This document shows positions 1 through 64,000 of a stretch of 64,000 bases of DNA, piece by piece. The stretch lies in NCBI RefSeq assembly GCF_005239225.2, contig NC_133296.1, positions 7,068,001 to 7,132,000 of the forward strand, given 5' to 3'. Origin of the DNA: Populus alba. Taxonomy: Eukaryota > Streptophyta > Magnoliopsida > Malpighiales > Salicaceae. Position 1 is the stretch's first letter. Every line of letters starts with the position of its first letter. The position numbers and the translations under genes were made by a program. The notes beneath the pieces are model-generated. The model was not told where the DNA came from, did no database searches, and saw only the letters and a list, made by a program, of their open reading frames with translations.

Positions 1-3000
1 TAATAATTTTGTATATTATTAGGTTGTATAATAACATTGTAAAATATAAATTTGATATTAAAATATCTGGTTTCCTCCGCAATCTTTCTGATTTTTTTTT
101 TGAAAATTTAAAAAATTCAACAAAAAAAGTTAAATTAATTTCCTCTTTAAAAAAAATAAAAAATATTTTATTTTCGTCCATATGACCAAATCTTCAAATT
201 TTTCTATGCACACTTTTTATATAAAAAAAAAAAACAAAAATGTATCTTTCTCATGTTCTAAAATGCAAAATTGGATATTGTAACTAATTCATGATTATGC
301 GTTAGGGTTTGACAAAAATACAAAAAACCCTTCACTAATCATTTTGTTCACTTTATATTTAAAGTGTTAAGGTTTAGCTGTAGATTTTAATATTTGGAGG
401 TGTAGAACTATATAGTAGAGTTTCCCTTAAGTATTAAAGATACAAAGAAATAAATGTGATACTAAAATTTGGGTTTTAGAATAGTTAGGTTTTAACCCGA
501 TATGGAAGAGATTTCCTCACGTAGGTAGATCTACCTTGAACCATAGACAAGACCAATAGATAGAAAACGACCTAGAAAAATAATTAAATAACAATGTAAC
601 TTACCTTAGGTAGGACGTTCTGGGGGTGATGTACCTTTCTCTTGCACAACTAATCTTTTACTTAGATTCTCGCAGATCATAAGTTTTCTGGTAACTATAA
701 TACTAAGTGGTGACTCCTGAACTTCATAATAATAATTTTATGATTATATCCAAATCCCTTTCCAATACATACTTATAGGAGGAAGACCTGTCGTCAACCT
801 AATGACCTGCGACAAAGATTTTACTAATAAATTAATATTTTATTACAAGAATTCTAATTACACTAGTAAAAAAGCTTGTTTTCACCACGCTCAATATCTA
901 ATATCTTAACAGTAGCATGTTTCCAGCATTTGCTGCATTTAATGCTCTTGGGCTTTAATCCATTTTGTCCATGTTAATTGTTATGACTTAAGGATGAAAT
1001 TTTAAGATAGTTTGAAGCAGGTATTGTTTGTTATAGGATTTGAATTGATCATGTAGGTTGATTTTCAAAGTTAATTTATTGGGTAAAATGGTAGAGATGG
1101 AGGTTAAAAATGAAAAGGAAATGAATTTGCTATTGTTATTATGGCATTGTATTTTATAGCCATTTTTCAATGATCCTAAAATACTACTCAAAATTTTAAA
1201 AACTTCTCCAATTTTAAAGCAAACGTGGCAGCATTTAGTAATGTGGTGTATTTACAATTGCATATTATTAATCTATTAACAATTATGCTATTGATAGTTG
1301 ATTAATCCTTTGGGCTCCTGAATATCATATATATAATTGAAATTGTGAAACAAAATTATTTTAGAGTCTCTAAGATTCTGTTAGATAGATCTAAAATTGC
1401 TTAGGGGTTTGTTACTTGAAAATCTTTTCTTCGACTTTGAATATTTCCTTAAAGGCCGGGTTATCACAAATCACACGCCGTTTTATTGTTCGACCTTCAA
1501 TGGTAATCCACACGAACCATTTATGAGAAATCTTCTAAATTCTTATTTAGAAGAAAGGGATTACTATGCTTAGAGTGTTAACTCTATTATTATGTTTACA
1601 TAGTTTTTCTATTTAACAAACAACTACCCTAAATAAGAGGCATAACTTACTATGTATAGAGAAATATGAAACAATCTATAAATTGATAAAATATAAATTT
1701 GCCTCATGAAAAATTTTCATATATTAATTTAGGATAATTTTAGAAATTAACTCAATTAAGTCTGTACTTTAATTTTTTTAAGTCTAGAAATATAATCTAT
1801 GTATTAACTATATTTTAGTCCTTGATTTCTAAAATATATTTTAATCAAGTCATACTTAATTAAATCATTCGAGTTTAATTTCTGACTAATGGTTCTTAAT
1901 GTGTGTCCTATCAGGTTCCTAATATGTTGGGCCAAATATAAATTATAATTATAATTAATTAAATTAAAAATTTTAATTTATTATGAATTCAATAATTGAT
2001 TAATTTTTATTTGAAGATTATGTGTATCGTCTAGTAACGTGTCATGATCCTCCAAATATTAGAAAAGTCATTAGTGATTTGACTTAACCTTTCAATAACC
2101 GATTTCTTAGTGTAATTAATATCCTTTCATCAATAATATTTCAATTTAACATTAAAGCATAGAGTATATCTACCATGTTAAATAATGTTTGTTCTTTACA
2201 TAATAGTCATTGATCATTTGAATAAGATTTGAAACTCTTTTCAAATTTCATTCCACCTTGGCCAAGGATTTCTCGGTCACTACTATTTGAGAATATATTG
2301 AACATTTTTCATAATTCACTAAAGGTGATGAATCCTCTCTTAATCACTAAAATACATTTATATAGTTCATGTTATACCCAATGTTTGCCCTTTATTATCT
2401 TAATTAAGATAATATGTAATAAGATGAAATCATAACATTCTATATATAAGATTGTTTAGTAATCTCAAGTATGAAGATCATTTACACAATCGTCAAGTGA
2501 GCTTTTCCATGGACATATATGTTCTCTCTATATGGAATTCTTAGCAGGTCAGCTTAGTGTACATGTCTTATGATAAACACCTGCATATTAGTTCTAGGTA
2601 TCCCTTATACCTTAACTTATGAGAATAAGTATTTCCTTTCATAAAGAAAATAACATAATATGTATCAATCTTTATGGCTTTAATGAATGTCCAATATTTA
2701 AGAGAGTATCAACCATGAACATTTTAGGAATAATGTTTTGATGCAATAGAAATCCCATAATTATAACAACTTTATAATTTTCTTTGTAGAACATTTTTTT
2801 TTCTCATAGACTTTACTCTAGATTCATTAATCTTATATTATATGAATATTAAAGATACATTAAGTCTTTATTGATAATAAATATATATTTATATGAATAT
2901 AATAATGTCATGTATAACCAACCAACTGGCTATATGGCATATGAAATAGCATAATCAACTAATTAACTAATTATTAATATTCTGATCAATTATGTAACCT

Positions 3001-4191
3001 ATTATCAATTTCTTCTTTCTAATAAGAAGAAACTACAACTAGGAACATAAGCAAAGACAAGTAATAGTCTCATAAAATTAAATAAATTATGGGTATTTCA
3101 AGATTTTAAATCTTAAAAAATACATATCTATCCTAAGCAACATCACATGAGAAGAACAATAGGTAAACGAAGAAAATGATTTGAAAGAAACAAAAAAGTT
3201 GTAAATAAAAGCAATGACATTTATGGGGCTAGCTATTTTTTCTAGTAGTTGGATGACCCTATTTTAATGGATATAGTGTTAGAAGTTTAATCCAAGTATA
3301 TAATTCTAATATTGTATTGGTAACATCTATAAGATAAGAAGGTATATTGAATTTTTAATACAAGCTAAACTTTCATTTGTTGATAATCATGTGAATTCCT
3401 AACTAAGCTAAACAACTTTGTCAATTTAAATTATAAGAGATTCCAACTCTAAGTAGGATTAAACCTCCTAGTCATTCATATAAATTTTAATACTTACAAT
3501 CAATCATATTTTTTTGTATATCATGACACTTGGTCTTATGATCAGTTTCTTTTGGATTTTCTTGATTGATTAAAAATCTTCAATTTTTGTTGGTATACTA
3601 TTCATGATTAATTTTAGTTTTTTTTTTCTTCTTTAAGTATATTATTATCGATTTCACATGTGAATATTGATGTTAACACACAAATTGAAATTGTGTCATT
3701 CAATCATTTCTCATTTTCTACTAAGTATGTGTTTGGTTTTTCTTTTTCCATATCCCTCGTCAATCGCGGGTTAATTAATCTATCAATTCAAACATAAATA
3801 TGAAGCTTGGTAAATTTGAATCGGTAGGTAGGCAGGTCGCATCACATAGTTGGTGGTTATGGTAGAATTAAAAAAAATATCCAACAATTATAAATTTGGA
3901 ATTGAGTACTTTTCTTCAACCACAGTCTCATTCTCTACATGCGACCCATATTTTGCTGCAAGTCAAATAAAAAAACTAAGAAAACATCTAAGGTTCAGTC
4001 AACACAAATGTGTTTTAAAGAAAGAGAAAAAAAATAATATCAAATGATAAAAATCAATGTTGAATCATGAAAAAAAAAAAAACAATGTTGATCCGTGTTA
4101 ACCCATAAAACCTATGTCTCAAACAATTTGACCGGAAACACTAACATGGAAAAACAACGAAGACCACCTCCTAACATATCAAATATTGAAG

Positions 4192-4355
4192 GGGCTTGTT
4201 CCCTTTCCCTGCACTAGGGTTCAAAGCTCATTGTGCATGCCTGTCATCCCCGCGATGCCTTACATGCTCATTGGGTTTGCAGGAAGTTTAGTGGGCCGTG
4301 GGATTAGTCGTGGTGCGTGCAAGCTGACCCGGACACCCACGTAAATCAAAAAAAT
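4192..4355 (+). mobile_element. Au-like SINE
   Basis: A 164-bp GC-richer insert is flanked by a perfect 10-bp target duplication, AATATTGAAG, at 4182-4191 and 4356-4365. It contains a pol III B-box-like GGTTCAAAGC near 4210. Its 3' part (GGATTAGTCGTGG, then GACCCGGACACC) matches my memory of the Au family of plant SINEs, and it ends in a short A-rich tail. The equivalent place in copy B (52966-52975) has a single AATATTGAAG and no insert. An A box is not obvious, so the 5' end may be truncated. Confidence 0.75.
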
Positions 4356-4570
4356 AATATTGAAGGATAAAAAAAAATCAATCATATAAAAAATCCAAAA
4401 GAAAAAAAAACAATTAAAAGTTAAAAAAAAAGTGCGAGCCCACTTAGGTTAACTCGTCAAACTCATAAGTTACGTCATGAGATCGAGATAACCCTATATA
4501 AAAACAAAGAAAACCATAAAGCCTATTCTAATAAAAATCAAAATCAACATCAAGTTATGAGATTGAAAAA

Positions 4571-4572
<2 letters not shown>

Positions 4573-4625
<53 letters not shown>
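4573..4625. repeat. (AT)n microsatellite
   Basis: An uninterrupted AT dinucleotide tract. In copy B the same place holds about 460 bp of ordinary sequence (about 53185-53655), so copy A lost sequence here or was rearranged at the AT tract. Confidence 0.9.
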
Positions 4626-4627
<2 letters not shown>

Positions 4628-7600
4628 GAAAGGTTATCTTAGAAAATTCATTGTGCTAGAAAATTTAAAATCTTAAAAAAAAAAAACAACTAGGAGACTA
4701 ATTATCTGATTTTTTTTTTTTTACTTTTAAGGGTAGTGAAAGTATTTTACTATTCAAAAAAGAAAAGGAAAATATCATTGTACCCCTAATCAAAACAAAA
4801 ATAACAAATGGATAACATGTAAAACATCATTTTTTCCCCGGAGTTTAGTCTTCTAGGCTAATTTGATGAAGGGAAAAATCATCTATTCACTACTACAATT
4901 AATAGTAATTCGTGTCTAGTGCTATAGCATTTTTTCCATGCCCTATATTTCTTGTGTGTGTGTATGTGTGTTAGTCTACTTGCTCTATGTTGTGAGATGG
5001 AGCATTTTTTTATTGTTCAATGCAAGAAAAAAAATTGTGGATATTGTTAATGTATTTTTTGTTTGTTATCTAGAAAACAATTAATTGTAAACTACAAAGT
5101 TAATACATGTTTTTAAAATAATAAATCAAGAATTATACATACAAATTTCTCTTTCTTTGAATTTTACTTTTCTATTATAAATTTACCACAAAAAGATTCA
5201 ATTAGAAGCAAAATCAACAAAATTTAAAATTGTTGTTGCCAAAAACAATTTCCATTACAAATTTCAATAATAACTCATTAAATTAGCTGTTGCACCCGAC
5301 ATCACGGCGTCCCTAAAAATGATGATTGAATTAGGGAAAAAGAATAGATTTCTGACATCTTGTTCTTTTAAGGGGAAAGATCTTGTTTAAAGAGTCGCCA
5401 CCTAGTATTATGGTTACTAGGAACCCTAACTAGGCAACAGAGATTGTATGGTTTGGGGCTAGTTACGTAAAAGGAAAGATATTACCACCCCTTAAACATC
5501 CTACTTGAGGCAAGATGCATTGTTAGTTTCGTCTTAAATTGCTAAATGTTTATTAGTTTATGCTATGATAATTTACTTATAATATTCCTGACTCTGACAC
5601 TAGTGAATATTCAACTACGGATACTTCCAACTCTGGCGTTGATAAATATTACGTAGTATAAAAATAAAATAATTTAAATCAATATTATTATTCTTGACTT
5701 TGGCGTCAGTGAATATTCATCTATGAATATTTCCAACTCTGACGTTGGTAAATATAGAGCAACCCAAAAAAGTATGGTATTCATGACTCTGATGCTAGTA
5801 AATAAATCCTTAAAATTTTATATTAAAAGAAACAATTTTTTTTTTATTTATGTAGCATGGTCTAAAAAAAAAAAAGGTTAGGTCTCTGGTTTGGACTGGT
5901 GACCCAGTTGGCCACTATTGCCTGCAGGCGTGAATCACTCACGCATGCATGCAAGAGTAGCAGGGTAATTAATTTACCTAAAGAAGGAAAGCTGAAGAAC
6001 TTACTTGGCAAAGCTGAGGGAGACGGTGTTCACGGCAGGCGATTCAGCTTGTTGTTCACAGAGGAGAAGAAACCTCTCACGATTGAGGAGCTGGTGGACG
6101 TTAGCCTCAAGAGTACGATGGGGGAAAGAGCTGTTGGGGCGGGCGCAGCTGCGAGCTGAAGGCGAAGACGAGGTTGATGGTGACGGAGGCTTGCCCGATT
6201 GCTGATGCTTCCTCCTATGTTTCTGTTTTTCTGTGTCTTCTCGAGTCCTTCTTTCCTATGCTGCTGCTTGTGCTATTATTGGAAGACAAAGACGAAGACG
6301 AAGACAATGGTCGATGGTGATGGTGATGGAGGTCTGAACAGAGGGAGGAGATAGGGGTTCTTCTCTTGCGTTTTATGCCCTGTGTTTTATCTTCTCTATG
6401 TCTAACCCGTTTTCGTCTTCCTCGTCCCCATTCCCCTACGTCTTTTCCTTTTTCTTTCTCTGCCTCCTGGTTTTTTTTTTTTTGCCTCTGGTTCTCGTTG
6501 CTCTCTATGTTGAAGCTTTCTCCAGTCAGCCCCTCATTGTTTTTTTCATTCCTCTCCCCCTAGTGTTTTTTCATTCATGTGCGACGTCACGGCGAAAAAT
6601 ATTATATATGTCCCACTTTAAATCTAAAATGTAAATCTATTTGGCAAATATGGAGAGACAAGAAATTCTTGTCATTTATCAATGGAAAATGGAATGGGAG
6701 TCGCCACCTAGTATTTTGGTCACTAGGAACTCTAACTGGTTTTAGAGATCGGGTACGGAGACTGGTTGCGTAAAGAGAAGGTATTAGCACCCTAAATACG
6801 CCCTACCTAAGGTAAGCTGCATTGTTTTATTGTCTAATGAAATCTAAGGTCTTTTCGTGTTTTCCTAATTGTTGGTATGGTTCAAGAAAAGTCCTCCTCG
6901 GTAAGGAGATCCTTATCTTAATGGGTAAAATCCTAACTGTTCTAACATCTATACAAAACTCTATTTTAATATTAGGAATACGTTTTACGTATAAATTCGT
7001 AATCCCAAATGTTACAAGAAAACAAAATATTTTTTTTGTTGTTTTTGAAATATTGACCTAGTTCTTATGGCTTGAATAAACTGGTTATTAAAGCCAAGAT
7101 GCACGTTAATATATATATCATTTTCGAAATCCCTTTTGTTGTATGAAAATATGATGCGATGATTTTTCTTTATTTTTGAGAGACTAGGCCGTATTTTAAA
7201 ACAAAAACATTTTTTTTTTATGTAAATATATTTTTGATGTTTTGACGAAAATCGGGTATTTTAATACTGGGTTTGTATCCTTACAGTATAAAAATACAAC
7301 CCAATATTAATCCACCTTAATAAAAATATCTAGGAAAAATCAACAACATTTTTAAGGACTTTTTAGAATTTTTTAAAAACCAAAAACATTTTTTATTTTG
7401 AAAATCTTTGATGTTTTGACGAAAACTGGGTATTTTAATACTGAATTTGTATTTCTACGGTATATAGAAATACAAACCATTTTGACAAAAATATGCAGGA
7501 AAATCAACAGTATTTTTCAAAGGTTTTTCAAAAAATATATTTATATATATATATATATATATATAATATACACACACATATATTATAATTTATAATATAC

Positions 7601-7768
7601 AATATAATATATCATGTGGGCTCAGCCCAACAAAGAAAGGTTGGGCTGACCTCGGCCCAATCGAAAAATCTTCTTCAATCTGGGCCAGGCCCGGCCCAGA
7701 CGTGCAAGGCTGGCCCAGCAACAGAAGCCCAGCAGGGGGAGAATTATTTTTCTCCCCCCCCCGCCTCC

Positions 7769-7793
7769 TGCATGCAGAACGATTCTGCATGCA
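7769..7793. repeat. Perfect hairpin inside the LTR
   Basis: TGCATGCAGAA and TTCTGCATGCA form an 11-bp inverted repeat around a 3-nt loop. Relatives carry hairpins at the equivalent place: 5928-5944 (GCGTGA stem), 19935-19951 (GCGTGA stem) and 35951-35990 (17-bp stem). Confidence 0.8.
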
Positions 7794-7836
7794 AGAGGCA
7801 AAAGCCTGTAACTAAAATGCAGAGGTGAAGAAGACT

Positions 7837-7843
7837 TTACCTG
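7837..7843 (-). promoter_or_regulatory. Putative splice donor in LTR
   Basis: On the minus strand the sequence reads CAG then GTAA at this point, just upstream of the hairpin in LTR sense. Equivalent donor-like sites occur in the other LTRs of this family (5976-5980, 20004-20008, and plus strand 28171-28178). Use as a splice site is inference. Confidence 0.35.
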
Positions 7844-9511
7844 GCATGAAGGAGGTGGTCGCTGGTGGTGTTGCGGTGGAGGCCGGTGGCGGTGTCGTGG
7901 CTCACGGACGGCGGCTCCAGGTGGCGCTGCAGCTGTTTCCAACGGTTCGGTACGTTCTCTCAGTTCGTTGCTTTATTTTCATTTTCTAAGTTTCCTCCCA
8001 GTTTCAAGCTTTCCCCTTCCTCTCAGTTTCAGGTTTTTTTCCGGTGGCTCTCTTATGTTTGGTTGTTTTTCTCTCCTCCTCTCTCTTCGGTTTTTTTCTT
8101 TTTTTCTTTCCCCGGCGTCCTTGATTCTCTCTCTCTCTTCCCTTTTTTTCTCCTCCCCCGCATGCTGGCGTTAAGTTGCTATTTATAGGGGGCAAGGGAG
8201 CGGGGCTCATTATTGCTGCTTATGGTGAGCAGGGCAGGGCTAGTCGGTTGGCCAGTGGCCGCGGCTGGCAAGGCGCGGCTCCCCCAAATTTTCATCATGA
8301 GAGGGCGTGGGGTTTCGGGTCGTGGCAGGCATTGGCGTGTAGGGTTGAAGAAAGGAGAAAAAACGTTTTCTCTTCCCCTGCTGCACGCCCGGGGGAAGAA
8401 GAAAGAGGAACAGTGTCGTTCAAAACGACACCGTTCGGTCCTTTTTTTTTTTTTTTTTTACCATGAAACGGCGTCGTTTTGGACAAAACGCTTCGTTTCA
8501 TTAAAACAGGGCGCCAGAACGCGTCAAACTTCAAATCAGCCCTCAATTATATTTTGTACATTTCAATTGCATCCCTTTCAATTTCCATCTCCGCCCCTCT
8601 TGTTGGCCGTGTTTTTCACTTTGGTCCTTGGTCTCTGATTTATGCAATTTGACCCTCAATTAATCAATAAACTTCTAATTTCTTCAATTAGGCCCCTGAA
8701 TCAATTCAATACAGCCCCCTCTATCTTCACGCCTTTTCCAAATTGGTCCCTGGTTTCGGATTTTCACAATTAAGCCCCTAATTGGCCATTAAACTTCAAT
8801 ATTTATGCAATTAAGCCCCTGATTTGACCTAATAAATTTCTAAAAAATATATTTTGGCCCCAGAACTTAAATTTCTTCTAATTAAAGCCCAAATTGACTT
8901 AAAAATCAATCTTTCTTGCACTCAAATCCTCGATAAATTCAATTAAAAATTCAATTAAGTCCATAAACCTCCAAATTTGGATTTTTCTCCTCAAAAAATC
9001 AAATTTTGTTATCCACCAGGGCTCTCATCATTCAAGAATATATTGTCAAAAATCCATCTTTGTATTTTTAAGAAGATGAACAGTGTTTAGGTTATTTTGC
9101 ATTTTGGTCCTTGATGTTTTGAAAGTTTTGTAATTAAGCCCTTGGATAAACTTTAATTGGACCCCTATATTTCAGTGAATTTTACAAAACAGTCCCTGGA
9201 TGTTAATTTCTTGCAAAATTTACCAGAATCAGCCTTATACTTTGATAATTTTTCAATTAAGCCATTAATTGGATTAATTAAATTAATTATAAGCTTAATT
9301 AAGTCTCAAAGCTTATCAACTCTCCAATTAAACTCTTAATTTGATTAATTAAACTAGTCATAAATTTAATTAAATCTTTAAACTTTCAATGATGTTGCTC
9401 TTAACCCAAAATTTAGTTCATTCTTCATTTATTCTATTTTTACTTGTTTTTCATTATTTTTTCATTAAATAAAATAATTAAAGTAAAAGGGTCAAAAATT
9501 GGATTATGAAA

Positions 9512-10191
9512 TTAGCCACAAGGGATTCAATAAAAAAAATTAAAAAATTGAATTTGATTTTTACCGAACCATAGAGATTAGTTATATAGTATTAGGATTC
9601 AGTATAGCTTAGTTAGGAATCTCAAAGAGCTTGTTTTTATAGTATTAAGATTCAATATAGCTCCTTATCATATATATAGAGATTAAAATATTTTAATTTA
9701 ATCATAATATTAAAAAATAAATGTAATCTATATAAGATAACGAGCTATATTAAATCCTAATACAAACTAAATTTTTTATTTACTAATAATCATGTGAATT
9801 TCTAACTAAGCTAAATGACTTGAATAGTTTTATCTATAAAGAATTCTCATTTAGAGTAGAATTGAACCTATTAGTCATTCTTGTGAATTTAAACTCTTGC
9901 AGTCTAGTTCTTTAATCGATTAATATTCTTCAAACCTATTTGATTAATTATTTATGATCAATTTCAACCTTTATTTCTTGATTTAAACATGTTATAGTAT
10001 TATTATTTTTATTATAATTCAAAATATTACTAAAAAAATATTATTATTTAAAATATTATTATTATCATTAGTAAATTAAAAAAATATTATTACTATCGAA
10101 GAAAAGGGATATATTTTTTTAAAATTAATTAAAAAAATAAGAATTTGGATAGGCAAGTTAAATATTATTATTAATACTATAAAATCTATGT
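9512..10191. other. AT-rich intergenic block continuing copy A
   Basis: Continuation of copy A after the solo LTR, matching 54347-55030 in copy B. It contains the fold-back element listed separately. No gene seen. Confidence 0.7.
9589..9763. mobile_element. Fold-back / MITE-like element (copy A)
   Basis: A 175-bp segment is bounded by 21-bp inverted repeats that begin GTATTAGGATT and end TATAGCT, with two mismatches between the arms. The paralogous segment at 54423-54597 has perfect arms. The element was present before the duplication. No clear target duplication was identified, so the class is unknown. Confidence 0.45.
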
Positions 10192-10631
10192 TGGGTCCAA
10201 CATTATGTAGAACCCAAAATAGATTTGGGTTCTGGCTGGGTCAGGACCTTAACAGCCCTAGATTTGAGTTGGGCAAGACCTAAAATAGCCTTGGTTCTAG
10301 CCGGGCAAGACCTAAAATAGCATTTTGTTCCGGTCAGGTAGGACCCCAAATATCCTTGGGTCCTGGCCTCTGCAGGACCAAGAATAGCCTTGGGCCGGGT
10401 CGGGGCAGGACTCAAAATAGCATGGGGTTTGGCTGAGTGCAAGATCCAAAATAGCTTTGGGTCTAGGAAGTCGGGCAAGACCCAAAATAGTCTCAGGTCC
10501 AGTGCAAGATCTAAAATAACCTCAGGTTCTAGAGACTGCAGGACCAACATAGCCTTGGGTATGGCCTCTTTACAGGACCTAACATAGCCGTGGATCCTGT
10601 AGATTACATGATCCAAAATGGCCTTGGGTCA
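10192..10631. repeat. Dyad-unit minisatellite array 1
   Basis: Imperfect tandem units of roughly 30-40 bp. Each contains a dyad of the form GACCCAA, 7 nt, TTGGGTC (typically with AATAGCC between), separated by variable spacers such as CTGGCC or TGCAGG. The array begins after CTATAAAATCTATGTTGG and is fused directly to a BAHD exon-2 fragment at 10632. An ORF across it (10203-10616) is an artefact of the repeat period. Confidence 0.85.
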
Positions 10632-12354
10632 TTCGAAAGTTCCCCTACAGTCGCTACTGCTATTAGAAAAAAAAAACCCATTACCATAGTAACCTCTTGG
10701 TAATGATGGAGGGTTAAATTTTTCACGTGCGTTGACGAGGCAAATTATGCGCATTTCTTCATTAGGATCTGGTTGGAGGGCAATGGTCCGACATATCCAA
10801 ACATATGCCGTTAATATTTTGAAACTAGAACAATGGCTGAGGTGAGGTGGGACTAATCTTCGAAGAGCAGTTATATCTGAAGGGCTAAAGAAAAATGAAC
10901 GATGAGCCAGATGATCATGTGTAAGAATTGAGCTCTTGTAGCCAGCTACCTCCCGTTCGGTCGGTGTCTACATGCAACTCAAGGTAAGGTTGTTAATTCC
11001 ATTCTGTTTTATTTGAAACAACTGAAATATTTCATATCAATTCAAAAAACGGAATAAAACAAAATAATTTTTATTTTATTTTAAATCTTGGTTCGTTCTG
11101 AATTTTTCGACTAAATTTCAGCCGGAACGTTTCGGTTTCATTCTACATGTTCTGTTCCGCTCTTAAAAAGCTATTGAATCAAATTGAACCTTGTTCAATT
11201 TAATTAAGTAAACCATTCAAGTATAAAAAGTTCTTTTTCATTACTATTTTCAATAGCAATGATATTAATAATAATATTGAAAATTATTATTACTATTTTT
11301 ATTAACGATGATATTAATTTTTTAAAATTAGATTTATCACTAATATATATGGTTTATATTCTTGTTGTTTTTTTCATGTTTATACTTTGTAGGAATTTGA
11401 GCAAAACAAGGAATGCTTTAGATTCCATTAGCCTTGATAACATTGACCTAACTTTATATTTAAAATATTTGTGTTAAAAAATTTTACTTTCATAATATTT
11501 TGATATTTTGTTTAAGTTGAATTACTTTAAGTTAAAGATCTATTTAATCTTGACTATTTAGAAATATTTTAAATTTTAAAATTATGTTTGTTTGGTATTG
11601 TGTTTATATTGCATAATTTATAATTAATTTATCTTGCATTTGAATTAGGCTTGTTGAGAATATATATATGTGTGTGTGAACAGTACAATCCTAAAACAAC
11701 AAATTAAAATACTCTAAAATTAAAATATTACATTCTAATTGAAAAAATAAAATACCTATAAAAAAACAGAATTGATACCTTGACTTGAGATGGTCAGTTG
11801 CATTAAGGACATGTCAAGGGGCGTTGGCTCTGCGGGCCATCTCACCCACCGCTGCCATGAATTGCACTAATCCTGGACCATCACTCATGGTATGGTTGAG
11901 GCGGAGGGCAAAGAGAAAACCACCACACTTGAGCCGTGACACCTGCCAATTTGCATAATTAATTAGACAGCATATACCTAGATGTATTAGCAAATTATGC
12001 CTATTTGACTAGTGGATTGGAATTTTTAGATCATCAACACAAAACAGGAACACAATATTAAACCTAATAAATATAACATTTATGATGTTACTTTTTCCTC
12101 CTCAACTTGCACTAACAAGAAAGATTACGATTTGAAATTAAAATTTTGAGATCATTTTTTTAATAAAATTTTGAAAGTAATTTTATAGTAACTATAACAA
12201 CTACCAAAAAAAAAATATCGGAACATACAATTAATCATGGCAGGTTTCACCAATATAATAGCTTATAATTTTGCTATCTTTCTACTCTTATGATGGCTTG
12301 ATAGACTTCGTAGTGTTTGATACGCAACAGTATTTCTTGCTCCCTTAATAATTT
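10632..12354 (-). pseudogene. BAHD acyltransferase fragment: exon 2 part plus intron, split by an hAT-like insertion
   Basis: 10632-10984 matches the middle of exon 2 of the intact gene at 13844-15729, from just after the [10 protein letters not shown] segment up to the [10 protein letters not shown] segment. 11783-11942 continues into the 5' part of exon 2, including the HTMSDGPG catalytic motif. About 25 bp encoding VWERHVL-type sequence are missing near 11818. 11943-12354 matches the intron. There is no exon 1, and the 3' part of exon 2 is replaced by the minisatellite. It cannot encode an enzyme. Confidence 0.85.
10985..11782. mobile_element. Non-autonomous hAT-like DNA transposon
   Basis: A 798-bp insert in BAHD exon 2. 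Its ends form short imperfect terminal inverted repeats: TAAGGTTGTTAATT at the left, and CAAGGTATCAATT reading inward from the right. The flanking 8-mers ACTCAAGG (10977-10984) and ACTTGAGA (11783-11790) both derive from ACTCGAGG, which is what the intact gene has at the same place (near 14587). An 8-bp duplication is the hAT signature. The interior is AT-rich with no transposase. Confidence 0.7.
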
Positions 12355-12400
12355 CTTCCTCCCTTATCTGTGTACTCTTATTAGTAATACTATAAAATCT

Positions 12401-12778
12401 ATGTTGGATCCGATATTATACAAAACCCAAAATAAATTTGGGTTCTGGCCGGGTCAGGACCTTAATAACTTTGGATTCGAGTTGGACAAGACCCAAAATA
12501 GTCTTGGTTCCAGCCGGAACCCTAAATATCCTTGGATCCTAGCCTCTGCAGGACCAAGAATAGCGTGGGGTCAGATCAGGGCAGGACTCAAAATAGCATA
12601 GGATTTGGCCAGGTATAGAATCCAAAATAGCTTTGAGTCTGGGGAGTCGGGCAGAACCTAAACTAGCTTCAGGTTCTAAAGACTGCAGGACCCAACATAA
12701 CCTTTGGTATGCCTCTCTGCAGGACCTAACATAGCCGTGGATCCTGCAGATTACATGATCCAAAATGGCCTTGGGTCA
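12401..12778. repeat. Dyad-unit minisatellite array 2
   Basis: Same repeat family as 10192-10631, preceded by the same leader (CTATAAAATCTATGTTGG) and fused to a BAHD exon-2 fragment at exactly the same exon position. Units are more diverged and fewer. The repeated array-plus-fragment structure shows that the fusion was duplicated as a block. Confidence 0.85.
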
Positions 12779-13075
12779 TTCGAAAGTTCCCCTGCAGTCG
12801 CTACTGCTGCTAGAAGAAAAAAACCATTACCATAGTAACCTCTTGGTAATAATGGAGGGTTGAATTTTTCACCTGCGTTGACGAGGCAAATTATGCGCAT
12901 TTCTTCATTAGGATCTGGTTGGAGGGCAATGGTCCGACAAATCCAAAGACATGCCGTTAATATTTCGAAACTAGAACAGTGGCTGAGGTGAGGTGGGACC
13001 AATCTTCGAAGAGCAGTTATATCTGAAGAGCTAAAGAAAAATGAAGGATGAGCCAGATGATCATGTGTAAGAATT
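12779..13075 (-). pseudogene. BAHD acyltransferase exon-2 fragment
   Basis: About 297 bp match the middle of exon 2 of the intact gene. The fragment retains the segments [41 protein letters not shown] and [18 protein letters not shown]. Neither the HxxxD nor the DFGWG motif is included. On the right it is joined to the 3' flank shared by the two larger BAHD copies (GGAAAAAGTCC onward), so it lies directly downstream of the intact gene as a truncated tandem copy. Confidence 0.85.
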
Positions 13076-13843
13076 AGGAAAAAGTCCTTTTCTTCAAGCA
13101 TAAATTTGTCAACCGTGTGTTTATGAATGTATTTATTTTTGTGATAGAAAATATGGTGTGGCGCATTCACAATTAATGATTCTCTGAAAAACATTTAAAA
13201 TGTTGGTTGAGATCCATATAATAATTATGGTCCCACAATATAGTTTCATACTTACTTATGGAACATTGAAGACCGTTCAATTATCTCTTGACCAAAATAT
13301 CCCTCCTCTCCTCTCAACTCTTCCTGACCTGCTTCTTATTGTCTTCTTGATTCTATCAATAGTTCACAATTTCTTCCATTGACCTCTTCTCTTCTTAAAA
13401 CCTCTGTTATAGATGTTGTGTGTTGTTTTTTTTTTTTTTTTTTTTTTTATCATAAATGATTGTAAAACCTATAAAATAATGTTTCAACAACAATCATCAT
13501 CCTTGTCAAACTACTTAATTTAAATTTGATGAGAGAATTATAAAAGTTTTTATGTTACAAGTAGTTGATCTTACTTATATATTAAATGTTTAATGTCATG
13601 TATGAAAAAAAATTAATATCCTCTTTGATTATTTTATATCCAACTACAATTTAAATTATTTTTTTTAAATAACAGCCATAAAAAGAATTATAAAAACAAA
13701 CACTCATATTATTAATAATCATATATAACACATGCTGAATGGACATAAAAGGTAAATGTCGTACTAATAGTAAAAAATGAAATTCAAACGCAGCATACAT
13801 AAATGATATGTGGTACATAGAAAATAAGAGTAAACAATTTAAC
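13076..13843. other. 3' flank of the BAHD gene
   Basis: AT-rich, with a poly-T tract near 13423-13449. It matches 23046-23870, the 3' flank of the BAHD pseudogene, so the flank was duplicated together with the gene. No gene seen. Confidence 0.7.
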
Positions 13844-15729
13844 TTATAAAGAAGATACGATTAACTTGGAATTTGCTCCTCCGCTAACTAGCTGTCCCTT
13901 TAGCATGCCTTCAAGCTCCTTGTAAAATCTTTCCACAGCAGGAGATGGCAAGCAAAATGGTACAACGATCCCATCTTCTCCTTTCTTATTTGTAAACGGA
14001 CTATAAAAGCTTGCAAGTTCAGGGATGGCTTTTGCAGTCCCAGCATAGATAGCATTTCCCCATCCGAAATCTACCTTTTCAAGTCCGGCACGTCTCAAGT
14101 CCGACACTATGTAGGTCCCTGGCACAGTAAAAAGAGGCCTTCCCTTGCTCACCATCAAAGATGCTGTAGATCGCAAGTACTCCTCAGTCATGTCCGCCTT
14201 AGCCTTCCTTACCAACTCCAAAGCATATCCAATTGGCTTTCTCGAAAGTTCCCCCGCAGTGGCTACTGCTGCTAGAAGACCAAAACCATTGCCATAGTAA
14301 CCTCTTGGTAATAACGGAGGGTTGAATTTTTCACGAGCATTGACGAGGCAAATTATGCGCATTTCTTCATTAGGATCTGGTTGGAGGGCAATGGTCCGAC
14401 ATATCCAAAGACATGCCGTTATTATTTCGAAACTAGAACAATGGCTGAGGTGAGGTGGGACCAATCTTCGAAGAGCAGTTATATCTGAAGGGCTAAAGAA
14501 AAATGAACGATGAACCAGATGATCATGTGTAAGAATTGAGCTCGTGGAGCCAGCTACCTCCTCGTACGCTCGGTGTCTGCATGTAACTCGAGGTGGGTCA
14601 GTTGCATTAAGGACATGTCTTTCCCACACTGGAGGGACAGCTGGGGCGTTGGCTCCGCGGGCCATCTCAGCCACCGCTGCCATGAATTGCTCTAATCCTG
14701 GGCCATCACTCATGGTATGGTTGAGGCGGAGGGCAAAGAGAAAACCACCACACTTGAGCCGTGACACCTGCCAATTTGCATAATAAATTAGACAGCATAT
14801 ACCTAGATGATTGTTGGATGATTTCATGATTGGATGTAATAGCGAATTATGCTTATTTGACTAGTGGATTGGAATTTTTAGATCATCAACACAAAGCAGT
14901 AACAAAATATTAAACCTAATAAATATAACATATATGATGTGACTTTTTCCTCCTCAACTTGCACTAACAAGAAAGATTACGATTTGAAATTAAAATTTTA
15001 AGATCATTTTTTTTTAATAAAATTTTGAAAGCAATTTTATAGTAACTATAACAACTACGGGAAAAAAAATATCGGAACATACAATTAATCATGGTAGGTT
15101 TCACCGATATAATATATAGCTTATAATTTTGCTATGCGTCTACTCTTATGATGGCTTGATAGACTACGTAGTGTTTGATACGCAGAAGGATTTCTTGCTC
15201 CCTTAATAATTTTTGCTGCCTAATAGGTGACAGAAAAAGTCTTGGACTAGCGTGGTGGACAAAAATACATAAAATTTACCTGAATAAGTAACAGAGGGCA
15301 GTTTAGCACCCCGCTAGAGCCAGGAACATCGAAGAGGAGCTCCTCCAAGCAAGGAAATGGAGGTTGAAGTGGATCACCAAACTGCTCAAGTGTAACATCA
15401 GCGTCAGCCTCTATAAACAAGATACCCTCGCCAGTGCATTCCACCATGAGCTTGCGGTTATGCCCTTCCCTCAGCCTCCCGGCAAATGGGTAGTAAAACA
15501 CTAATGTCTTAGCAATTGCCTCTCTGATGACCTTGACGGGGTCTTTATTCCCTTGCATTGAGGGATTGTGGCGATAAAATAGTATGAGTGGAATGTGGAA
15601 TCGAAGGCCTTCTTGATCATCAATGTCAGATAACAGTTTGAACTCATGTGGGGTGGGCTTCGCTGGTTTGATCAGCTCGGGTTCACGTCTGTGAACTTTG
15701 AAAACTAGAGAAGAGGGTGATGAAGCCAT
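13844..15729 (-). CDS. BAHD acyltransferase, benzyl alcohol O-benzoyltransferase-like
   Basis: An apparently intact two-exon gene. Exon 1 is 15280-15729 and exon 2 is 13844-14767. The intron (14768-15279) starts GTAAAT, ends GGCAG, and falls in phase 0 after a Gln, the position of the conserved Q-intron of BAHD genes. The protein is 457 aa, normal for the family. The catalytic HTMSD (HxxxD) lies at about residues 167-171 and the structural DFGWG at about 383-387. BAHD enzymes are cytosolic and transfer acyl groups from CoA thioesters to alcohols or amines. By recall, [18 protein letters not shown] and the [11 protein letters not shown] region look most like benzyl alcohol O-benzoyltransferase / alcohol acyltransferases of the volatile-ester clade; acyl donor and acceptor are inference. 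The ATG at 15729 gives the family's normal N-terminus, and a TATA box lies about 50 bp upstream. The copy at 23871-25676 is broken, so this is the only candidate functional member here. Confidence 0.88.
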
Positions 15730-15776
15730 TGTGGTATGGAATGATTTTTTTTGTGAAAAATGAAGCCAACTAGCAA

Positions 15777-15788
15777 GTTATATATAGA
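15777..15788 (-). promoter_or_regulatory. TATA box of the BAHD gene
   Basis: On the minus strand CTATATATAA lies about 50 bp upstream of the ATG at 15729, which predicts a short 5' leader of about 20 nt. Confidence 0.6.
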
Positions 15789-16398
15789 AAAGGCTAAGAG
15801 TATATCGGACAAATAAAGATAAAAGAGTGAACTATCATGCAGTGATGCTTTAGCACAATTTAAGATTGTTAGATTTTGTGGTTTAAATTGAAATGACGTG
15901 GCATGTTTTGACGAGCCATGTTACATTGATAAATATATTATGTGGTTGTCAAATGTATTTTGATTAATGTTTTTATCTAGATTCGTTGGTCTATTTATTC
16001 TCTTCTATTTTTGGTGCAAAGTTATTCTTCATATGAAAAAAGAGGAATAGTTGAGATTTTTCCATGAATCCAAGTATCCAACTCTAATTCTTTAAAAAAG
16101 ATAGTCAATCCTTAATTGTTGACCTGGCAGAAGCATGTAAGAATACAAATATAAGCATGCAACATGTTTTAATCATTTTGTTTTTTTTTTTTTTTTTCAC
16201 GAGAGATGGTGATGTTTTCCTGTAGATTCGGTGGTCTTTTTATCACCTCATTTTCGGTGGTTATGATTGATTAAAGGAGATAAGGTGGAACACACTGTAT
16301 ATATTGCTGAGAAATTCCATGAATCCAATTGTAATAGTACAAAACTACAAATATAAGCATTCAACACGTTTTAAATCAGATCTAAAATATATATATAT

Positions 16399-16432
<34 letters not shown>

Positions 16433-16439
16433 AAAATAC
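15789..16439. other. 5' flank of the BAHD gene
   Basis: AT-rich upstream sequence, ending in an AT dinucleotide tract at 16386-16432. The pseudogene copy has lost the corresponding promoter. No further gene seen. Confidence 0.5.
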
Positions 16440-16985
16440 AAACTCTCATTCAAATATAAAGTAAAATTGAATAATATTCTTTAAAATAATATCTAAAATA
16501 TATTCTTAATTAATTTTATGAATTTAAGAATTAATACATTTACAATAATTTAAATTAATTAACTTTTTAAGAAAATAGATTTCAATTAAAGAAAAACAAA
16601 AAAGAAAATATCATGCCATTTGACATGGCTGCTTTGCCTAATATCATACGCTCAGCTTGTGCACACTATGCCATTACCATCCCCACAATTGGCAGGAGTG
16701 CAACTTTCCTCGCCATCTTCACTCTCTTTGTTTCTTAATTACTTGCTCTGTTACAAGATTCAATGTTGTAAATTCAGACCCTGTTGCCTACTAGTTGCTG
16801 TCTAAAATGCGGTGGCCTAAAAATTTGAAGAAAATTTGGCTTGAAAATCTATTTTTTACCCCTTTTTTTATTTACCAAAAACTACAAATAGACCATAAAA
16901 ACTTCCTTAAACAACCTACCAACCCTAACATCATGAAGTCACTTACAAAAAAAAAATACAAATACCAATTAATTTATTTATTATC

Positions 16986-17019
<34 letters not shown>

Positions 17020-17751
17020 ATTAAAGTACCTCCATGCTCTCTATTAAATATCTGCCTTGGATGTTTAGGAACGCCACCAACCTCTCTTCTCCTACAGCCA
17101 AGAAAGTTTGCCTCTTTTTTTTCTCCTTTAAAAACTTCGTAGTCATTCGCATGCATAAGGAATGCATGCAAATGAAAAAATACTATTAATATAGGTCTGG
17201 CTGAACAGCTTAAATAACTATGTCGGGTCTGACCCACTAAAAAAAAAGAGAAAGGGTATGTTGGGCCGCCAATCGACCTAACCTAAGTCGGGATGGACAT
17301 ATTTCAAGTCTAGCCCAATTTAAATTTAATAATAAAAAAAAATTCAAAAGTCATTTCAAAATATTTGTGATTTTCTCTCATGTTTTTCTAATAATTTTGC
17401 ATAATATTGGGTTGTATATTAACATTGTAAAATACAAATCTGATATTAAAATACCTGGTTTCGTCCAAAGCCTTTTTGAAATTTTTTTTTAAATTTAAAA
17501 AATTCAAGAAAAAAATTTAAATTAATTTCCTATTTAAAAAAATTAAAAAATATATTTTATTTTCGTCCATATGACCAAATCTTAAAAGTTTTTTTATGCA
17601 CACTTCTTATATAAAAAAAAACAAAAATGTATCTTTCTCATGTTTCTAAAATGCAAAAATGGATATTGTAACTAATTCATGATTATGCGTTAGGGTTTGA
17701 CAAAAATATAAAAAACCCTTCACCAATCATTTTGTTCACTTTATATTTAAA
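16440..17751. repeat. Tandem duplication unit 1
   Basis: 16440-17002 is repeated at 17752-18313 in the same orientation. The sequence after each copy rejoins the copy-A-like block (17630-17751 and 18318-18440 both match 240-360). The simplest reading is a 1.3-kb tandem duplication with a deletion of about 0.6 kb in the second unit. It also carries CA/TA microsatellites (16984-17022, 18294-18310). Confidence 0.7.
16611..16716 (-). pseudogene. Possible WAT1/MtN21-type transporter first-exon fragment, broken
   Basis: From an ATG at 16716 on the minus strand the frame reads MARKVALLPIVGMVMA, then a stop (TAG), then CAQAERMILGKAAMSNGM. The spacing of VGMVMAEC...G...KAAMS.GM resembles the first membrane helix of WAT1-related (nodulin MtN21/EamA) transporters. 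Only one exon's worth is present. Identification is by recall and tentative. Confidence 0.35.
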
Positions 17752-19198
17752 CTCTCATTCAAATATAAAGTAAAATTGAATAATATTCTTTAAAATAATA
17801 TATAAAATATATTCTTAATTAATTTTAAGAATTTAAGAATTATTACATTTACAATATTTTAAATTAATTATTTTTTTAAGAAAATAGATTTCAATTAAAG
17901 AAAAACAAAAGAGAAAATATCATGTTGTTTGACATGGCTGCTTTGCCTAATATCATACGCCCAGCTTGTGCACACTCTGCCATTACCATCCCCACAATTG
18001 ACAGGAGTGCAACTTTCCTTGCCATCTTCACTCTCTTTGTTTCTTAATTACTTGCTCTGTTGCAAGATTCAATGTTGAAAATTCAGACCTTATTGCCTAC
18101 TAGTTACTATCTAAAATGCGGTGGCCTAAAAATTTGAAGAAAATTTGGCTTGGAAACCTATTTTTTACCCTTTTTTTTTTTACCAAAACCTACAAATAGA
18201 CCATAAAAACTTCCTTAAACAACCTACCAACCCAAACATCATGAAGTCACTTATAAAAAAACATACAAATACCAATTAATTTATTTGTTATCCACACACA
18301 CACACACACAAATTCAGTGTATCTTTCTCATGTTCTAAAATGCAAAAAATGAATATTGTAATTAGTTCATGATTATTCGTTAGGGTTTGACAAAAATATC
18401 AAAAACCCTTCACCAATCATTTTGTTCACTTTATATTTAAAGTGTTAGGGTTTAGTTGTAGATTTTAATATTTGGGGGTGTAGAATTATACAGTAGAGTT
18501 TTTCCTTAAGTATTTAAGATACAAAGAAATAAATGGGATACTAAAATTTGGGTTTTAAAATAGTTAGGTTTTAACCCGATATGGAAGAGATTTACTCACG
18601 TAGGTAGATCTATCTTGAACCATAGACAAGGCCAATAGATAAAAACATGACCTAGAAAAATAATTAAATAATAATGTAATTTACCTTAGGTAAGGTGCAC
18701 TGAGGGTGATGTGTCTTTCTCTTGCACAACTAGTTCTTTACCTAGACTCGCAGATCATAAGTTTTCTGGTAACTATAATACCAGGTGGTGACTCATGAAC
18801 TTCATAATAATAATTTTATGATTATACCCAAATCCCTTTTCAATACATGCTTATAGCAGGTAAACACATCATCGACCCGACACCCTGCGACAAAGATTTT
18901 ACTAATAAATTAATATTTTATTACAAGAATTCTAATTACACTAGTAAAAAATCTTTTTTTCACCACACTCAATCTCTAATATCTTAATAGTAGCATGTTT
19001 CCAACATTTGTTGCATTTAATGCTCTTAGCTTTAATCCATTTTGTCCATGTTAATTGTTATGACTTGAGGATGAAATTTTAAGATGGTTTGAAGCATGTG
19101 TTATTTGTTATAAGATTTGTTAATTTATTAGGGAAAATGGTAAAGATGGAGGTTAAAAATGAAAAGAAAATGAATTTGCTATTGTTATTCTAGCATTG
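17388..19198. other. Copy C of the intergenic block, left part
   Basis: 17388-17751 matches 1-360 and 18318-19198 matches about 240-1149. The duplicated unit 17752-18313 lies between. Apart from the transporter-like fragment no gene is seen. Confidence 0.7.
17925..18026 (-). pseudogene. Possible WAT1/MtN21-type first-exon fragment, second copy
   Basis: Tandem copy of 16611-16716. Here the frame from the ATG at 18026 is open (MARKVALLSIVGMVMAEC, then KAAMSNNMIF) where the first copy has a stop, so this copy looks closer to the ancestral sequence. It still ends in AT-rich sequence with no downstream exon. Transporter identity is tentative. Confidence 0.35.
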
Positions 19199-19662
19199 TG
19201 TCGCATCCGACATCGCGACGGCCTTAAAAATTATTATCTTTGTTATGGAAAAAGAACATATTTCTGGCATTTTGTTATTTTAGGAAAAATATTTTATTTG
19301 AGGAGTCGCCACTTAGTATTATGGTCACTAGGAACCCTAACTGGTCAACAGAGATTTTATGGTACGGGACTGGTTACGTAAAAGGGAAGATATTATCACC
19401 CCTTAAATGTTCTGCTTAAGGCAAACTGCATTGCTGGTTTTGTCTTAAATTGTTAAACATTTATTCGCTTATGCTATGATGATTTGTTTATAATATTCCT
19501 CACTCTGGCACTAGTGAATATTCGATCTTAAATAATTCCAACTCTGGTGTTGGTTAAAATTCCAACCTCGAATAATTTCAATTCTGGTGTTGGTAAAAAT
19601 TCCACCACGAATAATTCCAACTCTAGCGTTGGTAAAAATTCATAGCTATAAAAAAAACATTA

Positions 19663-19705
<43 letters not shown>

Positions 19706-21376
19706 CAATCTTGATATCAGTGAATAAATTGACAAAAAATATATTTTTTCTAAGACATGCAAAATTTTTATTTCTACACTTCCTATTTTTTTTTCATTTT
19801 TTCATTTTTTTTAATTATTTTTTTGGCTGGGCCCAGCTCAGCCCATGGAGGCTGGGCTGGACCCAGCAAGCCTAGCCGGGTCACAGACTTGACCCGGCTG
19901 GCCATTGTTTTTGTTAATTTTTACCAGGAGGTGGGCGTGAACTGCTCACGCACGCCTGCTACAGAAGCATGTAATTAAAATGCAATAAGGGAAAATGCAA
20001 CTTACCTGGTGCTGAGCGCCTTCTCCTTCGCCCTTCTTCGTTCTTGGTATTCTGCGAATTCGTTCTTCCCTTTTTATTATGTCTGTATTTGCTTGTTCCT
20101 CTGGTCTTCTGTTTCTTTATTATCTTCTCTGTATAGTCTCTCTGTGTATTTATTCTGTTCTCTTGACTCTCTCACCGTCTGTTCTTTTTCTCCTCTCGTT
20201 CCCTCTCTCTCGGTCCAGTCCCCTGTCCTTCTCAATTCTTCTCTCTCTGTATGTCCTCCTTTTTAGTCTCCCTTTTCTCTTGGCCTCCTCTGTTTCTTTG
20301 AGAAGAAAGCAAGGAACAAAAATCTGTTTTTTTTTTTTTTTCTCTCATCTTTTCTGTTCAAGATGAAGACAGTGGTGGTCAAAGCACGAGGATTTGCTGC
20401 TAGTTGATGAACCAAAATTTTCCCCTGGTTCTGTTTCTCTCCGTCGCTCCCCTCGTTTTTTTCGTGTCCTCCTCCTGGTTCACTTCTTCCCCCGTCTCTG
20501 TTCTTTGTCTTTCTTTTTTGTCCCTCCCCCTGTTTTTTTCTCTCTGTCTCCCCTTTCAGTCCTAGTTTTTTTCTTCTTTTTCCCCTCCCGCGCTCTCTCA
20601 TCTTCTCTGGCTTTGTAGCCAGAGAATACCAACCATTTAAAACGGCTTCAAAGCCATTACTGCCAGAAACGGCTCTTGAGGAAGAAGGCGAAGAAGGCAA
20701 TGAACAGCTTCTAAAAACAGTGCCGTTTGTGTGATGGGAATGGCCATTTTCCATCTAGTCACTGAAGTTCTGAAATTGTGCAATCAAGCCCCTGTGTAAA
20801 TTGTAATTGGACCCCTTTATTTCGGTGCTTTTTACAAGCTAATCCTTGGATTTTAATTTTGCAATTTTGTCCCCAAACTTTAATAGGTCTTCAATTAAGT
20901 CCCTGAATAAGTTAATTACAAGCTCAATTAAGTCTAAAACTTATCAATTCTCCAATTAAACCCTTGATTGAATTAATTAAATTAATTCCAAGCTTAATTA
21001 AGTCTCAAAACTTATCAATTTTCCAATTAAACCCTTGATTGGATTAATTAAACTAATTTCAAGCTTAATTAAGTCTCAAATTCTCCAATTTAACCCTTGA
21101 TTGGATTAATTAGATTAATTTCAAAGTTTAATTAAACCCCAAAACTTATCAATTCTCCAATTAAACCCTTGATTGGGTTAATTAGATTAATTTCAAAGTT
21201 TAATTAAACCTCAAAACTTTCAATCATGTTGCCCTTAACCCAAATTTTAATTCATTCTTTATTTATTTCATTTTACTTGTTTTTCATCATTATTATTTTT
21301 TTATCATCATTTTTTTATCCTTTTCAGTAAATAAAAAAAAAATTAAAATAAAAATGATCAAAATTGGGTTACGACA
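19199..21376 (-). mobile_element. Solo LTR, Ogre/Tat-like family L1
   Basis: A 2178-bp LTR, TGTCGCATCCGACATCGCG to GGGTTACGACA, flanked by CATTG on both sides (19194-19198 and 21377-21381). The undisrupted site is visible at 1145-1149 and near 26126. It contains the block GAGTCGCCACTTAGTATTAT, an (AT)n tract (19664-19703), a GCGTGA hairpin (19935-19951), a CT-rich region (20020-20600) and repeated CAATTAA/CCC motifs toward its far end. No internal region or second LTR remains. The sense is inferred from the minus-oriented Ogre-like element. Confidence 0.85.
20004..20008 (-). promoter_or_regulatory. Putative splice donor in LTR
   Basis: The minus strand reads CAG then GTAAGT, an ideal plant 5' splice site, immediately upstream (in LTR sense) of the hairpin at 19935-19951. 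The same arrangement recurs in other LTRs of the family. Use is not demonstrated. Confidence 0.4.
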
Positions 21377-22545
21377 CATTGTATTTTATAGCCATTTTCC
21401 AATGATCTTAAAGGACTACAAATTTTAAAAACTTATCCAATTTTAAAGCAAATGTGGCAGCATTTAGTAATGCGGTGTATTTACAATTGCACATCATTAA
21501 TCTATTAACAATTATGCTATTGATAATTGATTAGTCCTTTGGGCTCCTGAATATCATATATATAATGGATATTATGAAACAAAATTATTTGAGAGTCTTT
21601 AAGATCCTGTTAGATAGATTTAGAATTGCTTAGGAATTTGTTATTTGAAAATCTTTTCTTTGACTTTGAATAATTCCTTAAAGACCGGGTTATCGCAAAT
21701 TACAAGCCGTTCAATTGTTCAACCTTCAACGGTAATCCACACAAATCATTTATGAGAAATCTCTTAAATTCTTATTTAGAAGAAAGGGATTACTATGCTT
21801 AGAGTGCTAACTCTATTATTATGTTTACATAGTTTTTTCTATCTAACAGACAACCACCTTAAATAAGAGCATAATTTACTATTTATAGAGGAATCTGAAA
21901 CAACTTATAAATTGACAAAATATCAATTTGCCTCATGAAAAATTTTATATATTAATTTAGGATAATTTTTAGAAATTAACTCAATTAAGTCCTTATTTTA
22001 TTTTTTTAAGTCTAGAAATATAATCTATATATTAATTATATTTTAATCCTTGATTTCTAAAACATATTTTAATCAAGTCATACTTAATTAAATCATTCAA
22101 GTTTAATTTCTGATTAATGGTTCTTAATGTGTGTGACCTATTAAATTTCTAATATGTTGGCTCAAATATAAATTATAATTATAATTATAATTAAATAAAT
22201 TAAAAATTTTAATTTATTAAGAATTCAATAATTGATTAATTTATATTTGAAGATCATGTATATCATCTAGTAACGTGTCATGATCCCCCAAATATTAGAA
22301 AAGTCATTAGTGGTTTGACATAGCCTTTTAGTGACCGATTTCTTAGTGTAATTAATATCCTTTCATCAATAATATTTCAATTTAACATTAAAGTATAAAG
22401 CATATCTATCATGTTAAATAATGTTTATTCTTTACATAATGGTCATTGATCATTTGAATAAGATTTGAAGCTCTTTTTAAATTTCATTACACCTTGGTCA
22501 AGGATTTCTCAGTCACTACTATTTGAGAATAGATGAAATATTTTT
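21377..22545. other. Copy C of the intergenic block, right part
   Basis: Matches 1145-2290 of copy A. The similarity stops abruptly at about 22545, where a different repeat begins. No gene. Confidence 0.7.
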
Positions 22546-23045
22546 CTGTCGATAATTTGAGGTCGAACTTATCGACGTAATTTTTTTCATCCATAATTCT
22601 GTCGGTATATATCAACTGAATTACAGATGGAATGTTCAGAATAAAAAAAGAAGAAAGTTAGCTGATGTGGCGGTTTTTGCAGATCATTTTTTCTGACGGA
22701 ATCACTGAGGGATTCATGACGGCAGATTCTTATGGTGACATGACTGATTTACCGTTTAAATTGCCAACGAAATCACCGAGGGATTCAAAATGAAAGATCC
22801 GTACGGTGAGGTGTTAATTTTGTCGTTAGAATAGCCGACGGACTCACCGACGGAAGTAGTCGGTGACACCGTCGGAAAAAGTTAATATATGCCCACTCTG
22901 CCGACCCTCTCCTCCTCCCCTCCTCTATTTCTCCTTCTTCTTCCCCATCCCAACTCTCCCCGTCTGCAAACAACCAGCCCCCCCAAAAAAAAAAATCTCC
23001 CTCTTCTCAGCACAACAAGTTATATTTCTTCAAATATGATATATT
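22546..23045. mobile_element. CACTA-like subterminal repeat fragment
   Basis: Contains many variants of CCGACGGA and its complement TCGGTGA/CCGTCGG (for example 22838-22878), in both orientations. Such arrays are typical of the subterminal regions of plant CACTA (En/Spm) elements. A CACTA terminus is not visible, so this is a truncated end or a related element. A pyrimidine-rich tract follows at 22900-22990. Confidence 0.4.
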
Positions 23046-23870
23046 AGGAAAAAGTCCATCGGTTATAAATATGAAATGGAGTCCTTTTCTTCAAGCATAA
23101 ATTTGTCAACCTTGTGTTTATGAATGTGCTTATTTTTGTAGTAGAAAATATGGTATGGTGTATGGAAAATATTTAAAATGTTGGTTGAAGAATATGAGAC
23201 CCATATAATAATTATGGTCCCACAATGTAGGTTCATCTAAAGCATGCCATACTTTTTGAATATTGAAGACGGTTGAATTATCTCTTGACCAAAATATCTC
23301 TCCTCTCCTCTCTACTTTCCCTGACCTACTTCTTATCGTCTTCTTGATTCTATAAATAGTTCATAATTTCTTCCATTGACCTCTTCCCTTCTTAAAACCT
23401 TTGTTATAGATGTTGTGTGTTGGGTTTTTTTTTTTTTTTTTTGCCATAAATGATTGTAAAACCTATAAAATAATGTTTCCACAACAATCATCATTCTTGT
23501 CAAAACACTTTAAGTTTGATGAGAGAATTATAAAAGTTTTTATGTTACAAGTAGTTGAACTTACTTAAATATTAAATGTTTAATGTCATGTATGAAAAAA
23601 AATCAATATCCTCTTTGATTATTTTATATCCAACTACAATTTAAATTATATTTTTTTAAATAACAGCCATAAAAAGAATTACAAAAACAAACACTCATAT
23701 TATTAATAGTCATAGCACATGCTGAATGGACATAAAAGGTAAATGTCGTACTAATATTAAAAAATGAAATTCGAACGAAACATAAATAAATGATATGTGG
23801 TACACAGAAAATAAGAGTAAACAATTTAACTTATAAAGAAGATACGATTAACTTGGAGTTTGCTCCTCCG
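23046..23870. other. 3' flank of the BAHD pseudogene
   Basis: Duplicate of 13076-13843 with small indels, including a poly-T tract near 23425-23441. No gene. Confidence 0.65.
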
Positions 23871-25676
23871 CTAACTAACTAGCTGTCCCTTTAGCATGCC
23901 TTCAAGCTCCTTGTAAAATCTTTCCACAGCAGGAGATGGCAAGCAAAATGGTACAACGATCCCATCTTCTCCTTTCTTATTTGTAAACGGAATATAAAAG
24001 CTTGCAAGTTCAGGGATGGCTTTTGCAGTCCCAGCATAGATAGCATTTCCCCATCCGAAATCTACCTTTTCAAGTCCGGCACGTCTCAAGTCCGACACTA
24101 TGTAGGTCCCTGGCACAGTAAAAAGAGGCCTTCCCTTGCTCACTATCAAAGATGCTGTAGATCGCAAGTACTCCTCAGTCATGTCCGCCTTAGCCTTCCT
24201 TACCAACTCCAAAGCATATCCAATTGGCTTTCTCGAAAGTTCCCCTGCAGTCGCTACTGCTGCTAGAAGAAAAAAACCATTACCATAGTAACCTCTTGGT
24301 AATACTGGAGGGTTGAATTTTTCACGTGCGTTGACGAGGCAAATTATGCGCATTTCTTCATTAGGATCTGGTTGGAGGGCAATGGTCCGACATATCCAAA
24401 GACATGCCGTTATTATTTCGAAACTAGAACAATGGCTGAGGTGAGGTGGGACCAATCTTCGAAGAGCAGTTATATCTGAAGGGCTAAAGAAAAATGAACG
24501 ATGAACCAGATGATCATGTGTAAGAATTGAGCTCGTGGAGCCAGCTACCTCCTCGTACGCTCGGTGTCTGCATGTAACTCGAGGTGGTTCAGTTGCATTA
24601 AGGACATGTCTTTCCCACACTGGAGGGACAGATGGGGCGTTGGCTCCGCGGGCTATCTCAGCCACCGCTGCCATGAATTGCTCTAATCCTGGGCCATCAC
24701 TCATGGTATGGTTGAGGCGGAGGGCAAAGAGAAAACCACCACACTTGAGCCGTGACACCTGCCAATTTGCATAATAAATTAGACAGCAAATACCTAGATG
24801 ATTGTTAGATGATTTCATGAGTGGATGTATTAGCGAATTATGCCTATTTGACTAGTGGATTGGAATTTTTAGATCATCAACACAACAAAGCAGGAACATA
24901 ATTTTAAACCTAATATATATAACATATATGATGTGACTTTTTCCTCCTCAACTTGCACTAACAAGAAAGATTACGATTTGAAACTAAATTTATGAGATCA
25001 TTGTTTTAATAAAATTTTGAATGTAATTTTATAGTTACTATAACAACTGCGCGAAAAAAAATATCGGAACATACAATTAATCATGGTAGGTTTCACCGAT
25101 ATAATATATAGCTTATAATTTTGCTATCTGTCTACTCTTATGATGGCTTGATAGACTTCGTAGTGTTTGATACGTAGAAGGATTTCTTGCTCCCTTAATA
25201 ATCTTTGCTACCTAATAGGTGACACAGAAAAAGTCTTGGACCAGCGTAGTGGACAAAAATACAGAAAAATTACCTGAATAAGTAACAGAGGGCAGTTTAG
25301 CACCCCGCTAGAGCCAGGCACATCAAAGAGGAGCTCCTCCAAGCAAGGAAATGGAGGTTGAAGTGGATCACCAAACTGCTCAAGAGTAACATCGGCGTCA
25401 GCCTCTATAAACAAGATACCCTCGCCAGTGCATTCCACCATGAGCTTGCGGTTATCCCCTTCCCTCAGCCTACCGGCAAATGGATAGTAAAACACTAATG
25501 TCTTAGCAATTGCCTCTCTGATGATCTTGACGGGGTCTTTTCCTTGCACCGAGGGATTGTGGCGATAGAATTGTATGACTGGAATGTGGAATCGAAGCCC
25601 TTCTTGGTCATCAATGTCAGATAACAGTTTGAACTCATGTGGGGTGGGCTTCGCTGGTTTGATGAGTTCTGGTTCA
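23871..25676 (-). pseudogene. BAHD acyltransferase pseudogene, 5' truncated
   Basis: Tandem copy of the gene at 13844-15729. Exon 2 is 23871-24758, the intron 24759-25273 with intact splice sites, and exon 1 25274-25676. HTMSD and DFGWG are present. Two lesions are visible. (1) The first 15 residues or so ([15 protein letters not shown] in the intact copy) and the promoter are gone: at 25677 the exon runs into exon-2 sequence of another copy in a different frame, leaving no ATG in a sensible position. (2) A 4-bp duplication in CTAACTAACTAG creates a stop 12 codons early, after KGQLVS. The rest is open, so inactivation looks recent. A product starting at a non-ATG codon is very unlikely. Confidence 0.85.
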
Positions 25677-25682
25677 TCAATT

Positions 25683-26042
25683 ATGCGTTGACGAGGCAAA
25701 TTATGCGTGCGTTGACGAGGCAAATTATGCGCATTTCTTCATTAGGATCTGGTTGGAGGGCAATGGTCCGACAAATCCAAAGACATGCCGTTAATATTTT
25801 GAAACTAGAACAATGGCTGAGGTGAGGTGGGACCAATCTTCGAAGAGCAGTTATATCTGAAGGGCTAAAGAAAAATGAACGATGAACCAGATGATCATGT
25901 GTAAGAATTGAGCTCGTGGAGCCAGCTACCTCCTCGTACGCTCGGTGTCTGCATGTAACTCGAGGTGGGTTAGTTGCATTAAGGACATGTCTTTCCCACA
26001 CTGGAGGGACAGATGGGGCGTTGGCTCCGCGGGCCATCTCAC
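25683..26042 (-). pseudogene. BAHD acyltransferase exon-2 fragment
   Basis: A 5'-central piece of exon 2 ([18 protein letters not shown] through [11 protein letters not shown]), fused on the left to the truncated exon 1 of the preceding pseudogene. It starts with a 25-bp tandem duplication (25683-25707 and 25708-25732, core TTGACGAGGCAAATTATGCG). On the right it ends at about 26042, inside the ARG codons, and joins the copy-B intergenic block. The frame is open but lacks the HxxxD and DFGWG motifs. Confidence 0.8.
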
Positions 26043-26299
26043 CAATGATCTTGGGTAAAATGGGGAAAATAGTAGAGATGGAGGTTAAAAATGAAAAGGA
26101 AATGAGTTTGCTATTGTTTTTCTGGCACTGTATTTTATAGCCATTTTCCAATGATCTTAATGTACTACTCAAAATTTTAAAAACTTCTCCAATTTTAAAG
26201 CAAACGTGGCAACATTTAGTAATGCAGTGTATTTACAATTGCACATTATTAATCTATTGACAATTATGCTATTGATAGTTGATTAGTCCTTTGAGCTCC

Positions 26300-26351
<52 letters not shown>

Positions 26352-26964
26352 GGAAATTGCGAAACAAAATTATTTTAGAGTCTTTAGGATCTATTAGATA
26401 AATCTAGAATTACTTAGGGATTTGTTACTTGAAAATCTTTTCTTCGACTTTGAATAATTTCTTAATGGCCGGGTTATTACAAATCACACGCTGTTCTGTT
26501 GTCCGACCTTCAATGGTAATCCACGCAAACCATTTATGAGAAATCTCCTAAATTCTTATTTAAAAGAAAGGGATTACTATACCTAGAGTGTTAACTCTAT
26601 TATTATGTTCACATAGTTTTTCTTTCTTACAGAAAAATACCCTAAATAAGAGGCATAACTTACTATTTATAGAGATATCTGAAACAACCTATAAATTGAT
26701 AAAATATTAATGTCTCATGAAAAATTTTCATATATTAATTTAGGATAATTTTAGAAATTAACTCAATCAAGTCCGTACTTTATTTTTTTAAGTCTAGAAA
26801 TATAATCTATGTATTAACTATATTTAAGTCCTTGATTTCTAAAATATATTTTAATCAAGTCATACTTAATTAAATCATTCGATTTTAATTTCTAACTAAT
26901 AGTTCTTAATGTGTGTGACCTATTAGGTTCCTAATATGTAGGGCCAAATATAAACTATAATTAT
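26043..26964. other. Copy B of the intergenic block, first part
   Basis: Matches about 1080-1960 of copy A. It includes an (AT)n tract at 26303-26349 that is only a few units long in copy A. No gene. Confidence 0.7.
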
Positions 26965-28666
26965 TGTCATAACCCAATTTTTGACCATTTTTATTTTAAT
27001 TGTTATTATTATTTTATTTACTGAAAAGGATAAAAAATGATAATAATGATGAAAAACAAGTAAAATGAAATAAATAAGGAATGAATTAAAATTTGGGTTA
27101 AGGGCAACATGATTGGAAGTTTTTGGGGTTTAATTAAACTTTGAAATTAATATAATTAATCCAATGAAGGGTTTAATTGGAGAATTGATAAGTTTCAAGA
27201 CTTAATTGAGCTTGAAATTAATTTAATTAATCCAATCAAGGGTTTAATTGGAGAATTGATAAAGTTTTGAGACTTAATTAAGCTTGGAATTAACTTATTC
27301 AGGGACTTAATTGAAGAAATATTAAAGTTTGGGGTCAAGTTGCAAAATTAAAATCCAAGGATTAGCTTGTAAAAAGCGCTGAAATAAAGGGGTCGAATTA
27401 CAATTTACACAGGGGCTTGATTGTATGATTTTAGAACTTTAGTGACCAGATTGAAAATGGCCATTCCCATCACACAAACGACACCGTTTTTAGAAGCTGT
27501 TCATCGCCTTCTTCGCCTTCTTCCTCAAGACTCTTACACAGGGGCTTGATTGTATGAGTCAAGAGCTGTTTCTAGCAATAATGGCTTTGAAGCCGTTTCA
27601 AATGGTTGGCATTCTCTGATTACAAAGCCAGAGAAGATGAGAGAGCGCGAAAGGGGAAAAAGGAAGGAAAACTAGGGATTGAAAAGAGGGAAAACAGTGG
27701 GATTTTGGACGAGAAACCGAGGAAAAACTCCAGCTAAACCCAGATGAAAAACCATAGAAGAAAATCAGAGAAAAGAGGAGACAAAAAGTAGAGCATAAAT
27801 CTAAAGCACAAATTCACAGAGAGAAGGAGAAGAGGGAGGGGCAATACAAAGAAGAATCAACCTTGTTATTGTCTTCATTTCTGCAGAAAAAGAAGAACCC
27901 GAAGTAAGTAAAAAAATCAGAAAAGCTGGCATATGCATTACTTTCTTAGTTAGCTCACCTCAAGAATTGAGAAGAAGGGAGAACAGTGAACGCAGCGGGG
28001 AGAAGGCAAAGAACACGAACAGAAGAGGAAAGCAGAGGAGAGCAGACGTTAGGTAAAAAAACCCAACAAACAGAAACACACGAACAGAGGGGAAGGGACT
28101 GAGAGAAGGAGGAAGATAGAATTCTTCAGGAGTGCTCGATCTGTTGCTGTCGCCTGCGCCTTTGAATCGCCAGGTAAGGCTTCCCTGTTATCTTTATCAA
28201 CTTATTCAATGATATCAGGATCATGAATAAAAAAGAAAATATGTTGATTTTTTCATAGCCACAATTTTTTACCAACGCGAGAGTTGGAATTATTATTGGT
28301 GGAATTTTTACCAACGCCAGAGTTGGAATTATTTAAAGATCGAATATTCAATGGCGCCAGAGTCAGGAATATTATAAACAAATCATCATAGCATAAGCGA
28401 ACAAATGTTTAGCAATTTAAGGGAAAATCAACAATGTAGTCTGCCTCAAGCAGAATGTTTAAGGGGTGATAATATCTTCCCTTTTACATAACCAGTCCCG
28501 TACCATAGAATCTTTGTTGACCAGTTAGGGTTCCTAGTGACCATAATACTAGGTGACGACTTCTTAAACAACACCATTTTTTCTAAAATAACAAGATGCC
28601 AGAAATCTGTTCTTTTTCCATAATTCAAGGATTATTTTATGGGCCGCCACGATGTCAAGTGCAACA
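26965..28666 (+). mobile_element. Solo LTR, Ogre/Tat-like family L1, opposite orientation
   Basis: A 1702-bp LTR flanked by ATTAT (26960-26964 and 28667-28671). On the plus strand it begins TGTCATAACCCAATTTTTG and ends GTCAAGTGCAACA. This is the reverse complement of the L1 ends at 19199 and 5288. Purine-rich leader-like sequence (27600-28130) precedes a CAG/GTAAGG donor-like site at 28171-28178. No internal region remains. Confidence 0.8.
28171..28178 (+). promoter_or_regulatory. Putative splice donor in LTR
   Basis: CAG followed by GTAAGG, in the same relative place and LTR sense as the donor-like sites in the minus-oriented relatives. No obvious hairpin follows in this copy. Confidence 0.35.
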
Positions 28667-28671
28667 ATTAT

Positions 28672-30464
28672 AATTAAATAAATTAAAATTTTTAATTTAT
28701 TACGAATTCAATAATTGATTAATTTATATTTGAAGATCATGTGTATTGTCTAGTAACGTGTCATGATCCCCCAAATATTAGAAAAGTCATTAGTGGTTTG
28801 ACTTAGCCTTTCAGTGATCGATTTTTCAATGTAATTAATATCCTTTCATCATATTGTTTCAATTTAACATAAAAACATAGAGTATATCTATCATGTTAAA
28901 TAATGTTTATTCTTTACATAATAGTCATTGATCATCTAAATAAGATTTAAAACTCTTTTCAAATTTCTTTCCACCTTGACCAAGGATTTCTCAGTCACTA
29001 CTATTTGAGAATAGATGAAACATTTTTCATAATTCATCTAAGGTGATGATCATCCTCTCTTGATCACTCAAATACCTTTATATAGTTCATATTATACCCA
29101 ATGTTTGCCCTTCGTTACCTTAATTAAGATAAAAAGTAATAAAATCAAAGCATAACATTCTCTATATAAGATTACTTAGTAATCTCAAGTATAAAGAACA
29201 TTTACATAACAGTTACGTGAGCTTTTCCATAGACATAGGTTATCTCTTTCTATGGAATTCTCATACAAGTCAGTCTAGTGTACATGTCTTATGATAAAAA
29301 CTTACATATTAGTTCTAGGTATCCCTTATACCTCAGCTTATGAGAACAACTACTTCCTTTTATAAAGAAAATACCATAATATGTATCAATCTTTACGGCT
29401 TTAATGAATGTTCAATATTTAAGAGAGTATCAATGAGGAACATATTAGAAGTAATTTTTTGATGCAATAGAAATCCCATAATTATAAAAACTTTATAATT
29501 TTCTTTGTACAACATTTTTGTCTCATAGACTTTATCTTTACTCTAGATTCATTAATCTTATATTATATGAATATTAAAAATACATTAAGTCTTTACTAAT
29601 AATAATTATATATTTACATGAATATAATAATATCACGTGTAACCAACCACCTGGTTATATGGCATATTAAACTAACATAATCAACTAATTAACTAATCAT
29701 TAATATTTTGATCAATTATGTAACCTATTATCAATTTCTTCTTTCTAATAAGAAGAAACTACAACTAGGAACATAAGCAAAGACAAGTAATAGTCTCATA
29801 AAATTAAATAAATTGTGGGTATTTCAAGATTTTAAATCTTAAGAAATACATATCTATCCCAAGCAACATCACATGAGAAGAACAATAGGTAAACATGAAA
29901 ATGATTTGAAAGGAAAAAAAAAAAGAGATATATAATGTTGTAAATAAAAGCAATGACATGTATGGGGCTAGCCATTTTTTAAAGTAGTTAGATGACCCTA
30001 TTTTAATCGATATAGTGTTAGAATTTTAATCTAAGTATATAATTCTAATATTTTATAGGTAACATATATCAGATAAGGAGGTATATTGATTTTTTAATAC
30101 AAACTAAACTTTCATTTGTTGATAATCATATGAATTCCTAACTAAGCTAAACCACTTTGTCAATTTAAATTATAAGAGATTCCAACTTTGAGTAGGATTT
30201 AACATCCTAGTCATTCATAAAAATTTTATTGGTATACTATTCATGATTGATTTTTTTTTTCTTATTTAAGTATATTATTATCGAATTCACATGTGAATAT
30301 TGATGTTAACACACAAATTGAAATTGTGTCTTCAATCATTTCTCATTTTCTAATAAGTATGTGTTTGGTTTTTCTTTTTCCCTATCCCTCGTCAATCGCG
30401 GGTTAATTAATCCATCAATTCAAACATAAATATGAAGCTTGGTTAATTTGAATTGGTAGGTAGG
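28672..30464. other. Copy B of the intergenic block, second part
   Basis: Matches about 1960-3832 of copy A, and is interrupted at 30465 by the 22-kb retrotransposon. No gene. Confidence 0.75.
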
Positions 30465-30757
30465 TGACACGACCAAAAGCTTGATGTCTTCTCCCAAGTG
30501 CAGGAGTGTCGAAGTAATAAATAACCTGGCAAGACCGGGGTCGAACCACACAGAGGTTAATTGTATAAATTATAAATAACAACGCAACAATAACAATAAT
30601 AACGATAATAATAACAATAGTAGTAATAGTACTAGTAATAATAATAATAATAATAATACTCAGTACGTGGCGTTATACCTGAGAATGATATAAAAGATCG
30701 GGTCACAGGTTTTCAGCCTATATACTGAGTTTATGAACAGATAATAATAATAATAAT

Positions 30758-30790
<33 letters not shown>

Positions 30791-32201
30791 AAAGAAGAGA
30801 AGGAAGAAATTAATGAGAACTTTGAGTTGAAAGATTAATGTAAGGATTAAACAACGATAAAAATAAATGTCAAGGTTAGAGGATCCACTAATGGTACTTC
30901 AAACAAGTATAGTATAAACTTTTATTACTCAATTGGAAACCACACATAAAGGAGGTTCCAATCAGATTATAAATTGTTAACATGATTACATTAGTTATCT
31001 TATTCGAATAAAGCTAATACTTGTAAATGTTGGCAGGCATTCATGATTATAACTTATGTTAACAACAAATCAAGTTCCTTTGATAGCTCAGGTGTCGGTT
31101 ATACCATACAGTATGGGCTATGAAAGTACCAAGTATTTGTTGTACCAAGTGTTATACAACATAAATCTAGAATAACCATTTAACAAGCAAAGTATTAAAA
31201 GTGAACAAGATAACAAATATAAAACATGTTAGTATCCAACGTTAAGGTCCATGTTAAGTTTATATTATACTTATTCTTACACCATTAGTGTACCCTTTTC
31301 ACCTTGACATAATTAACTTAGCTAAACATAATGAAAGAAAGAAACATAAATGAACAAGATAAGAACATAAATGAGAAAGAAGTTAACTAAGTAAAGGAAA
31401 GGAAATGAAGTGCATAAACTTGATATTAATGAAAGCAAAACATAAGCAATACAAAAAGAGAAAGCAAGAGCATGATCTTGATCTGGAAACCAAGATGCCT
31501 CAATACATGGTAAGTGCCTCCTTTTATAGGCAAAAATTTGAAACTATTGATTTGTTAATTAATTGATGAGTGGGTGGCCACATCTTGACTTGGTGACAAT
31601 CCTTATCTTCTTGTCTGAACAAGACGTCATTGCTAACATCATAATTTGCCCAGAATACTCAGTATGTTCTAGGAAATTGTCTCAGCTTTCCAACAAAATA
31701 AAGATGAGGTCATTTGGACTTCTAGAACTCAAGATATGGGCTGAACACTAAATTGTGTCTGGGCTGCAGGACAGCTTCGGACTTCTTCATTGTTCCTTCA
31801 GTTTGGACTTCAAAACGGTCTTTTTAAATCTTGGGCTCCCATGAAAGTTGTAGGCCTTTGTCTTACCTTTCCATCCATATAAAATGGACCTAAATCCGAG
31901 ATCTAGAGCTCCAGATATGATCCAATTACCGAGCAATGTTTCGGTTTGGACTGCACCGGCATCTCTTTTCTAAGTTTGGCCATCTCTTTGTCCTTTCATT
32001 TTCAATACTTAAACTCATCAATCAATCCTTTTATTTATGTGATAGGTCTGCATTTAAGATGAGCATTTACCATAAATTAAGGTATCTTATAGTATCAAAC
32101 TTGTTATTATAAAACATGCTTTAGTTAAGGAGTTATTGATACTTCAAGTGCAAAATGATGATATAAAACCTTGATAAACATGCACTTTTAAGTACTAATC
32201 A
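30465..32201 (-). repeat. 3' LTR of the Athila-type element
   Basis: 1737 bp with TG...CA ends, paired with 50900-52607. It contains AAT/AAC microsatellites (30588-30660, 30741-30790) that differ in length from the other LTR. The purine-rich tract on the minus strand (TTAGGGGGTG) abuts its inner edge at 32202-32210. Confidence 0.9.
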
Positions 32202-33433
32202 CACCCCCTAACCAGCTTATTACTAGTCCCTAGTAATCTAAAGTGTTAAAATAGAGAAACAATTTGCAAGTTTCACAAAGCAAGGCATTCATCATTCAAC
32301 TTCCATTAATCTATCCAGATAAACAAACTCTCATTAAATTTATATTACTGCTTCATACTTCTTAAACAAGATATTAATAAACCTTCTTTTTATGTGCTCA
32401 ATATATGAAAACATAGATGATGGGGCTTTTGTTGGAAGAAAACAATATTATGTTCAAATGTTTAAGGTGAACTTCTTTGGGTTGGGATTATTATTATTAT
32501 TACTTTTTTTTTCTTTTTTTTATTTTATTTATATACACATACAACTTAAAACATAATGTATCTTTAACCCATGTAACGAGTTTTAGGCTAATGACTCCCA
32601 GACCAGTTGGTCTTAGGGCATTAGGTGTTGAGACACCCCTACGAGCTTAACAACTCGGGTTGCAGATACTGATACGTAGATAGTGCAATGTTTGATTCCC
32701 TTAAGCTTTTCTCCTTAACCCATGTAACAAGCTTTAGGCCAATAGCTCCCAAGTCAGTTGAATTTAGGGTATTAGGTGTTAAAACACCCCTTCGGGTTTA
32801 ATTGCTTAGGTTAGGGAGGCTACGAAACCAAACTTATCTACATTTTTATTATCATCAATATTATCAATATTTTTTTTTTTTGCAAATTATATACTATCCC
32901 TTTTCCTTAGTTGTTACCTTCAACAAAAGAACATAAATAATGTAATAATCCAATGTGCAACCCACAATCATATGTTAAAGTGTGTGTGTGAAAATGAAGC
33001 TTTAATAATACTTGTTAAATGAGTATATGAGCAGAATCAAGTGATAACAATGCGAGAGTTTGTAAACCTAAATATTTCAAGAAGTATTCTAATAAGCCTT
33101 GTTATGAATATTGCAAATAACCATTAGAAAATTTTTACTAAGATGCGTCTCAAGAATAATTCCTCTTTACTCTGCCATCCTAGTAATAACAGTTTTGCCA
33201 AATGGTTTTTTAAAAACAACAACAGTTAGTTGGTTAGTTTTTTTTTTTTTTTAAACTACTACCCTCTCCCCCCAACCAAAACGAGACATTGTCCTCAATG
33301 TCCTAAGGTAGAAAGATAGAGTATAGAAGACATCACCTGAAACAACGAACAATGACAAACTTGAAACACACTTAAACAAATATAAGAAGTAACAAAATAA
33401 TATGCTATTAATAAAACCAAAAGACACAAGGTT
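32202..33433 (-). other. 3' internal non-coding region of the Athila-type element
   Basis: No ORF of note. Near 33265-33310 the minus strand reads ACATTGAGGACAATG followed by a G-rich stretch, a sequence I recognise from the 3' region of Athila-type elements. 32570-32820 contains two similar blocks around ACCCATGTAACGAG / ACCCATGTAACAAG, a local imperfect duplication. Confidence 0.55.
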
Positions 33434-34078
33434 TCACAGATGAAGGCTCAAATCTAATCTAAGCTTTTTACGGCTTTCCTTAGCTGACCAATCTAGGCGA
33501 CTCATGCAAGGATCAATGACAGGGATGAAAGATTGTAGTTGGTCAATCAATTGTTCAGCAGTAGCAACAGATATTATGATTTGTCGTGCTGATGTTAGAA
33601 ATTCATGTTCCACAGCTTGATCAAGGAAAGACAGCAACTTATCATAAAAACCATTAACATTTAACAAACCTATAGGTTTATGTTGAATGTGCAGTTGGGC
33701 CCAAGATGAAATATGAAAGATCTCTTCCAATGTGCCCAGACCACCTAGTAAGGCAATGAAGGCATCAACATGGCTAAACATGGCATTCAGTCGATTAGAC
33801 ATTGTTGGGACCTGTAATTCCTCTCCAATTGTTTTTCCAATGATGTCCCCATTTATCAAAGCTTTGGGGACAACCCCCAAAACTTGACTGCCTCCTAAAA
33901 ATGCAGCCATTGACACACCTCCCACTAACCCAAGGCTACCTCCCCCATACACTAAATGAATCTTTCTCTCAGCTAGTACTTGACCAAGATGATTTGCTAA
34001 TTCTAAAAACTCATTTTCTTTCCCAGGGTCACCGAAAACACAAATATTTCTTATGTGATGAATTGAGGAACCTGCCAT
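33434..34078 (-). CDS. LOG-family cytokinin riboside 5'-monophosphate phosphoribohydrolase-like, intronless, inside retrotransposon
   Basis: A single open frame of 214 aa, normal length for plant LOG proteins, which are usually encoded by several exons. LOG enzymes release active cytokinin bases from their nucleotide 5'-monophosphates, in cytosol and nucleus. Seen: a Rossmann-type start (ICVFG...), YGGGSLGLVG at about residues 43-52, TMSNRLNAM with the conserved Arg, and LGGLGTLEEI, which corresponds to the family's PGGxGTxxE with the first Pro replaced by Leu. The SSWAQLHI.HKPIGLLNV.G.YDKLLSFLD segment is very well conserved. Overall it resembles the LOGL10-like subgroup. The start context AGAAATGGC is good for a plant, and a TATA box lies upstream. 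It sits in sense orientation in the 3' half of the Athila-type element. The absence of introns suggests a cDNA origin, yet it appears to have its own promoter. Activity is uncertain because of the Pro-to-Leu change. Confidence 0.85.
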   Translation of the reverse strand: MAGSSIHHIRNICVFGDPGKENEFLELANHLGQVLAERKIHLVYGGGSLGLVGGVSMAAFLGGSQVLGVVPKALINGDIIGKTIGEELQVPTMSNRLNAMFSHVDAFIALLGGLGTLEEIFHISSWAQLHIQHKPIGLLNVNGFYDKLLSFLDQAVEHEFLTSARQIIISVATAEQLIDQLQSFIPVIDPCMSRLDWSAKESRKKLRLDLSLHL

Positions 34079-34142
34079 TTCTACACACTTCTATATTTGA
34101 TGAATGTATGGGATGAGTAGAAATGAAGGGAAGGAAGAGAAG

Positions 34143-34151
34143 AATTTATAG
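34143..34151 (-). promoter_or_regulatory. TATA box upstream of the LOG-like ORF
   Basis: Minus strand CTATAAATT lies about 65 bp upstream of the ATG at 34078 and is followed by a CT-rich leader (CTTCTCTTCCTTCCCTTC). This looks like a normal plant core promoter carried along with the ORF. Confidence 0.5.
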
Positions 34152-34499
34152 ATGAAAAAGTGAAAATGCAATCATACCACCTATATGTAGGTCAGCTGTA
34201 GTCTCACACTCTCTCTCTTTATTTATTTATTTTGACAAAGCATGTATGTACAGGTAGTTGTGATTGTGGCTCACATCTTCCCTTGGTTTTACGTCCAAGA
34301 ACGACTTAAATGCCCTTTATGAGTCGGGGATAGGCTTCTCATCCAGTTTTCTTAAAAACTGGCAAACAAGGTCTTTTTTAGTCAGATTCCCAAGACTAAA
34401 TCGATCATGTTCTTTATGAAAATTGGGTCATAAGTCATGAAATGCACAATGCACATTGCCACCAGGATATGTTGTAGAAGTCAATAGAAGATTATCTAA
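34152..34499. other. Junction between LOG promoter region and integrase remnant
   Basis: No ORF. Contains a TC-rich tract near 34210-34230. Integrase-like coding similarity is lost between about 34490 and 34500, which marks the breakpoint of the captured segment. Confidence 0.4.
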
Positions 34500-34697
34500 A
34501 GATTCCTTATGTTTTGAAATAAATCCTGACTTTTGACAATTTTCACAAGCTTTGCAGAACACATGTGTGTCTTTGAACATGGTGGGCCAATAGAATCCAG
34601 ATTGTAAGATTTTTGCAGTCGTCCTTTTTGACGAGAAATGACTCCCACATGCCTCAGAATGACAAAGTTTAATGACACTACTTACCTCATTGTCGGG
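34500..34697 (-). pseudogene. Integrase zinc-binding remnant, distal part
   Basis: Minus-strand frame with CHSEACGSHFSSK, FYWPTMFKDTH and CKACENCQK, the HHCC zinc-binding domain of an Athila-type integrase. It is separated from its upstream part (48050-48395) by the nested Ogre-like element. The catalytic core that should follow is absent. Confidence 0.75.
34652..34697. repeat. 46-bp direct repeat flanking the Ogre-like insertion, left copy
   Basis: CCTCAGAATGACAAAG through CATTGTCGGG, repeated at 48050-48095 with one C/T difference. It lies in the integrase remnant of the host element and occurs only once in the inferred uninterrupted order. Confidence 0.85.
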
Positions 34698-35950
34698 TGT
34701 CGCACGTCACCCGCGCGACGTCCGATGGCGATTTTTCATTTTATGTTTTTGTTGATTTGTTTGATTGGTTCTTTGGAGTCGCCACCTAGTATTATGGTTA
34801 CTAGGAACCCTAACTGGTCTTTCAGAGATTCTAAGGCAAGGGACTGGTTGTGTAAAGGGAAGGTATTAGCACCCCTATTACGCCCTACCTAAGGTAAGCT
34901 GCTTGGTGTTTGGTTTGTCTTATAATTGCTATGGTGTTGGTGTTTTCTAATCCCAACAATTTTCCTATGATAGGTTTGCTATGATGAACAAACTTGGATT
35001 CAAAGTCTAAAAAAAAAAAAGACCCTTGGTCAATGTGGATCTCACCCTTAGATATGTCTACAAAGTACCAAGGAGAACCAATGCAGATCTCTTGAAATCT
35101 GTGTTTGATTCAAACCAAATTTATTAAGATAGAAATCCATGGAGATTCCATGTGCTGTAAAAACTCATCTTTCCCTTAGTATTTCAAGAGTTTGCGACTC
35201 GTAAATCGCAAGAAGGAAGGACAGATTTAGAAATCTAAGGAAATTAGGAGCGCTTTAAAAGCCTCCTTTTGCCTTAGTATTTCATACTTTCACGGCTCGT
35301 AAACCGTGGAGTAAAAAATTTGAAATTTTGAAATGTCCTCGATTATAATCAAGGCTTCTTTCAAGGATGTGTGCGGATTTATTACTCCCAATAATATTTT
35401 GGATATTCGTCCTTTAAGGATTTCTTTATCCAAACATTAGCGGTGAATAATAGATGAATTCCCCCCAAAATAAGATTTTTATAGTTTTTGGAATATTAGC
35501 CAATACCCTTTGGAGTTTTACAAACATGTTGTAAAATCCAGAAATGCAAGAAAATAATTTGTGTTTAAGAAATCTATGCGAAAACACATTTTCAAAACTT
35601 CCAATATTTTTTTTATATAAAAAGAACATTCAAAACATGTTAGAGTATTGGCCGTATGCAACACATAAGAAAACATTTGTTTTTGATATATATGTATATT
35701 TGTCACATTGCGTCGAAAAACCGGGTATTCTAAATACGAGATTGATATTTTTTTTTACAATATAATATAAAAAAAATCTAGACCTTGAAATAAATATGCC
35801 AGAAAATAAATTTCTTTCTCTTTCTTTTATTTTATTTTAAAAATAATAATAAAAAAAAAATAGTCCGGCCGGGTCACCTGCCCAAGCAAGTGACCCGGCT
35901 GGACACAAAAAAAAGGGTACAGTTACAGCTTAAGGGTGCAAAACTGGCGA

Positions 35951-35990
35951 GTTACTGTTCAAGTGAATTAAATTTCACTTGAACAGTAAC
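35951..35990. repeat. 17-bp-stem perfect hairpin in the LTR
   Basis: GTTACTGTTCAAGTGAA and TTCACTTGAACAGTAAC around a 6-nt loop. It is repeated at 46800-46839 in the other LTR and sits at the same relative place as shorter hairpins in related LTRs. Confidence 0.9.
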
Positions 35991-37989
35991 AAATTGCAAA
36001 CAAGAAATGCATGCAGAATTGAATAACGGACCTGGAGAAAAACGAAGGAGCTGCAGCAATGTTGAAGGCGTGCTGGCTGGTCTGTCCGTGTTCGTCTGCT
36101 CCAGCTCTTTTCCCTTTGTTCTCTGCTTGCGTCGGTCTCCTGCGTTCAGTTCTGTGTCCTCATCCCTTTCTCTCTACTGGTTTTAGCTTTTCTATCCTCT
36201 CTTCTGTTCTGCAGATCCTGGCGCTGAAAGTACAGGCGAAGGAGATGGCACTCCAGCTTCTCTTGTGCACAACCGGTCACGCTGATTCTGAAGACAACGA
36301 AGAATGCTGGTAACTGGTGTTGATCTCTGTCTTTCTCTTCTTGCCGATGCTTTCTCTGGAGACGACTGGGACCAGCTGCTGGTGCAGAGACGAGACTGGT
36401 CGCACTACTGGATTGTTGTTGCGGCTAGTACCTGCTTCCAGTGGTTGAGGGGCTGCGAGTTAGCGATGGCTGCCGGGGCTGAAGAAGACGCCGCTGTTGA
36501 AGCTGGAGACGGCTGCGTTCTGGTGCAGGACTTGGAGAAGAACTGTCTGTTTGAAATGTGAAGCAAAGCTCCTAACACTGCTTGTGACTCACGGTTTTGG
36601 CTGATAGTAAGAGAGGTTGTTGGACCGTGGGGAAGAATCTGGTGGTGATGGGGAGAAGCCAAAAAGAAAGACAGGACGAGGCTTTGGTTTTCTTGCTGTT
36701 CGGGTGAGGGACGATGTGTTAGGACCTGCTAGTTGGGAGTAGAGTCTGAAAGTTTGTGTTGATGAGCGGCTATGGGCTGTTTTTTTTTAGACTGACGGAA
36801 GGGAAAACTTTGCTGAGGGAAGGGGAAGGACGTTTGTGAAAAGAGAGATGGGGCTGTGACTTTAATGGGGTTCTCTGGAATTGCAAAGGAAGAATGGAGA
36901 TAGGGAACTAACAGAGAGGGGAGTTGCTGTGTTTTGGAGAAGAGATGGCGATGGTGGAAGGGCTGAGAGGGGAATCGGGGTTCTGGTGAAAGGGAGAGGG
37001 GACAGTGTAATGGCCAGAGAGAGATCCTTCTTTTCTCTCAGGGACTAGCTGCTTCGTTATTTTTTTTTTCTTTAAAAGATCAGCAGGGCTACGCTTCTTT
37101 GCTAGAGAAATAGGGTTAGGGTTTTTCTATGTTTCCTTTTATTTTTGTTTGCCTTTTTTTTTTTTTGCCCTCCCCCTGTAAAATTTTTCTCCCCCTCTTA
37201 TATAAGGCTGGATGTTCATTTATATAGAAAATCTCTACATGTGTTTATTTAAGGAAATATTACAATAATTATTGCAGAGATTATTTTCTATAACCATCAC
37301 CAACAAATCTCATATATATGGTATTTTATATTGCATTGATTATTTTCCATAACCGGCACGAATCAAATCATATATCCATTGTAATATTTTATATTGTAGT
37401 ATTTATATATGATTTAACAATTATCTCCTTGACATATTGCTTCCTTAATATTATTTCTGATGCTCTATGTTATCGCCACATGTAAACCTTTATTTTTTAT
37501 TTTTTTTTATTTGTGAAAATTTATCGATACATGGATTTAAAATTAGGTAGCAACAGATGCCCCCTCTTTACAATGCTTACGAAGCAAAACTTCTCAATGT
37601 TTTGCATAGTAAGCTTGTAAAGAAAAAAAAAGTCTTCCTCACTGGCTGAGTGATCCACTCATCCAAGGACTTCACTTTTTTTAAAAAGAAAATTGGTCTA
37701 TTTTCACGGGCGACCTGCCCACACACTCTCAACCTGGTCTATTTTCAGGGTCGACCTGCTCATATACTCATGCTGGTCTATTTTTATGGGTGACCTACCT
37801 TTTTGATTGGGTTAAACCAAGATCCTATCTGGCGATCTTCTTTAACTCGAAGCAAAGTCGGTGTGTAGCTCAGTCAACCTGAAATCTCATCTGACGATTC
37901 CCTTTAACCAAAGCTAAACTCTGTGTGTGGTTGGGTTAAACTGAGATCCCATCTAGCGATCTCCTTTAACCACATCCAATATAAAAATA

Positions 37990-39120
37990 TGTGTGTGGTC
38001 TCATTATGACGGGTGACCTACCCAAGTGAAAAAGGGGAAGAGTGGTCTCATTCTTATGGGTGACCTACCCAGGGGGATGAATGACCTCATTATAATGGGT
38101 GACCTACCCAAGTAAAAAAAAAAAAAAATGGAGAATGGTCTCATTCTAATGGGTGACCTACCCAGAAAAAATGGTCTCATTGTGATGGGTGACCTACCCA
38201 AGTGGAAAAGAGAAAAAGTGGTCTCATTCTTATGGGTGACCTACCCAGGGGGAAGAATGGCCTCATTATAATGGGTGACCTACCCAGGTAAAAAAAAAAG
38301 ATGGAGAATGGTCTCATTCTAATGGGTGACCTACCTAGAAAAAATGGTGGTCTCATTATGATGGGTGACCTACCCAAGTGGAAAGGGGGAAGAGTGATCT
38401 CATTCTTATGGGTGACCTACCCAGGGGGAAGAATGGCCTCATTATAATGGGTGACCTACCTAGGTAAACAAAAGATGGAGAATGGTCTCATTCTAATGGG
38501 TGACCTACCCAGAAAAATGGTCTCATTATGATGGGTGACCTACCCAAGTGGAAAAGAGGAAGAGTGGTCTCATTCTTATGGGTGACCTACCCAGGGGGAA
38601 GAATGGCCTCATTATAATGGGTGACCTACCCAGGTAAAAAAAGATAGAGAATGGTCTCATTCTAATGGGTGACCTACCCAAGAAAAATGGTGGTCTCATT
38701 GTGATGGGTGACCTACCCAGGTGAAAAGGGGGAAGAGTGGTCTCATTCTTATGGGTGACCTACCCAGGGGAAAGAATGGTCTCATTATAATGGGTGACCT
38801 ACCCAGGTAAAAAAAAAAAGATGGAGAATGGTCTCATTCTAATTGGTGACCTACCCAGAAAAAATGGTCTCATTGTGATGGGTGACCTACCCAAGTGGAA
38901 AGGGGGAAGAATGGTCTCATTCTTATGGGTGACCTACCCAGGGGAAAGAATGGCCTCATTATAATGAGTGACCTACCCAGGTAAAAAAAAAAGAAAAAAA
39001 AGATGGAGAATGGTCTCATTCTAATGGGTGACCTACCCAGAAAAAATGGTCTCATTGTGATGGGTGACCTACCCAAATGTAAGATGGTCTCATTATGACG
39101 GGTGACCTACCCAAATGGAA
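37990..39120. repeat. Tandem array with higher-order structure in the Ogre-like LTR
   Basis: The basic unit is about 35-40 bp with core ATGGGTGACCTACCCA, itself a near-palindrome (GGGT...ACCC). Four unit types distinguished by CTTATG, TATAATG, CTAATG and GTGATG/ATGATG alternate in order, giving a higher-order period of roughly 150-180 bp repeated six to seven times. Poly-A runs of varying length punctuate the third spacer. More diverged relatives (GGTCTATTTT, GACCTGCC) occur at 37690-37800 and 39140-39410. ORFs with GRSPIxMRP repeats on the minus strand simply follow the period. Confidence 0.9.
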
Positions 39121-40099
39121 GATGATGGTTTTTTTTTTTTAGAAAGGGGTCTCAATATCTGGAGACCTGCCTATTGTAAAAATTTAGAACAACTCCACGT
39201 TTTTTTTTTTTTTTTTTTTTTGAAAAAAAAAACTCCATGCTTTATTTTTTAGGAAACAATCTCAATATCGGGTGACTGGCCCCTCTTAAAATTCTTAGAA
39301 AACTCCACGCTTTTCTAAGAAACAGTTTCAATATCAGGCGATCGGCCCAAAAACATTCTTAGAAAACTCCACGCTTTTCTAAGAAATGGTCTCAATATCG
39401 GGTGACCTGCCCATCTCAAACTTCAAAAGAAAACATCTTACCTCGAGGAAATGAAACAGTGCTGGTTCACAATTCATATTCTTTTCCGTAGCTCCGTTGA
39501 CTTGAGATTGTCTCTTAGTGATTCCCAAAAACTTGGAACTATTTTGGCTTTCGTCACACATTCTCCTATTTTGAAAACATAGGTCCCCTTTTCTGTTGTA
39601 GACTTATTGAGCTTCTGTTTCCATTTGTTTGTCTGACTCATCTTCTTACAACAGAATATGCTCCATGTGTTATACTTCCTATCCTCTTGGTGAAGAGATC
39701 TTTGGTTCCTTATGGGGCCCTTTCTTGCTCAATTGGGTATTGTCTTTTATTATTTTAAAAGGAAAACTCAAAAGATTTGGTTTTGTTCATGAAAACTAAA
39801 ACTTTCAATGCAATTAGCAATTCTCATAAAAGATGCTTTTTTAGAAGTTTTTATTATGATACCCCTTTGGGCTTTGGTTCACTATGGACCCCTATGTGCA
39901 CTTCATGCACTTCTTGCCCCCTAGTGTGGTGTGCAAAAATATATCAAGTTTAGATTTGATTTGGTTCTCTCCAATTGATGGAGTCATCTCCTTATTCATG
40001 CGTAAAAAAACAGTTCTTTTAAGTAAAAGATTTGAAATGCTATAAGATCATATGTTTTATGAAAAAAAAGGTTCTTTACAAAGAGAATTCATGGCCGAA

Positions 40100-40870
40100 C
40101 TTTATTTCATTGATCGGGAAGCATAGTATTTCTTTATAGAGTCAGTATTCACAGGTCTAACTAGATCTTCTCCATCCATTCTAGATAACAAGAAAGCTCT
40201 TCCTGAGACCACTTTCTTTACCACGTAAGGGCCCTCATTGTTTGGCGCCTATTTACTCTAATCTTCTCCTAGTAAAAGCAATATTTTCTTCAACGTAAGA
40301 TCTTCTTCGTGGAATCCTTGAGGTCGGACCTTCTTATCATATGATTTGGCCATTCTTCTTTAGTATAGTTGATGATGGCAAATTACAGCTATCCTCTTTT
40401 CACTTATCAGATTCAACTATTTATATCTAACTTTTGCCCATTCCAACTCTTCTAAACTCAAAGTCTATCAATACTCTTAATGAGGGGTTTTCCACTTCTA
40501 AAAGCATCGCCGCCTCTATTCCATATACCAAACATATACGGGGTGGCTCCTATTGAGGTTTGGAATGCGGTGCAGTATGCGTGAAGGGCCAATGGCAACA
40601 TCTCATGTCAATCCTTGTAGGTGAATATCATCTTCTAAATAATCTTCTTGACATTTTTGTTAGCAACTTCTACCACACCATTCATCTTTGGCCTATGTGA
40701 CGAGGAATTGGAATGCTTGATTTTCCATCCAGTGTAGAGTTCTATTGTCATCTTGCCATTGAAGTTTTAGGCATTATTGGATATGATCTTTTCTAGTGGA
40801 CCATATCGACAGATCAAATCTCTTTTCATAGACTTCTTCACCACTTTTTGCCTCCAAAATCTCAATAAAG
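40100..40870 (-). pseudogene. Ogre/Tat-type integrase remnant
   Basis: The minus strand shows integrase-like pieces (SHRPKMNGVVEVANKN, then LALHAYCTAFQTS.GATPYMF) with stop codons and frameshifts. Together with the upstream segments it belongs to the same decayed pol gene. Confidence 0.65.
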
Positions 40871-41134
40871 TCTCGTCGGATGATTTTTACACAAAATTTC
40901 CCAATCAAGACAAAAATCCCTTGCCAACCTCCTCAAAGTCTTCTTATTGATTGTGGATGCCCCCATGGGATATGTCTGGTTTTGGATGAAATTCTTGATA
41001 TCATAGTACCAAGGGTTTCCATTTATTTCCCTTTCAACTAAGTAACAATGAGCTAAGTTATTTCTTATATCAATGTGTATCGGTTGTACCTTGTGCCCAA
41101 AGTCGATTCTAGCCATAGAAGTTGGCGTGACCAA
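40862..41134 (-). pseudogene. Ogre/Tat-type RNase H-integrase linker remnant
   Basis: Open segment with IHIDIRNNLAHC, NPWYYDIKNFI and YPMGASTINKKTLRRLA, which matches the linker between RNase H and integrase in Tat/Ogre polyproteins as I recall them. It is one fragment of a frameshifted pol. Confidence 0.7.
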
Positions 41135-41289
41135 AACATCAGAATGATTACCTTCCCTTCCTAGATGGGTGAATTCTATTTTCTCAAATTATCCGGCTAA
41201 TTTGGACAAGTATTCATGGTAAGGCCTTAACTTCTCTTCCTTGGTTTTCCATTCTCTTTTTTACTTGGAAAATTATCAACATTGAGTCT

Positions 41290-41640
41290 TCATACACATC
41301 TATCTTTCTGATGTTTAGCTCCAATGCAACCACTAAAATCGAGAATGCAAGCTTCATACTCAGTTGTGTTATTAGTACACCCAAATTGTGACTTAACTAA
41401 AACCGAATATTGTTTCTTATTAGGAGAGATTAACACAGCCCCCCACTCTGTTACCATAGCACCATCAAAATACACAATCCAACAATCTAATTTCCCTTCC
41501 TCGACTGAAAACACATCTTCATTAGGAAAATCAACGTTTAACAGCTCATAATCTTCCATAGCATGGTCAGCTAGGTGATCAGTGATGACATTCCCTTTCA
41601 TGGCTTTCCTTGTCATGTATACTATGTTGTACTCAGCTTG
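41290..41640 (-). pseudogene. Ogre/Tat-type RNase H remnant
   Basis: Contains CWIVYFDGA, GAVLISP and CTNNTTEYEACI, the first acidic and TEYEA motifs of retrotransposon RNase H. The downstream part is out of frame. Confidence 0.75.
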
Positions 41641-41756
41641 TAGAACTTGTCATTTTGCAATTCGGCTTGATAGATAGGGGTGGATTCAGTAGGTACTGCT
41701 TGATTTTCTCAAAAACTTCTTCACACTCTTATTCCAAATTCCAAAATTCTTCTTCC

Positions 41757-42700
41757 TTAACAATCAAAGATTAGCTCACAAGTCGTGGTTAATTGGAATA
41801 TAAACCGGGCAATGTAATTCAATCTTCCTAAGAACCTTATTACATCCTTCTCAGTCTTGGGAGGTGGCATAAATTGAATAGCCTTTACTTTGTTGGGATC
41901 CACTTTTATCCCTTTGTCACTCAACACAAATTCTAACAACTTTCCAGATTTCACCTCGAATGAACACCTCGTTTGGTTAAGCCTCAACTTATACTTTCTT
42001 AGTCTTTCAAATAATTCCTTCAATGACTCTCTTCCTCTTCAGATTTAGCAGTCATATCATCCATGTATACCTCAATCTCTTTGTGCATCATGTCATGAAA
42101 TAAAGTCACCATGGTCCTTTGGTAGCTGGCCCTGACATTCTTCAATCCAAATGGCATGACCTTGTAACAAAAAGGTTCCCCATGGTGTTATAATGTTGTC
42201 TTCTTCTTATCCTCTTACGCCATTTTTATCTGATTGTAGCTCGAAAATCCGTTCATAAAGGAATATGTGGAGCTACATGCTGCATTGTCAAACATATCTA
42301 TGTGTGGTAGACAAACTCTGATTTTATCTTCCTTTTTTGGTACAACCACTATGTTGGACACCTATTGTGGATATTTGACTACTTTTAAAAAATCGGCGTT
42401 CCACTGCTTTTCAATTTCTGCTTTTACATTGATTAAGACATCCGGATGGATTCTTCTAAACTTTTGCTTAATCAATTTGCATCCTTCTACCAGAAGTACC
42501 CTTTGTATTACGATATCCGTATCTAAGCCAAACATATCCTCATAAGAACAAGCAAATACATCTATATAATCTTGAAGTAATCAACTCTTCTCTTTCTTTA
42601 GGGGTAATCAAAGTCCCTATCTTCAACTCTCTCTTGATTTCTTCATTGCCCACATATATGGTTTCAAGTTCTTCTTTAGCGGGTTTCCAAGCTTGTTCGT
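41757..42700 (-). pseudogene. Ogre/Tat-type reverse transcriptase remnant
   Basis: Minus-strand pieces in order: DVFACSYEDMFGLDTDIV, CKLIKQKFRRI, LPHIDMF (with about 15 residues missing before it), GFSSYNQIKMA, FCYKVMPFGLKN, YMDDM (the catalytic F/YxDD box) and SDKGIKVDPNKVKAI. Several stops and frameshifts make it non-functional. Confidence 0.75.
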
Positions 42701-43423
42701 GTTATTAATTTTTGTGAATCCCCTAATGTTATTTTCCTACCATTCTTCCTCTTTTACAACTAATATGTATTCTTTAAAGTCCGGCCATTCATTCTCAATG
42801 TAAAGTGCAAGTGTAGTTATGGAAGATTTGCTTTGAAAAGGAAAGTGATGTGTAAAAACACCAAGATGAACTTTTGAAAATGCATGATCTCATAAAAGGG
42901 AAAAAGTTGTCTAAAAAAACATTTGCTCGAGCAATTTAATTAGGTGCGCAACATTATTCCAAATTCCTTCAAGCTCTTTTTGGTATTATGTTCCTAGGTG
43001 TGACCTTACTTCATTTTTTTATCCTTTTCCTTAGTCAAGTTTGTGGATTCTAGAAAAGGGACCTACGTTTCTAGGTCTACAGATACGTGCATAGATGTAT
43101 AAGAAAATGCATGATACGATGCATGATTGTGATAAGAATGCTTTCTATATTGGGTATGGATGCAGCCTTCTTGTGAACGAATAATAGCCATCACCTTATA
43201 AACATAGGTTCTCTTGTCACATTGCTAGGAGTATTGCCTTTCAAGTCATTTGCTTGAATCATATTCACCAAGAGACAGATTTTGCATAAGAAGATTGGTC
43301 AACGCCCTTTTCATTAATGCTTGATAAGTTTATTACATTTAGAAATACCATATTTTAATCCCTTTCCTTAACAAACTCTCTGACCAAAGCTAAAAAGGCA
43401 AAGCCGCGGTTCTCAATCTTTCC
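42701..43423 (-). other. Expected gag/protease position, nothing recognised
   Basis: Between ORF1 and reverse transcriptase, where Ogre gag and protease should lie, only about 0.7 kb is present. I see no zinc knuckle or protease motif, so gag and protease are probably deleted. Confidence 0.4.
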
Positions 43424-44963
43424 TTAACAAATTTTTTCTTGGTAATATTCTGCACTTCCTTGGCAATCGTTAAAGTCAATCTCCATTGCTTCAAGTTCAG
43501 AGCAACTTTGCATCCAATCCAAACTCATCCTTCCTAGCTCCTTCTCACTTTCTTCCCTGGTAATCTTCTCCTCACCTAGCTTTAACTCAAGCTTTGTTAT
43601 TCGCGCATCTCTAAATTGTATTTGCTCATCTAGAAATGCTCTCCTTTTATCTTCTTTTAGCATCATTTCTTTCAACATTGTCTTGTCTTTCATGCTTTAG
43701 CTCAACTCTATTCGAAGTTTTTCCACTTGCCTTTTTAACTCCTCTTCATTATTGACCCTTTTGCTCTTAATAGGCTTTTATATAGTTTGGGGAGATTTGG
43801 CCTCTACACAAGGCATGGCTGAAGTAGTTAAGTCTCTCCATCTTGCATATCCTTCACTTGCACTTGGATCCTTTAAACCTTCTATCTTAACCAAAACCAG
43901 ATACCTCCAATCTTGTTAGATGATCTCCAAAACTTCTTGTGCAATGGGATCTTTGAACAAACCAATGAATTGAGCAATTCCTATAGTCCTTAGAATAAAC
44001 TGCATGCCCCCAAGTTGCCTTACCATTAGGGCAGGAGCATAACTCACATAACCTGTAATCCCTACCAATGGCACCCAACGTCTTTGTCCACAACTCATTA
44101 GGACTTCCACTGTCGTTACTCATGGGGCTCTCCACTTAAAATCACTATTAGGCAAACCTTTTAATTTGTCAACCCAACCTTGGTTGTCTAGATCTCCCCA
44201 TTCTTCTTCTTCTACTAACTTCAGGGGTCTTTGGGTGAACCACCAAAAATCATTGAAGACAGGCTTTTTTTTTGTTTCGATATGGCTAACCATCCAGATA
44301 TACAACAATTACGTGCAGCATCTCATTGCTTCTTTTCCAGTCCTCCTACAATGGTTAAGTGTCAAGATGGTTTCGGCTAAAACCAGCTACTGGATTGATT
44401 TGTGTATTCTCACTCTACATAAGCAGCAGCGACCTCCAAACTCACTACACCCGTCTGGCTTGAGAGCAACACAAAGCCAAAAATGCCCAAGGCAATCAAT
44501 CTCTTTTTTCTAATCCTGACTTCTTTTCTAGTTCAATTTCTAGCATCCTCCATTTTAGACCGGTTGCATTCTTTTCCAAAAACTTTTCTAATTTGACGAT
44601 TCTGAGCAGTTTTGACAGTTCGAGGATGATCTTGCCAGATCTCAAAGGAAAATAAATCATATACAGATTGTTTGGAAACTCCGTCAACATTTCATATTCC
44701 TCCATAGTGGGACATAGGTATATGCTTCTAAAAGAAAAAACACCAGTAGTCTGGATCCAAAAATGAACTAAGGCTCGCACAGCTGGGCTTAAAACTTCTA
44801 TCCTTGCAATTTCCACCAAACATCTGTATTTCCTAAAAAATGCATCCTTATCCACATTCTGAAAGCGAGTCATTAACTTGTTCACCTCATTCATAATGCA
44901 ATTTAGGTTCTTGATTGGTGACAGTTTCTTAGCATCGCTTCTAAGGCAGTCTCCTTTAGTCAA
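43424..44963 (-). pseudogene. Ogre ORF1 (DUF7745-like), frameshifted
   Basis: Segments in order on the minus strand are 44963-44496 (NPVRALVHFW-type region, SPAVRALVHFWIQTTGVFSF, PTMEEYEMLT), 44308-43887 (GITGYVSYAPALMVRQLGGMQFI, GIAQFIGLF), and 43693-43424, a Lys/Glu-rich coiled coil. This resembles the DUF7745 protein encoded by the extra upstream ORF of Ogre elements, whose role is unknown. Frameshifts separate the pieces. Confidence 0.65.
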
Positions 44964-45524
44964 TTGTGACAGTTCAAAATTTTTCCATATTCTATGATGG
45001 AAAATTTAGCAATGGTGGCCATTTCGTTCACAAGTCCTGGTCTTCAAAATGCCTTAGGGTTAGACTTGTTTTGATACAAAAGATATTATGGAGCATACAC
45101 CCTAATGATAGGTTCTAGTTCCTTTACGTGAGACATGGGGTAGGTTTACTACTTGGTCTCTAAAAAAGGGTCTCCTGTTGTCCCAGTGATCGCCCTCGTA
45201 AAGGCAATATGGGGGTTCAGCAGATGGTGGGATGGCACGTGTACCAATCACTATCAATCTAAACACTCAGCAAAGAGTTAGGGTTTACACAAACTTAAAC
45301 CTTGACTCAAGTCATAAGGCAAGCTGCTAGTTCCCCACTTAACTTAAAGTTTAATGTGTGTGCTCTCCAAAAAGAGAATAATAATAAAGTGATGAATGAC
45401 TACATCATGTATGACAGAATGTAAAGATGCATGCTAAAGCTTTTAAACAAATTATGATTCATAGTAAAAAAAACAACAACACATAGCATAATAACAAAAA
45501 CAATTACCAAGCTTAGTCCAAGGG

Positions 45525-45542
45525 TCCCCAGTGGAGTCGCCA
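45525..45542 (-). promoter_or_regulatory. Primer binding site, tRNA-Arg type (Ogre-like element)
   Basis: The minus strand reads TGGCGACTCCACTGGGGA, 3 nt inside the 5' LTR (which ends at 45546). This is the primer type typical of Ogre elements and it fixes the element's orientation. Confidence 0.75.
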
Positions 45543-45545
45543 TTC

Positions 45546-48045
45546 TGTCGCACGTCACCCGCGTGGCGTCTGATGGCGATTTTTCATTTTATGTTTTTGT
45601 TGATTTGTTTGATTGGTTTTTTGGAGTCGCCACCTAGTATTATGGTTACTAGGTACCCTAACTGGTCTTTCAGAGATTCTAAGGCAAGGGACTGGTTGCG
45701 TAAAGGGAAGGTATTAGCACCCCTATTACGCCCTACCTAAGGTAAGCTGCTTGGTGTTTGGTTTGTCTTATAATTGCTATGGTGTTGGTGTTTTCTAATC
45801 CCAACAATTTTCCTATGATAGGTTTGCTATGATGAACAAACTTGGATTCAAAGTCTAAAAAAAAAAAAGACCCTTGGTCAATGTGGATCTCACCCTTAGA
45901 TATGTCTACAAAGTACCAAGGAGAACCAATGCAGATCTCTTGAAATCTGTGTTTGATTCAAACCAAATTTATTAAGATAGAAATCCATGGAGATTCCATG
46001 TGCTGTAAAAACTCATCTTTCCCTTAGTATTTCAAGAGTTTGCGACTCGTAAATCGCAAGAAGGAAGGACAGATTTAGAAATCTAAGGAAATTAGGAGCG
46101 CTTTAAAAGCCTCCTTTTGCCTTAGTATTTCATACTTTCACGGCTCGTAAACCGTGGAGTAAAAAATTTGAAATTTTGAAATGTCCTCGATTATAATCAA
46201 GGCTTCTTTCAAGGATGTGTGCGGATTTATTACTCCCAATAATATTTTGGATATTCGTCCTTTAAGGATTTCTTTATCCAAACATTAGCGGTGAATAATA
46301 GATGAATTCCCCCCAAAATAAGATTTTTATAGTTTTTGGAATATTGGCCAATACCCTTTGGAGTTTTACAAACATGTTGTAAAATCCAGAAATGCAAGAA
46401 AATAATTTGTGTTTAAGAAATCTATGCGAAAACACATTTTCAAAACTTCCAATATTTTTTTTATATAAAAAGAACATTCAAAACATGTTAGAGTATTGGC
46501 CGTATGCAACACATAAGAAAACATTTGTTTTTGATATATATGTATATTTGTCACATTGCGTCGAAAAACCGGGTATTCTAAATACGAGATTGATATTTTT
46601 TTTTTACAATATAATATAAAAAAAATCTAGACCTTGAAATAAATATGCTAGAAAATAAATTTCTTTCTCTTTCTTTTATTTTATTTTAAAAATAATAATA
46701 AAAAAAAAATAGTCCGGCCGGGTCACCTGCCCAAGCAAGTGACCCGGCTGGACACAAAAAAAAGGGTACAGTTACAGCTTAAGGGTGCAAAACTGGCGAG
46801 TTACTGTTCAAGTGAATTAAATTTCACTTGAACAGTAACAAATTGCAAACAAGAAATGCATGCAGAATTGAATAACGGACATGGAGAAAAACGAAGGAGC
46901 TGCAGCAATGTTGAAGGCGTGCTGGCTGGTCTGTCCGTGTTCGTCTGCTCCAGCTCTTTTCCCTTTGTTCTCTGCTTGCGTCGGTCTCCTGCGTTCAGTT
47001 CTGTGTCCTCATCCCTTTCTCTCTACTGGTTTTAGCTTTTCTATCCTCTCTTCTGTTCTGCAGATCCTGGCGCTGAAAGTACAGGCGAAGGAGATGGCAC
47101 TCCAGCTTCTCTTGTGCACAACCGGTCACGCTGATTCTGAAGACAACGAAGAATGCTGGTAACTGGTGTTGATCTCTGTCTTTCTCTTCTTGCCGATGCT
47201 TTCTCTGGAGACGACTGGGACCAGCTGCTGGTGCAGAGACGAGACTGGTCGCACTACTGGATTGTTGTTGCGGCTAGTACCTGCTTCCAGTGGTTGAGGG
47301 GCTGCGAGTTAGCGATGGCTGCCGGGGCTGAAGACGACGCCGCTGTTGAAGCTGGAGACGGCTGCGTTCTGGTGCAGGACTTGGAGAAGAACTGTCTGTT
47401 TGAAATATGAAGCAAAGCTCCTAACACTGCTTGTGACTCACGGTTTTGGCTGATAGTAAGAGAGGTTGTTGGACCGTGGGGAAGAATCTGGTGGTGATGG
47501 GGAGAAGCCAAAAAGAAAGACAGGACGAGGCTTTGGTTTTCTTGCTGTTCGGGTGAGGGACGATGTGTTAGGACCTGCTAGTTGTCTGAAAGTTTGTGTT
47601 GATGAGCGGCTATGGGCTGTTTTTTTTTTTAGAAAGGGGTCTCAATATCTGGAGACCTGCCTATTGTAAAAATTTAGAACAACTCCATGTTTTTTTTTTT
47701 TTTTTGAAAAAAAAACTCCATGCTTTATTTTTTAGGAAACAATCTCAATATCGGGTGACTGACCCCTCTTAAAATTCTTAGAAAACTCCACACTTTTTCT
47801 AAGAAACAGTTTTCAATATCAGGCGATCGGCCCAAAAACATTCTTAGAAAACTCCACGCTTTTCTAAGAAATGGTCTCAATATCGGGTGACCTGCCCATC
47901 TCAAACTTCAAAAGAAAACATCTTACCTCGAGGAAATGAAACAGTGCTGGTTCACAATTCATATTCTTTTCCGTAGCTCCGTTGACTTGAGATTGTCTCT
48001 TAGTGATTCCCAAAAACTTGGAACTATTTTGGCTTTCGTCACACA
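45546..48045 (-). repeat. 5' LTR of the Ogre-like element, internally deleted
   Basis: 2500 bp, nearly identical to the outer parts of 34698-39560. It lacks the 2.35 kb corresponding to 36791-39141, with the junction inside a poly-T tract followed by AGAAAGGGG (47620-47637). Beyond its outer end lie four bases, TTCT, and then the 46-bp repeat. Confidence 0.85.
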
Positions 48046-48049
48046 TTCT

Positions 48050-48095
48050 CCTTAGAATGACAAAGTTTAATGACACTACTTACCTCATTGTCGGG
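48050..48095. repeat. 46-bp direct repeat flanking the Ogre-like insertion, right copy
   Basis: Duplicate of 34652-34697. The host element's integrase frame continues to the right from here. Confidence 0.85.
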
Positions 48096-48395
48096 AATGC
48101 GTCTTTGAAATATTTGATCTGGACAATTTTTGAATAAGTAAGGGTCATCCACATAAAAGTTCTTCACTTCGTTCAAAAACTTTCCTTTGTCTTCGGTACT
48201 TCAGTGAGGTGGCAAATCTCCTAAAGGAAGAAAATTGATATTTTTAGCAAACCAAGGCATTGAACTAAGAGAAAGTAAGGATTCGTCAGGAGAGTAATCA
48301 TCGATTGGTGGGATGTCAGATGTCAAATCTGTTGTCACTTTTGACAAAAGATTAGCATCAATATTTTTGGTGCCTTTTTCATCCGTGATTTCTTC
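48096..48395 (-). pseudogene. RNase H-integrase junction remnant of the Athila-type element
   Basis: Minus-strand frame with DEKGTKN, PWFAKNINFL, a stop, DKGKFLNEVKNFYVDDPYLFKNCPDQIF and RIPDNEVSSVIK, typical of the segment that leads into the Athila integrase zinc-binding domain. It directly follows the protease ORF, so reverse transcriptase and most of RNase H are deleted at about 48395. Confidence 0.7.
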
Positions 48396-49154
48396 CTAAG
48401 AATAAATCATTTGCAAATCTTCATATTTGTCCAACTCAATTTTACTCAAAGTAGATTCAAGTTGATCATGAACTAATTCTTCAATATAATCTACTTCTTG
48501 TAAATCATTATCATCTCCAGGTTGCTTGCAAATGTTGAAAATATTCATCTCCAATGTCATGTTTCCAAAAGATAACTTCATGAGTCCATTCCTACAATTA
48601 ATCAATGCATTAGAAGTTGCAAGAAACGGATGTCCTAAAATAATAGGAAATGAATTACATGCTTCAACAGGTTGCATGTCTAAGACAATAAAATCCACAG
48701 GATAAATGAATTTATCGACTTGTACTAGCACATCTTCAACTATTCCTTTAGACACTTTTACCGATCTATCAGCAAGTAAAAGAGTTACAGAAGTTGGTTT
48801 TAACTCACCTAGATTGAGACTTTGAAAAACTGAATATGGAAGTAAATTCACACTAGCTCCAAGATCAAGTAAGGCTCTTTTAATTTTATGTTCTCCAATA
48901 AAGCAAGAAATTGTAGGACAACCAGGGTCTTTATATTTCAAAGCATTATTGTTTTGAAGAATGGCACTTACTTGTTCAGCTAAAAAGGCTTTCTTTTTCA
49001 CATTCAGTTTTCTCTTCACAGTGCACAGATCTTTCAAAAATTTAGCATAGGAAGGAACTTGTTTAATAGCATTCAACAAAGGTATATTGATCCTTACCTG
49101 TTTGAAAATTTCAAAGATTTCAGAGTTGTGATTGACTTTCCTTTGTTTGGTCAT
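48396..49154 (-). CDS. Athila-type aspartic protease region of gag-pro
   Basis: A 252-aa open segment. The protease active-site motif appears as ALLDLGASVNLLPYSVF, where retroviral-type proteases have DTGA/DSGA; the DLGAS form is usual in Athila elements. It is followed by KGIVEDVLV, PVDFIVLDM and PIILGHPFLATS, the second flap and ILGRPFL-like motifs. It was part of a longer gag-pro-pol polyprotein and is now cut off from gag by a frame change at about 49154 and from pol by a deletion. Confidence 0.8.
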   Translation of the reverse strand: MTKQRKVNHNSEIFEIFKQVRINIPLLNAIKQVPSYAKFLKDLCTVKRKLNVKKKAFLAEQVSAILQNNNALKYKDPGCPTISCFIGEHKIKRALLDLGASVNLLPYSVFQSLNLGELKPTSVTLLLADRSVKVSKGIVEDVLVQVDKFIYPVDFIVLDMQPVEACNSFPIILGHPFLATSNALINCRNGLMKLSFGNMTLEMNIFNICKQPGDDNDLQEVDYIEELVHDQLESTLSKIELDKYEDLQMIYS

Positions 49155-50591
49155 GGCATGAGGAAATGGGAGTCTGGCGGGGAATCAGCCTTCTCTTTGC
49201 AATGTTCAGGTTCAACCCCTTCCTTACCCTCAGAGATAGACTCATCATCTTTCTCACAAGGTTCAAGAATGGGTTTTTCAATAACCTTATCACTACGAAG
49301 AGTGATGATTGATTTGACTTGATCCATGTGTTGGCTTTTAGAACTACTCGTATTTGCATTGTATTGCCCTTTTGGATTTTGCTGTGGTTGAGATGGAAAC
49401 TTACCTTTCTCTTGGAAATTGAGAGCAGATGTTAATTTTGTAAGAGCATCTTTAAAATCTGTCATGCTTTGAGCAAGTTGAGTGTTGATTGTCTTCTGCT
49501 TTTCAATGAATGCATGCAATGTTTCCTCAAGATTTCTTCTAGGAGGTGGAGCATAAGGAGGTGCATATCCATGAGAATTTTGAAAATCATGGTGTGCTTG
49601 AAATGGTGGTTGTGAAGTTTGTGCATTGTTGTTATCACTCTTCCAACTGAAATTTGGGTGATTTCTCCAACCAGGGTTATACGTTTATGAGTATGGGTTA
49701 TGGTTGGGTCTTTGGAAACTGTTTAAAGCATGGGCTTGTTCATGGAGGCATTCCCTAAAAGAAGGCAAAGTTGGACAATCATTTGTTGAGTGTTCCTTGG
49801 CTTCACAGATTTGACACACAATGTCTTGAATAGATTTTAATTGACCACTCTTTTTCAATTCAAGTGCTTCGACTTTTCTAGCTCAAGATGCAAACTTGGC
49901 TTGGAGGTCATGATCTTCCCTAAGGTTATGCATACCTCCACTAGATGTATGAGGTTGAGTTTTACTTGGTGCCTCATAAGTACCTGTGGTGTCCCAATTT
50001 TGAGCATTTTCGACTAGCAAGTCTAGGTACTCCATTGCTTCATTAGGGTCTTTATCTTTGAAAGTTCCATTGCACATCAATTCAACCATTTGCCTATCTC
50101 TAGGTGTTAAACCTTCATAAAAATGTGAAACCAATCTCCATGTTTCAAAACCATGATGAGGGCAAGTATATAAGCAAATCTCGATACCTATCCCAACATT
50201 GGTAAAATGTTTCTCCTGGTTTTTGAGTGAAAGTGATGATTTGTCTTTTGAAAGAGTTTTTTCTGTGAGACGGAAAAAACTTCTTTAAAAATTGTTGTTG
50301 CATTTCATCCCAAGCACGAATGGATCCTGGTCTCAAATTTTGTAGCCATGTTTTAGCTTTATCTTTTAATGAAAAAGGAAAAAGCTTTAATCGAATGGTG
50401 TTCATGCTATAATTTGAGTCATTATAGGTATTACAGACCTCCTCAAATTCCCTTAAATGCAAGTATGGATTTTCTAGGTCTAAACCATGAAAAGAAGGTA
50501 AAAGTTGAATAATGTCTGGCTTAAAATTAAAATGAGATGCATCAGGAGGGAAAACTATGCATGAGGGTGCACTTGTTCTTGTGGGATTCAT
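49151..50591 (-). pseudogene. Athila-type gag, frameshifted
   Basis: The start is at 50591 (MNPTRTSAPS). The 50145-50591 frame holds the retrotransposon gag core (LPSFHGLDLENPYLHLREFEEVC, FPFSLKDKAKTWLQNL, FLKKFFP). It continues in 49883-50134 (DRQMVELMCNGTF), then a CCHC zinc knuckle near 49775-49835 (CQICEAKEHSTNDC, spacing C-2-C-4-H-4-C), then 49151-49519. Frame changes separate these pieces, so the full protein cannot be made. Confidence 0.8.
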
Positions 50592-50875
50592 GTGTCTCTA
50601 AGTGTTCTTCTATGGTTATTCTCATTATTCTCATTATGAAGTGATTGATTATCTTCTTCAGCCATATTTTCTGAAAATGATGAGGATACCCTATAAAGTC
50701 GACAACTTAATGTACGTGACCAAACTCGCATGCACGTGTAAGAAGAGAATAAAAAGAAGAAAAGAAAATAGAAGAAAAAGAAACAAAACAAAACAAAGAA
50801 AACAAAAGTTAGATAAAATGAAAAGTGAAAAGAGAAAATAAATTAAATATTATAATTTTATACAAGAATTTACCT

Positions 50876-50893
50876 CCCCGGGCAACGGCGCCA
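50876..50893 (-). promoter_or_regulatory. Primer binding site, tRNA-Asp type (Athila-type element)
   Basis: The minus strand reads TGGCGCCGTTGCCCGGGG, a few nt inside the 5' LTR. It matches the complement of the plant tRNA-Asp 3' end except for one extra C, as commonly seen for Athila elements. Confidence 0.75.
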
Positions 50894-50899
50894 AAAACT

Positions 50900-52607
50900 T
50901 GACACGACCAAAAGCTTGATGTCTTCTCCCAAGTGCAGGAGTGTTGAAATAATAAATAACCCGGCAAGACCGGGGTTGAACCATAGAGAGGTTAATTGTA
51001 TAAATTATAAATAACAACGCAACAATAACAATAATAACAATAGTAGTACTAGTAATAATAATAATAATAATAATACTCAGTACGTGGCGTTGTTATACCT
51101 GAGAATTATCTAAAAAAATCGGGTCACAGGTTTCCAACCTATATACTGAGTTTATGAACAAATAACAACAACAACAACAACAACAACAATAATAATAAAG
51201 AAGAGAAGGAAGAAATTAATGAGAACTTTGAGTTGAAATATTAATGTAAGGATTAAACAACGATAAAAATAAATGTCAAGGTTAGAGGATCCACTAATGG
51301 TACTTCAAACAAGTATAATATAAACTCTTATTACTCAATTGGAAACCACACATAAAGGAGGTTTCCAATCAGATTATAAATTGTTAACATGATTACATTA
51401 GTTATCTTATTCGAATAAAGCTAATACTTGTAAATGTTGGCAGGCATTCATGATTATAACTTATGTTAACAACAAATCAAGTTCCTTTCATAGCTCAGGT
51501 GTTGGTTATACCATACAGTATGGGCTATGAAAGTACCAAGTATTTGTTGTACGAAGTGTTATACAACATAAATCTAGATTACCATTTAACAAGCAAAGTA
51601 TTAAAAGTGAACAAGATAACAAATATAAAACATGTTAGTATCCAACGTTAAGGTCCATGTTAAGTTTATATTATACTTATTCTTACACCATTAGTGTACC
51701 CTTTTCACCTTGACATAATTAACTTAGCTAAACATAATGAAAGAAAGAAACATAAATGAACAAGATAAGAACATAAATGAGAAAGAAGTTAACTAAGTAA
51801 AGGAAAGGAAATGAAGTGCATAAACTGATATTAATGAAAGCAAAACATAAGCAATACAAAGAGAGAAAGCAAGAGCATAATCTTGATCTGGAAACCAAGA
51901 TGCCTCAATACATGGTAAGTGCCTCCTTTTATAGGCCAAAATTTGGAACTATTGATTTGTTAATTAATTGATGAGTGGGTGGCCACATCTTGACTTTGTG
52001 ACAATCCTTATCTTCTTGTCTGAACAAGACGTCATTGATAACATCATAATTTGCCCAGAATCCTCAGTATGTTCTAGGAAATTGTCTCAGCTTTCCAACA
52101 AAAAAAAGATGAGGTCATTTGGACTTCTAGAACTCAAGATATGGGTTGAACACTAAATAGTGTCTGGGCTGCAGGACAGCTTCGGACTTCTTCGTTGTTC
52201 CTTCAGTTTGGACTTCAAAACGGTCTTTTTAAATCTTGGGCTCCCAAGAAAGTTGTAGGCCTTTGTCTTACCTTTCCATTCATATAAAATGGACCTAAAT
52301 CCGAGATCTAGAGCTCCAGATATGATCCAATTACCGAGCAATGTTCTGGTTTGGACTGCACCGGCATCCCTTTTCTAAGTTTGGCCATCTCTTTGTCCTT
52401 TCACTTTCAATACTTAAACTCATCAATCAATCCTTTTATTTATGTGATAGGCCTGCATTTAAGATGAACATTTACCATAAATTAAGGTATCTTATAGTAT
52501 CAAACTTGTTATTATAAAACATGCTTTAGTTAAGGAGTTATTGATACTTCAAGTGCAAAATGATGATATAAAAACCTTGATAAACATGCACTTTTAAGTA
52601 CTAATCA
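50900..52607 (-). repeat. 5' LTR of the Athila-type element
   Basis: 1708 bp, the partner of 30465-32201. Most differences are single substitutions in the first 250 bp and changes in the number of AAT/AAC repeat units (51010-51075, 51165-51195). Confidence 0.9.
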
Positions 52608-52612
52608 GTAAG

Positions 52613-55030
52613 CAGGTCGCATCACATAGTTGTTGGTTATGGTAGAATTTAAAAAAATATCCAACAATTATAAATTTGGAATTGAGTACTTTTCTTCAAG
52701 CACAGTCTCATTCTCTAAACGCGACCCACATTCTGCTGCATGTCGAATAAAAAAAACTAAGAAAACATTTAAGGTTTAGTCAACACAAATGTGTTTTAAA
52801 GAAAGATAAAAAATAATATCAAATTATAAAAAATAAATGTTGAATCATGAAAAAAAAAAAAACAACAATGTTGACCCGTATTAACCTATAAAACCTATGT
52901 CTCAGACAATTTGACCGGAAACACTAAACATGGAAAAACAATGAAGACCAATTCCTAACATATCAAATATTGAAGAAAAAAAAAATCAATCATACAAAAG
53001 AATCCAAAAGAAAAAATAATAATTAAAAGTAAAAAAAAAAAATATGTGAGCTCACTTAGATTAACCTGTCAAACTCATAAGTTATTTCATGAGATCGAGA
53101 TATTCTTATAAAAAGACAAAGAAAACCATAAAGCCTACTCTAATAAAAATCAAAATCAACATCAAGTAATGAGATCGAAAAAGAAAATATGTAAAAAAAA
53201 AAAAAACGATTTGAACTTGTGACCCAACCATTTGACTAAAAACACCAAACATGGAAAAACTATGAAACCCAAATGTTAATAAATCAATTGTCAAATGATA
53301 AAATTAAAAAAAAAATCAATCGCAAAAAAACAGTTCAAAAGAAAAAATATCAATTAAAAAATTGAGGACCAAACTTGAAAAAAAAATAAAGAATGGATAA
53401 TTTTGGATTGAAGGGCTAAATTGAAAAGAGAAATAAATTTCATAAAAAATAAAAGATGAAACCTGAGGACTAAATTAGAGGATAAATAATTGAATGACAT
53501 GACAAAAGCAGACTTTTAACCTTCATATGACCGAGCTTACTCCACCGGAATGATGTGGCTTCTCTCACATGTCTGACTTTTTTTATAATATTTTTTAATT
53601 ATTATGAGATACTATATATATTTAAAATATGAAAATGCCCCCAAAGAAAGCTTAATTAAAATTTGAAACTAAGGTTATCTTAGAAAATTCATTATGCTAG
53701 AAAATGTAAAATCTTAAAAAAAAAAAAAAACCTGGAGACTAATTATCTGATTTGTTTACTTTTTTAAGGGTAGTAAAAGTATTTTACTATTTGAAAAAGA
53801 AAAACTAAAATCATTGTACCCCTAATCAAAACAAAAATAACAAATGGAGAACGTGTAAAAAATCATTTTTTCCCCCGAATTTAGTCTTCTAGGCTAATTT
53901 CATGAAGACAAAAATCATCTATTCACTATTACAATTAATAGTAATTTGTGTCTAGTGCTATAGTATTTTTTTCCATGCCCTATATTTCTTGTGTGTGTGT
54001 GTGTATTAGTCTAACTACTTGCGCTATGTTGTGAGATGGAGCATTTTTTTTTATTGTTCAATGCAAGAAAAAACTATGGATGATGTTAATGCTTTTCTTT
54101 TTATTTGTTATTGATAACAAAATTAATTGTAAACTAAAAAAGTTAATACATGTGTTCAAAATAATAAATCAAGAATTATACATGCAAATTTCTCTTTCTT
54201 TTAATTTTACTTTTCTATTATAAATTTAACCAATAACTCATTGAATTCATCACAAAAAGATTCAATTAGAAGCAAAATCAACAAAATTTAAAATTGTTTT
54301 TGTCAAAAAAAATTTTCATTACAAATTTCACTAATAACTCATTAAATTAGCCACAACGGATTCAATAAAAAAAATTAAAAAATTGAATTTGATTTTACCA
54401 AACCATAGAGATTAGTTATATAGTATTAGGATTCAATATAGCTTAGTTAGGAATCTCAAAGAGCTTGTTTATATAGTATTAAGATTCAATATAGCTCTTT
54501 ATCATATATATAGAGATTAAAATATTTTAATTTAATCATAATATTAAAAAATAAATGTAATCTATATAAGATAAGTAGCTATATTGAATCCTAATACAAA
54601 CTAAATTTTTTATTTACTAATAATCATATGAATTTCTAACTAAAGCTAAATGACTTGATTAGTTTTATCTACAAAGAATTCTCAATTAGAGTAGAATTGA
54701 ACATATTAGTCATTTCGTGTAAATTTAAACTCTTACAGTCTAGTTCCTTTAATCGATTAATATTCTTCAAACCTAGTTGATTTTATTATTTATGATCAAT
54801 TTCAACCTTTATTTCTTGATTTAAAACATGTTATAGTATTATTATTTTTATTATAATTCAAAGTATTACTAAAAAAATATTATTATTTGAATTATTATTA
54901 TTATCATTAGTAAATTAAAAAAATATATTATTACATCGAAGAAAAGCCATACATTTTTAAAAAAAAAATTAATAAAAAAAATATAAGAACTTGGATAGAC
55001 AAGTTAAATATTATTATTAATATTATAAAA
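52613..55030. other. Copy B of the intergenic block, third part
   Basis: Matches 3833-5287 and 9512-10190 of copy A without the SINE and without the solo LTR. It contains about 460 bp (53185-53655) that copy A lacks. Nothing coding. Confidence 0.7.
54423..54597. mobile_element. Fold-back / MITE-like element (copy B)
   Basis: Paralogue of 9589-9763, here with perfect 21-bp inverted arms beginning GTATTAGGATTCAATATAG. Confidence 0.45.
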
Positions 55031-55690
55031 TCTATATTGGATCCAACATTATGCAGAACCCAAAATAGGCTTGAGTCCTGGCTGGGTTAGGACCTTAATA
55101 GCCTTGGATCCGAGCTGGTCATGACCCAAAATAACCTTCGTTCTGGCTAGGCAGAACCCAAAATAGCACTGGTTCGGCCCGGTGCGAGACCCCAAATAGC
55201 CTTGGGTCCTGGCCTCTGTTGGACCCAGATTAGCCTTGGGTCGAGTCAGGGCATGACCTAAAATAGCATTTGGTTCGGCCAAGTGCAGGACCCAAAATAG
55301 CTTTGGGTCGGGCTTATGCAAGACCTAAATAGCATTAGGTCCGAGTCGTACAGGACTCAAAATAGCCTCGGGTCCAATGCAAGACCCAAAGTAGCCTCGG
55401 GTCCTAAAGGCTGCGGAACCCAACATAGCCTTGGGTCCTGTAGCCTACAGGACTCAAATATAGCCTTGGGTTCGACCATGTGCAAAATCAAAGTAGCCTT
55501 GGGTCCTGCCCTGGGTCCTGCCCTGTGCAGGATATAAAATAGCCTTGGTCCTGCCTGGTGCAGGATCTAAAATAACCTTAAGTCCTATAGGTTGCAGGAT
55601 CCAAAATAGTCTTGGGTCTAACCGGGTTCAACATCCAAATAGCCTTGAGTCATGGCCAAACAAGACTGAAATAGTCTTAGGTCCTACTGG
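55031..55690. repeat. Dyad-unit minisatellite array 3
   Basis: The longest of the three arrays, with clear GACCCAA, 7 nt, TTGGGTC units at a spacing of roughly 30-40 bp. It has the same leader (TATAAAATCTATATTGGATCC) as the arrays at 10192 and 12401, but no BAHD fragment follows it. Confidence 0.85.
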
Positions 55691-55950
55691 AATTAGGACC
55701 TAAATTTTTTATAAGTATAAAAAGTGAGCCCGTGCATAGTGTGTGCCACTTTAAGTAGTAAAATATCTATTTTTTTAACCGTGAGAGATGTAACTTAACT
55801 AGTCAGTCTCGAGTTTACTCCTTGAAAGTTACTAGTTCAAATATCACAAATCTCAAGAATATTAAATATTTACATGATCGTTAACTTCAGGATTTATAGA
55901 ATTAGTTAAGGTATATGAAAACTAGACTAAACACTAATGTTAATCTAAAA

Positions 55951-56450
55951 NNNNNNNNNNNNNNNNNNNNNNNNNNNNNNNNNNNNNNNNNNNNNNNNNN
56001 NNNNNNNNNNNNNNNNNNNNNNNNNNNNNNNNNNNNNNNNNNNNNNNNNNNNNNNNNNNNNNNNNNNNNNNNNNNNNNNNNNNNNNNNNNNNNNNNNNNN
56101 NNNNNNNNNNNNNNNNNNNNNNNNNNNNNNNNNNNNNNNNNNNNNNNNNNNNNNNNNNNNNNNNNNNNNNNNNNNNNNNNNNNNNNNNNNNNNNNNNNNN
56201 NNNNNNNNNNNNNNNNNNNNNNNNNNNNNNNNNNNNNNNNNNNNNNNNNNNNNNNNNNNNNNNNNNNNNNNNNNNNNNNNNNNNNNNNNNNNNNNNNNNN
56301 NNNNNNNNNNNNNNNNNNNNNNNNNNNNNNNNNNNNNNNNNNNNNNNNNNNNNNNNNNNNNNNNNNNNNNNNNNNNNNNNNNNNNNNNNNNNNNNNNNNN
56401 NNNNNNNNNNNNNNNNNNNNNNNNNNNNNNNNNNNNNNNNNNNNNNNNNN
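55951..56450. other. Assembly gap (500 N)
   Basis: Exactly 500 unknown bases, probably a placeholder of arbitrary length. It separates the array region from the copia remnant, so the order and distance across it are not certain. Confidence 0.95.
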
Positions 56451-57990
56451 GCACTATTTGCCACTTTATCTTCTTTTGTTATTCCTACTAGTTATTTAAT
56501 ATGTGCTCTTTTGGCTAATATGACATGGGAAGTGGAGGATTGTCCTGCAGGTGTGCCTCCACTTGGATGTAAGTGGATCTATTCTATTAAGGTTAAGTTT
56601 AATGGTAGTTTGAATAAGTATAAAAGGCTCGCTCAGTAACACTTAGAAATAATCAAGAATATAGAGTAAATTACGAGGGAACTTTTGCTCTTGTGTTCAA
56701 AATGACCACCATTTGCACAATGTGGCTATTGCCACTTCTTGAAAATTAGGGTTTACACCAAATGAATATGAAGAACACCTTTCTTCACGGGAATCTCAAG
56801 GAAGATGTTTATATGCGTCCTCTTGCAAATTTACTTTCCACCCTTAACTTTAATAGTGTGCAAGTTATGTTGCTCCTTGTATGGTCTCAAACAAGCTCCT
56901 CGTGCATGTATGAGAAATTTACTTCTACCTTACTCAAGTTTGCTTTTCTTAAGAGCAAGTATGATGCATCATTGTTTCTTCGCAAACTAAGATTGGGTTG
57001 TCATTATTTTGGTTTATGTTGATGACATAATCATCACGGGTACTGGTTCGGTTCTGATCTCTCAATTTACAACAGTATTTTACAAGACTCTTTTTCACAT
57101 GAAAGATCTGGGATTTCTTACATATTTTCTTGGTATGGAAATTACTACTAGTTCACATGGTATTTTTCTATCACAACACAAGTATGCCAAAAGATTTTGT
57201 GGTTTCTGCTAATCTCTAGGACTCTTATCCTTTTGATACTTCTATAAAAACTAAATCTCAAGCTATGCAAGTAAGAATGTGACTTGTTATTAGAACCCAT
57301 AGCCTATTGAATACTGGTTAGAAGCTTGGTTTATCTTACATTTACTAGACCTGATATTTCTTATACAGTCCAACAAATTAGTTAGTTCATGACTTCTCCT
57401 CGACACCTTTATACGGCTGTAATTCGTCAAATCATTTGATATTTTCACTGTACAGCTTTACAGGGACTTTTATATCCTACTGGTATTTTACTTAATCTTG
57501 TAGCAGATAGTGATGCAAATTATGCTGGCTATAGTGACATTTGATGTTCTACTTCAGGTTGGTGTATGTTTCTTGTTCCAACTCTTATTTATTGGAAAAG
57601 CAAGAAACAATACCGTGTTTCCAAGTCCTCTACTAAATCTAAATATAGGGCCATGTCCCAAGCTTGCGTTGAGATACATTGGCTTCAAAGGCTGCTAGTT
57701 GAACCTGGCTTCTCTCCATATGGCCCTACTTCTCTACATATGGATAATACTAATGCCAGTCACTTTTTAATTAATCTCACCTTCCATGAATGCACTAAAC
57801 ATATTGAGGTTGATTGTTATTTCATTTGTGAGGCATTTGAAGGTCGGGCTTTCTCTTTTCCTCATGTATCTAGGAATATTCAAGTAGTGGATATTTTTAT
57901 CAAGGCTCTCACACGACAACGACATAATTTTCTTTCAAACAAATTGATGCTTATAGATAGCCTGCATCAATTTGAATGGGTATGTCAATA
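56451..57990 (+). pseudogene. Ty1/copia pol remnant (reverse transcriptase - RNase H)
   Basis: In-order motifs with frameshifts and stops: CPAGVPPLGCKWIYSIK, then MNMKNTFLHGNLKEDVYM, YVDDIIITG (the YVDD catalytic box near 57015), FHMKDLGFLTYFLGMEI, and WKSKKQYRVSKSSTKSKYRAMSQA with TKHIEVDCYFI for RNase H. The integrase side is lost in the gap. A polypurine-like tract follows near 58127-58137, then a possible partial LTR to about 58260. Confidence 0.85.
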
Positions 57991-58080
57991 GAAAACCATA
58001 AATTATACCAAAATTGATGCTTATAGATAGCCTGCATCAATTTGAATGGGTATGTCAATAGAAAACCATAAATTATACCT
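57941..58080 (+). repeat. Exact 70-bp tandem duplication
   Basis: 57941-58010 and 58011-58080 appear identical and span the end of the copia RNase H frame and its stop. Confidence 0.9.
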
Positions 58081-58260
58081 TGTTAATAGCTATTAATACA
58101 AAATGTATATACTCTCGTAACTAAGAAAGGAGATTTTGCTTACAATATATAGCTTCCTAAATCACTCTAGATAATTAGTATATATAGATTTAAGTTTCCT
58201 TGTATAATTAGCAGTCTGCCCTTTATATAATGCAGACCTTCTAAAAAGAAAGGTATTTGG

Positions 58261-61506
<3,246 letters not shown>

Positions 61507-61584
61507 TTATATTAATAATTTGCAGCAGTGACCAGCAACCATACGTCCAAAAACCAGGGACTAGGCTAGGCTGTTAGTCTCTAT

Positions 61585-61862
61585 TAATAAGAACAGCTTC
61601 TTTGCAGATGGTGCAATCTCAAAGATTATGCAAAATCAAAACAATGGCATTCAACGTTCACTCAAGATCAGATCTCAAACCCACTTGGAATTAAAGTTAC
61701 CAGAAGAACTTCATCAAAATTTTAAGAATATAATTAGTTCTATTATCAAGATTAATGATCACTTAAAAAAAAAAAAAAAGAATCAGGCCCAATTCTCCAG
61801 TATTCTTCTTCATGGAATTCCATTATTTGACCACCAGAGCTTCCTGCTCTTCACTAAATGCA
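61585..61862 (-). pseudogene. Second phytoglobin pseudogene fragment
   Basis: An exon-1 piece at 61781-61862 reads AFSEEQEALVVK, stop (TAA for Ser), WNSMKKNTGELGL. After about 160 bp an exon-2 piece near 61587-61623 reads IFEIAPSAKKLFL and then breaks off. The splice acceptor is mutated (CATA for CAAG). It lies directly upstream of the first pseudogene in the same orientation, so the two are tandem duplicates. Confidence 0.7.
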
Positions 61863-63176
61863 CTTCTAATCTCCTGCTCCTCTCCACACCTTTGCATGTT
61901 GGCATATAATTAAATGAATACCACAGAGACAGAGTATTAAAAAAGGGTAAAAGAAAGCTACTTCTAGAATATCTTGGAGTTCTGCATACAAACCCATGTA
62001 GTGATCCCTGCCTCCTGACCCATGATAACTCCATGGATTGCTGATGCAAAGATCTTGGACCAGATTTTGCATTACATAATGCTTAGAGACATCTCTGATG
62101 TCACATCTCTTGATGCCTGTAGCTGTAAGTTTTAGTTTTTTACAAAATAAATCAACTTAAGAAGTCAAGAAAATGTGATGGAAAGCAAAAGATACAAACC
62201 ATTAGAGAGGATCATAGTAGCCCTTGAAGTAGTGCTGATGTTATAAAGACTCGTCGTCTGGTGAATTTGTAACAGTGACAAAGAAGAACAAAGGAAGAAA
62301 TACTTTGTAACAGTGAAAATAAACAGTTGAAAATTTGAAGCACTGGCATAGATCTATGGAAAGCAGCTTCACCAGTTAGGCTCTGTTATTAATAGAAAAA
62401 CTTTGGCTTTTCCAGATGGCTGGAACCAAAGAAATTTATATATGAACCTTTCAGGTTGTGGTGGGTCCAACTTCATTTTTTATATCTGGTGGTGTCATTC
62501 CAGTAGAATGCATAACCTGGGACAAAGGATTTGTTGAAAGAAGGCAAACATGATTTGGACTCGCTGATTATTTTGAGTTTTTCTTTATCTTGGACATGTA
62601 CCAAGCTGGAACAAGAATCTGGATTCAGAGAAAAGGCCAAGGAAAGTAGAATGTGAGGAAAGAGTTATAGACTGAAACTAATCTCAGTATCGCAGCTAGA
62701 GTTGTAGAACCAATTCAAGTATGGCCCCATGTTAATGGTATTCAAAGAAAAACCATAGTCCATCCAGGGGTCAAGATTTTCTGCAGTTCATGCTTCCAAG
62801 GCTCGATCAGGAGACCATGGCATTCAGAGAGAAACCACATTCGATACACTGTTAGCTGATGCTAGCAAGCCCTCAGGATAAACGCAATAAATTTGAATAT
62901 TTTTTTTTAAAAAAAAGACGAAGGACTGAAACGAACAGAGTTTTTGTATAATTTTTTAAGCAAACAATTTCAATTAGGATCTAATAACGTAGCTTCTCTG
63001 ATCTGGAATCCCGGATTTCCAATTATTGTTGAATGCAATAAGGATCATTAACACTGTAGACCAGTGACGCAAACTCTTTCTTCACTTTATAATGAAAAAG
63101 GGTACTGTACAAACGCTAGACAATTAATCTACCAAAACTTTCAAAAAGAGAGAATAAAGATAGACACCAGATGAAA
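61863..63176. other. Region between phytoglobin remnants and PDV2
   Basis: No gene identified. On the minus strand 61950-62125 is open and bounded by AG and GT-like positions (frame with CDIRDVSKHYVMQNLVQDLC and NPWSYHGSGG), but I do not recognise it. It may be the 5' part of the phytoglobin locus or an unrelated fragment. The PDV2 3' UTR probably occupies about the last 100 bp. Confidence 0.4.
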
Positions 63177-63815
63177 CTAACCACTCCCATAATTTACATC
63201 AGGCTTTCCGACCAATGAATTAAAAGGAACTGCCACCCTTCCTTTCACAACACACCGGGCTTCACCACCTTCCAGCACAAGAATTCTCCCAGGTGGGCAT
63301 TGAACAGCTTGTTTCCTCTCTTCAAGTGCTGGTTGCTGAAACAAGCCCAAAACCTTAAGAGGAGCACCTTTTTTCCCAATGCCGGCTCCAAAACCAGCCA
63401 AGTTTAACACTGAAATTACTCCAACAAGGGTAATCACGGTCTTGGCTGTTGCACTTATGAAATGTCCCAACCCTTTTCTTGAGTTTTTGGATGCAGTTTG
63501 TGCTTGATTGCTTTCTGGCTCATCCAGATGCCTCTTCGCTTCACCAGCGATTATTCCATTGGAATTGCGTGTGGAATGAAAGTGATACAGATATCGATTG
63601 TTTAAAACCAGGGACTGTGGATGGCGGCTGGGATAAGGAGGAAGCAAGAGGTCATTGCTGTGCTCCACTGTTTCCCCAGCAAATGCAGAGGCTTCCTTTA
63701 TTACTTCCAAGTCTTCCCCTCTGTACTCCTTAAGCTTATCCAATAATATTTTGCGGCTATGTTCAATCTCACCAAGGGCAACTTCCTTTTCATAATGCTG
63801 CTGCTGCTGCAGAGC
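63177..63815 (-). CDS. PLASTID DIVISION2 (PDV2), last exon, partial gene
   Basis: This exon encodes the C-terminal 212 residues. It begins after a CAG acceptor (63816-63818) in phase 0 and ends with a TAG at 63177. Seen: a Gln-rich start leading into a coiled coil (HYEKEVALGEIEHSRKILL..LKEY), FAGETVEHSNDLLLPPYP, one membrane helix (AKTVITLVGVISVLNLAGFG), CPPGRILVLEGGEARCVVKGRV and the terminal KPDVNYGSG. PDV2 is an outer-envelope protein of the plastid that recruits the dynamin ARC5 to the division site; its conserved C-terminal Gly in the intermembrane space binds ARC6. The N-terminal exon (about 90-100 residues) lies beyond the right edge. This exon shows no lesions. Confidence 0.9.
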   Translation of the reverse strand, partial: ALQQQQHYEKEVALGEIEHSRKILLDKLKEYRGEDLEVIKEASAFAGETVEHSNDLLLPPYPSRHPQSLVLNNRYLYHFHSTRNSNGIIAGEAKRHLDEPESNQAQTASKNSRKGLGHFISATAKTVITLVGVISVLNLAGFGAGIGKKGAPLKVLGLFQQPALEERKQAVQCPPGRILVLEGGEARCVVKGRVAVPFNSLVGKPDVNYGSG

Positions 63816-64000
63816 CTGGCCACCAGAGGAAAACAGGTAAAGAGTTCTTAACCATTGTGTATTCCATCTCATAGAAGTTTGTCTCTATACATGTCCTTCT
63901 ATTAGATAAAGAAGTATTACATATTGATTTTGTACAACACCCATATGTAGGAATAATACCAAGAAACTATGGACTCAAAAAGCCCACTATCTAATTCTCT
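63816..64000 (-). other. Start of PDV2 intron 1
   Basis: AT-rich sequence upstream of the acceptor, with a pyrimidine-rich stretch before CAG. The donor is outside the window. Confidence 0.6.

What the first reader, a model, noticed from the sequence alone, without database searches (positions are those of the whole stretch)
33434..34078. A complete LOG-family (cytokinin-activating) ORF carried inside an LTR retrotransposon
The sequence shows an uninterrupted 214-codon LOG-like frame in sense orientation between the integrase remnant and 3' LTR of an Athila-type element bounded by LTRs and a target duplication. Plant LOG genes normally have several introns; this one has none, yet it has a TATA box and CT-rich leader of its own. 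If transcribed it would be a mobile hormone-activation gene. The frame stays open while neighbouring gag and pol have decayed, which hints at selection or very late capture.
Basis: partly seen in the sequence, partly recalled or inferred. Interest (0 to 1): 0.88.

Follow-up and report, generated by a model that had tools for sequence, protein, structure and literature searches.

The report
Jumping gene carrying hormone-activating enzyme gene
A plant hormone-activation gene found inside a white-poplar retrotransposon is no one-off passenger: it is a regular part of a family with hundreds of copies, usually beside a gene resembling a plant-virus silencing suppressor, and its protein was conserved while the family spread, although the copy first noticed is a decayed member.

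Summary
The ORF is real: 214 codons, LOG-type, intronless, minus strand 34078->33434. Its element spans 30465-52607, not 30465-34697; 34697 is the edge of a nested LTR element. A LOG 32-mer (up to 3 mismatches) occurs 953 times (reversed-pattern control 0). In 20 of 20 sampled copies LOG lies between the same leader and polypurine-tract region; 19 of 20 also hold an ORF sequence whose tested members match Pfam carlavirus nucleic-acid-binding proteins. The window copy lost most of that ORF. Of 38 copies chosen by flanking DNA, 38 contain LOG sequence and 15 keep the full frame. Tree test on 33: internal branches 21 nonsynonymous to 31 synonymous, terminal 214 to 82 (p=2e-5); shifted-frame and non-coding controls show no such contrast. 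The viral-like ORF and integrase agree; gag only for transitions. A stricter fixed-difference count was uninformative. Two Rhamnella gene models suggest the same order outside Populus. LOG is best read as an accessory gene kept by selection while the element transposed. Cytokinin activation and silencing suppression are inferred, untested. The window's own LOG lacks conserved motif residues and is probably inactive.

The parts
50900..52607 (-). 5' LTR of the LOG-bearing element
   Evidence: 95.4% identical to 30465-32201; K2P 0.0245 over 1702 sites
30465..32201 (-). 3' LTR
   Evidence: TG...CA ends seen
30460..30464 (.). target-site duplication, GTAGG copy
52608..52612 (.). target-site duplication, GTAAG copy (one difference)
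3828..3832 (.). paralogous empty target site elsewhere in the window
   Evidence: repeat pairs 3582-3832/30221-30464 and 3828-4191/52608-52975; joined flanks agree in 126 of 133 aligned columns
50875..50893 (-). primer binding site, TGGCGCCGTTGCC-type (tRNA-Asp assignment is recalled)
   Evidence: sequence after the 5' LTR
49120..50597 (-). gag remnant, several frames (only 50145-50597 has a significant Pfam hit)
   Evidence: Retrotrans_gag E 1.2e-15 on 50145-50597; no significant hit on 49151-49684; frames
48396..49184 (-). aspartic protease remnant; the reverse transcriptase segment that follows in other copies is missing here
   Evidence: Asp_protease_2 E 4e-5, 24.6 bits against 24.3; blocks
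48039..48395 (-). end of RNase H / start of integrase, by alignment with other copies and by eye (no Pfam hit on 48201-48395)
34698..48053 (.). second LTR element nested in the integrase region; not part of the LOG element
   Evidence: LTR pairs 34698-36788/45546-47628 and 39130-39567/47620-48052; 42-bp flank duplication
34428..34706 (-). frame fusing the integrase zinc-binding domain to part of the tail of the viral-like ORF; integrase core and most of that ORF are deleted
   Evidence: Integrase_H2C2 E 1.2e-14; block order
34144..34150 (-). TATAAAT 66-72 bp upstream of the LOG ATG, in a CT-rich leader
   Evidence: TATAAAT in 20 of 20 copies and in L070-L072
33434..34078 (-). LOG-type ORF, 214 codons, no intron
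33261..33275 (-). internal polypurine-tract-like run downstream of LOG
   Evidence: sequence
32202..32213 (-). polypurine tract directly before the 3' LTR
   Evidence: sequence

Best explanation
The ORF is one decayed copy of an accessory gene belonging to a high-copy LTR retrotransposon family in Populus. The family's order is LTR - gag - protease - (RT/RNase H, missing in part of the copies) - integrase - carlavirus-type nucleic-acid-binding ORF (called NABP here) - LOG with its own TATA-containing leader - polypurine tract - LTR. Shown: position, copy number, recent transposition, and a pattern of changes that means protein-level constraint on LOG and NABP during transposition and near-neutral decay after insertion. 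Supported by gene models only: an NABP-LOG pair in Rhamnella. Inferred: LOG was captured as an intronless copy of a plant LOG long ago; its product releases active cytokinin from nucleotide precursors in the cell where the element is expressed; NABP dampens RNA silencing or acts on nucleic acids. Together they would make dividing, permissive cells in which the element copies itself. The window copy was inserted, lost most of its NABP and its integrase core by deletion, was split by a nested element, and its LOG is probably inactive.
For: Whole-genome search: 1737 first-look LOG candidates, 150 scored; these 150 match over 1-214 or 2-214 at 90-100%, 132 of 150 without an internal stop (ranked by protein score, so biased). 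953 LOG, 878 NABP and 596 RT 32-mer matches with at most 3 mismatches, reversed-pattern controls 0. 20 of 20 copies have leader, LOG and PPT region contiguous; 18 of 20 show the 3' LTR and 18 of 20 integrase pieces within the fetched 10 kb. NABP sequence in 19 of these 20, uninterrupted in 10 of the 19. Flank-seeded sample: LOG in 38 of 38, full frame in 15. Tree test, 33 of 38: terminal N+stop:S 214:82, internal 21:31, p=1.8e-5; transitions only p=9e-4; 18 stops terminal, 0 internal. Controls: shifted frames p=0.63 and 0.07 (opposite direction), PPT region p=0.76. Variants shared by 3 or more copies 26:20 against singletons 106:35, p=0.024. NABP p=0.003, integrase p=0.027. NG86 dN/dS 0.23-0.31 between L070-L072 and 31 intact copies at dS 0.16-0.21. 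LTR K2P 0.0012-0.0186 in five copies, four with perfect 5-bp duplications. Divergence of 3 subfamily copies from 12 others: NABP 0.042, leader 0.060, LOG 0.072, PPT region 0.107. NABP of L010: PF05515 E 1.3e-7, PF01623 E 3.3e-6, both above cut-off; 28 of 28 diverse members match PF01623 at E<=0.01. Rhamnella gene models. LOG tree: with two Arabidopsis LOGs, 99/89.
Against: No expression or enzyme data were reachable. None of the 120 nearest LOG relatives keeps the lysine that follows the conserved arginine in the two Arabidopsis chains and the bacterial 5zbj (0 of 120), and the stem branch is long (1.52), so the substrate may have changed. A stricter test, differences fixed between L070-L072 and 30 intact copies, gave only 8 N: 2 S and no departure from singletons (p=1.0). 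L070-L072 were themselves picked as best protein matches to P0098, which biases dN down. Gag shows the contrast only for transitions (p=0.31 all, 0.035 transitions). The NABP, gag and integrase tests use mostly copies ranked by LOG protein, not the flank-seeded set. Internal branches of the LOG test rest on 52 changes. NABP's cysteine spacing (C-X2-C-X4-C-X3-C) differs from the C-X2-C-X9-C-X4-C given for Potato virus H (PMC3689765, passage). No viral sequence was compared directly. P0271 gave no NABP/Carla_C4 hit in my own Pfam scan; its NABP part rests on 75% identity to P0220 and on the precomputed table.
Confidence: 0.74

Rival explanations
1. LOG is passive cargo: captured once, copied by chance with the element, and open only because copies are young.
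For: After insertion LOG decays at about the neutral ratio (flank-seeded singleton transitions N:S 1.76, expected 1.75; transversions 7.5, expected 4.76); only 15 of 38 flank-seeded copies keep the full frame; the fixed-difference test was null.
Against: Internal-branch N:S 21:31 against 214:82 terminal with clean controls; subfamily dN/dS 0.23-0.31; LOG diverges less than the adjoining PPT region, 0.072 against 0.107; copies without the full RT segment and with LTRs 0.1-0.5% apart still hold an open LOG.
Confidence: 0.08
2. The protein is kept by selection but no longer activates cytokinin; it has become another nucleotide phosphoribohydrolase or a binding protein that serves reverse transcription or nucleotide pools.
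For: L or M in 117 of 120 relatives at the position after the conserved arginine, and K in none; stem branch 1.52; the NCBIfam cytokinin equivalog model scores 101 bits, far below its 300 cut-off (the model's taxonomic scope was not examined).
Against: Arginine in 114 of 120 and the final glutamate of PGGxGTxxE in 116 of 120; two Arabidopsis LOG-type chains are its closest solved relatives.
Confidence: 0.25
3. Selection acts for the host: some copies are domesticated cytokinin genes and the constraint comes from them.
For: NCBI names two such proteins LOGL10 in P. trichocarpa and P. nigra, so annotation pipelines accept them as genes.
Against: P0098 (P. trichocarpa) has no close counterpart in P. 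alba: the best of 150 scored (of 1750 candidates) is 85% identical, with a stop; the constraint is on internal branches of a transposing family and not seen on terminal ones.
Confidence: 0.08
4. The NABP resemblance to carlavirus proteins is convergence of a basic stretch plus a short zinc finger, not descent.
For: Matched stretches are 31-84 residues; cysteine spacing differs from a carlavirus protein; P0243 is below the PF01623 cut-off, P0262 and P0277 below the PF05515 cut-off, and P0271 has no hit.
Against: Both curated cut-offs reached or exceeded for the four Populus ORFs scanned, from L010, L012, L016 and L027 (Carla_C4 on L027 only equals its cut-off, 20.9); 28 of 28 members match PF01623 and 27 of 28 PF05515 at E<=0.01.
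Confidence: 0.25

Closest known systems
Plant LTR retrotransposons with a sense additional ORF between pol and the 3' LTR (aORF-3S: Athila4/Calypso, Bagy2)
   Same: Same place and sense between pol and 3' LTR (section 4 and passages of PMC7264820 read).
   Different: Those are described as env-like; here the two ORFs are a LOG-type enzyme and a carlavirus-type nucleic-acid-binding protein.
Orchid Ty3/gypsy elements with an AlkB m6A demethylase domain
   Same: A plant gypsy family that fixed an enzyme domain also known from flexiviruses (passages of PMC9289625).
   Different: RNA demethylase, not a hormone-activating enzyme; different domain and host.
[quoted passage not shown]
   Same: Host coding sequence inside an LTR element (passages of PMC13317346 and PMC7264820).
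   Different: Here one whole gene is a regular component of hundreds of copies and constrained during transposition.
LONELY GUY cytokinin riboside 5'-monophosphate phosphoribohydrolase
   Same: PF03641/TIGR00730 family, PGGxGTxxE motif and conserved arginine in most relatives.
   Different: 43-51% identical to the two Arabidopsis chains in the three retro-LOGs compared, no intron, Lys lost, borne by a retrotransposon.
Carlavirus cysteine-rich protein / NABP
   Same: PF05515 and PF01623 matches, a basic run before a Cys4 finger. The viral proteins are reported as silencing suppressors, and CVB p12 also as a transcription factor inducing hyperplasia (passages of PMC12172455 and PMC3689765).
   Different: Shorter finger spacing than Potato virus H, a conserved C-terminal part of about 60 residues beyond the Pfam match, retrotransposon location.

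Membership tests
LOG phosphoribohydrolase family | PF03641 / TIGR00730 profile match above cut-off | tested here: met
   114 bits against 27; 137 against 96
LOG phosphoribohydrolase family | PGGxGTxxE motif and conserved arginine | tested here: inconclusive
   Conserved in most of 120 relatives; the window copy keeps the arginine and glutamate but has L for P and lacks residues of the CGSS loop
LOG phosphoribohydrolase family | Lysine after that arginine, as in 2a33, 1ydh and 5zbj | tested here: not met
   0 of 120 relatives and not in the window copy
LOG phosphoribohydrolase family | Activity on cytokinin nucleotides | not testable with these tools
   needs an enzyme assay
LTR retrotransposon, Ty3/gypsy order of domains | Paired LTRs, target duplication, PBS, PPT, gag, protease, RT before integrase | tested here: met
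   Window: LTRs, TSD, PBS, PPT, gag, protease, integrase finger; gag, RT, RNase H, then integrase in L027, where protease is below its cut-off
Athila lineage | RT phylogeny within Athila | not tested
   No lineage tree built; PBS type, integrase wording and position of extra ORFs are recalled resemblances
Carlavirus NABP/CRP family | PF05515 and PF01623 above curated cut-off | tested here: met
   32.3 against 23 and 27.4 against 20.9 on L010; some non-Populus members fall below
Carlavirus NABP/CRP family | C-X2-C-X9-C-X4-C finger as in Potato virus H | tested here: not met
   C-X2-C-X4-C-X3-C invariant in 28 sequences; the spacing in other carlaviruses was not checked
Carlavirus NABP/CRP family | Suppression of RNA silencing | not testable with these tools
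   needs a reporter assay

The most novel reading that the evidence does not exclude
A retrotransposon lineage shared by distant rosids carries a virus-like accessory pair, a silencing suppressor of flexivirus type and a cytokinin-activating enzyme. It uses hormone production to create dividing, unsilenced cells for its own amplification: a chromosomal parasite that manipulates plant development as Agrobacterium or gall pathogens do.
Probability: 0.33. Interest if true: 0.95.

Novelty: new variant of a known kind. Interest (0 to 1): 0.86.

Why it matters
Gag and pol are considered sufficient for LTR-retrotransposon movement, and the purpose of the extra ORFs that some plant elements carry is unsettled. 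Here two such ORFs resemble proteins of known function, a hormone-activation enzyme and a viral nucleic-acid-binding protein, and both show the protein-level constraint seen for integrase. That makes concrete, testable predictions about how a transposon could influence its host's cell division and silencing. It also warns that LOGL10-type genes annotated in poplar may be transposon genes, which would distort cytokinin gene-family studies.

Tried and rejected
Relatives of LOG and NABP in viral contigs: none. A host orthologue of P. trichocarpa LOGL10 (P0098) as donor: no close counterpart among the 150 scored in P. alba. Host multi-exon LOGs: swamped by the family; one likely host exon, C2:865530-865622, 84% over 31 residues; donor not identified. 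Bacterial origin of LOG: not supported by the tree, which holds 69 of the 80 bacterial loci fetched (11 with stops dropped; one search kept the best 80 of 577), 2 plant and 2 bacterial PDB chains and 5 retro-LOGs. First counts on a protein-ranked sample were set aside as biased and a flank-seeded sample used instead. The fixed-difference test gave nothing. A structure of NABP was asked for, to compare with viral proteins; the job never finished. Literature: in 10 searches no listed title or abstract start names a LOG or a carlavirus-type protein in a plant retrotransposon. Searches listed 20 of 29 and 20 of 456; the full texts were not read; subscription papers and preprints are not held. PMC6338049 (passages) concerns a helicase domain in insect retrotransposons and does not mention carlaviruses.

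Corrections to my own notes: note 4 says 17 of 38 uninterrupted; recounting one search gives 15 with the full KCVEM start plus one 229-codon frame (L051) with another start. It also says 34 over full length and 4-5 partial; it is 33 and 5 (L037, L045, L046, L047, L058).

Full report
WHAT IS THERE. The ORF is real: 214 codons on the minus strand at 34078->33434. It matches PF03641, TIGR00730 and, as nearest solved structures, the Arabidopsis LOG-type proteins At2g37210 and At5g11950. It is intronless and in the sense of the surrounding element.

THE ELEMENT. Self-comparison of the window shows LTRs at 30465-32201 and 50900-52607, 95.4% identical (K2P 0.0245 over 1702 aligned sites, 41 substitutions, 8 gaps). 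Flanks carry GTAGG/GTAAG, and a paralogous repeat elsewhere in the window holds the empty site at 3828-3832; joined flanks agree with it in 126 of 133 aligned columns. So the element is 52607->30465. A second LTR element (34698-48053) sits inside its integrase region and made the false right edge at 34697. Going down the minus strand from the 5' LTR one meets the PBS, gag (PF03732 E 1e-15), protease (PF13650 E 4e-5), no RT segment, the end of RNase H and start of integrase by alignment with other copies, the nested element, the integrase zinc finger (PF17921 E 1e-14), a leader with TATAAAT, LOG, a first polypurine run, and a second one abutting the 3' LTR.

HOW MANY, AND WHERE. The window lies in G000:C13. 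The lengths of contigs C1 and C15 equal those of records annotated Populus alba. A protein search had 1737 first-look candidates; 150 were scored, all of these 90-100% identical over nearly the whole protein, 132 of 150 without an internal stop. That list is ranked by protein score and therefore biased. A LOG 32-mer with up to 3 mismatches occurs 953 times, the reversed-pattern control 0 times. I took 20 of these 150 places as 10-kb stretches. In 20 of 20 the leader, LOG and the PPT region are contiguous; in 18 of 20 the 3' LTR and in 18 of 20 integrase pieces also lie in the stretch. Twelve of 20 stretches hold a match of at least 600 nt to the RT segment, on either strand, and 8 do not. In seven of those eight the protease and RNase H/integrase blocks abut; the eighth, L026, is cut off close to the leader. 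The family is therefore a mix of RT-bearing copies and RT-deleted ones, and both kinds carry LOG.

AGE. Five copies with both LTRs in reach have LTR K2P of 0.0148, 0.0052, 0.0031, 0.0012 and 0.0186; four of the five show perfect 5-bp target duplications. A sixth, partial pair differs at 2 of 1256 sites. The window's 0.0245 makes it older than these.

A SECOND EXTRA GENE. Between integrase and LOG most sampled copies have an ORF of 182 codons from its first ATG, whole or broken. That of L010 matches Viral_NABP (PF05515, E 1.3e-7, 32.3 bits against a cut-off of 23) and Carla_C4 (PF01623, E 3.3e-6, 27.4 against 20.9) (first seen). Its sequence is present in 19 of the 20 copies and uninterrupted in 10 of the 19. 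Its 32-mer occurs 878 times and that of RT 596 times. On contig C1, 40 of 69 exact LOG matches have an exact NABP match 845-907 bp upstream on the same strand (exact matches only, so a lower bound). The window copy lost most of it: its integrase finger is fused directly to the ORF's tail. Carlavirus proteins of this kind are reported as silencing suppressors, one also as a transcription factor causing hyperplasia (passages of PMC12172455; PMC3689765). The finger spacing here, C-X2-C-X4-C-X3-C, is not that of Potato virus H, and no viral sequence could be aligned directly.

OTHER PLANTS. Two Rhamnella gene models are telling. P0262 runs from integrase-like sequence into NABP. P0271 runs from NABP into a decayed LOG (PF03641 E 2e-15; 47% identical over 118 residues to a Populus retro-LOG). 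Read together they give the order integrase - NABP - LOG in another plant order. Two cautions: the integrase reading of P0262 is by eye and recall, not by Pfam, and P0271 has no NABP hit in my Pfam scan; its NABP part is 75% identical to P0220.

IS THE GENE UNDER SELECTION? To avoid bias I chose copies by the DNA of the PPT region, not by LOG (1482 candidates, 40 scored, giving 40 places, one of them the window). I fetched LOG for 38 of the other 39; the 39th was already held as L011 and is not in the flank-seeded set. LOG sequence is present in 38 of 38, over its whole length in 33; 15 of 38 keep the full frame. On a tree of 33 of the 38 (5 dropped for gaps), terminal branches have 214 nonsynonymous or stop changes to 82 synonymous; internal branches have 21 to 31 (Fisher p=1.8e-5; transitions only 160:73 and 18:26, p=9e-4; 18 stops terminal, none internal). 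The same tree read in shifted frames gives p=0.63 and p=0.07, both in the opposite direction. The non-coding PPT region read as codons gives p=0.76 (17 of 18 copies found among the 20 stretches). Using mostly LOG-ranked copies, NABP gives 97:54 and 14:24 (p=0.003; 23 in the tree of 24 found in 27 stretches), integrase 66:47 and 6:14 (p=0.027; 12 of 13 found in 20), and the gag region 111:75 and 50:44 (p=0.31; transitions p=0.035; 15 found in 20). Singleton transitions in flank-seeded LOG match the neutral expectation, 1.76 against 1.75. Variants shared by three or more copies are 26:20 against singletons 106:35 (p=0.024). Between L070-L072 and 31 intact copies NG86 dN/dS is 0.23-0.31 (these were chosen by protein score), and divergence of those three from 12 others runs NABP 0.042, leader 0.060, LOG 0.072, PPT region 0.107. 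Against this, a strict count of differences fixed between the three and 30 intact copies found only 10 (8 N, 2 S), no departure from singletons. I read the whole as constraint while the element transposes and relaxation after insertion, as for genes the element needs.

ORIGIN AND STATE OF THE ENZYME. In a tree with 69 bacterial loci the retro-LOGs join the two Arabidopsis LOGs (99/89) on a stem of 1.52 changes per site: a plant gene, long ago or fast evolving. Across the 120 listed relatives the conserved arginine is kept in 114 and the last glutamate of PGGxGTxxE in 116, but the lysine after the arginine in none. The window copy lacks residues of the CGSS loop, has L for P in PGG (as have 17 of the 120 relatives), and has lost one more residue near 165. 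It is probably inactive, and its open frame needs no explanation by selection.

MECHANISM. Shown: a mobile, high-copy gene pair with a TATAAAT about 70 bp before the LOG ATG in 20 of 20 copies. Inferred: LOG raises active cytokinin and NABP weakens silencing where the element is expressed. The main alternative is a changed nucleotide substrate.

COMPARISON. Sense ORFs between pol and 3' LTR are known in plants and called env-like (PMC7264820, section 4 read). A gypsy family with an AlkB domain is known from orchids (PMC9289625, passages). Gene capture by LTR elements is known (PMC13317346, passages). In ten literature searches no listed title or abstract start names a LOG or a carlavirus-type protein in a plant retrotransposon. 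I call it a new variant of a known kind. The name Athila is recalled, not tested by an RT tree.

Noticed in passing
34656-34697 and 48054-48095: The nested LTR element is flanked by an exact 42-bp direct duplication of integrase sequence, far longer than the usual 4-6 bp (recalled); its right end also does not look like CA. Unexplained.
   Followed up: partly
37992-39120: Array of about 40-bp repeats (26 copies, higher-order spacing 170-176 bp) inside one LTR of the nested element; the other LTR lacks it.
   Followed up: no
1-30464 and 52608-55469: The flanks are mutually repetitive (for example 13083-15685 / 23080-25676, 93% identical), a duplicated cluster not identified.
   Followed up: no
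L011, L019, L020, L022, L023, L025, L028 and the window: An RT-deleted subclass joins protease to RNase H/integrase at nearly the same place; four of these copies have LTRs 0.1-0.5% apart, so it spread recently without its own full RT.
   Followed up: partly
G000 C22:10352-10906, C11:409833-410387, C8:17246080-17246634: A second, divergent LOG class (open frame 195 codons, each with 1-2 TGA, 51-53% identical to At2g37210) that may be another retro-LOG lineage.
   Followed up: no
P0098, P0103: Proteins named LOGL10 in P. trichocarpa and P. nigra appear by sequence to belong to this retrotransposon family; cytokinin gene-family counts in poplar may include transposon genes.
   Followed up: partly
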